Shown here in pieces: positions 1 to 64,000 of a stretch of 64,000 nucleotides of DNA (within the stretch, counting starts at the first letter, position 1; each line of letters begins with the position of its first letter). The notes below the pieces were generated by a model. That model saw only the letters and a program-made list of their open reading frames with translations, made no database searches and was not told where the DNA came from. This DNA comes from Echinostoma caproni (lineage: Eukaryota; Platyhelminthes; Trematoda; Plagiorchiida; Echinostomatidae). The stretch spans positions 81,489 through 145,488 of the forward strand of contig UZAN01039375.1 of assembly GCA_900618425.1 (NCBI GenBank). Direction: 5' to 3'. Both the position numbers and the translations under genes were made by a program.

Positions 1-224
1 GCAGGGACCAGGAAACATGCTTGTGAGAATGACCAGTTGGATGATCAATTCGTGGTTTGACATTCACAATTATATCCAACAAGACCAGATGGGATCAAAC
101 CAATAGAGATGGCTTCCTGCGATGGTCAAAAGCACTCATGTTCGGTGTGAAATTCTCATACTGCATGATTGGAATAAACCATGGCGCGTTCCCATCGTTN
201 AATGTTTTCTTTCTTTTGCTGCAG

Positions 225-277
225 GAGTTTGATAGAACTTTCACCGTACACCAAACACCTCGCGTTATATGAAACAG
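225..277 (+). CDS. Possible plus-strand exon (53 nt) of another gene
   Basis: Excellent acceptor TTTCTTTCTTTTGCTGCAG and donor GTACGA. The frame starting after one base is open for 17 codons, ending Y-E-T before a split G. The last bases plus donor, ATGAAACAGGTACG, equal the end of gene B exon 2. It lies opposite gene A and no partner exon can be shown. Confidence 0.3.
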
Positions 278-375
278 GTACGAATAAGTTCTGTGTCGGA
301 TAAGTTCCGAAACTTGATTCATTGCAATGAATTACACGGGAGCTATGGAACCATTTGAGGGACTTTTCAACTCAC

Positions 376-387
376 CCGTAATGCATT
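376..387 (-). CDS. Gene A exon 39 (12 nt), last one inside window
   Basis: Acceptor TTCAATTGATGTTTAG, donor GTGAGT. AATGCATTACGG in phase 1 gives K-C-I-T, similar to exon 13 (K-Y-I-T). The good donor implies more exons beyond the left edge. Confidence 0.68.
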
Positions 388-3300
388 CTAAACATCAATT
401 GAAACAGAAGATGATCCGAGAGAAAAGATATTAGAGCAAAATAACGGATATCAATTCGAAGGAGATCTTGGCAGAAAAGTATGCATGAGTAAAAAGCCTA
501 TTTTTGAAAATCTTTGAAATAATTAATCTGCAAGGAAATCTTGTAAGGACATTGATTTCTCAATATTGTGGGAAGTAAGAAAGTTTCTATGTACGTTCAT
601 CTTGAAAAGACTGCATTGAATGGAAGGTTATTTCGTATTCAGATTGCAGTTTAGACTAAAATACGAATTTCACAGGTCATTTTGTTGCAATACTCCCGCA
701 TTCTGCAATTTGAAGTCAGCATCATTTGGAGATCAAAAAGCCAAAGTAAAGTCTTAAAACAGGCTGTCGAACAGAAAGTTAGTGCTCATTATTGTTATTA
801 GATCGATATAGGCGTGTTTGGATTAGCCCCATTGAGAGAAAACTAAAATAATAACTTTTTGTTGATAATGTTTCCACCCTCTCTAAATGTCTGTTTCAAG
901 TTAATCAACAAGCGAACAATAAATAAAATCTGTAAGAGAAAGCTTTCAAATGGAGGTGCTTTCGATTGTTCACCAAGCTGACGTTCGTTTAAGAACAAAT
1001 CTGAGAAGAACTTCACACGTGGAGAAGTTATGAAAGGTGAAGTAATTACATGTTGAATGCCATGTCAAATTACACCCAATTATGCTGCTGTATCAACCAT
1101 GCCATGAGGTGCTGACTACTTCCACCAGGTTTTGGTAAGATAATTTAATGAAAATACTTATTGATTGAATAACTTTGCGAAACCAAGACTGACGGTCTTC
1201 AGTTTTGAAAGACTGCAATGTCCACGCACAAAATAAGTCCCAAAATATGATGCAAGCAAAACGTACTTTCGTATGCTTCCTCTATAATTTTGTAGAATCA
1301 TAAAGTAAAAATGTTTTAAGGTGTTTGAAAAAGTGAGTCCATTAAAGCTGATTATTAAGCCTTTTGAAAAACGTCTCAATCCCAAGCCATTTTTTGTTTT
1401 TATTCCGAAATCGTCCGGTACACTTTAACGAAGGTCGACACATGCAAGTCATGATGTTTAGTTATGAAAATATCTGCAAGATAGATCCTTCGGGTTTGCT
1501 AGAGTATTTGAATAATGCACTATAGATGATACATTACCACGTATTATCTTGAGGCTTATTAGATGGGGCTATAGTACCTCTGCTTACACCGTCAGTTAAA
1601 TATTTTGCATCCCGAATTTCCCCATTCATGCATCGCTCGATAACTGAGTCTCTTGTAATGACTCTCTATCGACACTTAGGCAGCATAACAAATCCTCATA
1701 TACTGATCCGACAATCACTCAATCGATCGGGTTAATTTTTCGATCGGTCGGATGGTTCAGCTGCAATAAGAATGTACTGCTTGCTCAGCTAACCTGAAAG
1801 AGAACCACTTACATTATTCACAGACTCGAGTCTTTAGCATACCCAGTGAATTTCAACAGCGCACAGCACGATTGCGATCATCACACGGTTGGAATACATG
1901 TGACAAAGGAAGTATCAAAAACATTATGGACGGGTGATCAGATGCTCTGATGTTAAGCTGAGGGACTCCAAGTTGCGGAAATAGGGAAAAATGATCCAAT
2001 CAGATCGCAGAGAGGGTATGAAATTACTGCCGAGAGGGGTTGGACGCTGTGTGAAACACTGGAGCAAGCGTACGGTTTATACGTGATGTGTTTCTTTGAT
2101 GTAATCATGCATGTATGCACTCGGACATTGTGTAATCAGACTTAGTTTACTAACTGAATTTGACCGAACCCCATGAATGGTCATTTGGTCATGTTGCCCG
2201 ATGTCATGTTTTGTACAATTAGGAACTATTAAAAAGACCAGAGATTGGATTATTCCATTTTGTGGTACTTCTTGGGGTGTTGCTCTCTCACTTTATATAT
2301 ATATATACGTATAAGGATGTACATATATTTATGTACATGCATATACATTGGCACTATAATGTTCCACTCGAATTTCATGTTTCTAATTCTAATATAAGTT
2401 TGCACTTACAACAAAGTAGCACACGTGCGTCCCTGAGAAAGAAACATCTGATTCCCGAATGGTAGAAATCGTTTATGTGGATCAAAGGCTACCCGCTTCG
2501 CTTCCACAATTTTTTCTAGTTAACCGAGGAATATACAATGCTTTCTATAGAATATCCTCTTATAGTGTTTACTTCGTTAAGCAACAAAAGACGTGTTTAT
2601 ACCGAAAGTATGAAAACACAAAACATATAGAATTTCTATTGGAAAGATGGGAAATTCCGACATCTTATGATATATTCCAGTTGAATTAAATCATCGCTAT
2701 TTGAGCGCTAATTAACAATTGTACACTATTTTAGACACTGTTAAAAGAGCACCAGAAATATGCAAGGTATTTATGGGATGTTCAAAAAGAACGTTCTTAA
2801 GATCATTGTAAATCCACAATGAATAAAAATGGCAACATTGGATTGGATCAATAACTTGCGTTGTTTGTGTTCTATAAAATATTGATTTTGGGTGTGTTTT
2901 TAATTGCAAACATGCATGGGAGTAAACAGTATTTCGTTGAAAGTTTTAACAATGTTGAAGTTATAACTACGAAGGCAATGGGAAACAAAGAATAACTGAG
3001 TTGGCGTGCTTTGTATTGATGTATAACGAAAATAATTAACATCCGTGGTAAACTAATTTTGACAATGATTTTGCTTTCATTTGCTATTCAACTTCTAATA
3101 TTTTGTCCACGATTGAGTGCTTACTGATCTCAGTAAAATTACACAAGGAAGATCATTATGGTTGAGCGCAATTGCGCACTTTATTAACAATAGAACCATT
3201 GTGCACGCTTGCATTCCGGTAAAACCAGCTTAATCAACTCGCATCAGAATTTTTAATCAGGACAATCGTCCTCATGGCCTGCTGTCGCAAACGGTTTTTT

Positions 3301-6300
3301 CTTTCTTAGAACGGAAGTTTCAAATCAGAATAACCGCTACCCTGGCGCAAGTCATTGCATGCATTGTAACCGCATCGTTAGAGGACGGGTTTGAAGGCGG
3401 GCAACAGGAACATCATTCACCCGTTGCGAATTGATCGGGAAGTTTTAAGTCATGTTACGTAATTGAGATTCAAAAGTGTTAGTTAGCCTCATGTGAAGCT
3501 ATTTTTGATCAAACCATGTTGAGCAGGCATGTGTCTAGAAGTACAACTTTCTACATTTTCTCCACCCTTTTGAGTATACGGATGTAATTTGATCGATTTT
3601 TAATTTTTTTGCTTGTTCTATAGAGACTAGATATGTATATATCCCCAAAGAAAAAAATATAGCAAAGAACCTTGTTTTCGAAATTTCGTCTTCGGACATT
3701 TACATTTACATACGATGGAAACAAACGTGATTGGTTCATTAGGGTGAATGGGAAAGAACAACATATTTTATCAAGCACAAAAGGAGCATATAGAGAAAGG
3801 AGGAAAACTGAGGCCACTCAAGATGACATTTATCCACACGTTACGTGTTAAGCCGCGTTGCATCACTGCAAATTGTTTGAAGACATATGTGTATCTTTCC
3901 TCAATTTTAAAAGTAACTTTCCGTCACGGAGAACAATCCATTTGTTGATGAAATTTGCACAGGGAGTTATGGATAAACTCAAAGGGAGCAAAAAGTGTAC
4001 CACTTAGAAGTAAAGCTGTTTACTTTTTTCAAGATGTGCAATTCGGATGGTAAGAAGCTAAGAAACTTAATCGATCTCCAGGTAATTATTCCCGAGAGTT
4101 TGCTAATAACGGTTCAAACGAACAGGAGTTACTAAACCGACTTAGAGTTCGTTTAATCGAGTCAAAAATATTGATATCGTTAAATGGAAGAAATACTGGT
4201 CCGATCAACTGTGACGGAGCAGAAAAAGAGAACAATTAGCTGCAATGCACCAAAAAAGAAATCTTGCTACCAAATTCAATCTTTTTGCTTGTGACCATAT
4301 CGGCGATTGAAACAATCTTGGAGAATTATTCCTCCATTTACCTGTACAATAAAAAATCACGGCATTCTGAACAAAAAGAAGTTCTTTCACAACATTTTCA
4401 AATAGTGGTAAACTCGAGCATGAAACAGTGAACAATAACATAAGCTTGACATCCTCAGACGATTTGTAACTCACTCTGTTCTTGCAAATCTGTAGAGTTA
4501 ACAACCATTGCCGTGTGTCAGAAACTTTATTATTAAGGACAATACCTTTGCATTACATAATGTTTTTTACTTTAAATCTATCGACGGAAAGGTGAAAGAA
4601 TTATCACAAAATGTATCCTCATGATCTTGACTGGAAGAAGCCAGAGGTGTGTAGGGCTCAGTAGTGATGCATTGGAACATTTCACTGGACAGACTGATGA
4701 ATAAATTATAAAAAAATAATAGTTCTCCTGACTAAGTGATCAGCTCGTTGACACGCGTAACACGTCTGCGTGCACGATGGTGCATACACAACTCACATGT
4801 ACTAGAAAATTTGTTATATTGTATTATCGTTTTATCTTACGGTAAGGGGTGTGAATTAGATCCTGCGGATTGTGACTAAACATCTTCCAAGTACATTTTT
4901 CATACCAGCCCATTCGAGATTTGAAATCCTCATCCCGAAATAAATGTGCACATTAGCACTAGATCAACCAGCTAACGTCGTTAACGATCACAATTACCGT
5001 ATAGGTCTAGTCAGATGCCTTCTTGAAAGAAATTTAGTCCGAGACTGATCCAAGAAATTGAGAGATAAATTCGGTTTACTACTGGCGAAATTCAGATGAA
5101 AGCCTCCCTTAGTTAAATAAATATAATAAATTAATGAAACAATCGTGCTAATATATATACATATATATAATACGGTTCATTCTTTCTTTGACACTCTTAG
5201 CCCAATCGTTTCTTATAAAGAGTCCTTTTTAAGAATTCTAAAATTCGGATAGACTCTCAAGGTATAGGAAAATGAGAGCTTAGAAAAACCTCACCTCTAA
5301 CCGATAACGACTCGGCCAAATTATCTTCACATTTTTAGGCATGGGGTTTGAATGCCAACCGGAATTATCACGATTCGAGTCCAGTAAGGGACTTGAAAAG
5401 AACCTGCTGCTGAGGAGTTCCAAGCTGGGTCACACAACTGTCCATCACCCTTTGTTGGTCACTACGGAGGTTGTGGATGTATATGTCTTTATCTGGTGGG
5501 GAATTAACAACCACCCATCGAGTGGAACACAAAACGATTAATAGTTCCTGATGCAGGTGAACAATTGAATGGATCAACCAAGGAAGGCACTCCAAAGGTT
5601 AGTACTTACCTTTGATATATTCTGATAGGTGAACGGACGGTAATTACACAAAATCTGCGTGAGGACCATGATTTTACTGCTGTTACCAGACCAGTGGACA
5701 CAATTGGGAAACAGTTATTTTCGTGCAGAGCAGCTCCAGTCAATCTGCTTGAATCATGCTCATTTCGGCGAACATAAGGACAAGGAACGAATAGTTAACC
5801 ATTGACAGTTAATGCAGCCACTGAATTAGAGGTGGCGGTTTCGCGTGTGTGTGGCGCTAAGGTATTTCATATGGATTCTTCATATGTATCAGTTGCCAGT
5901 TTTAATGCGAGTTTGACTTGGCTTTTTGTTTTGACTCGGGGGAAATGGGATTGACATGGGGTGTTTTGAGATGAATCTTTCCGAATTGGCCGCAGTGGAA
6001 GTCGACAGTTTTTAAAGTAATAATGTGCATAAGCTTTTCAGCTACAATCCGAGAATGAATATCATTTCATATTTATTCGATGGGCAATAAAGAACTCATC
6101 AAAATATATTTTGAATAGTTGGGCATCAAGTTTGTTTGTTGTATGAGAGTGATTCACTAAATATCAGCGTAAGCATGGTAAACCCATAATTACGATACCC
6201 ACGTTTGTCCCACGACAAAGCTATTCCAGTATATTCAGACAGGCAGCATTCCGTACTTTGTTCAAATACATCAGAACGTTTTTCACTAAAACTGTTCATA

Positions 6301-9300
6301 TCTTATTGGTTTACGAGTAACTTTAGTATGATTCGCCCGCATGACATTGTTAAACGATTGACCGAAGATGGTAAACCGTTTCAGTAAACCGCAGAACCAT
6401 TAAAAATATTGCACATAGCCAACTAATTTTCCAACGTTGCCGAAAATGAAATGTAAAGTTGATCTCATTTATACCCATAAAGCATTCTGTCATTCTGTTC
6501 GGTAGGTAGGTTTTCTATTTCTCCAGGAATTGCACTCGTCTGTGATATTTTCGGGAGTGCTCACTCAAAAATGAAAAAATACATTAAACGAGTTAACGGA
6601 GTTGTAATAAAAAAAGCAGATTGATCGCTTTCCGCCAGGGTCATGCAAACCACTGATATTTCCTCTACGTTGGTGCTGAAGTATGCTGATGAGAGAGAAC
6701 GGTATATTGAGTAGGAAACAGTTTCCACCTTGCAATTATGTGCTCTAGTTACTGTATCTTCCTTCGCATTCAGAAAAATAATGCAAACAGCCATGGTTGC
6801 AAAAGCCGGCGTTGCATAATGAGAGGTTGTTTACAATCAAAATACTTCAATCACCTGGCAACGAATAATGTACGAGGACCTGATCGAAAGTCAAATGCTT
6901 CCCGATATTATCCACTCTTTGTTTCAGTATTATCGAAATATACTGGTACGCAAAATGCATACTTTTGATACCAGGGGTTGTACAATCTGTATCAACCTAA
7001 CAAAAAGTTAAATCATTTAACTCACGCTGATATAATGCAACTGCGGGAGACAAATCAAATGAATACAAAACTTGTTTTGTTTACGTTAACCTTTGAATAT
7101 AAATGTGACAATTATTTCGGGAACGGATTTGAAAATATACTACTTCAATGTTCTTAGCAGTGGTACAGCGGTTGACAGAGAAACACATCATCCGGAATTT
7201 GGAGGCTGTCTTGTCACTATGAGGTATGCTCTTAGCGTGCGGTTCTCTCCAAACACTCAGCTCCCTTTTTCGGTGTTCAATTCGACAGTAGCCACATCCC
7301 GGCACACAGATCAATACATGGAATAAACCAAGTTGCGAGAGAAAATGCACACATTTCACTGAGCCATCACTCTACTGTCTTTGAGTTCGCTGGGAGATGG
7401 GCAGAACCCAGAGCTGCATTCTGGTATAACAGGAACAAATGAGCATGCCACTCCGGTTCTTACTGTCTTGATTCTTGCGCCAAAACGATGACTAACATGT
7501 TGAATTCGGATTGGGAACAAGTAAGACTAGATGCTGTGCAAATATTTCGGATGCAAATCTCCATCTTCATCGCCGACCACCTAACACCAGAGGCTATAAT
7601 CCAAAATACCCATGATTCGATCTCTGCTGTTCGCAGGAACTAACGGCAAAAGGTGAAAATGACATTGACACTTTGTGGTTCATTTATTGAACCTCCAATT
7701 TCAAATTCAATCCGTATTAGGCGCACTTACGTTGCTGTCTTTCTGAAAAAAGAGTATTCAATGGACAAAGTATTACAAGCTGATCTGCAGAGCATTCTTG
7801 ATTTCACTGTTTCGTGTTTTGGTTGGTTACATTTGTCACGGGAATCGATACACCCATGAAGGGATTTATGGTATCTGTTCGTACTTGTGAATTCTTGATA
7901 AGGATAAATGTTTTTAATCACTTACTGCTTTTCGTTATGTCTGGAAAGGGTTTGAAACATTCAGGCGTTAGTAATTTGTGAGGCATCGATTTGAGAAATC
8001 CCCAGGGCATTTTCATGCAAACAGAACCAACTCACCTTCAGCGTAACCTAAAGCAAATTGTTTGTTTTTGAGAACCAATTTCAAGAAACGGTTGGAGCAG
8101 TAAAATAACGTTAACCGAAAATACTCCGAAAGTATTAGTATTCAGTCGGAGGATGACAAAGATGTGTCTATATGTGTGCGTTCGTGTCTGACAAACGAAT
8201 ATTTGTCGCAACCCAATTTCTAAACATAAATTGGTCAAATAACGGTGTTTAATCAGACGTGACTTTCCACCTCTGTGTACTAATACTTCGTCTCAAACAT
8301 CTTCCAATGAACTGGAATGAAACTCTGTTGCTTCAGATCCTTACAACTTAAATGCTTCTTTTATCACACACATTTGTGTGGTGAACAGCAGACAGGGCGA
8401 ACCCCATAGTCATGAAAACTTCCTGCTCCCTCATGGAAACCGATAGTCTAAGCCAAGGGACTTGGAGTGGCGAATCAGATAAGGCCCCGCTAGGTCAGGC
8501 GCGGTATAGAACCGGACAACAGAAAAGCTGCATACCACGAAACGTAGCTCGAAATAAGACAAATTGCCTTAGGGGAGGCTTGATGACTTCACGAATCAGC
8601 TTTGGCGAGCCTGTGTGTTTTATCGAACTTTGATTTTCGGTATATGTGTCACGTTAAATTCATTTACACTACGAGTACGAAATAAATCTGAGCGATCGTC
8701 AGTTTGCCTTTATATCAGGCGGTTTCTTCAACACTTTATTATCCCTAATCCGTATCATTGTCCGAATTCACTCGAAAACTATAAAGGATTTCACATGATA
8801 TTTTGAAATTACCCTAACATGTGTAGCTTCAGAATTGTTGGTAAAAGTAGCGACATTTGGAGTTTCCCAGGAACCTGTGTCCTGGACTGATTGCTTTCCT
8901 GGCAACCGCACTGTCTTCGTCTGCGGGGGATGGGAATCTCTTCCATAGTTCTCTTATTACCCCCTTGCTCCGAGGCCCAAATTGGCGGCCATTGTTATCA
9001 CATTACTATTACTAGATGCCACAAAAATGACTTCCTCGGAGAAGTCAAGCGGTGCATATATCTCCCTCTCATCACTTCTTTTTTCACTACAGATCTCAGC
9101 CTCTGTCAATTAGGAACCAACAAACTGGATTCATCGTGAATACTGTCTGTCTACACTGCTCTCGGAAAGGATAAATTTCTGAGCTGGGGGTTCTCCTTTT
9201 ACGGTTTATAACTTTATTTGGTTGACAAATACTTACTTGCATATTCGATCTCTGAAATGGTTTTTAAGTAACAATTGATGATTTTTTGAACGAGTTTAAA

Positions 9301-12300
9301 ACTAAATATCGATTAGGTCATTGTATTCGAAAATTCAATCTACGCAATTTGAAACTTTAATGCGTGCATAATAGTGCATACTGAGTACTAAAATGATTGT
9401 TTTATGAACCATTCACCATACATGTGTTCAAAAATTATTAGCATTCGAGATTTAAAATAATTCGCAACATGTCAAGTTGAAAATTTCCTATAATGGAAAC
9501 TTGGTGCATTTTCGATCTTGCCTCTGTGTGTCGTCTATAGACAGATAATTGGGGTTTTCCTTCTAGTTCATTCAAGAACGGTAGGGTTGTGATTGAAAAA
9601 TACACTATAGGATAATAATGAAATCAGCGGCGAGATGAGAAAATGTTGCTACTAGAATTATGTGCCATAGACAGTAGTTTGCCAAAAACAGATCACGTTG
9701 TATGCACAAAATGTGCTGTACGCAACGCATTATTATTTTTCAACCTTGGTTCTTTATTACTTTATCGACCCGTTTCGGCGTCAATTGCAGCAAGTTGGAG
9801 ATGTAAGCTTGGCTTGTGAGATTCGTTATCAAAAATCAAAAGAAATGTCGGATTGGCAAAACAACAAACGCGGCAAACAACTTCGTTTATCATAACTTAT
9901 TCTCCAGGTTAATACACTAGTATATGTTTCAGAATACGTAGTATGTGAATAAGTGGACACAATGTTTTTGGAAGCACGCGACCGGTTCCACGGTTCGTGC
10001 TTCTCTTCAGTCCTGTATATCCGATATTCTTTTGTCAGTCCGTTCATATACGTGTACCAAGGAAGTGCATTTTCCGCCTAATAAACTCATTTGCAACATC
10101 GAGTAATTTTGGATGGCCAGCTCTTTCAGAGCCATTCCACTGAGAAATCGATACGTTGATTTGATATTTAGTAGGTGGGTTTGACTCTACTGACCGCTAC
10201 AAATGTGACGTAACCTTTTTATAGAATACTGATTCTTCAGTGGAATGCCTCTGAAACAACTGCCCACACAAAATAACTCAGTAATGAAAATTAGGTTATA
10301 TACATATGTATTCATGAAGTGAAAAGATGTGCAACAATAAGTTCAGAATGAATAATCGTTGATTGGACGAAAGGAATGTGGGAAAGAGTGGCTGGGAAAC
10401 AAGTAAAACAAAAAGGTTAATAAGTAGTGAAGAATCGGGAGCCGGGAAAGGAATAAACGAAGGGGGATGAAACAGGATGGTTGAAGTCGTTTACTTCCAG
10501 TTCAGCTCAAAGAGCCACTGAAAGATTCGTGGGTGAGTATACGTTCTGTTGTGGGCATGAACCAGTGAAGCTAAGGGGCACTACCAAACTGCTTTTGTGA
10601 ACGTAGAATTGGGTGTAATAACCGTATTGCTACCGGTTCTACTTTTGCAAGGTGACCTTGTTGAAGGATTTTGAACGCCTTTGAGAGTACTTTGTAGACG
10701 ACTTTGAAACCATCTTCATTTACCTGATGTCCGATATATACGAGATCAGCCATGATTGCATTCAACATGGTCCTTGTGGTTCCTGTGTTTGAATAATCTG
10801 GTTTTCGTTCCCAGATTCTTCGAGAAAACTGCCTAATTATCCTGCCTTTGTTGTTTGCTAAACATGCGCAAACAAAAATGTTTATACATGGAGGATTTTT
10901 GGATCTGCAGTTTACCTTTAAGATTCAGTGATAACACTTGACTTGTTCATATGAGACACATCTGTTCACTTCTTGTTCATATAACTGTTTTGGCCGGAGG
11001 AACTGGCCAAAGAAAACGAGCTTGCATTATTCTGTCAATATCATGATGGGAATATTCAGTGAAATATGGAATTATTCATCATCCTTTTGTGTCATATATG
11101 TCATATCATTCTTGATAAACCAACCTTAAAATGTTAGATCATGGCTTTATACACGTTAAAAGTGTTCAAGGTTTCAAAGATCTGACAAGGTAGAGAAAGA
11201 GAAGTATTTTAATTTTTAGTGGATGGTGTTTTTTTAAACTTTAACCAAAAGCTCACTTTTCTTTTTTGTTTCTGTAAGGAATTGATGTAAAGGAAACAAA
11301 TCGTTAGTTTGCAATTCAATTGGGAAATAATAATTTAAGTTTCAATTGGTTCACAGACATTTCAAACAGGGATTGCTACCTTCAGCGAGTTCTATAAAAC
11401 AAAATAGTGAACACATGAATAAGTTGGTTAGCATTGGAGTGCAATAGTGGCACTTATAGGGCTCGTGAATTCATTCAACAGAATACGAATACTGTGTTAT
11501 CCCATATTATGAAAACCTATTTGGCTCTTCACAATGTTCTCTGCAGTTTTTAGCCTGACCATTCATGGTCACATATGACTCAATAATCGCTCATCGAGAA
11601 GAACCTGCAATATCTATTTTGTGAAGCTTCAATAAGCACTTACTTTTTGTGAACTCCACTGCAAATTGAAAATAACATAGAAGACGTTTATGAGTGGTTG
11701 CTTTGACAGTCATGTTTTGTTTTGATGACATGAAAAATAAGTTAGACTCGGCACTTTGTTAGTTCATTTCATAATTAACCACGCGCACGTATGGATCTTA
11801 CTGAGTTCGCGTTCTAAGAAGTGAAAGAAAACGTGAAAAGAGGTAAACAGGGAATTTCCTTGGGGATGCTATCACCAATATCAGTTAACTAGCACAAAAT
11901 TTTTATTGTTATCAAACATCTCGAAACTGACCGGAATTGGTAATTTTCACAGATTACTACCATGGTTTTATCTTATGCCCTACTTGCGTTCAGACTCACA
12001 GATAAAAGAGGAAGTCACTCAAGGCCATTTGTTTCCCTTCACGGATCGGATTATGTCTGAGAGACCCCATTTTACTCCCAAAATATAAATGAGCTTCATC
12101 CAAGCTTTTCATGTTTCCTCTACACACGTAAACACACAAACACAATAACATTAACAACAGCAACAACAACAATAACAATCCTTCGAAACTCACTCAAAAG
12201 ACCAGACGTGCTATTATAGCTGCACGATGTTGTTTGCATGATGTTCACGCATAAACACACTCACTGGAGTTGATCGCACATGTAAGTTCCGCAACCCCTT

Positions 12301-15300
12301 TGACATTGAAGTCACATGTTAATTGTACGGTCAAAACAAATTATGTTCTTGAAATATTGTCCTGGTGCATTTTATTGGTATATAAAATCACCGGAAAGGT
12401 CTACCTCATTTTCATGTTATTGTTCAAATTAGTTTGCCTTCATCTGTTATGCCCGTTTGAGGTCATTGGAAGTCTGCTATGTGGCTTCGCTTTACAATCG
12501 GAATTTTTTCACTCGACAAATAAAGTTGTGACCATTTATACCAAAACCAACCCCCGATTGCTAAGGGTCCCGGAGATGGTTACGATAAGAAGATGAAAAC
12601 CTTGACCGTGAGTGTGTGTGGGTGTTTGTGCAAGAAGAACTGTCAATCACACTATCACATTGCCTTGGCAGTGGTAAAAGGTATGATGAATCGGCCTGTC
12701 GTATTCCTGCGTAACTGGTGTACTCTCCAACTATATAAATTGTTGGTTTCTGCCTCAATATGTCAGTTGAAATGCGTTGCAATCTACCTTAATCTGAATT
12801 GTGCAACCTCGCGTGCTGTGCTTTCTCTTCAGTGTCTAACTGTTTAGCAATCGCTTGAATAATGTATATCCAAAGGAGTAGTGATGGAAGCAGAACACTT
12901 AATCAGAATAGGGGTACATGTTGTCCCCGGCATGGTACGGTTTATCTCATTCCTAACCAAACGTGTCATTCTCTTATATTCACCAAGTTTTGATCGCCAT
13001 GTTTTGCACTACAGTTTCATGTGCCAGCTTTTCTAATGGTTCTTTTGTATGGCAAATGTATCAAAAAAGCTACTCAAGTTAAGAATGAATTTCCCTCATC
13101 TCAATTTTTCATATTTTCTTGCGTTTGCTGCAAACCAGTACCCCAGGGACACGATAGGTTTCACCATCTCCATGATAAATAAATGCCCCCTTTACGCAAT
13201 CAGTCTCTTGTGAATCATACTATGTACCGGTCCAATACGTGGTAGTTGCCTGCCTAGGGGTATAGGTGAACAATCCTGGTCGAGCCATGGTAAACACGAG
13301 AGGTGGTGAAAAGTGTAATCTGCTAATCCATTCTGGTGATACCACACCAGGCTTGTGCTCATCAAGCTTTCCACATCTGTTATCAGATGCCCTCATTGTT
13401 GCCAAACCAACTCCATTTATTATCCTTTACACGGTCGTCATAATCAAATCATTGGACTTTCCCTCCTTCTGTAACCAGAGACCGTTCAGGCTTGTCCGGA
13501 ATGCTTCGCAGGCATGCAAAAACAACCAAAACAAAATCATGATGTTCCAACGCATACATTCACATGTGCCTCCTGCTCCACGAACACACACTTTTCACCA
13601 GTCCAAAAAGAACCCTCGAAATAATTGTACAGACTGGTTCATTACTGATAAAAGTCAGTTTGTCTCGTCCACTGGACTTTGTTTACGGTGTTGCATCAGC
13701 GGCAAGTGAAGTCACATGATTTAATAACAAGCATCAAACGTACTCTTTTTGTGCTCTGAAATAAAAGTACAGTTAACATTTAAACATTTGAGCATTATGA
13801 TATAGAAATTCATTGTGTAAATCAAATACGTTCAAAGCTCCACTTATTTTGTAACATTCCAAAGAGAGCTCTGAACCCAGAGGAATCCCTTGCATGAATC
13901 ATGAAACCACATGCATCAACCAAGTTTCTTAAACTGCGTATCTCAAAAATCACCAGGTGAATGATTTGTTTCAGATTTGTGCCGCAGTTCATCAGATCGA
14001 ATGTAAACTGGTTTATGCATCAACGGTTGATCACATACAATACCTGGGGCGTCAAGAGCTGTCCGTCAACTCTTAGCAGACTGTCGGTCTTAGGTCTTTG
14101 TTTTGTTTTGCATTCCCTGTTTTTCCTTTGTGCTCTGTTTTCAATGAATCTCGGAGATTATTAACTAACCTATTTACACAGGCGTATGTCTGTGGATAAC
14201 TGACGGGCGTCTCCGTCTATTTGACGAGAACTACCTTGAAGCTGGATAAATCGAAGAAGACACCTCTTGTCAAGCTTTTGAAATGTGTTATGGTTTACCT
14301 GTGCAAAACAAACCCATTTCGAGGGCGAGATGTAAATTTGTCTACATAGGAGAAGACGCAAGTTGACGGAATGGAATATGGCATGCTAGAACTGCTAATA
14401 TTTTGTGGGTATACGAGATGCGTCGCCCGATTTAACGGCCTCCAGAGAAACCTGTCCAGGTAAGATAGATAAAGCATGGTTCGACATCTATCGAATGAGG
14501 AACAAGCTTTTAGTTAGCGAAGGCAACGATTTACTAATACCTAGCTACTTTTCACTTTTCAATTGGTTAAGCGATGCTACAGGTACATTTTCAAAAAAGC
14601 CTTGCGTCCAGCTCCCATGAAGCCCTGGGTGAAACAAGCGAAATGTGTGCATGCATACGCAGTGATCGTGATTGTCTGCGCATGGGTACAACTCACAGCT
14701 ACAACATGCAACAGGAACTCGCTGGATTGGAATGAACTAACAGTGTCCTATGTTTGGATGGTGGATGCATAAAATTCCGTTTACGATTATGTGATTCGCA
14801 ACATGAGTTAATCGTGGATAAAAAATGCTGATAACAATCCACAATAGACCAATAATTTCCCGCTCTACCATTATTCAAATAAAGTCAATCATATCTGCAG
14901 AAACTCACTGTACGCCACCATTTCTGAAATCAGAATGGAAAATACCAGAACGCTAAGAGTGAAGATGAAAGAAAACGATTTTGTATTTTTTAAATTCAAT
15001 AGTGTTTGCATTCGTTTTTCTGCCGTGGTAGAAGTTCTATATTGTTCTCTATTATTCATTTTAATGAGATATTCTATAGTTTACCTTAAAATGATCAAGC
15101 TGAGCTAATTGTTATGGTACATAGACCAGGAAAACTTTTAGCGCTTAGTATATGTCTGCAAGCGTAGTCTGAGGTAATGTATATTGAGGTAAGCCATTTG
15201 TCACACTGGTTCAAGATGAGGCTAACGTGAATCGGTTGAACTGGTCGACAGAGCAAACCAAGGCAACACATTCAGTTCATTGGTAACTGCAGTTATTTGA

Positions 15301-18300
15301 CAAATTTGGAAAAGATTACAGCTTCGCCAGTGAAGTGTTTTGTTCTAAGCTGATGTTATTTTAAAGGGTTTTGTGAGAAACAGTTTTGTGATGTTTTATA
15401 TAGTACGTTTCCCAATACCGAGGTTTTCACCTGTGCTGATAAACAAGATTCCTTTTTGACTGAGTAAAAAAAGACAGTAAACAGGACATCAATACGTCGT
15501 CAAATTCACATTTGACCAGCAGTTAATTGTAAACAGTGATGCTGGATAATCTAGTTCAATTTGAAATGAGTACCCCTCACCCTCACGCACCATCCTAGCT
15601 GTTTGGTACAGTGGTAACGCACATGTCATACATGCAATGTGTCTGGAGTTTAAAGCTCGGGCGTGGCGGTAGTAATGCACTACTGATGAGCTCTAATAAG
15701 AGCAAAAATATTTTTCTGATGTAATCAGAAAATTATTATTTTAAATCTAAATCTGGCTGGTTGTAGTGGCGGTTTAGTGCACTGTCCTGGAGTTACCCGG
15801 ACCGTGAATTCCCAGGTTCAAATCCTACCACCAACATTCGAATATGGTAGTAGGTAGCTGCATTATACTCGGACTCCACTCGACAACTATCCTAGTGGGG
15901 CCTTATTTGTTCCATCGCTCCAAGTCCTAGGTTTGAAAATACTGTTCAACTAAACATCAAGCCCACATGAAGTTTTGATGACCAAAACGTGCTTCGAAAT
16001 TACCATATTCTCTATGTTTCTACCGTCTTGAGTGAACACATCCTAAATAAAAATAATCGGAAGAAAGAAAGTTTGTCATCTGGTTTTCTTTCACATACCT
16101 TCTTCTTGTTCTGTAATGTAAAATGATGATTGAAAGGGGGTGGGGTGGAGGAAAGGAGGCTGTTTTATACTCATTTCACCGATGTGTTAAACAAAATTGT
16201 TTTCCAAGCATCCAGAGGCACGCCAGGAAAATTGCTCGTCCTCGGTTTGTATGGGTTTGAGTAAACATTTAATCCTCGGTATCCAGCTACTGTCTATCGA
16301 TGGTAACATTTTCTGCTTCCACCTCAAAGACGAGTGTGTCCTTCGATTCCCGCTGCAGAAACCTAAGATTGGTGCACATGGTTGGCGAATTCAAACCAGG
16401 GTGAATCAACTGCCCAGTGCTCTTTTTGGGCCAAAGTTCGCAGCATTTGATGGAACAGAAACTCCAGTAAAGATTAGCGTTAATTCAATACGTGTAATGT
16501 AATCTACGATGGGTGACAGTGTTCACCGATAGGTCACCGATAGGTCTGATTAGACCAAGGGCACACGTCATACAAAGTTCAATTGACAATAGGGTGGTTA
16601 TCAATGTTTCACGTTGATGAGTTCGATACAACAAAACTGTGGGAAGAGAGTAATCAATTCGAGTTATCAGCAGCCTTCACCACCGACAAGAATTGATCAA
16701 TAGTCATGTATCATTTTTCGATGCACCTCAGAAGCGGTCTTTTATTGGCAGTCTTACCAAAAGGAGTACTGTATTGAAAAATGTCTCCGGATTTACTTAA
16801 AAAATCCACTGTTCAAACTAACTAAACGAATATGCTTGGAGTGCTGTAGAGTGACGATNNNNNCGTGTTTTTGCACGAATTCCAATCAAAATTGGGACTG
16901 CTGTGAAACTGACACACAGAAGATCTTTTTCAGGTTGCACCAACATAATCTAACGGATTCATGCAGGTTGGTTCGCTGATTTAAGTCTTACGTTAGAAGT
17001 GTGAAAAGTTCAGTAGCCCCTGTGGGATTCGGATCTACAAGTTGTATCGGTGCTGTCGGTATGGTCTCAAATTTCAGCTGGTTGAGCGTGCACTGTACAG
17101 AAAAGTAGGCGGTGTGCATGCGTGGATTCAAATGCCACCAAGGTTACTAAACGTTTGGTAGTTAAAACAAAATGACTGAATAGATATTTTTGGTACAAAA
17201 GCAAGCACTCACTTTGGTATTCAACCTCTAAAAACATAAAGAATGGCATTCGTATGAAATCAGGATTAGTATTGGAATACATTTCTTTCATAAATATTGG
17301 GGATAATACACAAAATTAAGTTCACAGACGTTGAGCAGTTGGTTGAAAATGCCCGATACACCTTCCATTTCCAAATTCTTAAACATTATTGTCTGTGATT
17401 TTGTGTTGGTTGAATGGTTCCCGCTCTTCTATAAATACATCAAAATATCAGTTGTGTCTTATTCTCCCTCAACTACACGCAATAACAGAGTATTTATACA
17501 GTGGTGACGGACCATTTCATGTGCAAAAGCATTCAGTTCTCTTGGTGTCCACATTCCTCATAATTGTACATAGTCATTATACCTTCTATCTGGGTTCCAA
17601 GAGGTTATCCGCCTCCATTTTCGATTGGTTTTCCGTATTGTCAGAAATTTACTTATGCACTTGGTGCTTGGTATCATCAATTTATATACTTTTATTTATT
17701 TTCCCACGAGTGGTATTTGGCAGGTCTCCCGCTCAATGCTTATCATGTTGTACGTGATTTAGTTCACATTTTACTAACCTTGGGTACAACTCTACATTTC
17801 CACGTGTTAAGATTTATTCTTAGTGGAACAATTCATTCCCACGCATCCTTCTGTCACAAAAGTTTAACCAGAGGCACTCAACCGTTACAGGATCACCTCG
17901 GCTAAATCTAACAACAGGGATGAATACCAAATTGTATACCGTGGTCCCACTAGATATACGTTCTCCAGAGTTCTTATTCGTCACTCTCCTACAGAGGCAG
18001 AACTGAACCAAGTTGCTCTCTAGGTCACATTTTGTTGTGCACACATTCATCCCCTAGAATGGATAGGTCGTATGCTTGTCTTCATTTCAATTCGTAGTCA
18101 ACAAACGATTATTGGGATTCTGGCAAATGTTAACTGCAATAAGTATCAGAGAATTTTCGTAAAACATACGGAGTTCGTGTTCTGAAATTCAAATGAGAAT
18201 TCATTGGGGAAAAAAGTCAAAAAATTGCTTTCTGAATTTTCCTTTTGGAGAGCGTAAACCAGCTGTGAGTTGCATAGTTGCACGGAGCTACACAATCGTT

Positions 18301-21300
18301 GTTGTATGTAAAAACAACTAATGAATATGAGATATCACAAAGGCAGTTACTTTCAACTGGTATATAAACGATAGTCAGTTGATCACTCGGGATATTTTAT
18401 TTTATCTCATGGAGAGAGGTTTTCAGTTGACTATGTAAGTATCCTGTTAAAAATAAGATTAACTTATTGCTTTTCATCTTTTGTAAAAAGCTCCAGGTAT
18501 CCAACACGTTTGTTTTTGATGAATCAGTGACTGATCAATCACAGCGTATTTTGATTCACGGAAAAAAGGGACATGAAAGCATATATGCAACTGATCGAAT
18601 AAATTATCCTAATCAAGTGACTCAAGGTTTAGGGTTTCCAACCCGAAGCGTATCCCTGTCTTTGTCTTGTTGTTTTATATCCTTTTTTATTTAATGAATA
18701 TAGAAATATACCATCCACATTTAGGAGGGGGGGGGAGCGGTCAGATGAAGGATGCCTGGGAAAAGGGGTGGCAGGGGAGCGGTTCGAACCCAGGAATCCC
18801 AGGTGACCTAACCACTTGACCACCGTGAATAGTATACTCAACCGGCAAGTCATAACAAAAACAACAGCCAAGTGCTCTTCGTCGATCATCTCAGCCAGAA
18901 TGCGTATGATCTCCTTAACGGTGGGACCTGGTACCAATACAGACTGCTTGAGATAACCCCAACCTAAATGCCTATAAAGATATACAGTTACTTGTTGGAG
19001 ATGCGATTTGCTGTAAGACCAATACAGTGTCATCATCTTTGTCAGTTGTAAGGTGTGTTTGTGTGCGTGGATGGGGATTACAAACGCACGTGAAAAAGTA
19101 CGCGCGACTGATACACTGCCAGTTCATGAATCAACAAATCATGGTTGCTTGCTAACCACTCACACGAGGATTTTACCGCATTTGGGCGAAACCTGTCGAG
19201 TCTACGACAGAGAAAGTTGTTCGAATGTTTCCTACCTTTCACTTATTAGCGCGCATTTTGAGTAAAATTTCCATGAAATGCGCGAATTGATGATGTAATT
19301 CAACTACGATTAGTTAAAACTGCATACACGAGGACTGGGCAAAACTGTTTCGGATAAGCAGTATACGTATGAGATGCAAATGACCGGGTAGAGAAAACAT
19401 GAACTAAAATCCGTTGTGATTGTTGTTCAGTGATTGTAACTCGCACAGAACCAAATATCATTCGCCGAGCTCAACCCACAAGTCTTTCAAGTCGCTAAAC
19501 TCGGATGGAACTCGGTCGATGTCACTGAATTGATCGTTTGGGAGTTGCCTTTGTTGATGGTGCGCCTTCAAAAGCACGCTGCTTGAGTGGTTTAGGGATG
19601 ATGACATACCGTGTGGGTGACCTGCGGAGGTGACCACGGTGGACATCATAGCTGCTGTAAAAGCGACGGTGAAGGAGGATGCGCGAAGGACATTGGTACA
19701 GCTGGCGAAAAGCAGCGGGATCTCATTGAGATCAGTCAGCACCATCTTATATGAGATGCTCGATCTTAGAAAGGCTTACACACAATGAGGAAAAGAAACC
19801 GGTTAGTGTGAATTAGTGGCGCATTGTGCTTTCCAGGTTTGATGGTGGACGTTTTAAGACAGTTTGAGAGATCATCAGTAGTGATAAAGCCTGTCACCAG
19901 TCGCCGAAGACTGGACCGCCACTCACTACTTGCCAAAAGCGATGGACGATGCTGCTAGGCGCCGTCCAACGATTTGAACATTAGGAACCTTGCTGCACCA
20001 TGACAACGCACATGTATGAAGGTCTCTTGTAGTTGGCTATTTTCTGGCTACAGAACCTACCCAGGAGTTTAGTGGCATCCCACAATTCAGACTTGGCTCC
20101 GTCCGCCTTTTATATCTTCCCAAATATTAAGCGCATGAACCTTGGAATCAGACACGGCTCACCAACATCTGCAGCAGAGGCCCTCATTGAACTGGCAGGA
20201 GGGTTATCCGCTTCAGCATGGTCAAGCTATTTCAGCAACTGGTTTGAGCGAATGGAACTGTGCAGGAAGGCTAGTAGAGAATATTTCTACAAAAGGCAAT
20301 GCTCATTTAGTGTAACAAGTATATCTTTATGCATCCGGAAACGTTTTGCCTAACCCTCGTAGGAATGCGTCAGGAAGTCAAACCAGCGTAAAACAATCTC
20401 AGTGATGATGATATTTATTGTTATTCTCTATCCCAGAGACGGAAATCGTCGAGGATATTGTTCACGTTGAGACTGACACGTATGCGATGCAATCAAAGAT
20501 GAAGCAAAGAGTTCAAACGTTCAGTGTATAAATGAAGTCCTCGGTGCAGATCAAATTCCGTTATCGACAAAGTACGAGGTTTATCAATTCTTGATAATAA
20601 AACAACTTACCCTTTTGTTTCACCTCTGAAAAATAACATAAATCGATCGGAACAAAGCAGAGTGTTCATCAATCCATTGAGTGCAGTATATTAAGAGGTG
20701 ATAGGAACTCGAAAAACAATATCACCAATGAACGTGCAATTAATTCCCACTCCAGATGTGCGGCAACGAAATAATTGTCATCCTGGTCATTTAATTCACA
20801 AAACGCATTCGAGATTTCGGAAAAAATAAAAAAAACAGACAATCCTTAGAGAATCAGGGCTCTTTGGCACTTTTTCAACCAAATACGGCTATGACAGTCT
20901 CAGTCAAACCATATACTTCTTAAATACTAAAAACATTTGCTTTCAAAATGTTATCAGAAATTTGGTTTCAAAGCGAAACAAAGAAATTTAATCCTCACGC
21001 ATACGAGCATAATTTCATCAAACAACCTACCGTTAACGAAGGCTGCGAAATGTAAATTAATGATCGAACGTTTTATATATTGTTCAATTTAAGAAAAACC
21101 GCCAGCTTATTTTTAGTCAGTTTGCATATTCTGGAAAATCGAGGACAATTTGTTTGAGCATTTTTGAACTTAAAACCCGAAGATTTGCGGTTCGAGTCCT
21201 GAGATAGACAAAAATTGTGCGCACTGCTGACAACTTCCAATTAGGATGAAACAGCTATCCTGTGAGTGAGTTACCGAGTGAGAATGAAACTTTCGGTGGG

Positions 21301-24300
21301 GTGGATTTCAACTGTTCGTCCCAAAGCCGTCCACCCCAAGCGCGTCCCCGCTGACGATATCTTTGGCTATTTATTGTGTGCAGTTTAGACGGGAATGAAC
21401 AAGCCCGATGATCATCCGCCTTGGTTGATCGAGTAAGGAAAAGAACTACTTCAAAATGAATAGATAAATCTGTCATCATAATCAGGCATGAATGTTGAAA
21501 TGAATCATTGCATTAGTGGGTTCGTTCTAGGTCCTCAGTAGCCTGATAAATAATTTATATTGAGGCAAAGGTCTGCTAGAATAACACCAATTCGTTTGAG
21601 TCAAATGCAAGTGCCTACATATTTCTGGCATCGAAAGGCACACTTGATAGAATGCATTACAATGGTACAAGGGTACAATAAAATAATCAACAGTATTTCA
21701 CCTGAATAACAAAATTAAATTTCAACTTAATCACTAGCTAACATAAATTCTCTAATAACTCACGAATTTACCATCACATTTTATCCATAATTCCAGTGGC
21801 AACCTGTCACCTACAGCTACTCCCTTTGTTACTCAGTTTCGTTGCATATTTTATCATCCTCAATGCATCATTCATCATTCTTGAAGCATGTTTCCACAGC
21901 CTAATTACATATGTGTCACCCTCATAGTTCACTGAGTGGGGTGTGATGGTGAGAATAACTCCCAGTTATCCACGATGCAACAAAGGATGATGGCTTTGTA
22001 TCCACCTTATTGAAACTTTCATCTCTACTCGATAAGTCACTCAAAATATACTTTTGCTTGTCCATGGAGAAACCAGTTCATCTTTACTGGAAGTGATTTT
22101 GATAGACCCGGTCGAATCGGTGCGGTGTGACGGCAGAAGAACCAATTACTTTGTTGATTTCCTATTAGAGTGCGATTGGTTGGATTCACTTGCAGTTACA
22201 ACGGATTCGATTACAGTTGAACCAGCATATACAGTTAAGTTTTATCATGTGTGTGTGTTTGTGTGATGCTCATGATTGGTTGCAGCCAGGGAAGGCCAAG
22301 GGTTATAGGCCTTTGGTTTCATAACGTAGGTTTATTTTATTGGATCGATAACTCCTCATTTGTGTTTGTCGCGATCATGTGACAAAACCGAGAGCGGTTT
22401 TGCAAGGTCTACTCTGTGATCGCTTGCATTCAAGTGTAGTGCCATGGCCGAGTTCGGTCTATGTGATGCAGTCAGGATCTTTGATGTGGGCTGAGTTCTG
22501 GATTCACGCATGTACTTGGGGATGTGTTCGCAGTGATCGGTTGGTACTACCAATATATACATTGTTGCCGCTGCAACGGAAGGCACGAATGGAATGGTAG
22601 ATGGGCTCGACTGAGTATTTTGGCGAAATACATCAGAACTACTATGGCTACCTAGGCTACACTGAATTGTGCAAACTTTAAACAAATGGTACATAAAATG
22701 TATACCAATAATACTTACTGTCAAATTCTTGCTCTGTGGTAATTCAAATAAAATGATGCAAATGTTTAAGCAAAAATAATATTCACTGATGAAATAAAAC
22801 CATTGTACAAAGAAATCTAAGATTTTGCTTGTTTTGTCGGTCATAGGAAATGTTACGAACCCTGTTAATCGAGCAACGTTTAATCTAAGAGTTTTGTGCG
22901 GGGTTACTGTAGGAACAACAATACATTTCACGTAAATTGGTAGTCGTGGTTATAAACCCATACCCATGTCAACTGTGATACAAGAAACTCCAATATGCTA
23001 CTCAATTTTGCGATAGAAACTTACGTCTGGATTGCTCTAAAATGGTAACAAAGACTCATTTCTTTAGAAACGAAAAACTGTAACACAATATATCTGATTG
23101 ATTGAGTAAAATAAGTGAGTGACAGCTTTTTAAAGTTACACATAATGGTCAAACCAATAAACAGTGATAAACCTAAAAGAGATAAACTTCGTAATCCCTT
23201 ATTATCATTTCCACTAGATAGTAAAGTGAAATATTCATTAGGAGGGAGAAGAACAAAAATGAATGGATCATAGTTTGAGACGACAATTTGAGAGCCACTA
23301 ACAGCTACTATTTAGGATAGATAATGACTAGTTGCATTATTTTATGTGAAGTGTGTTGCTGGTCAAAACTGCATACAAGTATTTTGAGAAACATCTTTTA
23401 CGTGCCATTCAACTTCTTGTAATATGTAAGTTACTTAATTATCAATGATACAATAATCCTTATATGTATAATGCCAATACATAGGGTAACAGGAGCTCTC
23501 AAAATGGAAGTCTTCCTGATTATTTATCTTATCGGACAATCAAAAGCTGAAAAAATTATCAGGGTTGACCAAAGATTTGCCACCGTATTTTTATCGGGTC
23601 TAATTGAACGAGCGCACATTGGACAAACACCTGACAGGGGAAAATAATGTCAATGATCCTTTATTCAGGATCCAGAGGAACACACTGATTCCATGGGCTG
23701 TGATGTTTACCCAAGCTTTATCAGCCGTGTCTGTGGGTACTAGGGATAGTAGTCAACGTTTGCCACCGCGATTACCAACACTATTATGTGTGGCAAGAGA
23801 TTGATGTATAACGAATACGTACACCATTAATTAGGATCATTGCGTGTAAATTTCCACGGAGAAAAGTCGAAATCAGAAGTGAAACTGACCGCTTTGCTGT
23901 ACCAGTTAGGTCGTTGTGAATTTCGTTACAAGATATAACTCTTATCTTTCTCGTTCAGTGGATACGGTCGCCAACAAAGACCTTGCCTAATCCTCCGCAG
24001 TTACTAACGCTGAATTCACAATATTGCTCATTTACTGATCCAAAACGTGAAGTTAAATATTATTTGTCCGTATTTGGTTATGGGGTTCGAAATCGATCAG
24101 AACAATATTGATACACGAGACTTTATGTAGAGAAAATCAGTTCATCATTTGTTCAAGTGTCAATGGCCCCAAAACAAAGACGTGAGTTTCTGTAGGGGAT
24201 TACCATTCGGAGCTCAAGCAAGGCAATACCCAATCCACAAAGTAAAATAGATATTTGCGAAAAATGCAGGTAATCGGTGATCAGTTGCGAATCAGACGAG

Positions 24301-27300
24301 CCGCATAACCTTGAGGCGCTGTCCGGTGTGACCGACAGGACCTGTTGCCCAATGGAGGTGTTGACCTCCACAATCAGAGTGGCCTCAGTTCAGTTTGCAC
24401 GCTTGTTCTCAGGGGACTTGAGATTGGTGATTTTCAGCTCCCTCCCACCATTTATCACTACACCTCCAACAACGACATACAGCTTAAAGTACTCCTAATG
24501 CGAAAATTTCGAATGCGGCATTTCTTTTGAAATCATATGACTGATAATTGTTCCGGATGTGAAAATACCGCGCGTCTAGCGGTTATTAAAATACGAGAAA
24601 CGTCTAGACACAATGAATCGCGTATATGGCGGTAATGAGAAAACTCACGTTGATTCTCCAGTTCTGTATGACAGTTTGTGGGTTCGGAGTTCAATTTTGG
24701 AATATTGAAATCACTTGCATAGTTGCACAATAATTTCACACTGTACGTTCTATTTTACTAGCACAACGCTCACGAGTAAAAATAAGAGATTGTCTTCAGT
24801 ATAAAAATGTGGCTCAAGTATTATTTATGTATACTTCCCTAGAACCAATCACCTAGAATTTATGGTAACATGCTGAATTGCGTCACGTATGTAGCAAATG
24901 AAGGGCGCACTTAGGCTGGGAAACGCTGTGCCGCTGTTTTGACCTGGTTGAGTCTCATCAGCAGTCCAGTTCCCTGAAACCAATTTAGGTTCAAATAAAA
25001 AGGGCCTCACAGGTAGGAGGCAATCATGCAACCTATTTTACCAACTACGGGCTACTAAGCAGAACTTTTTCCATGTAATTCATGATAACACTTGTCATTC
25101 AATTGGAGCCCAAAAATGGGAAAAAGGAAACTAAGCAATATTGATTTTGAGATTATTTCAAATGATCAAGCAACTTCTTCGATATGCATGAATAATTCAC
25201 AAGGAACTATTCTTCACACGTTCAATTAATCTGTTTGAGGTGAGGAGCAATTCTTGCCTAAATGATCTCGGGAAAACAAGTTAGCAAACAGGCATTTTTA
25301 CGCATTGTAGTTCAACATAACACAGTTACTTTCAAATCAAGCGTTTTCCATACAGCAACATGTAGTGTGGTTCCTAGTTGAGCAGCTTCTGAAAATCAGC
25401 CAGTTTGCTAACTTGCTTTCTTTGAAAACCAAACAAACAAGTGTACGATATTTACGTTTGAAAAGCTTCTGTCAAATTCCTGAAACTATATTTGGAGAAA
25501 TTGCGACGCATGGATTTAACGCACTCAAGGGGATGTAAATACTGCAAATTGCAACGGTCCTTCAATACGCATTTATCAAAAAGAGTTGGCATTTCAAATA
25601 TTAGATTGGCGAGGATTTTTAAACGTTACAATCTGCAAGGTTTGGCATGTAGTCTGTGCAAACACAAATTTTTGCAGTTTACCATATTTTCTCGTAGTTT
25701 TTTACCTTTGATGCAACGTGATCAATGACGCGAATCATCAGCGGAAAACCATAAAATGATCATTAACCTTTTTGGGATAGGCAGGACTAATTTCGGGTAA
25801 AATTTTATCTTTCGAATAAAAGACGATAACCCGACAATACTCACCTAGTACATATTCTAAAGAAATGTTTAAAAACATTTGTGACCTCTTAGCTGTTTGT
25901 TTTAATTTCTCTCAAATGTTTGGAAATAAAATTGATTAAAAATCGCACCGTAAATTTCCCCAAGTAACTTCTATCTACTGGAGGAATGTACCTGGGAAAA
26001 ATGCCATGTACTGTTCAGTTGTATTTGGATTACATATTTTGATGGAGTTTTGTGGTAGCGGAAGCAATTTATGCACTAAAGATTTGATGAAAGTGGATTC
26101 AATCTGAAGTTAAGATGTACTATCTGTCGAAATTGTTCATGATGCTGTTGAAACTGTAAGCATTTAGTTTCCTGACAGAATCGAAAAAATAAAAAAAGAA
26201 GTGCTCGGCCACTGTAAAGGCTTTGAGGGATAAACCCATGCTCGGCTACTTCTCTATTATTGAGGGATCGGTGATTTTGTCATAAGACGTGTACAATATT
26301 TCATATAATCCACTTATTACTACTGATTTAGTTACTAGTAACCAAAAGCTAATTAACCAACTCCTCTCATCCATTTGCATCAACAACATTAAGCATCACG
26401 TTTCAAGACGGCCAAATGTTTCTTTCACGCGGTTCATCGCAGTTGATGATTTTCGTTTTATTGTCCAACACGTATAACAGTCAGAACTTACGTTCATGAG
26501 TAGCCACTAAGTAGTTATAGGTAATGAAACAGTAAACAAGCAGAGGATGTCGATCAGACGAATTATGAGATTGATTAATGCATCAGATCCCGGAATGTCT
26601 GTGATTACGGATATTATATAGAAAAATAAGCTATGAGTGAACAACACTTATTGATAATGTCAAGATGAACAGATTTTAAACAGAATCCAACGGGATGTTG
26701 AACAGTGGAGAGAATTAGACTGCTTTCTAGAATACGAACAACCCAAATAAGCACTTAAGTTTAAAATAAACAACAGTTTAAGGTAAAAATAAATTGCTCC
26801 ATTTTAGTGACTTGTTCTTGAGAAAGACAAAATGGTTATTAATTTGACTCATTATTTCTGAGTTGTGGTGCGCAAATCATTAATTATTGACCACATGGTT
26901 TTCATTTAAAGTAGAAATGAAATGCCTAAGAATAGATCAATGAAAGTTTGTTTTTTTATGGATTAAAAGAGTTGCAACAGATATGTCAGGATAAAGTCAA
27001 GCTGTTGTTCTTCCTCCAGATGTGAGTTCAATGCAGTTGAATACCTCAGCGTTGTATCACTTATCAAAACGAAGATTTGAAACACAACCATGTATTTTTG
27101 GCGTAACTTACAATCTTCTTCATCTGGATTATAAACAAGTTGCTCTGTTCTTAATCATGTCGTGGATAGATTACATTTAGCGGTATGCTATGTGGTAGGC
27201 ATTTATGAAAGAGATTGTAATCGATTATGTCAGAAATAGGGCTCACAAAAAAGTGCATTTTTGTTTAATTAAGCAGCAGATTTCATCCATCATACTTCAG

Positions 27301-30300
27301 TACAGTTTGGATGATTTGAGTGGAATCACATCTTATGAGCACTTATGCGTTCTGTTGCTTCTTTCACCATAGGTCATTGAAGATAAAATTGAATCAGGCA
27401 TAACCCGGGGTATCGACATCGTATTCTTCAAAGAGTAATCCACATTTGAAAAAAATTGTTTGCGGAACCATCAAGTGCATCTGCACCGTTCAATTGAAAC
27501 AAACACTCAGCCTCTAACGGCTGATCTACTTTCCAAATGTAATTCTTTTAATCGGAGGGAGGACGATTTATTAAACACCATTTCAAGCAGATAATTGTTA
27601 TTATTAGTAATTCTTCATTACGCAGTTCTTCCATATAATTTGAGGTGTTCATATTCTCCCTTCAAATATGCCATCGTTACTCAGACTGTTTTATTCAATG
27701 CAGTCTGATGGAATGATATCAGAGGAACAGCATACATTACCGCGCCACCCCAAATATCCATTACTCTCATCCATGCGGGACGACGATTTACCACAGATGC
27801 AGGTGTTTACACCAGGTGTTTACTGGGGTTGATATGGTTCAACCGGTATTCAGGGACAGCTTGCATCTATCCTCGGAAAGGAACACTAAATACGCTGTTT
27901 TGAGTCAAACTGTTTTCAGACCAAACACAAAGTCTCACAAGTCCGATAGATTTTTGATCATCGGATAAGCTTCAGTGAAGTATTCAGATCGTTTGCCGAA
28001 TTTATCTAAGCCTGCCAGCATTGTCTAACAAGAACTTTTTAAAATGATGATCAACCTCAGTTGGCGTGGAATTATAAAGAACGAGCATCTGGCGGAGGTT
28101 GATATAAGTTGCCTTGCGATGGCGGAATTTGAACAGTAAGCTTCTGAGGCTCGATTGACGATGATACTAGCGAATGTATCACTTCACCACCGTCACTACC
28201 CCAACAACGGCAATAACAATCACAAAAATAACAACAAAAACAACAACAACAGATGCTCAGATGGTTGAACCGATCACTTTCGGGCATATAATGTGGACGC
28301 TTGCAAACGGATAGCAACGGCTTTCATCGTGGATATTGAATCTCAATAAAGAACAAACAGTGATTACAACATTCTATCATGCCTAGCTGCATCCTCCGAA
28401 AATGATATTGAATTTTCATTCGACGTCCAAGGCCCTCGGAGCTGATCAAAGATTTAAGGTCCGGAATTGATGCACAATTAGAACTGACTAAGATCGCAGC
28501 AAATAATAATAAATTAGAATGTACCGTTGGATATCAATGGGGAAAAGAGTATTTTTAAATTGCTCTGAAAAGTCTTCATTCTTTTAAATTTTATTATTCA
28601 TAGAATTAAACTGAGTATCCTTCGGACTTCAAATTCAGGCACAATCCTCAGTTCATCTATTCAATCATACACTCGGAAACGCTAGACTATGGTTACCTCT
28701 TGTTGGAGCTCATCAATAGTGCATAACCACAATCTCTTCCGGGATTTGAACTCCGGACCGATCGTATGGAAAGCACGTGCGTTACCGTTTTGCTAACCAG
28801 CTGATACCATGGATGAACTGAATTTTCAGTTTATGTTTGTTTTATTGTTCAAGCGATTCCTTTTGTCGTTCGATAGTATCCGTTTCTTAGAGCGTAAGTT
28901 CATACAGCGATTTAAAGTCGGATCCATGTGCAACCAACTTTAGGCTCACAATCTGTAAGTTTACTGAGCATACAGTTCTCAGCACTATCTCACCTCCCTC
29001 GTAACACTATTAAGAGGTTTGATATGATCAAGGAATTCCTTGATCCGATTCTCAGTGGGCATTGTAATATCACGAAAGATAGAAAGATAAGAAGATAAGA
29101 TAAGAAGAGGAAAAGGGTCAGTACAATAGAATATCTTTTAAGATTTCGGTTGCACCGAAAGGCGAAAGGCCAGGTAGGAGTGAACGTAACATTTATAAAT
29201 TTTCAGTTGAAAGAGAAACTAAAACATTTGAATTTAATGAAGCCGTCGCAGGCTCTGAATCGATTCACAGGGTGACTTTCATTGTATAACAAATACGGGA
29301 AAAGTAAGCTGTAAACCTCTGAGGAGTAAGTTTGAGAGTATTCTGGCCCAACAGCAAAAGTAAGCAAATGCATCGACCTCATCGAGAATTACCAACAGAA
29401 TATCTCAGAGGCAATAAAGAAGACTTGGCTCATTCATCTACGAAGTAGGTGATCGAAATATTTCACCTCTAGTGCCAACAGGATGAGGACCGATCAATCC
29501 ATCCTTGAAAGATTGTTCGAGTAATAATTTCCGGAGTTTTGTGATGGACTAAATTTAATTCGAGTTTGAAAACTTCGTAAGCAACGCACACCTGAGTATT
29601 CTTCGTCTTGACCCCCAAATTATGTTGACGTTTTCCGTCCGCTGACTGACGACATCCACCCAGTTTTTGAATAGCATGTCTTTCTTCCACAACTTGAAAC
29701 ATGTTTGCTTCTGTTAAATCCACCGACTAACACAGGGTCATTCGCTACAGATGACTGAGAGATAGATCGTCAAACTGCACTCAGTCAAAATAGTGTTTGT
29801 GTGAGCGTGTGATAACTTACATTTTCGTTCCAATTCTGAAGGAAATATGAATCAAACTCGGTAGATTCCAACTTGCTTGAATGAAACAATAGCGAGAATA
29901 TGAACACCACTATGCAGTGAGCTTACCGGTAATATACTCTGTTTGGAAAAAGACGACGACGGATGAAATGCATTAAAATCAGTTCCATGTTACCTCATAC
30001 GATAATCTTGGGCATTTGATAGATACTTAATGGCATTTTAACAGCATTTGCGTACAGAAATGAGATATTTCAGATGAAAACAACTGTACACAGTGTTACT
30101 GGTCAAATTCGATTCGTAAGCAGGAAACACTATGCTCTGCGGAATTCATAAAATGCCCCAGATGTTTTTAATGCGTAAACGCGTTATGAGAGACAGTTGA
30201 AGGGGGTGGTAGTAACATTGGTCACTTCATAAAAGTTATAACTATTGTATTCGGGTATTCTGGGGTATTCATTCTTTTTAACTATTTTCATTTTACTTTC

Positions 30301-33300
30301 TTTTGTTGAATATGAAAAGATACAATTTTCAGGAGGGTGGAAGCGGCCAATCAAAGGGCTGCTATTCAACACACACAATGGGGAAAGTCAGGCGGTTGTG
30401 ATGGGATTCGAACACACACATACCCGGGGTGATAATTTGGTGACAATAACACCCGGCCACCAACGCCTACAGATCCATAGGTCAATACGCATCATACTGG
30501 ACCGTGGCTAGAAGTGCACAGCTGAAAGATCATTAGCAATCATCAGTCTACAAAATAACCACCAACGAATTCATAGCAGAATTATTATTCGGGATGTAAT
30601 TTGCATGATGTATATTTACGTAATTCTGGACATATTTTCACAACTATTGAATCAATGATTTTCAAAAGTACAAATAAAATTATGCATTTAATCACCTTCT
30701 ATGTGCATTTGTATTCAATTAAAAAGCAAACAATATCCACTGTTTGACAGCGTTCTCAAAGATATTTCGTCAGGAAATTTTCCCTTAACCTAGTTGAACG
30801 CAGAATATGGTAATCCTATTAAAATTAATGGCTTGAAGGTGGTAGAACAATGGGTTGACACAGTTCCTGTGTCTGTATGTATGTGGTACATGCGTCTTCT
30901 GTTTGCTACTCTTCCACCCCTTCCGTTTACTATAATCTGGCGAGACTCATTCGATCCTGAAACCCTAAACGAATTCAATTATAGAATCGTTGGGGTCGAA
31001 AAATACCGGACACAAAAGCTTGCCCAGACCGGAAATGCAATTGATATGCAACGAAGTTTCCAAACCATATTAACAAAGATCTCAAGTTTTACGACCTTAT
31101 CATGCAAGATGTATGTTTTTCGATTAAATCATTCACATATGGATCAGTTACTGCCTGCCATGTTTGTCAATACACTGTGCTTGTATATTTCACAAAATCA
31201 AATGAAGCACTACCGTCCATCTGTCGGATGTATCACTCACTCACTCATTCTCACTCACCTGCCTCCCCCCCTCGCCCCCACCCCTACACATACAAACACA
31301 TACATGAAATTCCACACAATTACATGGACCCATCAGAACTTGGTCACACACGATCAGCATAACAAAACTGAAAATCCTGGAATCACGGAACTGAGAATGC
31401 GGTGTGCAGCATACACACAGCACACACATAGTGATAGATTCCTGACATTCCAATGCTATCCTCCCAGCTCCTAGTTTTTATCCTCTCCCATAAAGTGTAA
31501 CTGAATGATGATTGTCTTGTTGTTCGCCATAAATAGTGTTCCGCGTTCTCAACTGCATTGAACCCTGTCACAGTGAGCTCTGTTTCATATTTAACCTTGC
31601 TAACCTTTATCAGGAAACGTTTCCTCAAACACTTATCACTTTAGAAAAGCAGGGTGCGTCTGATTAAATGCATGCAAGCTGATTTTATAAAAAGCCATTA
31701 GGCCATTGAAGGCCACTCGAAGTTTATATCTCCAGGGATGATTAAGGAATCTAATCTCTGTGCATTGGAACTCACTTTGCAGTGTAACAACTATTTAGAG
31801 TTGAAAAAGATCGTTAGGGTAAAGAACGTTGAGTATACTTGACATTATAATAGCATTTATCAGTTTGGAAGAATGTAAAAAATACACGTTCTTTGTAGAA
31901 AAAATTTCCAACCATTCAGGATTTGACCTTTGAATGCATTTCCTGAGTTTGTGACTTCATCGAAGGGAAGAACGACTGACTTTGGTGACTTATTTAAAAT
32001 TTTAACTGAACCTCCTGAATTTTCAAACACTAACTGTGGTGCATACCCACCTTCTGGTTCCGGATTTGAACTCCATAGTGTATAGTAGAGTCTTCGACTG
32101 AACTCCGAACAATGCATGTGGATAAAGTCTGATCGATGATCCGTCCAAATGGTAATCAGTCAGTCAGTTGAATGCAAACTTCGTTTTCTTTTACCATTTT
32201 ATCATTGACGAAAGATCTACGGTGAAGTGAAAAAGTACTTTCCCGAACCAAAATAAAACCTCAATTGAGAAGAAACTGAAAATGACAACATACCAATGAA
32301 ATCACTGTATTCACACAGAGGAATGGTCAAAACAATACAGGACAAGCACGGATACCTAACAGTCAACTGGGAAATGCGGTCCTCTTGTTGCGAATTCCAA
32401 TTAATGAATAATGGGTACAAAATAGGGGTATAGACCCTTTATTCTGTAATGAATGTGAATAAGACTTCTGCCCCCGTGGTCTCGCTCGCTGTTTGTGAGT
32501 TATTGAGCCGAATATGAGTCTGTTCTACAAAGTTACATCGTGCTCTGCAGTGTGCATGTTTTAATATGCATGATCTCATCATGGTTAGTGTAATCAGTTG
32601 TTAGGAAAACGTACTTTGAAGATGAGCTAGCGAACAAAAATGGGGAGAGACGAATTATTTTGTTACATGTTGGAGGCTTGTAATAATTGTATTGTAACCG
32701 AATTTTGCCGATGTACAACGCAGGTGTTTGAGTTGCAGAATGCTTAGAAATTTACCTTCTTACGTATGTGAACCAAGGCAAACCTGACTGGTCTTGGACG
32801 GTTGATGATCGGATAGGGGTTTCGAACGCCTATTGGAGTCACTTGATGGTACTACAGATTCACTCAAAGTTGGATAGGTATAGTGCTAGACAGGGTTATT
32901 ACCAAAACACTTCACACTGAGAAAAGAAAGATATATTATCAGTGGTGAATACCAATTAATGCTTCACAATGAACTTTAACACAATGTCCAGCGTATACGC
33001 GGAGGCTGGAAAATTTCATACACTACTCACCTTGTCCTTCCGGAGCTGTGGAAAGATTTAGAATGAATATTAGGCAGTTGATTAGTACACGTAAGAGCGA
33101 TAATGATGATGATGATAATGATGATGCATTTTTATTGATTTGCATCGAACAGTGAGTTGAATATTCACTTATTTATGACAGAAAAAGAAGCCACTACGCT
33201 TAATTTCTCCAGTGAAATATAGGACATGTAAAGTAAGTCAATGGTGGTAGGACCTAAAATTTACGAAAACTTTCTGCAATTGGCTAGGGATACAAACGCG

Positions 33301-36300
33301 ATGCAGTGCGCAAGAAGTTTTGAGAACTTACTCTGACTGAATGCTGTCATGGGAAGGTAATTGTTTTACAAATGAAAAGTAATATAGAACAGATTATTCT
33401 CTGATAAAAAATTTCAGCTGTCAAAGCAACCCGATTCTTTTTAGCTAGTAATGAACTTAATATACGTATTGAACGACACGTTCATGAGCACGACGGACTC
33501 TATTAGTTTGTGGCGGAAGCCCTTTATTAACTGAGATTCGCAAGCCACATTTTGACTGGTCAGTTGGTGACATTGAGGATGAAACTGGGGATAACCATTC
33601 GTTCAACGACTGGTAAACTCTCAAGGAGGAATACATCTGAACATACCTGAAAAAGCTTTTCCGGTCAGTGATACAGCAAGGATCAGTCGGGAAATTAGTT
33701 ACGCGCTCCCTCTGAGCAAAAAGACTGAAGTTGGTTTGCCAAAAAGGCTTACGGATATGGTCTATTGGTGATATCAAGCATTGGAGTGAGTCTAAGATAG
33801 TTAATTTGATCTGTATGTATAACTGATCGAACTGCCGACGGTTATTGAAGCTAAATGTAAAGTAGGTTCAATGGAAATTACTACTGAAACCATCAATGGA
33901 TGAATGAAAAATGCTCAGAGAAAACTCCACTATCTGAAATAATCTTACTTTTGAAATATAGATATGATCTCTGCGTATATGTGTTCTTGACTGCATGTTT
34001 ATATAATTCTTGGCGTAAAGATTTCACTTATTGCAAGGAACGATTGCGGAATCTATGACACAGATTCCACGGCCGCTTTGGGTGGTGGCACCATGGGTTG
34101 GTCGCTGACACTGGACCCTATAGTCCGGGATTTGACCCCCTCCACCGTCATCCAATGTTGGTGGTAAGCAGCTTTGATTTCGTTCAATTCAATGCCACAC
34201 AGAGCCTAGAAAGGCCTCATTTGTTTCGGTTTTTATCACTGAGCTGCAGTCCTTCGTGATTATGGGGTCCACCCCATCTATTGAACAACACAAGTAGGAC
34301 GTGCATAATCAACAATATCACCAATAGATCGTTGCGAGCATGAAAATAACTATGATATAATACTCACATTGATTTGAGATTGCTAGAGTTTGGTAGGTTA
34401 GTCATATGGAGAAATACAGGGCGTGGGGAAAGATAGGAACTGTTAGCAGGTACTGCACGGCAATGTAAAAGGCATATTTAAGAACAGATTGAACGGCATA
34501 TTGTTGTTGTTGATCAACTTAAATCTCCGGCTTGATATTTTACCGATAGCCCAGTCAATAGTGCATTCGCTGCTCTCTGCAAAATGAAATTACAGCTTCA
34601 GTCGAGAAGTACGTTTACATGAGATGAGAAAAAACTGCTTCAGTTTTCTTTGGCTCGCACGATACAAACTAAGACAGAACACCAAATTGAGAGGGGTGAA
34701 ACCAAATTGAAACGAGTGGCTTGCGATTTTCATTCAGGTTGAATGTTATTAGCTTTACAGCTATTTCCCTCATCTTGAGTTCTGGAGTTTTGTGTTAGCA
34801 TAGTCAAACAATTTTTGGTTTGCACTGAATTGGTCGAATGCTGATGTGTTCTGCAGACGGGAACTTGCGTGAAAACAAACAGGTGGTCTGATTTCACCCC
34901 TTTAAATCTTGAAAATACTGAGCACGGTTCAAGATGATAAGATAAACTTGTGTGGTTTTCTGCTGAAGTGTACGTCTAGCTTGATCTCATTGTCGATTCG
35001 GTTTTCTGTCACTTATAGTCATGTTTGTATTGCCACTCACCTGCCTACTAGCCGCGTTTCTACCTCAGAGATCGATTTTGCACCACAGAAATTTTTTTCC
35101 ATAGATCAATGAATAAGTATCTTTTGTTGCAAATGAAACCGATTGGTTATTTGTGACGCTGTAACCTAGTGAGACTTCATTTTCTGACGCATTGTTATTT
35201 GTTGATTTGTTGACAGCATGAAAATGGATTTTCATAAACTGGAAAATGTTATATCTGTTATTTTATCATTTCCATCCAGTATAAAATGATCAACAAACCC
35301 GGTATTCCTTTGGTCTGGATTACGGGAACGTTTTCCAGCAAAGCAAACAATAACCACACTTCAATCTGACTGATGAATCGAAGGCAGGGGGTGTCAAACA
35401 AGCAGACAGTGAACGCAAGAGCGGGAAAAAAGTGGAATGATTCTATACTAACAAGCTCCCAAATTTCACTGGATTGTGATGACTTTTGACTGCTTAAATC
35501 ATGTGCATGATTAATGCATTTAATACCTTCGGACAAAAGGGAAGTAACTTGATACATTTCACTTTTGACTTATTACTTTGATCATGGAGCGCTTTGGCTA
35601 GTCCCGTCAAGGTTGTGTGTATGCGTGCAACCATGATAGTTCACTCGAGGTCTGGGTCCGTATGGCATGTTTGATTTCTGATTTACCTCGGATAGTGGTC
35701 CATTGAAGCATACAAGTACAGACCCTGACTTGTGAGGCGACCGTAATTACGAAATATCACTCTTGACCTATAGGTCAACAAAAGGCATAAAGTGACTGAC
35801 CTTGTGGGCAAACGACTTGCATAATGCGTTGTTCCATAAAAGTTAAATCGTGCTATTGGGTGCTCGTGTTTAGTATAAGTACAATATCACTATACTGATG
35901 CTGAAACTTGTTAATAAAACTTACTTTGAATGTAGGCTGAATGTTATGAATAAAATGAGGAAGAGATTGTGTTAAATGCAACAGTTCATAAATTGGACCG
36001 AAAATAATGAAAGCAAGCGAAAAAATGCAAACATGCCTACTTAGTGAGAGCTGAAAATCGGTCGTGGTTTCGAACGATCACTGAGAGAAGGGGTTATTGT
36101 ATAGAGTACGCACTGGGCAGAGCATGATGCATGATTAGCGGTGAATGCTAATTCACACTCACATTCCCTCTTTTATCAAATTATTCTATGTTTACGTGTA
36201 TAAGGATGGAAAAGGTGGGGACATTACATGCACCACTCACCTTGTCTTTCTGGAACTGCAGGACGAATACGAATGAAGATTAGATAGTTGATTAGCACAC

Positions 36301-39300
36301 GCAAGATGCTGTATTTTTCCCAATGTTCATAAAATTTTCATGAGAGCAAGAAGAAGCATCACGATCACAGGATGTGTTGAATTCAACTATCCGTTCAGTT
36401 CAATCGCCCGACATATACTGCATTGCAAAGAATGTGACAAACCTAGGGATGCCTTTCGCGTCTTGATCCTCCAGAAAGGTAGCCGTCTACTACGGTTCGC
36501 TGAAGCGGCTACCATTCGACGGTACAAACCCGATTTATGTAAACAGACAGAATTTGCGGCTAGTCTCGCACTGCTTTGGCAGTTGTTACTGTCCTCCTCC
36601 CTCCCCTCAAGCTGCAGTGATTCTGCTCCCTGCCGCCACGTTCAATCCGGTTCATACTAGTAACCTTTGGTCTTTGTATTGTGAGATTTCTCTTCCCGGG
36701 GCGAGTTTGCCTGTCCCCAAACCAGTCACTCTTTAAACCAAACGTGATCCGAATGTAAGTACGCAGCTGATGAAATTACCACAAAATAGTTGAATTCAAC
36801 ACATCCTCTGATCACGATGCTTCTTGTTGCTCTCATGAAAATATTAAAGGGTTGAATGGAAGTTCATAAAATTGTCCATTGCATAATAGATTATTCATGA
36901 AAGAAGAAGAAACAGCTGCCTAAATAATTGCAGTTGGATAAAAGAACATGTGAAATTTTGTCAGTAGCATGGCGATTTAAAAACAGCATCTCCTTGTTTG
37001 CTGAATTGCCGAAAGTTCACAGCTTCAAAAATGGTTTCCATGTTTTCCGAAGTCTTTCATAGCTTACTCATAGTAAAAGCTGCGGTAAAATAGTTTTAAA
37101 AATAACAAAAATGTATTATCAAAGACATTATTCACTGATAACAGTCTTAGTTGCTAAAACAACCCGATTCCAGTCAATAATTCATCAACTTCGATCGGAT
37201 TTTTACACAAAACAAAATATCCCAATTCTTCCGTTAATAAGTCGGAAAGTAACAAAAAAGACCTTTTTCTGGTATTTCTCATAAGACGGTACACAGTTGG
37301 GCATGCAAACACTTTATGTCGTAAAAAATAATTAGTGTAAGTGTTTTCAAACTGGTTGTAATGCTTGATGTTGGAGTCTGAGTCCAATTGGGTCAGAAAT
37401 AGTTTGTCAAATAGCTTTGCGCGTCTTTGGCCTAGGGTCAGTGCGACTGTTGACTAGACGCACTAGCTTGACGTTTGTATATTTTGGTGTAGTAACCTCA
37501 ATTATTGTTCAACACGTGCTCAATTTGCACGAGAATAAAGCTCCTAATTTCCGAGCACATGAAAGCTCGATTTCCAATGGTCACATCATGACTTTTGTGA
37601 TGACAAAGTTTAAAAGGAACAGACCGGACATCTGCCCAATAATTTATTGCAAACTGTCTGAATAAGCGAGAATAAGCAAATGTGGTCAGTTCCGGTGTCC
37701 GTAGGTTATCACCCCTGTTGAGTTGTTGATATGCAGAGGAGCTGGTTGCCAATTTTTCCCAATTTTTTTCATCGGATCATTGAGTTGACGATTGTCCGTG
37801 AAGATGAAGTTCGAGCCATCTCCCAACGCTGCTAATAACTAATAACTAAATAAGAAATAAACATACGCACCCTCACTGTTCAGAATTGAAATTACCGCTG
37901 CAGACAGAGATGAGCTGAAGTTCATAGGCCCAACGCGTTGACATTTTAATAATAAAAACAACAAAATATTTTTATTTCAAATTCAAGGACAAGAAATGTC
38001 TCAATGGTAATACAAAAACCGCGTATGATAAACAATTAACAGCAGAAAAGAGCAGTGTTAAAATGCTCACCGTGATCCTCCATCGCTGAATAATTAAAGA
38101 CAGATTGATTGCACGGAGAAATAAAGAGGGAGAGAGAGCGTTGATAGCACCGCAATGTTTAATGCATCTAGATGTCGTGGTATGATCATACAGAACTGTT
38201 TGTTACTGCTCAACTGAAGGTGTTCGACTAATCTTTTTATCAGACCCTGCAGTCTATCACAAGTTATGCGGTTTCTAATAAAACTGTAGTTGCAGTCATA
38301 AATTAGGTTTCAACGGTTGTTTTGCACGACACACAGTAACAACGAACACTTCAAAAAACAAATTGAAACGAGTGGCTTGTGATGTACATTTAGACTGAAT
38401 GCTATTAGCTTTACAGCTATTCCGCTCATCTTGGGTTCCGGAATTCTGTTCTAGAATAGTCAAAGGAATTTTAGGTTCGCACTGATTTAGGCAAATGTTT
38501 ATGACTGGCGCGAAACCAGATTGCTCTTTTAGTTAACTCTTATTTTCGCTATTTATTTGAACAAAACTGCACACATGTTTTTGTATCCTCGTACGCCTCT
38601 TTATTATTTTGATGCGTGCTGCAGATGAAGCTTCTTGGTCCTCTCCATAAACATTTGACTTCTCATTCATTTGTATTTTGCTTCAATTCTAGGCGAGGAT
38701 TTTATTAGGACTCAAGTTTCGAAGTATTTCCTCCCACTTTTCTTTCTTTTATAATTTTTATCACTCGTATCAGAGTTTGCTGTTATGATTTTGATTTGGG
38801 AAGGATTGCCGCAACCCTTGTTACCGTGAAATAATGAATGTTCATTTAAATTTTCTCATCCTTATTACCGAGATTTTGTTCCATATATTATGTCATCGCG
38901 GTTACAGCCGTGCACACAACTGCGAAGACCGATTATCACCAAAGTTTGTGACAAAAAAGTCTCTAAAGTCAGCAAATGAACAATGCGATTTCGTGAAGTG
39001 TGTTTACGAAGTTCACATTGATGCTTTGATTTTTGTCATGCTTGACTTTATTTTGAATTTCTACGTTTTGCTGCGGTTCGAAATAAGTCTTTGATAGACA
39101 CTTTGATGTAATGGAGTTGGAAGTATGTTAGCCGATTTGTAGCTTATTTCAGAATGCATGGCTAGGCAGCCGGATTCTTATATCAATGGCTTCTGCAATA
39201 TTCTACATATTCGACCTACAGTGATGACACAACACCAGATGGACTGAAGTACGGCGTTTCGGATTGTGCACAAGTCACGAGTCGCGAGATTGCTGAGGTT

Positions 39301-41141
39301 TGCTGAACCGAGGGCTATTAATCGATGGAAGCCCCCTCTATGTCAGGAAAAATAAATTTATGGCAAACTGTCCCTGCCTTGGTGACATGGTTTTTCTATC
39401 CCTCTTCCCTTTTGGGTTTTCTCCGTTTTACCGCATTTTGCTTTACTTTGTTGCCATGCTAAACCCCCATATAAATATTATATTTGCTGCAGTATGCACT
39501 ATGTCGAGATGCAGCAAAATCGTCCTGGACATAAATCGTGCAGTATTGCAATAACATCATTGTGAACGGGAGTAGAAGCTGTTCAACAGACGATACGAAG
39601 GTTTTGATGCTTCTACCAGTAGATAAAATCTACTTAAATTGGGCTTTCAATTTCAACAAACATTTGAATAGATTCCATCTGTTTATCTTTTCTTATACTT
39701 ATCGGAACCAAGCAAATAGAGGAATAAAGCACAAATGGATTATTGTGCGGGGATGAGGTGATTCCAATGATTTGTTAATCACAGTTTCTCACAATGTAAT
39801 TTGCCTCCGAAACAAAAATGAAATCGATACTCGGCTCACTTACAAGTGATACCATCTGGTGAGCGTGAGATAAGAAAATTGGAATTTTTATAATAATTAT
39901 TTTCTTATTAAAACCAAACAAATTTCAGTGGTTTTAAAATGTTTGGCTGGTGTTGGTGTGTTTTGGTGATTTTGGGCGAGCATACTTGTACCCACATGAA
40001 TTCTCATTATTGATTCAGTTTAGACTCATCTGGGAGTGATGACTATTCGCCAGTTACGTGAAAACCGCACATTCGTATGAAGACCGAAGTTTTGTGGGTT
40101 TTGTAGAATGGCAATTTGACTGGCATTTGAGCGAAAAGCTCAAATCCAAAAATGTGTTTAACATGCATGCAAGGGGTTAACCCACAACGTGATTCTATAA
40201 TACCGCAATAATTAGTACTTGATAGTGGAACTTGGCTGCTGATGGTCTCTGTAATTTGGTAACAGAAACAAATTTACCGTATGAGAATTGGTAGTAGCAT
40301 TTTATTTTTTTTATTTTGAACTTTGTTATTTGAGTATGTTTCTTAAATATGCATTATCATACCTTTTTTGAAGTTACAATTGCAAACAAATAAATAAATG
40401 TGATGCCCATTGTGTAAGTTCACGAAATGGGAAAATGCAAATGTTTCAACAAGAACACCCCAACAAACAAACTTCATTCAGGCGCGTCTATATCAGGAGG
40501 GTTTTATTGGAAACAAGTTATTCAAAATGGCTTACAGCCGGGCCGTAGATCAAATCTACTTACCCTCATCGTTGTCTGTCTCCAGCGCGACTCCTGTGAT
40601 GGATGAAGTTATGAATTCGGGATTGGGATGTTTAGTTGTTGTTCAGTTGTTTCATTGTCACATATATGATACTCAACTGACATAATCAAAGCCCTTTCCA
40701 GTTATCAACAACTAACAAAAATCGGCATTTTGCTTTTAATTCCAGTCATCTGGAATCAACATTCGGAAAAGTTCCTTCCCATCATCATCCTCTTACCCTA
40801 AAGGGATTCATGATGTACAAATAACTTTAACCTGTGAGCTATTTCATTAGAGATAGTTGAAGGTATAGAGAGAACGTTATCAAATTGCTAGTAATCCTCC
40901 TTGAAATGATTCAAAACTGTCAGTGTAGACAAGCATTACAAAACAATGTACAGCACATTTGTTGTTTCTTCGTAATATCATGAATTGCAATACCCTTATG
41001 CGTATTACACATAATCCTTCAGGCAGATATTCCACAGAATGAAAAAACGTAATTTGCTCTGACCCAAGACGAACGCTTACCATTCATAAAGATAAGCAGC
41101 CCAAGGACAGGTGCCCAAGAACTAAACACAGTGCGTAACAT
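376..41141 (-). CDS. Gene A: micro-exon gene, 39 exons placed, 3' end probably outside window
   Basis: Predicted secreted micro-exon protein. Exon 1 (41141 to 41081) encodes a signal peptide, exon 2 is 30 nt, then exons of 12 and 15 nt alternate leftwards. By my count 18 exons are 12 nt and 19 are 15 nt, with two missing 12-nt partners (between 11.26 and 9.24 kb, and between 4.5 and 1.3 kb). Every intron is phase 1, every exon is open in that frame and no junction codon is a stop. The coding total is 592 nt, about 1.5 percent of the span. Mature residues are mostly E, Q, K, T and small or aromatic residues in nine-residue units; I see no globular domain. This architecture is that of flatworm MEGs, whose known products are secreted by intra-mammalian stages; the function here is inference. 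Introns hold SINEs, a mariner and GIY-YIG fragments. Confidence 0.85.
1267..1281 (-). CDS. Gene A exon 38 (15 nt)
   Basis: Donor GTACGT; acceptor CTACAAAATTATAG, with a weak pyrimidine tract. AGGAAGCATACGAAA in phase 1 gives K-E-A-Y-E. The E-A-Y-E string recurs in gene B exon 12, which is why I accept it. The 12-nt partner expected before it was not found. Confidence 0.65.
1282..4474 (-). other. Gene A intronic stretch lacking an expected 12-nt exon
   Basis: 3.2 kb between exons 37 and 38. The alternation predicts one 12-nt exon; none with canonical sites was found. It holds the off-length 23-nt candidate at 2410 and a TA-rich run near 2297. Confidence 0.5.
2410..2432 (-). CDS. Possible 23-nt exon, wrong length for gene A
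   Basis: Very good signals: acceptor CAGATGTTTCTTTCTCAG and donor GTAAGT. At 23 nt it would shift frame if included in gene A. It is open in all three frames. It could be a frame-shifting or poison exon, or a pseudo-exon. Confidence 0.25.
4475..4489 (-). CDS. Gene A exon 37 (15 nt)
   Basis: Acceptor GGTTGTTAACTCTACAG, donor GTGAGT. ATTTGCAAGAACAGA in phase 1 gives D-L-Q-E-Q. Confidence 0.82.
5610..5621 (-). CDS. Gene A exon 36 (12 nt)
   Basis: Acceptor CCGTTCACCTATCAG, donor GTAAGT. AATATATCAAAG in phase 1 gives Q-Y-I-K. Confidence 0.75.
7026..7040 (-). CDS. Gene A exon 35 (15 nt)
   Basis: Acceptor GATTTGTCTCCCGCAG, donor GTGAGT. TTGCATTATATCAGC in phase 1 gives L-A-L-Y-Q. Confidence 0.82.
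7731..7742 (-). CDS. Gene A exon 34 (12 nt)
   Basis: Acceptor ATACTCTTTTTTCAG, donor GTAAGT. AAAGACAGCAAC in phase 1 gives K-R-Q-Q. Confidence 0.85.
7926..7940 (-). CDS. Gene A exon 33 (15 nt)
   Basis: Acceptor TTCAAACCCTTTCCAG, donor GTAAGT. ACATAACGAAAAGCA in phase 1 gives D-I-T-K-S; a different phase would meet TAA. Confidence 0.8.
8036..8047 (-). CDS. Gene A exon 32 (12 nt)
   Basis: Acceptor ACAATTTGCTTTAG, donor GTGAGT. GTTACGCTGAAG in phase 1 gives S-Y-A-E. Confidence 0.82.
9237..9251 (-). CDS. Gene A exon 31 (15 nt)
   Basis: Acceptor CTTAAAAACCATTTCAG, donor GTAAGT. AGATCGAATATGCAA in phase 1 gives K-I-E-Y-A. No 12-nt partner was found upstream. Confidence 0.78.
9382..9387 (-). CDS. 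Gene A candidate 6-nt exon
   Basis: TACTCA between acceptor CAATCATTTTAG and donor GTATGC; phase 1 gives I-L. It sits 130 nt upstream of the otherwise unpaired 15-nt exon 31, where a 12-nt partner is expected. It could be a shortened partner or chance. Confidence 0.35.
9955..10050 (+). repeat. Dispersed repeat, copy 1
   Basis: About 95 nt with CGACCGGTTCCACGGTTCGTGC, similar to the copy at 60.13 kb (CAACCGGTTTCGTGGTTCTTGC). Unknown class. Confidence 0.45.
10571..10800 (-). pseudogene. Second GIY-YIG-type retroelement fragment
   Basis: Minus-strand ORF with D-L-V-Y-I-G-H-Q-V-N-E-D-G-F-K-V-V and V-A-I-R-L-L-H-P-I-L, colinear with the 36.3 kb fragment (A-T-I-R-R-Y-K-P-D-L). Same orientation as gene A and inside its intron. 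No terminal repeats seen. Confidence 0.55.
11257..11271 (-). CDS. Gene A exon 30 (15 nt)
   Basis: Acceptor CATCAATTCCTTACAG, donor GTGAGC. A lysine-rich exon, E-T-K-K-K in phase 1. Low complexity, but splice signals are strong and exon 29 lies 108 nt upstream. Confidence 0.68.
11380..11391 (-). CDS. Gene A exon 29 (12 nt)
   Basis: Acceptor CTATTTTGTTTTATAG, donor GTAGCA (weak). AACTCGCTGAAG in phase 1 gives K-L-A-E. Its last nine bases nearly match exon 32 (GTTACGCTGAAG), supporting it as a real duplicated exon. Confidence 0.65.
11644..11658 (-). CDS. Gene A exon 28 (15 nt)
   Basis: Acceptor TTATTTTCAATTTGCAG, donor GTAAGT. TGGAGTTCACAAAAA in phase 1 gives M-E-F-T-K. Confidence 0.82.
12140..12180 (+). 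repeat. AAC/AAT-rich simple repeat
   Basis: A run of ACAACAGCAACAACAACAAT-type triplets. It creates a Leu run in a spurious minus ORF. Similar AAC-rich DNA lies at about 28200-28250. Confidence 0.7.
13744..13755 (-). CDS. Gene A exon 27 (12 nt)
   Basis: Acceptor ACTTTTATTTCAG, donor GTACGT. AGCACAAAAAGA in phase 1 gives K-H-K-K. Found on second pass as the partner of 11644. Confidence 0.7.
14909..14923 (-). CDS. Gene A exon 26 (15 nt)
   Basis: Acceptor TTCCATTCTGATTTCAG, donor GTGAGT. AAATGGTGGCGTACA in phase 1 gives E-M-V-A-Y. Confidence 0.82.
15595..15712 (+). repeat. SINE-like copy, family 2
   Basis: A box TGGTACAGTGG, degenerate B-box region, then GCACTACTGATGAGCTCTAATAAGA, which recurs (with changes) at 28.7 kb (minus) and 43.4 kb (plus). 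Confidence 0.55.
15757..16010 (+). repeat. SINE-like copy, family 3
   Basis: Perfect B box GGTTCAAATCC at 15815-15825 and a tail with CCTAGTGGGGCCTTATTTGTTCC. Related to the copy at 34.1 kb. Confidence 0.6.
16099..16110 (-). CDS. Gene A exon 25 (12 nt)
   Basis: Acceptor CATTTTACATTACAG, donor GTATGT. AACAAGAAGAAG in phase 1 gives K-Q-E-E; gene B exon 5 also ends in Q-E-E. Confidence 0.78.
16859..16863. other. Assembly gap of five N
   Basis: Five unresolved bases in a gene A intron. A single N also occurs at position 200. Confidence 0.95.
17213..17227 (-). CDS. Gene A exon 24 (15 nt)
   Basis: Acceptor TTCTTTATGTTTTTAG, donor GTGAGT. AGGTTGAATACCAAA in phase 1 gives Q-V-E-Y-Q. Confidence 0.82.
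18170..18181 (-). CDS. Gene A exon 23 (12 nt)
   Basis: Acceptor TCATTTGAATTTCAG, donor GTATGT. AACACGAACTCC in phase 1 gives E-H-E-L. Found on second pass as the missing partner of 17213. The mariner remnant lies in the intron between exons 22 and 23. Confidence 0.7.
18718..18838 (-). repeat. tRNA-derived SINE, family 1
   Basis: On the minus strand an A-box-like TGGTCAAGTGG is followed by a perfect B box GGTTCGAACC, then a C-rich tail. Intronic in gene A. Same family as the copies at 30.3 and 57.4 kb. Confidence 0.65.
19640..20345 (+). pseudogene. Decayed mariner-family transposase
   Basis: Frame-broken remnant in a gene A intron, opposite strand. At 19651-19765 the translation reads like the mariner N-terminal helix-turn-helix (A-V-K-A-T-V-K-E-D-A-R-R, then L-A-K-S-S-G-I-S-L-R-S-V-S-T-I-L). 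At about 19996 is H-H-D-N-A-H-V followed by a stop. At 20084-20310 is the C-terminal part S-D-L-A-P-S-A-F-Y-I-F-P and N-W-F-E-R-M. In mariners the third catalytic Asp follows D-L-A-P-[SC]; here it is Ala, so the copy is dead. Terminal repeats were not identified. Confidence 0.8.
20611..20625 (-). CDS. Gene A exon 22 (15 nt)
   Basis: Acceptor TATGTTATTTTTCAG, donor GTAAGT. AGGTGAAACAAAAGG in phase 1 gives E-V-K-Q-K. Confidence 0.8.
21031..21042 (-). CDS. Gene A exon 21 (12 nt)
   Basis: Acceptor TTTACATTTCGCAG, donor GTAGGT (weaker than usual). CCTTCGTTAACG in phase 1 gives T-F-V-N. Confidence 0.7.
21170..21275 (+). repeat. SINE-like copy with B box
   Basis: B box GGTTCGAGTCC at about 21190, then GCACTGCTGACAACTTCC shared with 46.0 kb. 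Confidence 0.45.
22719..22733 (-). CDS. Gene A exon 20 (15 nt)
   Basis: Acceptor TTTGAATTACCACAG, donor GTAAGT. AGCAAGAATTTGACA in phase 1 gives Q-Q-E-F-D. It lies inside a 191-codon minus-strand ORF (22931 to 22356) in a different frame, which is chance. Confidence 0.75.
23025..23036 (-). CDS. Gene A exon 19 (12 nt)
   Basis: Acceptor TTTGTTACCATTTTAG, donor GTAAGT. AGCAATCCAGAC in phase 1 gives Q-Q-S-R. Confidence 0.78.
24649..24663 (-). CDS. Gene A exon 18 (15 nt)
   Basis: Acceptor CAAACTGTCATACAG, donor GTGAGT. AACTGGAGAATCAAC in phase 1 gives E-L-E-N-Q, similar to exon 14. Found on second pass as the partner of exon 17. Confidence 0.72.
25845..25856 (-). CDS. Gene A exon 17 (12 nt)
   Basis: Acceptor AAACATTTCTTTAG, donor GTGAGT. 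AATATGTACTAG in phase 1 gives Q-Y-V-L; the terminal TAG is out of frame. Confidence 0.8.
   Translation of the reverse strand, partial: NMY
26492..26506 (-). CDS. Gene A exon 16 (15 nt)
   Basis: Acceptor TACCTATAACTACTTAG, donor GTAAGT. TGGCTACTCATGAAC in phase 1 gives L-A-T-H-E. Confidence 0.75.
27112..27123 (-). CDS. Gene A exon 15 (12 nt)
   Basis: Acceptor CTTGTTTATAATCCAG, donor GTAAGT. ATGAAGAAGATT in phase 1 gives Y-E-E-D. Confidence 0.75.
28610..28803 (-). repeat. SINE-like copy, family 2
   Basis: The minus strand starts CAGCTGGTTAGCAAAACGGT (A-box region), then GAGTTCAAATCCC (B box), then a body shared with 15.6 and 43.4 kb. Confidence 0.6.
29821..29835 (-). CDS. Gene A exon 14 (15 nt)
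   Basis: Acceptor TTCATATTTCCTTCAG, donor GTAAGT. AATTGGAACGAAAAT in phase 1 gives E-L-E-R-K. Confidence 0.85.
29927..29938 (-). CDS. Gene A exon 13 (12 nt)
   Basis: Acceptor TCTTTTTCCAAACAG, donor GTAAGC. AGTATATTACCG in phase 1 gives K-Y-I-T. Only 91 nt of intron separates it from its 15-nt partner. Confidence 0.82.
30330..30500 (-). repeat. SINE-like copy, family 1
   Basis: B-box-like GTTCGAATCCC on the minus strand, and a tail (GCAGCCCTTTGATTGGCCGC) resembling the copies at 18.7 and 57.4 kb. Confidence 0.5.
31223..31320 (+). repeat. ACTC/CACA-rich simple sequence
   Basis: ACTCACTCACTCATTCTCAC followed by C-rich and CACATACA-rich DNA. The many GTGAGT strings on the minus strand here are repeat-derived, not donors. 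Confidence 0.7.
31776..31790 (-). CDS. Gene A exon 12 (15 nt)
   Basis: Acceptor TTTTTCAACTCTAAATAG, donor GTGAGT. TTGTTACACTGCAAA in phase 1 gives I-V-T-L-Q. Confidence 0.72.
32615..32626 (-). CDS. Gene A exon 11 (12 nt)
   Basis: Acceptor TTTTTGTTCGCTAG, donor GTACGT. CTCATCTTCAAA in phase 1 gives A-H-L-Q. Found by looking for the missing partner of 31776, but both splice signals are good. Confidence 0.7.
33031..33045 (-). CDS. Gene A exon 10 (15 nt)
   Basis: Acceptor TAAATCTTTCCACAG, donor GTGAGT. CTCCGGAAGGACAAG in phase 1 gives T-P-E-G-Q, near identical to exon 6. Confidence 0.85.
33332..33343 (-). CDS. Gene A exon 9 (12 nt)
   Basis: Acceptor CCTTCCCATGACAG, donor GTAAGT. CATTCAGTCAGA in phase 1 gives S-F-S-Q. 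Counterpart of exon 5 in the other duplicated unit. Confidence 0.8.
34075..34300 (+). repeat. SINE-like copy, family 3
   Basis: B-box-like GGGATTTGACCCC, then GCCTAGAAAGGCCTCATTTG, comparable with the family 3 tail at 15.9 kb. Confidence 0.5.
34368..34382 (-). CDS. Gene A exon 8 (15 nt)
   Basis: Acceptor AACCTACCAAACTCTAG, donor GTGAGT. CAATCTCAAATCAAT in phase 1 gives T-I-S-N-Q. In the first copy of the tandem duplication. Confidence 0.75.
35925..35936 (-). CDS. Gene A exon 7 (12 nt)
   Basis: Acceptor TTATTCATAACATTCAG, donor GTAAGT. CCTACATTCAAA in phase 1 gives A-Y-I-Q. Pairs with 34368. Confidence 0.8.
36241..36255 (-). CDS. Gene A exon 6 (15 nt)
   Basis: Acceptor TATTCGTCCTGCAG, donor GTGAGT. 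TTCCAGAAAGACAAG in phase 1 gives I-P-E-R-Q. Very close to exon 10 (T-P-E-G-Q), with matching flanks: these are duplicated exons. Confidence 0.85.
36325..36873 (+). mobile_element. GIY-YIG retroelement fragment with inverted ends and target-site duplication
   Basis: A ~525-bp insertion in the intron between gene A exons 5 and 6. Plus-strand ORF 36340-36660 carries S-S-I-A-R-H-I-L and L-L-R-F-A-E-A-A-T-I-R-R, which I recognise from the C-terminal GIY-YIG-like end of fluke reverse transcriptase proteins (Penelope-like, from memory). Arms of about 53 nt at 36336-36388 and 36788-36841 are near-perfect inverted repeats. GTTCATAAAATT flanks the insertion at 36325-36336 and 36862-36873. The paralogous unit at 33.0-33.2 kb lacks the insert. 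Confidence 0.65.
37068..37079 (-). CDS. Gene A exon 5 (12 nt)
   Basis: Acceptor CTATTTTACCGCAG, donor GTAAGC. CTTTTACTATGA in phase 1 gives A-F-T-M; the terminal TGA is out of frame. Duplicate of exon 9 by position within the repeated unit. Confidence 0.8.
   Translation of the reverse strand, partial: LLL
38071..38085 (-). CDS. Gene A exon 4 (15 nt)
   Basis: Acceptor TTTAATTATTCAG, donor GTGAGC. CGATGGAGGATCACG in phase 1 gives S-M-E-D-H. Sits in the second copy of the tandem duplication; the homologous position in the first copy is 34368. Confidence 0.8.
39844..39855 (-). CDS. Gene A exon 3 (12 nt)
   Basis: Acceptor ends CACGCTCACCAG, donor GTAAGT. ATGGTATCACTT read in phase 1 gives D-G-I-T. 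First 12-nt exon; pairs with the 15-nt exon at 38071. Confidence 0.75.
40564..40593 (-). CDS. Gene A exon 2 (30 nt)
   Basis: Acceptor CTTCATCCATCACAG, donor GTAAGT. Exactly 30 nt, in phase 1: the split codon gives Gly, then V-A-L-E-T-D-N-D-E and one G. The same length and an N-D-E near the end are seen in gene B exon 2. This likely holds the signal-peptidase region or the mature N terminus. Confidence 0.85.
41081..41141 (-). CDS. Gene A exon 1: signal peptide
   Basis: ATG at 41141-41139, 61 coding nt ending in G before GTAAGC (phase 1). It encodes 20 residues beginning M-L-R-T-V-F-S-S-W, then a hydrophobic core with V-L-G-L-L-I-F, ending F-M-N before a split Gly. This is a typical signal peptide. 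It aligns with gene B exon 1 at M, R, F, W and F-M-x-G. The start was chosen from TATA spacing and homology. Confidence 0.85.
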
Positions 41142-41185
41142 GATGTTCCGACGTTTCTATGATACTGACAAAAACCAGGGTTCGG

Positions 41186-41193
41186 TTTATATA
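41186..41193 (-). promoter_or_regulatory. TATA box of gene A
   Basis: TATATAAA on the minus strand, in the context GTATATAAACC, 45 nt upstream of the exon 1 ATG. The same GTATATAAACC string occurs at the gene B promoter at almost the same distance from its ATG, which supports function. The expected transcription start is near 41160. Confidence 0.75.
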
Positions 41194-41274
41194 CTCAATG
41201 GAACAAACACACTCATTCCATCGGTACATCACAGTCAGAATGCACACACGGTCACATGCACACTGACACACAAG

Positions 41275-41309
41275 CGGTTAGCCAAATCTGTGTCCGTTGT
41301 TGCGATTAA
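41275..41309 (-). promoter_or_regulatory. Conserved proximal promoter block, gene A copy
   Basis: A 35-nt block on the minus strand, about 80 nt upstream of the gene A TATA box, that matches the gene B block at 42214-42248 at 27 of 35 positions by my count. Shared cores include TCGCAA and GGACACAG. Equal order and spacing relative to TATA argue for a duplicated promoter. Confidence 0.6.
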
Positions 41310-42213
41310 GCGACTTCTCCCGAATAGGTTCCATTCCACCAGTATTCTGAACTGGTTTTCGGTGATTGACACCCCTCGTGCAATTGCGCACCCAATGCTG
41401 CTTTTAGATAAAATTAAACTTTGGTTAAAAAGCCGACAAAAATGTGCATATTTTGTCTCCCAACTTAGCTTTTGGTCATTTGTGACTAGGGATTCATACA
41501 CGGTTTGGTTTCTAATCAGAGCTGATAATACTCACATGGTTTGTTTTCAATAGGCACAGGATTCAGGTGACACAACGCGCAAACATGACTGACAGCAATG
41601 AACAAGCAACCAATAGGCAGCTCAATTATTGGCGAATTTTAGTACCATCGTTACGTCGAACTCAGCGGTCAAAAAATTGCCAATCATTAATTCTTACCTT
41701 TATGCCTGTCCGGTTTGGAGTTGTCCTTCCAGATCAAACTGTGCTTTTCAGGAGCGAGAAGGAACCCATAGCTGTAAAATTTGCTGTCAGGCTTTCCAGT
41801 GTAGTATTCGACTGCTGTCTCACAACACTGATCACTTCTGTATAATAGCATCAAATAGCTGAATACTGCATTGGAGAATGTACAATCACTTTTGATAATG
41901 TAGACAATCCAATCCACATGCTGCATAGCTGGAAATAAACAAAGATATGTTTAAATGTTAGACTAAAAAAACTAGAATAGTTCTTTCATTTTGCTTGTAA
42001 AATCGAGTTAAAATTTCACCGACTACTACCAGCATACCGAAATCAAATAAACTTCTCAGAACCGAAAACTGAAATATTGGACACCGAATTTTTCAACGCC
42101 CATAGAATATTTCAAAGTGCATTTCAGTGAATAAGCAAGAGCTTTGACTGATCGAAATGCTCCAAATAATGGTATTATATCGCCAAACTAGATAGGCTTA
42201 CGAAAGAGGGCGG

Positions 42214-42248
42214 TTATTCGCAATGATGGACACAGGTTTGCCGAACCC
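42214..42248 (+). promoter_or_regulatory. Conserved proximal promoter block, gene B copy
   Basis: Counterpart of the block at 41275-41309 (minus), 94 nt upstream of the gene B TATA box, with cores TCGCAA and GGACACAG. A GTGC/GTGCGT-rich run follows at about 42256-42290. Confidence 0.6.
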
Positions 42249-42341
42249 AGTGTCTATGTGCGTGCGTGCGTTCGTGCTTGCTTGCGTGTATGCTCACTTT
42301 GATCTACTGTCGGAGTCACTGTGTTTGTCAAGGGACGGTGG

Positions 42342-42349
42342 TATATAAA
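42342..42349 (+). promoter_or_regulatory. TATA box of gene B
   Basis: TATATAAA in the context GTATATAAACC, 43 nt upstream of the ATG at 42393. An in-frame ATG at 42360 lies only 11 nt beyond the TATA box, too close to be in the mRNA if initiation is 25-30 nt downstream, so 42393 was chosen as the start. Confidence 0.75.
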
Positions 42350-42392
42350 CCGTGTCAGAATGTTGTTGAGGTCACGAGCTAGTCGAAATATC

Positions 42393-42456
42393 ATGTTTCG
42401 TATTTGGTTCACTACTTGGGTATTTGGCTTTGTGTTGCTTGTGGATTTTATGACTG
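42393..42456 (+). CDS. Gene B exon 1: signal peptide
   Basis: 64 coding nt from the ATG to G before GTAAGC (phase 1). It encodes 21 residues starting M-F-R-I-W-F-T-T-W, with hydrophobic core V-F-G-F-V-L-L-V, ending F-M-T before a split Gly. This is a signal peptide aligned with gene A exon 1. The promoter has TATA at 42342. Confidence 0.87.
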
Positions 42457-45400
42457 GTAAGCATGACCACTGAATCGAAAACGGTGCGTTAATCCCGTCA
42501 TAAATATTGAAGTTGTTTTTGCCATTCTAATATAGACTCGAATATTTGATTCAGTTATAAATTCACAAGGATATGCCTAGAAATTAATGTGAATATCGAA
42601 AGTGTTGCGTGCATTTCAACTTTTGGTATCGTCATTATGTTCGTCATAATGAGACTCCGTTATTTGAAAAACAAAAGTACATCCCATTATCATATAGTGA
42701 TCAACCATACAGATGTGGTTGCCACGTTAAACGTTCTTATGAAAACGTAGTACAATCACCATTAGTCTGTTCGTCAACATGCTCCCCTATTCGGTTGAAG
42801 GTTTACCAATAATGAAGATACTTTTTAGAAATACCACGTTTCATTAAAGTTAGAGGACATTTATTGAAATAGATGGTGGGTGATTTTACACAATGTCCAT
42901 TGAGGTTAGCGTTTCATTTTTATTCCGTATTTCACTCTTTCTGTGCGAGAAAATGCAGTGAAATATTTGTATTGTCAAAGTTTCACGTTTATTACGATTT
43001 AGCCCTTTTCTAAAAAGTTTAAAGACAGACTGGGTTGTTTTAGAAAATAAGCTATTTCCATTTACTCATCATTGCAACGTAAACGTTTGTGGGGCGAGGC
43101 AATTTACTAGACATCGTTCCGAACCTAGCCAACCTTTTTGGAGTCGCTTATCATTTGGGTAACTTAGCTGATGAATTTGTTCTCGATTTTGACGAATAGG
43201 GCTCAAAATGTGTGGAATTCGGGTCCATTTGTTTCCATTTTGTTTGTTTATTTGAATACTAGCCAAAAAGTTAACATTTAATTCACAGTTACGTCTGTGT
43301 GGTGGTGTTAAATAATAAGTATTAATTTGAAGTGTCTATTATTCAAAATTCACATTCACGCACAATCCCCAGTTCATGCACGCACACATCCCGATCATGC
43401 GATAGGTCCGGAGTTTTAAGCTAAACATGAGCGGTAGATACGCACTACTGATGGGCTATAATAAGACCAAAAATAGGGTTTAGTGCTTTGAGTACATGAT
43501 TGATTGGATGAATCCAGTGCTTTGAGTGAATGGGAAGTTCGAATCAGTTTATGATTTGCTTATGATTTACAAGATACTACTTAATTATTCAAGTGCACGG
43601 ATGTTCTTGGAGGATTCACAACAGAACCATTCGGTCAATAAAATTCTGACAAACAAGGCCACGAAACGGAGTTTGAAAACTGCGAACGGTTGTAGGCTTT
43701 CGTTCGGTGCATTGGGTCACACGTTCTTCAGACCAGGTCAAACGTTCAAGTTGTCCAATACATATCATCGATTCATCAGCAAAGGTGCACTTTTGATTCC
43801 TACACCTCTTCTGGGCCGGTTTGGCGTCCCTTAAGTGAGTTGGCAAAGATTCACCGAGCCATTTATAGCCCTAGGTATGGGCTTTTCGTCATTTCGCTTT
43901 ACTGAGAAGATATATGTTTAAGGTTAGGCAGAGTCCTCGCTTGGGCGTTTGGGGGCATGTTGCTCGTCGCAACGAAAGATCACTGACTACCCAACACACC
44001 TGACCCTGACCGAAATGAGGTTTCCAAGAGCAGAGCAGTAAAACAACAGCAGCCAAAAGTGATCAAATATTGGATAAAGTTATGTATAGAATAAAATACC
44101 AATGTTCTATGTTATACAGTATTGAACAACTAACACCAATTTATGAGTAATAACCCTTTATTCAATGACATTTCATCCAACTTTAGGATTCATAATCCCC
44201 AAGAACGATGAAACAGGTACGTCTGCTTTAGAATGACTGCAACAGTGTATATTAAGTTGAATTTCTTCTCATATTACTTGTATCAGTTTGTATGTATACA
44301 CGTCACTTAAAAATGACCCCTAAATGTCACACCGAATAAAATACGCTTATTCAGAAAATATGCAAACTGATAAAGTGTGGCTAAATTTCGGTTTATGTGC
44401 ACGAATTCTGACGCAATTCATTAACATATTGTTCCGTTTTGGGTTAGGCGTCGATTCACGCTGGATTAAGAGGACTTCTTATAAATGTTTATCCGACAAG
44501 GTGGATGCTGAAAGAAGTATTGTATGAGCGGCTGAAAATGACAAGAAGTGAGTCAAAGTGCAGTGGATCACGATGGTCATTTAGAATCTTATTAGCAAAG
44601 CTAATGCAAGGGAATATGTGACCATTGATAAGTTATATGAATAATAAATTAACCGAACTAAACGAGATAAGCCTGATTATCATCGAACAACGACGACTGG
44701 TTTTGAAGTCTCACTTTAACAAACTAGGGGACATGGCAGGGGAGCATTGGAGTAGAATTGGGAAAAAAGAGTTATTGAAAGAACAAAATTGAATTGAACG
44801 AAATTGAATGAGATTTTTACATGAAAGGAGATGCTTCTCCGTTTTGCATGAACGATTGATAATGAATTCTCGGAGATTGAAACAACTGTAAGATGATACA
44901 AAGAAACAGGAATCTAACAAAAAGACGGCATAACTACTAAAGGATGTCATTTCAATGGCCAGGGGGACTGCTTCAAATTTGAGAGGCACTGGAGGAGGTT
45001 AGCAGGTCCTACAACCAAGAATATTTTGGAGCACCGGAAAAGCTTAGAGATTTTGTCATGAGAAAATGGATCCGGAGTGGAATCACAGTCAGGGAAGGAG
45101 GAACAATGTCTCTCAATTGACGGACCAACGAGGGTGGTGTGGATGCTGTTGACGTCCTTCGGAGTATTTGAGTGTTTTTTCTCTGCCCATTTGCCATTGA
45201 AACCCAGTATTCTTTGTTCGCAGATTATGAGTAGTGAGAGGTGCTTTGGGATTTATTATTTTAGTCTTGATTGAGTCGGACTGGTGCTTTAAGGTTAATG
45301 TGTGGCGAACTTTATGAGCCCTGTCTTTGTGACACTGAAATAATTTCACAAGGAACCAGGTAGTTACACTAATGTAGACAGAAATATTGGCTGCAAGGAA

Positions 45401-48400
45401 ACGGAAAATTGGTGTACAAGACTCGAACCAGGACTGTACAATCGCTTTTGTAAGGTTGAGAACAAATTTACGGCTTGGTGAAATGTGAGATGTTTCCCGG
45501 TTCTAACCTATGAGCGTTTGACAGACAGTGCAAGATTAAACTTTGGTCTACTCAAAGGACCACAATCGTCTCGGGCTAGCAACTAAGGTGAAAGGGAGAA
45601 CAAGTCAGGCTGGTTTGTTCTCACTGTGATTAGCACAGAACTAACTCCGGCGAGAAAATAAGACAAATTAGGTGAATCAAACGCAATCAAACGGAAAATG
45701 CTGGAAGGATTGAAATCATCAACAATGAATTGAAGGCGCTCATCTTTTAATGGAGTTAAAAGCGATATAAGAAATGCGTAAGTGTCACTTCTTCATTGTC
45801 ACACCAGAAAATATGGATGACTGCGAGTGTTTGGTTACAATTTTAAAAGTTGAATGTATAAGAAACCAATTTAGGTAGTGAATGTTTGGATCATCCCAGT
45901 TGGCTTATCACAGGCGCCAGGCAATTTTGATGAGGTTCCCGGTTAGAATCCCTTCAGGAACATAAAAGGTAGGCACTGCTGACGAAACCTAAACCGGAAG
46001 AAACACCTGTCCAGTGTCTTTCGTTGGTTATCGCAAACATTTCCATCGCATTTATAACAAATCAACTTCAGATGTTCCAAGGTATTTTTGTTGAACTGTT
46101 GGTAAGTTTGTTGACAACGATCAGGTAACTGATTGTTTGGGAAAGAAACAATCTTTCCAGAACAACGTACGAGAGGAGTACTTCTTCACGTGAATTTGTG
46201 AAGTGGAATCCATCATGATGCGGTCCCTTCTGTAAATGGAAAAATGTGACCATATCACGGATATCACGCGGTTTGTTTCATCTCTGATTAGAATTAAGGG
46301 CTTTATCTCAATAACGTTGTCACAAATGTCTCCCCCCCCCGGGATGTTTTGATCAATTTAAAGTTGCCTGATCACCTGATTCTGGTTCATGTAATGAACA
46401 GGGTTACTGCATGGGCGAAGATAATTCGAGGTATCGTTTGTGATCTAAGGGTGATTTTCTTTCATCAAAACTGCACTTCACACACAAACACACTCAGCAG
46501 TGAAAATGGTACAATCATCCTTTATCGTAGGATGATTTTCTGTCAATAAGCTTCTTCAGAATCGTAATGCCACGTAAACAGTATTTTCTTTTTTTCATCA
46601 ACTCACATGTTTCCTCAAGTTGAACACATTGGTAAGTGTTGGTATTAGTGATGCGTTGATCAAGATGCGTAAATCCGACTTAGTAATTTTCTTGTTATTC
46701 ATTTTAATATCTTCACAACCCGATTTACAAACTGAAAGATGAACACGAATAAAAGTGTGCTAAAATATTACAAATATTACCATCATCATCATCATCAACA
46801 TCATTGTCAACACCGTAAGCCGGAACAGCATCAGCCACAGTATGAGGGTTTTCTGATGTTCATCTTTAAAACAGATCATCTTCCCTTCATCGCTCCCGGA
46901 TGAGTGTTGGTTTTTAAGCTGAAGATAAGAGTAAAAGGTGACATACAAGCAAACGTTTTCTGATATTGAATTACGTATAGTAGTATTCAAGGCCTTTCAA
47001 ATGCAACTCGAGGGTCTATTTGTGAATAAAATTGAGTCCAATGTGATCATAGATTGGAAAAGACAGGTCCTCCAAAGGTTTGACTAGTCCAAACAGCAGT
47101 AAAAATGGTTATTTGCCTCAATCTGTTCTGTGCTGACTTTCTGATTTTCCACGAGAATGCATGCGATTGCAGTGAGGATGCAGATTGCGTTCCGTGATCA
47201 GTAAAGGCAAGCAAGACGTGACGGAATTTTAGCTTTTAGTTGAAAATCTTTTGTGAGGTAATTGATAAAGTATTCAGAACAACTTTGCGTAAGCACTTCA
47301 ACTTTATTGTGAATCGATTCAATCTTATGTGATTATTTCTGTTGATGACAAATTTATCCAGCATCAGGTTGATCATAGTATTGGATTTCTCCGTCTCATA
47401 AAAGGACTAGAAAGTAGACCGTCCCATGTGTTGTTTTTTTAATGAGGTGTCACTTATGATCTGCTCCAAATCAAATAATCAATAAAATGTAATTATTTTC
47501 AGTGTATTATTGCCCTAAAAACTGGTCACGAGCTCACTATGCAGTTCCGAGATAAAGACCAGATTATCAACTGAAGAAGTTTCAAATCAAACTATCGATC
47601 GAAATATCTTTGTTCATTTTAAATTCGAAAAATCAATCTTTTCAACAACAACGAGCACACTTGCAGGAAGAAATGCGCAACACTCTCGGCTAACAAAACA
47701 CTGACCTGATTATTTACATTTGCAAGCCTATTTTGTTCTTCGGAACAAAATGGTTTGGTGGCATTCGTAGTTATTCCATAAGGTTCTTCGAGAATGAAAA
47801 GGTAAGCCTTCGTCTCAGCGAAATCGGATCTTTTTTAATGCGAAGATGAAACTTCACCATTTGCGTATGCCGATGAAAAATGCAGCACAGCACCGATGCT
47901 ACAAAAAACCTGATGGCTGCTATAGGTTGACTCAATTGTTTCTTTTAGAAAGACCTTTAGTTTACCGGCAGGGGATGAGGGCTTCACTAGTAGCGTGTCG
48001 CTCACCAAATCACATCACCATTGCGATCTTCTGTGGAGTGTTGAATAGGGAACATTACTTTTATTCGAAAACCAACCGTGGGCTCCGCAAATACCGCTGC
48101 ATTCTGTTGAGCTGCTTGTACAAGAACGCTGAACGCACTTCATTGAGACAGCTAGTAAATGTTTCAGTAATCGTTCCTGTGTATATGATCTAGCTCTACA
48201 CGAACGGATACGGATATAAACTGTTGTTCCACTGTTTCAGTCGAATTTCAGTTTCAAATGCTTCTGTACTAAACCGCAATGTTGATTGAACCAGTTTTGG
48301 CTAAACTTGCCTTAAAATGAATAAAGAAAACTATTGAAATAAGCCAATAAAGAACGCTGTTTGATGGCAAGTAACGTTGCATAAATAATTGGAATCTCCC

Positions 48401-51400
48401 TCATCTGATGACTGCCTCAATCAATGTTAAAACTCTTTTAGCTCATGGAAAACATGGTCAGTACATTTGTTCCCTTTTTTTGTAAAACAATCACAAATTC
48501 CGCATTGCTTATGGATATACTAAGAATCTGAGAACACAGGATGTTAAAAATTTAGGAATTCCTCTAAAATTGTTGATTTTATGTGAAAAAAATGATTAAT
48601 AACACAAACACATCGGAAGACTCTAACAGCGTGTCTTCCCGCAAAATTGGCTGACTGTAGACTGGGAACCATCTTCGAGGCTTACTTGAAAACCTTTTTT
48701 CTTCCCTCTGGAACCGGTTCAGTTAACATGGAATCTTCTCTTGTTTGCTACAAAAATGATCTTTTTGTGCTTGAGAGCTCAATTACAAATAAGAAGCAAT
48801 GAACGTTCAATTTAACCAAAACATACGAAAACACAAATTTCAAAGCAGATGTCTCTCTCGTTGAAAGCTGGTGCTCGAAGCGACCTGTTACGCAAAAATC
48901 TCTTTTCACAAATTTGTCATTGTAGATGAATGAGGCATTGTTCCCGCAGCACTTTGTGAATGAAGGACGGACGTGAACAACTGGGTTTATTCAACAGAAG
49001 CTCAGATGAGCCTTCGATTATCGTACCATCATAGTGCTGGTTAAATAGACCATTTTATATTACTAGTCACACACAAGATACCACCGCTTAGCCAGTCTCT
49101 GGTTCTGCTGTTAGATTATCATCTTCTTGGGACCTCAATATTGGAAAGCATGTAACGTGAACCATTCCAATATTTAAAGAACTACTGGACGATGAACTGT
49201 GGGGAAATTTTCTACTGACATGAACACATTCGAGATTTCACAAACAATCGGTTTAGAGATGCCAGAAGCACATAACAACAAATGCCTCAAACAGAATCAT
49301 GTTTCATTCGTTGACACATCTCGAAGTGTGATCCCTGAAATATCAATTCGATAAATTGCCTTGGAATACTCAGGGACGCACATTTCGCTAGCACGTTTAA
49401 ATTATTTCTCCAAACACAAACTGAGCACCGATGTGGTTCACGTGCAAACTGAACAATCGGTCATTGAGCTGAATGAACGCTTCTGATTGACAGGTAATGG
49501 AAATGTACAGACGTTGATGACCGAGCAGCTGATGGTATCCGCCCAACTCCGATTAGTTTGTTTGATCCAACCGCTTCTACGTTGCACTAATTTCTCGGCT
49601 CTTGTTCACGTAAACCCTTCTATCGATGGTGGTCTTGTTCCCGAATATTTGTCAAATAAACGGAACTACAAGAGCTACTAAGAGTATTTTGTCTCCCATC
49701 ACCATGTTAAGCCTGGTTCACGGAAGAAAATAACCGCTAATTAGCTCTTTAAACAGTGAATGATCATTGAAATTGTTGGTGGTTTAGGCGCACATGTGTG
49801 AAGAACTTGTATCTCTTACACAAGGTCGCCTCCGACAACTGAGAGGCTTTATTAAGACCGTTTGTGTTATTTCGTGATTTTCTATAAATTAATCGGAGAT
49901 AGCATCAGGTTTGTGAATTGAGGAGCTTTAAACGAACACAAGGACAGCTCATTTCAGGCATAGTTTTGTCGCACGTTGGTTAGTCCAGAGATAATTTAAT
50001 CCAATGGTCGCACCCAATGATACCTTCTAGATGGTGAGGTCCAGAATACCTACCATGCAGTCATGGGGCTGATCTTCTCTTGTTTCCTGATCTTGGAGAT
50101 TTGTTTGCAATCTTTTCATCACCAGCCCAGGAAACGTTTTTCTTACTTTAATGAAACGTATGCAAACTAACCAACGAGCTCGGCGAACTATAGAAAATGA
50201 ATTCAGTCCACGTGACCTAAGACAATCGATTTTCAATACATTTTCAACCATGATACTGTACGTTACATGCTAGGTTTCTTTCAGTTAAAGAACAATATCA
50301 TCGCATTCCAATAATTTCACACTGAATAATCCAAATGGCCTAGATAATCTCAATAACATATCAAAGAAACAGATAATTTCAATTTATTTTCACAACGATT
50401 ATTACCGTTATAGTGCTGTTCAAAAGTGAGTTCACTGATGCTTGCCATGGGGTAATCAATATCAACCATTTTAAACTGGTGACTGGAAGGATATAGCAAA
50501 TAAACCACGAGCTTCTATTCAGAGCATCTATGATAGACAATAATCATTTGTGTAATTTTGGGATATCAACCTGGAGACTGGATGCATAGGCCTCAGACCC
50601 TCATAAATCACAAAAAGCTATTTCATCCCGTCAGTTTAAGGTGAAACAAAATCGACCTGGTGAACGTTATAACAGCCAACTGACCTTACACACCTATGAA
50701 ATGCCTTAGCTGTAAACATCCCAAAACTGACCTTGACGCGGAAGTTATTCTCTTGCACTCTAAAACAGTAAATGCATAAGAAAATGAAGCTCATTGTCAA
50801 ACCAAAAACGTGTTGCGTTTTTTGTACATAAGTATATAACTGTTATACACTGTTGAAAAAACAACAACGAACAAGCCTAGTTTCGGTGATTCCTAGACTT
50901 GCTAACACTTCGGTTGTTCATTTGAGCACATGACTATCCAGCCTAGTGACCAACATTTGCGCAGATTTCGGACCAAGCCAGACCCTATCAAGACGTCAGT
51001 TACTTGATGAACACTGGAGTTGCACTGTGAATTGCATGTGGGCAAATATAACGATGGCTTGAGGTCAATGACTGTTATTTCACTTCACAGTTATTTCCTT
51101 GTATACGATCATAGCATTCAGGATGAATATCAGCTGCTTGTTTATTGTACGGTTGTGTATAGCCCGCTGCAAAATGAAAAACTAAAGCCAGTAATAAAGG
51201 AATTCTAAACTCCTTTCATTACGTAACAGTCAACTGGCCAACTGGAACCGGTGTCAGCAGAACTAAGTGATCAAATTTTGAGGAATTCTTAGAAGTTGCT
51301 GTTAAAAATTAAGAACTGAACGCACAAAGACTATGCATGATAGACAGCAATAACATCCGTTCTCTTTTCACAAACATTCCAACTTATGGAACCGTGGAAC

Positions 51401-54400
51401 AAATATACGATTATATATATATATGTATCTTATACGTATATAATAAAACCGGGAGTACGCTGAGGTCAACCATACCCGTCTCTCCGATAACACAGATCGA
51501 TTCGTTAACATTTTGCGGTATCTACGGTTGAAACTGAGGTACGCACAGCTACCTTTCAGCGAGAATACAGCCACAGAGATGATAAGTCCCAGACGAACTA
51601 CATCTGTATTTTGCAAAAAGGTTTCATATTGTTTTCTTCCCCTGGTCACTCTTGTGTTTTCAACTCATGGACAAACTGCTGCAGTCCCTCTAGCTGTATG
51701 CTGCTTCCTGTTATCCTATGGGATTCGGTTAGTTGGTAGCAACAGCAGACAATTATCTGACCGAGTCGGCAAGCACTATCAGGGATTGCTGATTACTAAA
51801 ATGACTGGGGCCAACATTAGTTCAACCGTTATACAACCAATCCCATGGTGATTGTAGCAGCAGCATCCTCCCTCTATTTCATTCTCTGCTTTTGATCTCA
51901 GGGGACACATATTTTGTAAACGTCTGACACCAGACAGTGTGCCAAACAAATCATGGCATAATAATCTTTATAAAAGAAGTTCTATCGTTGGCTTGTGGGC
52001 TGAATATTGCCAGGTTGGCCAGACTAAGGCAGGTGAATTTTCTTGAGGACTCCATAACCGAGGCCTTTGGCCAGCCAAAGCCTGATCGCACGACGGCAGG
52101 GCGGTGTGCAAAACCGCAGTCCGTCGGGGGTCAGCGTTCAGTTCATCAGATCATACTCCCTTTGAACGGGGTCAAATGTCCAAGGTGCCCAATACACCTC
52201 GATACCTAATTGAGGCGGTGACCGCTACCATAACCGACAAGGTGTGGATGTGGTTCGTATGCTGCCTCTTGTTTGGTTTGGAATCAGAGATTTTGGCCAA
52301 CTACCTTAGGTGAATTATCAGTGGTCCACAAACCCGGTTATGACCTCCGATGTCGGCTCTTCGTCCTCTCACTTTGGTGGGAAAACACCTCTTCTATACA
52401 CTAAATACGCTGGCTTGGACGTGCATGTTTTTGTGGATTGTTGTAACCGTCAAAGTTTTGTGATTCTATCGGCTTCCAAGTACAAATAGACCTGCCGTAG
52501 CAGGGACCCTCAAACCACGAGAATCAATCAAAGAACAATAAATAAACCGTGGCGTATCCAGAATGTCCCCTGGAATCATATGACAATAATCCGGTTTTAT
52601 CTTGCTCAATGTCGTTGGAAAACAACCGAGTCAGTTCTTCTCGTGGGACAATTGAAGCAGGGATCCGAGTAAAGTTTGGGTTCATTGACACGTACCGCAC
52701 GTTCGTTAGAATTAATACGTTGCAGATCGTAGAACTTAGAAATTTGTAACAGAAAAGACAAACGAAACGCACCGAGTCACCTGTGAATTAGTTCGTCATT
52801 GGCCTAAACATTGTGAATCGAAGGTATTTGCGAGCGTGCATTCAATGTTCAATTTTCATATCCATCCCAATCCACTTCTAGATCAAGAAGAATGTGAGTA
52901 CATCTACCTTCGGCCCCACCCACTGATCATCCACTGGAATCCAAACAGTGTAACAGAAATCATTTAAAGAATATTTTTTTGTGAAATAAGCTACTAAGAA
53001 CTGCATCTATACTGATTTTACATTTGTTGTTGCGAAGCTTCTCAAAAGAGAAAACGGAAATAACTCAAGTAACTTCACTTCATAGAATAAAAACAAAACA
53101 AAACAATTCAGGTTGATCAATAGATATCAAATTATCTTTTGAATGAAAAAATAACTAACCTCATGGTTGCTGCTTAAAATTTTTATTGTGATTTTATATT
53201 TAGTTTCCATTCGAAGCTTAGGAGTTCGTATTTGATTGTCAACTGAGTGACACGAATGCTATGAGACATTGCCACCATTAGTTAACGTGCCAGGTATCAA
53301 TCTAAATGTTTGCACTTCAAGTTTATGATTCTTCCGGCATTGCGTAGGTTGAGGCTATACTCAAATGGATTTGCATTGCATTTGCTTCCTGTCCTCATAA
53401 AATCAAATAAGCTTAACTTGATCATGTATCATTTTCTTTCAAGGAATTCGTGCATTTTCTCACTCGAAATGTTTCCACTTTACTGAGGACTTCGGTAGTC
53501 ACTAGGGTTGAGATTAAGTTTAGAGAAAATTAGTTCATATAGATCCATCTCAGATCGGTTACAAGAACAAATGAAGTGAAAACGATGAATTGGTGTCCCT
53601 GGAGGCAACATATTAGAGTACGTTCTTGTGTGGTGAGATGTATGAGATTTGAGACATATTACGAATAAGGACATCTGGAGAAATTCCCGTGTACCGGATA
53701 CACTGAAGAAACATAAAGCAATGTGTTAAAGATTTCTTTGTTCCGAATTTCTTCGAGGTTTGGGACAACTGACGTACAATTGAATTCTTAATTACAAATG
53801 TGCATTTTGCATTTAAATAATTAAGCCATTTTGGGCAAATATTTATTCTCTTTCGGTCGATTTGAATTCAACAATACAGATGGTGCCGAAGGAGCAAGTA
53901 AGTGTGTTCTTCTTTGATGATCATATCTTTTACTTCTTGAATGTGGCATCTATATTTTCATCAAGGGGGGGTTCAGGTTTTCTCTTATAAATCCCGACCC
54001 TTATGACAATACAGTCATGAAAACAGTACATTTTAGAATTCGGCTTGTGTATCGCTATCGCTTGTTACGATGAATGAAACTTGCGAGTAAAATATAAGAT
54101 CAAACTAGACATTTGTGATGATTGAGTGATCAAACCATTACAATAAGATTAGTACAATCTAGTGGAATCGAACAGTCAAGATCTATTCATTTGTGACGGC
54201 GAGAGGGCAGTGGTGAGCGTTCAGCTTCTCATTAACTCATTTGGTCGGAAATGCACCCGTTATAACTGAATCCATCAAATCTATTCGCGTACGCATGAAA
54301 TTGCCTACTTTCTGTGAGGAAAGTTTGAGTGCTTGAATCAGTTTTCTTTTGTGCACATGATTGTGAATATATCAAGAGGAAGACAGTTACCTTCACCGAC

Positions 54401-57400
54401 GACTAAGGTTTCATTGGGGACGTTCAGTGGGCTCGTTGAGATACATGATTTATAGAAAATGGCTTCTGGGGATTTACTTAGAGTAAACCGGGTATTCTTT
54501 TTCCATCAAGTAGTTAAGCATTCAGTGGAGATGACCCACAGACCTCCGTGTATATCTTAGTGGATGAAGGTCTCTAATAAGCCCAGTTAGATACAACTTA
54601 AGAAACTGATATCATGGGTTATTTTCACACTATCAGATAAAAATCAGTGACCTCAATCCTTTCGGAAACCAGATAGATAGCAGTATTAAGAGTGTGTATT
54701 TTGTTTTTGCAGCGTTGTCTTGCTCAAAAATACTGATTCTTCCCAACGGAGGCTCTTCTATGGAGCGGAATCACGTGAATGATATCTTGAATTCCACACC
54801 ATTCATCAATAGGTTTTTTCACATGACTATCATCCAACTCTCTTTCGTGTAATTTGTAACTTTCTGGTGCACCTCAATGATGGCAGAAAATACATGCCCT
54901 GACTACAGTACAACGCAGCACCCTGCATTTGTAAAGACTTCAAACACGTGGAAACTATTCCCCCGGAATGGCTTCTCATTGCGTGTTTCTTCGATTTATC
55001 CATCTGTTTAGGTTTATTTGTATAAAGGCTTTTCTCACATTGTCAGCTTAAACGCGCCTCTTTATGTGCCAGTAAAAAAAGAGTAACAGATGCATTCCTG
55101 TTCAACATACTAACCATCTATGATGTGCTACTAATGCGAAATGTTGGTTCACGTTAAAACATCCCCCAAATCCGGTTTTCTATCTCAGAATATGCCCGAA
55201 ACTACAAAGTGCAAATAAACAAGTACCGGTTTACATCACAGCATCAATTGAATAAGCAAAATATTATTATATAATGCCATGGTGCACATATGCAGGCAGA
55301 TCAGTGTCCTAGATCAGTGGGCTTATAAATGAATCAGATCAAATATTAATCCAAGTGTTACAAACAAAACGGATTAGTGAGCAAGAGAGACAGTGAGCAG
55401 GATCGCTTGAGTTTGACTGACAAACTGGAAAGCAAGGAGGCCACTAGCAATCAGTACTTGATACCTTCAATGTCAGGTGATCGATCACCCTCAGATAACT
55501 GAATACGACATCAAGCAGGTCAAGCAAGGGACTAAACGTGTCATAAAGAAGATAGGATGCAATCACCGTCATGTTAATCTATTTACATCCAAAAAAATCT
55601 CACTTGAAAAACACATTTGGGCAAGCTTACGAGCAACACTATGATTTTTCAAGAAAAAAAAACGCACTATAAATGAATATTTTCGAAAATGCACTTTCAC
55701 CCCAAGCACCCACACAATGACAATCGTGCATTGAAGCGCGGGTTTTGAAAAGTTGTCACAAATAATAGTAGATGCACGTTATTATAAAGTTCCCGTTGTA
55801 TCAGTAAGAACGTCCAGTAGCAAGCCAAGCTGTTTTTGAAGGTGACTTCTTCCTTCGGTTAACATAATCACAAATAATGATCCGATAAATACAGAGTAAA
55901 TACACCGTTTCATATTATGCATACAATAATATAGTTGCGATGCGATTTGAATGTCTGTTGCAGAAAATATTCAGAATTGAACAAACTACCTCCTTTAAAA
56001 CGGTTTGCTTCCTTTCAATATTCTCATGAGAAACAAACAGCATGAAATTGATAACATGCAATTTTTTTCTGTCCAATTTCAGATGTGGAACGACGTGAGT
56101 ATTGTTTAGGAATCCGCCTCATGAATCTCCGCAATGGCTTCTGGTCTTCTCGTTTCAAAATAAGACGAATACATCCAAATGTCTATGTTTACCTGCTTAG
56201 CTAACCATAAGTTAATCTAATTCATATAACATGTATATGTTGTTACGCATTTCAGTCAGGAAACTGAACAGTGAGTCTTCTCCTCCGAATGATCGGTAGT
56301 CATTTTCGTGCAAAGTAGATGGACAACAAATAGCAAAACGTATTAGAGCGAATGGTTAAACGAGACTCTTTGTATAAAGCCTTCGTCACTTGATAGGTAG
56401 ATGTCAGGGTTAGTATTGTGCTGTTTGCTTTTGTTCACGCAACTATGGTGGTTCTCACTCATGTTGACGGCTTTAAGCTTTTTGATGCGAGAACATTCCT
56501 GGTTCGCATCCCCGCATTGGAGCAGAACTGGGAACAAATGACCTGTTTAAACTAGTACTAAATATTTGTTCGGTGTATTTGTTATGCATTTCACATGAAT
56601 TGCTATAGGACCCCCTGACACATTTGTTTTCAATTCCATATTAAAGGCCGAGAAATCTGCAATGCAGTATGCTGTTGATGAACTATTTGTCTAAATGATT
56701 TGAGTCTCAAATGTGCGTTCAAAAAGCTTTGCGATAGTAATACACGTATGTTGATTGAGGGTATAGTGCCAGACTGTACCTTTATGTTGTGTCACAAGCT
56801 TGTAAACGTGACAGTGATATGTTGTTTACGACCCATGTATGATTGAGTAGAAAATAATATGCTCAAGGTGTTTTGATGTTAAAGCATTTTCATGTATCGG
56901 AGCTTTTCTTACCAAAAATTATTTTCAGTTCGCATCAAAAGTAAGTTCACCGAGATGTCATTGTTCAATGAATATATTCTTCTGATCAACGGTGAAAGAA
57001 GACACAAACTTGCTCCGTTCAGAAAAAACACTTTCACTCATGGACGTGTTGCTGTAATCTATCTATTTTAGGACTGGAAGCAAAGAGTAAGCAAACAAGA
57101 TTATAACACTTTGGAAGTTCTTGGGAATATTTTGATAGCCTCCATATTTGGTGGTAAAGTCCTTACTATTCAATTATCACACACACTGCTTTAACTGTCA
57201 CTTTTGTTGAATGAAAAAGCTATGTAAATCCAATCACGGCCCCAGATGAGAGAGAAGAACAAATAGTGCCAATTAGAGATATCTGTAAGATAAAATTTCT
57301 AAATGATTGACTATCACCCAGACAAGTGTACTAGCAGTCACATAAAAATAAATAAACAATGTCTTTTTACTTCCTTTTTATTTATTGAATATACAAGTGT

Positions 57401-60400
57401 ACAGTCAACATATAGCAAGGGGGCCGCGGCCATACAAAGGCTGCCTGGGACAATGAGTGGTGTTGGAGCGATTCTGGCCCGGGATTACCAGGTAACAAGT
57501 TTTTCACCTCAGCCACTTGACCACCACCGGCCTAAGAGCAAATTATTTTAGCGAACATTTAGAAGTTAGTTTCTCTTGTGCAGAAGCACTTATACATATA
57601 TATATATCCGCGTGAGAGATGTGACCAATCGAATTCAGTAAACACTCAAACGACTGAAATATATCATGGGAAATATCATCTGTTCAATGACGCCTGCATT
57701 TCTCTACCACCATAATCTAGGATGACCCTGTTTTTATTAAACATGTCAGTTTTATACCATTTATATAAGTATTTTTATTTACAATCAATCTGCTACTCAT
57801 TTTACTACTTCAGAACAAGAACGAAGTGAGTGATCAGGAATTTTGGTAACCGTATTTCTTGTGGGTAGCCCACCTGTTCACTACTATTGACTGGTCCTAT
57901 AGATACAATCAACTGAGCGTCAGCGAACAAATATCAAAACATAAGGCACATGTCAAAATCGATTATCAGAATGTGCTTCCTTATCACCAAAAGTAAATTA
58001 TTCCAAATAACAGATTTCAACTATTAATAGTACATTCCTTTCGGCTAAGAAAAAGATTGAAGGCACTTAAAAAAGGCAACCGAGACCAATTCATCATCTT
58101 TTAGTATATTTTTTATTGCAACGATTGCGTGAAATCAACGAAACTGCAAATTTTAATTACATTAGGGAAACGACGTTTCTTGTTCCAAAATGCCAGAGTT
58201 AGTTGTAAATGAGACGATGTGTTTGGTCATGTCGGTTCGTGTCTATGGCTGATTTTTTTAGCCTTATTCTGATTTGGGACTCATTCATTCGGAAGAAAAA
58301 ATAAATTTAACTGTGACGATTTATTTGTGGATTCGTGTATCATCAAATAAGCCCATCCGGAAGGGAAATTAGGCTTCGATAAGAGGGACAACAGCTGATT
58401 GGCTTGGATTTTTATACAGGTACGGTCAGCTGGTAAGGAGTGAAAGTGTTTTGGTGTCAAAAACCGACATGGCGTCGACTGATTAGAGACAACTAAACAA
58501 CATAGCCATTTAATCTTTACATGTTTTCATTTCCCTGCTTTTTGGCAGTATTTGAAATAGTTTTATTGATAAAAATATTTAAGTATGTCATATAGAAGAA
58601 GGTATTTCAAGCAGTTATCATAAAAATGCACGCATGGTTAGTTTTACTAAATTGGAATCTAAAATGTACAATAATAGTCCACAGTAGGCACTTTTGTAGT
58701 AAAACCAATTTTCCCGCTACCTTTATCAAAAAGAGATCACATATTTGCACAGTGTAGTGTCATAAAGAACATTTAGGAAACGAAATTAATGTGTTACCTA
58801 AGGTCGAACAACTATGCAAGCAATTGTGCGATTCCGTATGAGGAAACTGTCGTTCACCGCAAACCAAGCAAATATGAAATTACCGATTACAGAGAAAAAC
58901 TAACGTGTTAATGTGTTTCTCTTGACGGAGACGGAGCCTGAAAGGGGCAGATTTGCAACGTTACGCATAATAAATTACAAGTTAAACGGACTGACGGTGA
59001 GCCAGTTAATCTAACTGAAAACCTCAGCAAAGAATGACTAATCCAGATAACTTTAATGACAAGAAAATAAGACAGAAGAGATTTATACGGTCTGTTCAAA
59101 TGAACTGTCAAATGTACTGCATGCTCAATATTCTGTTATACTTTGTAGCGGAAGCGTATGAGAGTAAGTTCTTTCATGGTTATTGTTATATGGTTCACTA
59201 TTTCAAAGTACGTTTAACGTTTCTGGTTATCCGAATAAAGAGTTGATCAAGTATTTGGTATTTGTTTTGTAAATGCCATTTCCGATCTCTAGATTTCATG
59301 CAAAGCCATTGCCCAATAGCTTTACTGATACTCACCAGATGTTTCTCCTAGCTAGACATTTTGACTTGGCGCAGTAGCTTTGGAAACTGTTTTTAGAGGT
59401 GTGTTGTTATGGTTTATATTGTGCAGTATCTGATCGCTTTTTATAGTTATTTTCACTGGAGAAAGATCAGTATGCGTTCGGAAATGTTGTGCGGTATATT
59501 ATTTGGAATCTCTATACCACCTAGCTATAAACAAAGCCATTTTCAATTTTTGTTCACCCAACCAGGATTTATTGAGGGTAAGTGAAAAATTAAAGCAAAC
59601 TACCTGAACTGCGTTCAATCTAGTAACAGTTTAACTGAAAAAAGTCGCCCTTCGGGACTTTGTTACCTTCAAAAGAGAAAGACGGTAAAGCGAGAATTTG
59701 TTGTGCTCGGTGTTTTGGGTAAAAGTGGAGAGTGTACGCATCGTATAACATAGTTGCTAAACATCACAAAAATATATTTCTCCAATAGGGTAAATTTAAG
59801 CTGATTATTTCCACATTTTAAGATGGAATAATTGTTGAATATATTCGTAATTTATTCTTTTTTATTTTTTTGCGGCGCAGAACTGAAGGAGAAAAGTACG
59901 TATTACGTGATACATGCCGTGTGAAAAAAGAACATGTTTATCATCGATAAAGAGAAAGAATAAAATTAAAATTGTTTGGAATACAAAATAAAAAATTATT
60001 ATTTATTCGCGTTATCGTTGTTCAAAGCTCTTTTCAATTAATGTGTTGTTTTATCTCTGTATTACTGTCTTCATTTTGCTGTATTGGTACCAAACGTTTT
60101 ACTTATAATGTTTAGTATATGAACGATTAGACAAAACGTTCCAGAGGCACACAACCGGTTTCGTGGTTCTTGCCGCTTCTCAAGAATGCGTATCGGGCAC
60201 CTGTTTTGTCTGATCATTCCCAAACGTTCACTTCCGACTCTAGCGTTAAGTTTTTTTGTGTTTAGCGCATAGGAACAACGACACTTGACACGAAATCATT
60301 GCAATGATTATTCGATGCTAGTTTATCTCAAAATCAACTTCCCAAGCTGCGAATGAGATTTCCGTTACCCAAAACCTTTGTACCTATGAATAATCGACTG

Positions 60401-62428
60401 ATTTTTAAATATTTGGTTAATAATGTCTAACGGTTGCTGCAATGCGACTTCAATAATCATTGAAGGAGGCAAGTTTGAAATCATGAGCAGTAGGCTCGTG
60501 AACGTACGCGCCCACATCATGGTATTAGAGTTCAAGTACTTAATATAAATTCATCAATATTTCAATTCAAAATTTGGTTGACGGCTCATCCTATCTTTGA
60601 TAATTATATTTTAGAAAGAGAACAAGGTATGTGGAACAAATTTTCACCCACTTTCCTACAATTGAGAACAACAGCGTTTTTTTTCAATGTGTTTTGTGGG
60701 ACTAATGAAACGATTGAAACATTCCTTAGAATCCACCGTCAGTATTGAGCATCTGTTTTGTTTGAAATAGACCAATACACATCTTGCTTATAAATGATCA
60801 ATGTAACCTTGGCTTTGGTGCCTTTGAGCTCCAGATTATCATCAAACCTTAGATATTCACTCCATGACTAGTCCCGATTACATCTTATTTGGATGGTTCA
60901 TTCCGACAAACGCTATATGGAAGCACCCAAAACCATAGACTCGAACCGATGGCAGATATACCCACGCGGAATTAAAAATAAATAAGCAGTCTCTATTGAG
61001 TCCGGTCCTACGTGAAAAGCAACACTTAGATGGGGTAAACTTGGTTTCCAGTTTCATTTACTTTTGTGAATAAACAGTGCTAATCTGAGACAGAACTGAG
61101 GTTGAATTCAAATCGACGTAAATTCAGATAACTCTAAGAATAAACCTTCAAATTCAATACTGTTCATGTCATTAGTATAATGTTTTAATAATCATTTTGT
61201 TTACTGTTTCACATGATAGCGGTTGCTGGATGTAAGAAAAGTTCCGATTATTATAATTGTACGCTTGAACACCTCTTTGCACTGTTGGTTGTCTTCAATA
61301 ATTGCAGATCAGGCATTCACAAGTGAGTGTTGCAGTTGTTTCGTATACAACGATCATTGGGCATTCTGTTTATTTATCCTCTATGAGCAGTTAAAACGAA
61401 AGTGATTGAGTAAACAAGGTGTTCGTCATCAATCCTCCCTTATCGAAATCCCAAAAATGCACTGCGAACAACAGGTTTTGCCTTTCCATGTAGCTGACAG
61501 GTCAATGTGAGCAATAGTATGAGATGAATATGACTGTTTTCAAATTATCATCTTTTAGAAATAATTTTCTGACACAATGATCCCTCATTGCTATCTGAGC
61601 AATAAAGCCGTTTCCATGAAAGAAATGTTGAACATAATTATTTAAGTAAAAATTCTTTGTTTTATTTGATATCATTGAGGTTTTGTGTATGACCAACTTA
61701 TGCAATCTCTGTTCGACGCGAATCCTTTCAGGTTTCCTCGAAGGTGCGTATTGTTATCATGACTGATATTTCATATACGAACACAAGTTGCGCAATCACA
61801 TGGTGATGAAAATCATATTTGTTTTACTACTCCGTCGAAGATGTTTGCTTTTTAAATTTAAAACTTTTCAACAAGCTGTAATTTTCAAAGAGCATCTTGA
61901 ATGAAACATTCACTTCACAACAATGTTGGCGAGTTAAAACAACTGGCAAAATTTATCTTGCCGATTTGCCTCTGCTTATTGGGATCATGCAGGAGCCTTT
62001 TTAAAACCGATTACCATCGTCAACTGTACAAAGTTATTTAGTCTGTAGAGGCTAATGCTAGGCGTGCAACAAACTGGCTTTCTATCGCTGCGAGTTTGAT
62101 GCTACGTACGACGGATTGGTATTGATGTACAAGTTCAAATTCACTTTTTATTGTTTCAAACGCTTCTCTGAACCTCTGAATCATTTTCCACTCCTCCGTA
62201 CAGAAATGGATGATTTGAGTGAGTTATCGCATTCAGTGGTTGTTCAGATGTCTACCACTTGCTTTGGAATTTGTAAGTAAACAGTTATTTAGGCGAACAA
62301 GGAATGGGCATTATTTGTTCATTTTCGAAAGGATTTTAGTGAACGAGTCCATCTTCTTACCTTTACCGTATGTGCAAGTAAGAAGATTATATGATGAAGC
62401 AGTAAGGGTAGTTAGTGTCAGTGGGTAA
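42393..62428 (+). CDS. Gene B: micro-exon gene, paralogue of gene A, divergent
   Basis: Predicted secreted micro-exon protein. Exon 1 (64 coding nt) is a signal peptide, exon 2 is 30 nt, followed by micro-exons of 12, 12, 12 and 18 nt and then six strict 12/15 pairs between 56083 and 62218. All introns are phase 1 and junction codons contain no stop. The 18 firmly placed exons total 310 nt over 19.8 kb. Compared with gene A, 15-nt partners are missing after exons at 46620 and 50414 (a weak candidate lies at 48442). The right end given is a candidate terminal exon with a TAA and nearby ATTAAA signals; the gene could instead continue past the window. The product is a string of charged nine-residue units (K, E, R, L rich), possibly helical or disordered. 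Role inferred only from gene class. Confidence 0.85.
42457..44186 (+). other. Gene B intron 1
   Basis: 1.7 kb without a frame-compatible micro-exon. An acceptor-like site at 42535 leads straight to an in-frame TGA. Holds a SINE-like copy at 43.3-43.6 kb. Confidence 0.6.
43335..43560 (+). repeat. SINE-like copy, family 2
   Basis: Contains GGTCCGGAGTTTTAAGC (decayed B box) and CACTACTGATGGGCTATAATAAG, as in the 15.6 and 28.7 kb copies. In gene B intron 1. Confidence 0.5.
44187..44216 (+). CDS. Gene B exon 2 (30 nt)
   Basis: Acceptor TTTCATCCAACTTTAG, donor GTACGT. 30 nt in phase 1: split Gly, then F-I-I-P-K-N-D-E-T and one G. Same length, and the same N-D-E near the end, as gene A exon 2. Confidence 0.88.
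45905..46030 (+). repeat. SINE-like copy with B box
   Basis: GGTTAGAATCCC and GCACTGCTGACGAAACC, the latter also seen near 21220 (GCACTGCTGACAACTTCC). Gene B intron 2. Confidence 0.4.
46620..46631 (+). CDS. Gene B exon 3 (12 nt)
   Basis: Acceptor CACATGTTTCCTCAAG with a strong T-rich tract just before, donor GTAAGT. TTGAACACATTG in phase 1 gives V-E-H-I. Confidence 0.78.
46778..46812 (+). repeat. ATC simple repeat
   Basis: CATCATCATCATCATCAACA-type run; a GATGATGATGATAATGATG run of the same kind lies at 33101-33125. Confidence 0.65.
48442..48456 (+). CDS. Gene B weak candidate 15-nt exon
   Basis: Acceptor TAAAACTCTTTTAG is good; donor GTCAGT is unusual. CTCATGGAAAACATG in phase 1 gives A-H-G-K-H. 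Length and place fit the missing partner of exon 3, but the donor is poor. Confidence 0.3.
50414..50425 (+). CDS. Gene B exon 4 (12 nt)
   Basis: Acceptor ACGATTATTACCGTTATAG, donor GTGAGT. TGCTGTTCAAAA in phase 1 gives V-L-F-K. The exon end and donor flank (CAAAAGTGAGTTCAC) resemble those of exon 9, suggesting duplication. Confidence 0.8.
52882..52893 (+). CDS. Gene B exon 5 (12 nt)
   Basis: Acceptor CATCCCAATCCACTTCTAG, donor GTGAGT. ATCAAGAAGAAT in phase 1 gives N-Q-E-E. Confidence 0.85.
53880..53897 (+). CDS. Gene B exon 6 (18 nt)
   Basis: Acceptor TGAATTCAACAATACAG, donor GTAAGT. 18 nt, phase 1, gives Y-G-A-E-G-A. It is the only 18-nt exon and stands where a 15-nt one is expected: a lengthened partner of exon 5. 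Confidence 0.82.
54713..54852 (+). CDS. Possible alternative terminal exon of gene B
   Basis: Behind a strong acceptor (TATTTTGTTTTTGCAG) the phase-1 frame stays open for 45 codons, then TAA at 54850. No good donor lies within it, so it would act as a terminal exon after exon 6, adding a Cys- and Asn-containing tail without repeats. No clear polyadenylation signal was seen nearby. It could equally be chance. Confidence 0.25.
56083..56094 (+). CDS. Gene B exon 7 (12 nt)
   Basis: Acceptor TTTTCTGTCCAATTTCAG, donor GTGAGT. ATGTGGAACGAC in phase 1 gives N-V-E-R. Starts the run of six strict 12/15 pairs. Confidence 0.87.
56256..56270 (+). CDS. Gene B exon 8 (15 nt)
   Basis: Acceptor GTTGTTACGCATTTCAG, donor GTGAGT. 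TCAGGAAACTGAACA in phase 1 gives L-R-K-L-N; phase 0 would hit TGA, so this exon helps fix the phase. Confidence 0.85.
56929..56940 (+). CDS. Gene B exon 9 (12 nt)
   Basis: Acceptor CCAAAAATTATTTTCAG, donor GTAAGT. TTCGCATCAAAA in phase 1 gives I-R-I-K. Confidence 0.85.
57072..57086 (+). CDS. Gene B exon 10 (15 nt)
   Basis: Acceptor TAATCTATCTATTTTAG, donor GTAAGC. GACTGGAAGCAAAGA in phase 1 gives R-L-E-A-K. Confidence 0.85.
57418..57542 (-). repeat. SINE-like copy, family 1
   Basis: A box TGGTCAAGTGG on the minus strand; the B box is degenerate. The tail with CCCAGGCAGCCTTTGTATGG matches the 18.7 kb copy. In the gene B intron before exon 11. Confidence 0.6.
57814..57825 (+). CDS. Gene B exon 11 (12 nt)
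   Basis: Acceptor CATTTTACTACTTCAG, donor GTGAGT. AACAAGAACGAA in phase 1 gives K-Q-E-R. Confidence 0.87.
59149..59163 (+). CDS. Gene B exon 12 (15 nt)
   Basis: Acceptor TTCTGTTATACTTTGTAG, donor GTAAGT. CGGAAGCGTATGAGA in phase 1 gives T-E-A-Y-E, sharing E-A-Y-E with gene A exon 38. It falls inside an unrelated plus ORF in another frame. Confidence 0.82.
59566..59577 (+). CDS. Gene B exon 13 (12 nt)
   Basis: Acceptor TTTTTGTTCACCCAACCAG, donor GTAAGT. GATTTATTGAGG in phase 1 gives R-F-I-E. Confidence 0.83.
59881..59895 (+). CDS. Gene B exon 14 (15 nt)
   Basis: Acceptor TTATTTTTTTGCGGCGCAG, donor GTACGT. AACTGAAGGAGAAAA in phase 1 gives E-L-K-E-K; phase 0 would hit TGA. Confidence 0.85.
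60125..60225 (+). repeat. Dispersed repeat, copy 2
   Basis: Counterpart of the element at 9.96 kb; inside the gene B intron between exons 14 and 15. Confidence 0.45.
60615..60626 (+). CDS. Gene B exon 15 (12 nt)
   Basis: Acceptor TGATAATTATATTTTAG, donor GTATGT. AAAGAGAACAAG in phase 1 gives K-R-E-Q. Confidence 0.82.
61308..61322 (+). CDS. Gene B exon 16 (15 nt)
   Basis: Acceptor TGTCTTCAATAATTGCAG, donor GTGAGT. ATCAGGCATTCACAA in phase 1 gives D-Q-A-F-T. Confidence 0.84.
61732..61743 (+). CDS. Gene B exon 17 (12 nt)
   Basis: Acceptor GACGCGAATCCTTTCAG, donor GTGCGT. GTTTCCTCGAAG in phase 1 gives S-F-L-E. Confidence 0.8.
62204..62218 (+). CDS. Gene B exon 18 (15 nt, possibly extended to 62272)
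   Basis: Acceptor CCACTCCTCCGTACAG, donor GTGAGT. AAATGGATGATTTGA in phase 1 gives E-M-D-D-L. If this donor is not used, the same frame stays open to a second donor GTAAGT at 62273 (69 nt, still phase 1) or to TAA at 62278. So this may be the last regular micro-exon. Confidence 0.8.
   Translation, partial: KWMI
62340..62428 (+). CDS. Candidate terminal exon of gene B
   Basis: Acceptor TTCGAAAGGATTTTAG. If joined to the donor at 62273, the phase-1 frame gives L-N-E-S-I-F-L-P-L-P-Y-V-Q and on to TAA at 62426-62428, about 29 residues. Two ATTAAA signals follow at 62438 and 62484. The intervening intron would be only 67 nt. This is an alternative to continuation beyond the window. Confidence 0.4.
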
Positions 62429-62437
62429 AAAAGCTTC

Positions 62438-62489
62438 ATTAAAAAACGAGATTTCCTTGCTTATCGGTTCCTGCAATTTAAAGATTAAA
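62438..62489 (+). terminator. Possible polyadenylation signals of gene B
   Basis: ATTAAA at 62438-62443 and 62484-62489, just after the candidate stop codon at 62428. Variant hexamers in AT-rich DNA are common, so support is weak. Confidence 0.25.
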
Positions 62490-64000
62490 AACGACGAAAC
62501 TACTTAATTTCATAGGAAGAATTGGTCATGTAGGGAGCGATTGAAGCGTGAGCTGGAAAGCCAGGATGTTTGTAGTGAAATGAGCGAGGTCTAATACCCG
62601 AAACAAGCTGGTAAAGGTGGGTTATGCTTTGTCTTGTAAACAGAAAATGAAAAACAGTCTGATCAACTGCCCAGTGGCCGAGTTAATAGCATATTTGCTT
62701 TCTGTTTGTGATATCCCGCGTTCGAGCCCTAGTTGCGGCTGAGACCCAACTAAATCGAAACAGTTGTACAGTGCTTCCTAGCTTTCTATTTCAGTCATCA
62801 TTTGCTCTATACATGACGAGTTCCTTCTTTGAAATTGAATCAAAACTCCAAATAATCAATGAAACAATGATTTATTTTTGAGAGGCTGCAAAAAGCGGTT
62901 GGCACTAATAGATTTCACCGTGGTTCTCCAGCTAAGCGGTATTGATTTCCGATGAAGCCAATCAACATAGCAATACAAACACGTACACCACGAGACACAA
63001 TTATTGTACTCTCTAATTTTTGGAAATATCTTCACAATCATGAGCACTTTCATTACAATTTTGTGAATCAAAACATTGATAATTTATCAAGGTATCAACA
63101 AAGATATGTCAAACATCACAAATTTCTCCGCGATAAATATGGCACACTATGTGAAACTGTTTATTCAAAACTGTCTAACGTAGACTGTATTGAACACGGA
63201 GGGTCACAAATCCCACTTGGCAGGTAGTCACTGTGCAAAATCTTAGCGCAGTTTATTGACATCATCCACGATCATGTGACATCTTGTTGGACGTGAACAC
63301 ATGATCATACCTACGGAAGCAGTAATAAAGCGGGAACTGAGACCTCAGTTGATTTAGCAAGAGACTTATTGGAACACGGTCTGATGAGAGAATTTTACTG
63401 AAATTGCACAGATAATAATTGTTATTTTGGGTGGGGGGAATAAGGTTTGTCAGCTGATGAGTAGCAAAATGATGCAACATATCCCAACTAATACTGTATG
63501 GTATTTGATACGAAAACCACGAATACAAGAGAAGCATTGAGTCAAACAGAAGGAACAGCTGTCGGGGAAAAACGCCGTGGTATATTACATCAAATTGTCT
63601 GACTAAGTCAGAACGTAAATCGAATTATGGAATAAAACGATAAAAGACAACGTTTCATAAAGTAAATCTATCAGTACACAAAGCCGCATAGCCCTGATGA
63701 AATCTCAGAATAAATAAAGCTCATTGTGAGCCGAGACACATATCAGAGGATCGGAAGATGGAGATATGTGGATATTAATGACACAAAGCACGTTTTCTGT
63801 GAACCGCGCGCATGAAATGAATACCTGCATTCCAGTTGATGGAACGGCGGTATTATTGTAGGCGGGTAAAGGACAGAAACTTCCTAGTGGTTTGGGGACG
63901 TCTTTCCGATAGATCACATTGCCGTACCGAGTGGGGGCCGCATATTCAGAATCACATTTCTTGTTAGGTTGATGTGATACCACATTGAAGAATAATTTAC
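62490..64000. other. Downstream region without supported genes
   Basis: Contains a SINE-like copy at 62.65-62.80 kb and short unremarkable ORFs on both strands (91 codons at 62952 plus, 91 at 63262 minus, 92 at 63705 minus). No 3n micro-exon with both good splice signals in phase 1 was found. Confidence 0.5.
62645..62795 (+). repeat. SINE-like copy with A and B boxes
   Basis: AGTGGCCGAGTTAATAG (A-box region) and GCGTTCGAGCCC (B box) in tRNA-like spacing. Downstream of the likely gene B end. Confidence 0.5.

Follow-up and report, generated by a model that had tools for sequence, protein, structure and literature searches.

The window, that is, the whole 64,000-nucleotide stretch of Echinostoma caproni DNA analysed here, holds the starts of two head-to-head paralogous genes of like build, gene B on the plus strand and gene A on the minus strand. 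Their promoters can be aligned, and the first exon of each resembles a signal peptide. The first coding exons of gene B (42393-42456, plus strand, MFRIWFTTWVFGFVLLVDFMT) and gene A (41141-41081, minus strand, MLRTVFSSWAPVLGLLIFMN) are homologous, share the donor gtaagc in phase 1 and were the best matches on their respective strands in a scan for hydrophobic starts. A TATA-type element, TATATAAACCG, occurs as an exact match at each gene (42342-42352, plus strand, for gene B; 41183-41193, minus strand, for gene A), and these two are its only exact copies within the window. The 1.15 kb of divergent intergenic DNA between the two elements (41194-42341) may constitute a bidirectional promoter region. 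Both promoters can be aligned across about 250 bp and, since a genome DNA search with the gene B promoter returned no match except itself, their paralogy rests on this alignment between A and B. Both genes extend past the window and run off the 308-kb contig (C432), 64,650 of whose 308,509 bases are N; 71 exons are predicted for gene A over about 109 kb, and 108 for gene B over about 184 kb.

After the first exon of gene B come, on the plus strand, a tentative 12-nt exon (46620-46631; weak acceptor, score 4.6), a tentative 15-nt exon (48442-48456; weak donor, score 3.2), two probable 12-nt exons (50414-50425 and 52882-52893) and a probable 18-nt exon occupying a 15-nt slot in phase 1 (53880-53897). 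Further along (56083-62218), a sequence-only reading of this DNA had described 12 consecutive phase-1 exons of 12 and 15 nt in strict alternation with strong splice sites. All 12 are present, and the letters a to d given here and below refer to exon classes obtained by the typing described further on. Those of 12 nt lie at 56083-56094 (class c), 56929-56940 (a), 57814-57825 (c), 59566-59577 (a), 60615-60626 (c) and 61732-61743 (a slot; weakest sites, outside the predicted chain), and those of 15 nt at 56256-56270 (in a d slot, but typed b from its sequence; outside the predicted chain), 57072-57086 (b), 59149-59163 (d), 59881-59895 (b), 61308-61322 (d) and 62204-62218 (b). Each is open in phase 1, as is the joined peptide, read by hand, and alternation is strict over these 12. 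The splice sites were described too favourably: not all of them are strong, and scores are low for the exons at 61732 (acceptor -0.4, donor gtgcgt, total 2.2), 60615 (total 4.1) and 59566 (total 5.0). A weak additional 12-mer (61220-61231) was seen within the run.

At the score of the weakest exon, the region contains 14 candidates of 12 or 15 nt that are open in phase 1, and the longest alternating chain among them is 12; it is 10 at the score of the second-weakest exon and 8 at a score of 5. Dinucleotide shuffles of the exon-less introns (500 in number, same weakest-exon score), the kind of test that the sequence-only reading had called for, yielded 0.93 candidates on average and alternating chains that reached 3 exons at most; the same scan of the strand opposite the run gave 0 candidates. 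An untrained splice model at a threshold of 5 found six candidates of 12 nt and six of 15 nt on the gene B side of the window, against a mean of 0.30 (maximum 2) for other lengths from 6 to 60. A decoy AG..GT pair of 13 nt (58420-58432) scores above the reported exons alongside which it was listed. The 12-exon run is confirmed as real, and it is a small part of a larger gene structure.

Gene A, on the minus strand, displays the same architecture. Exon 2 (40564-40593) is 30 nt long, encodes RVALETDNDE and is in phase 1; beyond the first exon, 39 candidate exons of 12 or 15 nt extend down to position 387. In order of transcription, 12-nt and 15-nt exons assigned by sequence to classes a (39844-39855) and b (38071-38085) are followed by class a (12 nt, 37068-37079), class b (15 nt, 36241-36255), a 12-nt exon of class a by sequence (35925-35936), a possible 15-nt exon with a weak acceptor (34368-34382), class a (12 nt, 33332-33343), class b (15 nt, 33031-33045), a probable 12-nt exon (32615-32626) and class d (15 nt, 31776-31790). 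The next exons, in which a and c are of 12 nt and b and d of 15 nt, succeed one another as a (29927-29938), b (29821-29835), c (27112-27123), d (26492-26506), a (25845-25856), b (24649-24663), c (23025-23036), d (22719-22733), a (21031-21042), b (20611-20625), c (18170-18181), d (17213-17227), a 12-nt exon in an a slot that is of class c by sequence alone (16099-16110), b (14909-14923) and c (13744-13755). A 15-mer was looked for and not found between 13743 and 11814, ahead of a 12-nt exon of class c by sequence (11802-11813); then come a 15-nt exon of class b by sequence (11644-11658), a doubtful 12-nt exon with the weak donor gtagca (11380-11391) and another 15-nt exon of class b by sequence (11257-11271). 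Likewise, no 12-mer was found between 11256 and 9252, ahead of a 15-nt exon of class d (9237-9251). The series then proceeds through a probable 12-nt exon with a weak acceptor (8036-8047), b (15 nt, 7926-7940), c (12 nt, 7731-7742), d (15 nt, 7026-7040), a (12 nt, 5610-5621), b (15 nt, 4475-4489), a probable 12-nt exon of class c with the GC donor gcaagt (2860-2871), d (15 nt, 1267-1281) and a (12 nt, 376-387), after which the gene goes on outside the window.

On the gene A side of the window, the untrained model found 17 candidates of 12 nt and 13 of 15 nt, where other lengths averaged 0.70 (at most 3) and 100 shuffles never gave more than 3; control strands gave 1 candidate of 12 nt and 0 of 15 nt on the gene A side, and 0 of either length on the gene B side. 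A scan of the entire contig, using an intron matrix trained with 40 exons of the window, returned 33 exons of 12 nt and 32 of 15 nt for gene A, and 53 and 50 for gene B, the next best length yielding 3, and zero candidates on the strands opposite both exon chains. Furthermore, contig C1114, which lay outside the training and shares with C432 only a repeat, contains 11 exons with 9 of 10 steps in class order on one strand and 0 candidates on the other. In two genome searches, matches to the exon pattern outside C432 numbered 13 against 2 in the control, and 5 against 0. Candidate exons of the same types are thus shown to occur on other contigs; C806, C1114 and C994 may either continue genes A and B or carry further genes. 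Random pairs of moderate score separated by 12-15 nt do exist, as the shuffled regions illustrate, but the reading of the exons as intronic AG..GT pairs brought together by chance or selective picking is refuted by the shuffle and opposite-strand nulls; given also the recurrence on C1114, we attach practically no weight to it.

The exons could instead be relics, left by a giant gene that has decayed and lost its expression, and a few of them are indeed missing or weak. However, among 178 exons, a single one has an internal stop in phase 1, against 27 in phase 0 and 36 in phase 2, the donors of the chains match GTRAGT exactly in 138 of 179 cases, and the exon classes are preserved while the introns, among which there is almost no homology, have diverged. 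Decay is for these reasons a very improbable explanation.

Unsupervised typing of the exons, in which their order was not used, resolved the 12-mers into two classes and the 15-mers into two classes, arranged in the order a12-b15-c12-d15, i.e. 54 nt or 18 residues with a consensus of roughly K[YF]IxELExQKKEQxEAYE. The steps from a to b, b to c, c to d and d to a occur 30, 27, 27 and 26 times, against 3 from a to d, 6 from b to a, 5 from c to b and 6 from d to c. Out of 176 neighbour pairs, 110 are in class order, 20 alternate in length but are out of order, and 46 are of equal length, the latter representing missed exons or real exceptions. In-order neighbours number 41 in gene A and 69 in gene B, whereas permutations reached at most 31 and 47; with the series of lengths kept, the maxima were 38 and 58. 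Class models trained on one gene predicted the order in the other with 41 right and 7 wrong in one case, and 67 right and 15 wrong in the other. The strict alternation seen in the 12-exon run does not hold contig-wide, where exons called without regard to order differ in length from their neighbour in 48 of 66 pairs in gene A and 82 of 110 in gene B. The maxima of 5000 permutations were 49 and 73, so that in gene A length alternation alone is not beyond all permutations.

The sequence-only reading had further proposed expansion by duplication of a two-exon cassette encoding nine residues. Of this, expansion by duplication of a module of several exons is supported, but the module is mostly one of four exons (18 residues) rather than two (9). 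The mean BLOSUM similarity of nine-mers is negative at lag 9 (-3.64 in gene A, -6.81 in gene B) and strong at lag 18 (12.50 and 10.38), and the nine-residue repeat is confined to the start of gene A. In this first part (37079-31790), which is typed a-b-a-b and not a-b-c-d, lag-9 similarity is 7.0 against -6.7 in shuffled series (0 of 5000 as high). The two-exon unit may consequently represent an ancestral stage, a possibility to which the introns also point, those from 12- to 15-nt exons being shorter than those from 15- to 12-nt exons (p = 0.0055). One could go further and regard the cassette of 12+15 nt as the duplication unit itself, 54 nt being 2 x 27, with the four classes arising from later divergence of alternate cassettes. 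Against this, lag-9 similarity is negative outside the start of gene A, lag 18 is stronger even there (20.0), and no residual in-register likeness links a to c (p 0.57) or b to d (p 0.33). Moreover, the only duplication found to carry exons involves two class b exons of gene A, those at 36241-36255 and 33031-33045 (homologous flanks 36223-36306 and 33013-33096), which lie four exons from each other when the weak exon ending at 34382 is included. We hold this account to be unlikely; from typing, class likeness and lag tests, a two-exon unit was rejected as today's module for the greater part of both genes.

The predicted peptide is charged and poor in Pro and Gly, with 2 Pro, 6 Gly and 5 Cys among 780 residues. 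Its hydrophobicity is dominated by the five-turn harmonic, 18 residues corresponding to five alpha-helical turns. Summed over nine in-order runs, the hydrophobic spectrum reaches 59.5 at 100 degrees against 25.3 at 103 degrees, where a heptad coiled coil would have its period (3.5 residues, 102.9 degrees). A value of exactly 100 degrees, however, follows from the repeat length, because an 18-residue repeat peaks only at multiples of 20 degrees, and once the 18 positions are averaged into one profile the moments for 3.5 and 3.6 residues per turn are equal. Coiled coils built on 18-residue (7+11) repeats likewise have 18/5 = 3.6 residues per turn and are charged and amphipathic, features predicted here as well; unlike in those proteins, the repeat coincides here with a four-exon unit. 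The hydropathy scan finds hydrophobic starts in both genes, the signal peptides being putative. A protein database search returned no relatives of the reported peptide or of a 200-residue stretch of gene B at the E-values used; because this search depends on 5-residue words in common and on similar lengths, distant relatives could be missed. Matches to known domains all fell below the family cut-offs (e.g. ApoLp-III, E 0.024) and were rejected, and no Rfam family was found at the gathering threshold.

Taken together, the locus probably harbours two head-to-head paralogous giant micro-exon genes built largely of four-exon units, whose multiples of four would hold the face of a helix. Each gene would comprise a TATA promoter, a signal-peptide-like exon and then an extended succession of tiny exons in phase 1, in which the four-exon repeat a12, b15, c12, d15 appears to cover most of the length. 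The DNA itself shows the exon lengths, phase and class order, the paralogous starts and the continuation along the contig. Points against are the a-b-a-b typing and nine-residue similarity at the start of gene A, the 46 neighbours of equal length, the two gaps in gene A where an exon was looked for and not found, the weak 5' exons of gene B with one 18-mer among them, and one junction codon that reads as a stop beside a skipped exon (C432:158048). The series may have grown as the four-exon unit was duplicated, possibly following an earlier two-exon stage, and the introns would have diverged since. The product would be a secreted, long amphipathic helix, rod-like or forming a coiled coil. The exon lengths seem to be set by protein shape: helix geometry would keep them because 18 residues make five whole turns, so that multiples of four exons would leave the hydrophobic stripe aligned, whereas a pair of exons, with 9 residues or 2.5 turns, would move it to the opposite side. 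As every intron is in phase 1, any exon could be skipped without a frameshift, but only four-exon skips would keep the helix face. A more speculative proposal, which we put forward tentatively and consider improbable in this strong form, is that exon length is a code for helix geometry, with each exon spanning about 1.25 turns and splicing proceeding in four-exon, five-turn steps. If true, skipping would adjust how long a secreted helical rod is while its working face stays untwisted, and skips of one or two exons would rotate that face by 40, 140 or 180 degrees.

Alternatively, skipping could serve to generate a pool of host-facing secreted variants, the regular lengths being a by-product of duplication. 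The gene class, the symmetry of all exons and the signal-peptide-like start agree with this, and alternative splicing of known schistosome micro-exon genes (MEGs) is said to vary secreted proteins (PMC4350168, PMC10526429). It is at odds with the maintenance of lengths and class order over 179 predicted exons despite near-absent intron homology, a combination that points to constraint on the full-length product; we consider this alternative possible but rather unlikely.

As for the type of gene, the closest known kinds are the flatworm MEGs and, in architecture, the aphid gene megacycle. Flatworm MEGs are defined by exons of less than 70 nt divisible by three, at least seven exons, at least half of them micro-exons, and runs of at least four (PMC7653826). 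The predicted exons described here fit this definition: those of 12 and 15 nt are all divisible by three, with 71 and 108 predicted and 12 reported in a row. As in the MEGs of Schistosoma mansoni, E. multilocularis and H. microstoma, the tiny exons are separated by long introns, the first exon is signal-peptide-like and the proteins would be alterable by exon skipping. The megs of S. mansoni are described as having between 10 and 20 exons, very short and for the most part of 15 bp (PMC10526429), whereas the 71 and 108 predicted here have almost only two lengths and a four-exon order, in two giant genes placed head-to-head. The motif FLphiphiFX6Wp(K/H/R) found soon after the signal peptide in the S. 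mansoni MEG superfamily (PMC10526429) was not seen by eye in the first predicted exons of gene A (the start of gene B being incomplete), and for this reason A and B were not assigned to that family by sequence. Schistosome MEG-26 proteins have a signal peptide and an amphipathic helix, and in some of them part of the gene is duplicated internally, so that a pattern of exon lengths recurs (PMC5825161). The putative signal peptide, predicted amphipathic helix and repeated pattern found here resemble these but, as far as descriptions can be compared, MEG-26 has one internal duplication and the present genes dozens of 12/15-length units.

The megacycle gene of Melanaphis sacchari has 118 exons in about 100 kb, encoding 2092 residues with a secretion signal, and contains internal tandem repeats with common intron positions (PMC9168663). 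Gene B, with more than 100 predicted microexons and repeated intron positions, is alike in architecture only, and exons of A and B begin at codon position 2, as do the internal exons of bicycle genes (PMC9168663). In contrast, for megacycle, which is reported from aphids only, the portion of the published account used here contains no fixed exon-length code (PMC9168663). CYC (Cys-Tyr-Cys) motifs characterize bicycle proteins, with none obvious in megacycle according to the same account (PMC9168663); the Cys content given above does not fit the bicycle type.

Parasitic flatworms possess many micro-exon genes, which are little understood and pose a challenge for gene finding (PMC7653826). A search of the open-licence full-text literature listed no paper on exons that alternate between 12 bp and 15 bp. 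The present genes suggest that MEG-type genes can grow far beyond the 10-20 exons described for S. mansoni. The series of exon lengths seen here is an informative and searchable signature that ties exon boundaries to protein geometry, and with it the reason for the constancy of micro-exon lengths could be tested directly; the exon-class models find such genes without RNA data. As to other content, the same genome gave one match to the trematode eggshell family PF08034 (30.4 bits for a cut-off of 24), with 0 in 14 control genomes, which leans towards a trematode and speaks against an aphid source. The window also contains nine ORFs of at least 110 residues, and three relatives were found for a retroelement-like ORF.

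The twelve gene B exons reported between 56083 and 62218 by the sequence-only reading lie at the positions claimed, alternate between 12 and 15 nt and keep an open phase-1 frame. With a generic splice model and, as threshold, the score of the weakest of these twelve exons, the 6.2-kb region holds 14 phase-1-open candidates of 12 or 15 nt, with a longest alternating chain of 12. The anticipated shuffle check places this run beyond chance, 500 dinucleotide shuffles of the introns giving 0.93 candidates on average and no chain longer than 3, and the opposite strand yields 0 candidates with the same model and threshold. Strong splice sites had been attributed to the whole run and are not present in all twelve exons, the weakest being at 61732. 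Between exons 5 and 6 lies a 13-nt AG..GT decoy (58420–58432) with good splice sites that would break the frame, and a gene B intron carries a SINE-like interspersed repeat (57340–57541), for which 39 other genome places were scored at 79–85% identity.

Scanning both strands revealed a second 12/15 series on the minus strand, gene A. With an untrained splice model at threshold 5, and exon lengths of 6 to 60 nt compared, candidates on the gene A side number 17 at 12 nt and 13 at 15 nt (other lengths: mean 0.70, maximum 3) and those on the gene B side 6 at each length (other lengths: mean 0.30); the control strands give 1/0 and 0/0, and the count never exceeded 3 in 100 shuffles per gene side. 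Filling gaps with weaker 12/15 sites brings the gene A candidates in the window to 39, of which 36 of 38 neighbouring pairs alternate (exceptions 13755>11813 and 11271>9251), a figure that is partly by choice since gaps were searched specifically for these two lengths. A gene A exon at 2860–2871 (minus strand) has a GC donor, gcaagt, and fits the consensus of class c in the a12-b15-c12-d15 exon typing. A gene A intron contains a tRNA-Asn-like structure (anticodon att; 30391–30476, minus strand), perhaps a tRNA-derived repeat.

The whole contig, C432 (308,509 bp including 64,650 bases N, in an assembly of 426.5 Mb; the window covers its positions 81489–145488), was then scored with a splice matrix trained on the intron positions of 40 window exons, which favours in-window scores. 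Above a score of 6, it carries 33 candidates of 12 nt and 32 of 15 nt on the gene A strand and 53 and 50 on the gene B strand; each remaining length between 6 and 60 nt has at most 3 candidates, and the opposite strands have 0 and 0 of 12/15 nt. An order-aware chain predicts 71 exons for gene A and 108 for gene B, with no candidate on control strands, the contig being N-gapped, the gene B 5' part incomplete and both genes running off the contig ahead of their 3' ends. An internal stop occurs in one of 178 exons in phase 1, against 27 in phase 0 and 36 in phase 2. Chain steps lead to the next class in 60/70 cases (A) and 93/107 (B), but the chain favours class order by design, and order-free tests carry more weight.

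Such typing, in which mixture models with two classes were fitted separately to the 12-mers and the 15-mers with positions left out, gives successions a>b 30 vs 3, b>c 27 vs 6, c>d 27 vs 5 and d>a 26 vs 6. Same-gene neighbours are in order in 110 of 176 cases, alternate in length but out of class order in 20 and have equal length in 46. When class models learned from one gene are applied to the other, 41 of 66 neighbours fall in order (7 wrongly ordered, 18 with equal lengths), and the reciprocal test gives 67 of 110 (15 wrongly ordered, 28 with equal lengths). In-order neighbours (41 in A, 69 in B) exceed the permutation maxima of 31 and 47, as well as those of 38 and 58 obtained when the length series is kept; length alternations alone reach 48 in A vs a maximum of 49, and 82 in B vs 73. 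Chain nine-mers have mean BLOSUM62 scores of −3.64 (A, n=22) and −6.81 (B, n=36) at lag 9, and of 12.50 (A, n=16) and 10.38 (B, n=26) at lag 18; the gene A list from 29938 to 14923 agrees (p 0.88 at lag 9 and 0.0008 at lag 18). The present unit is thus four exons over most of both genes.

The sequence-only reading had proposed duplication of a two-exon, nine-residue cassette. This survives in the first part of gene A, where class order is a b a b a a b; elsewhere the unit is four exons and lag-9 scores are negative. Nine-mers from 37079 to 31790 (AFTMIPERQ, AYIQTISNQ, SFSQTPEGQ, AHLQIVTLQ), which take in the weak exons 34382 and 32626, score 7.0 at lag 9 vs −6.7 in shuffles (0/5000 as high), with a greater score, 20.0, at lag 18. 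This likeness raised the odds of the two-exon cassette as the duplicated unit, which we regard as unlikely, and slightly lowered our confidence in the main explanation given below. The nine-residue repeat is visible at 31776–37079, the remainder of both genes being 18-residue. On C432, 12>15 introns are shorter than 15>12 introns in genes A and B (p = 0.0055), an asymmetry that may stem from paired exon recognition or from an earlier two-exon stage; such a stage may have been ancestral. The contig has 62 self-matches at E 1e-6, and a single pair of them includes chain exons. This pair (84 bp, 78.6%) surrounds the b exons 36255 and 33045, whose distance is four exons provided that weak exon 34382 is counted.

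The best explanation, which we hold to be quite probable, is a head-to-head pair of giant micro-exon genes grown in four-exon, five-turn units. Each strand was scanned for start codons accompanied by a hydrophobic stretch and a splice donor; the top matches are the predicted starts of gene B (MFRIWFTTWVFGFVLLVDFMT, 42393–42456, plus strand) and gene A (MLRTVFSSWAPVLGLLIFMN, 41141–41081, minus strand), both phase 1 with donor gtaagc. The start codons are separated by 1.25 kb, TATATAAACCG lies upstream of both with just two exact copies within the window, and the promoters and first exons of the two genes align over ~250 bp. These predicted first exons, with the hydrophobic starts from the scan, are homologous.

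The 780 predicted residues are rich in E (17.2%), K (17.1%), Q (10.3%) and L (9.9%), with 2 Pro, 6 Gly and 5 Cys, and hydrophobic positions are 2, 3, 6 and 17 of the 18-residue repeat. Summed over nine in-order runs (36–94 residues), the hydrophobicity spectrum reaches 59.5 at 100 degrees, 26.2 at 80 and 24.8 at 120; an 18-residue repeat limits peaks to multiples of 20 degrees, and the informative part is the dominance of the five-turn harmonic. Moments of the averaged profile are equal at 3.5 and 3.6. Eighteen residues would make five helical turns, while nine would make 2.5 and move the stripe to the opposite side; we infer that the unit became four exons and the exon lengths were kept because 18 residues give whole turns.

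In their predicted structure, genes A and B fall under the definition of flatworm MEGs outlined in PMC7653826. S. mansoni megs are described in PMC10526429 as having 10–20 short exons, mostly of 15 bp, as against the 71 and 108 predicted here. MEG-26 is presented as combining an amphipathic helix with an internal duplication that repeats an exon-length pattern (PMC5825161), amphipathic helices are mentioned for esophageal MEGs (PMC4671649), and the aphid megacycle is summarized as having a signal, internal repeats and 118 exons in about 100 kb (PMC9168663). Flatworm MEGs would be the nearest known kind, the aphid megacycle resembling genes A and B in architecture only. Sequence searches with the reported peptide and a 200-residue gene B stretch returned no relative at the E-values used.

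Search patterns designed from C432 exons also match other contigs of the assembly. The class-a pattern has 25 genome matches vs 2 for its reversed control (12 on C432, 5 each on C806 and C1114, 1 each on C994, C2493 and C11702), and the class-b pattern 10 vs 0 (5 on C432, 2 on C1114, 1 each on C806, C994 and C1159). Within 10 kb of C1114, class models predict 11 exons, 9 of the 10 steps between them following the class order, and the other strand has no candidate; its three BLAST matches to C432 all lie inside an interspersed repeat. Genes A and B may continue on these contigs, or the contigs may carry additional genes. Elsewhere in the genome, PF08034 (trematode eggshell synthesis) has one match above cut-off, on contig C6830 (30.4 vs 24 bits; 0/14 control genomes), a Gly/Lys/Tyr-rich ORF (L036:1294–1770). 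On this match, the source is probably a trematode. A retroelement-like open frame of 163 aa on a minus strand (L014:6554–7042) is 54–59% identical to three proteins.
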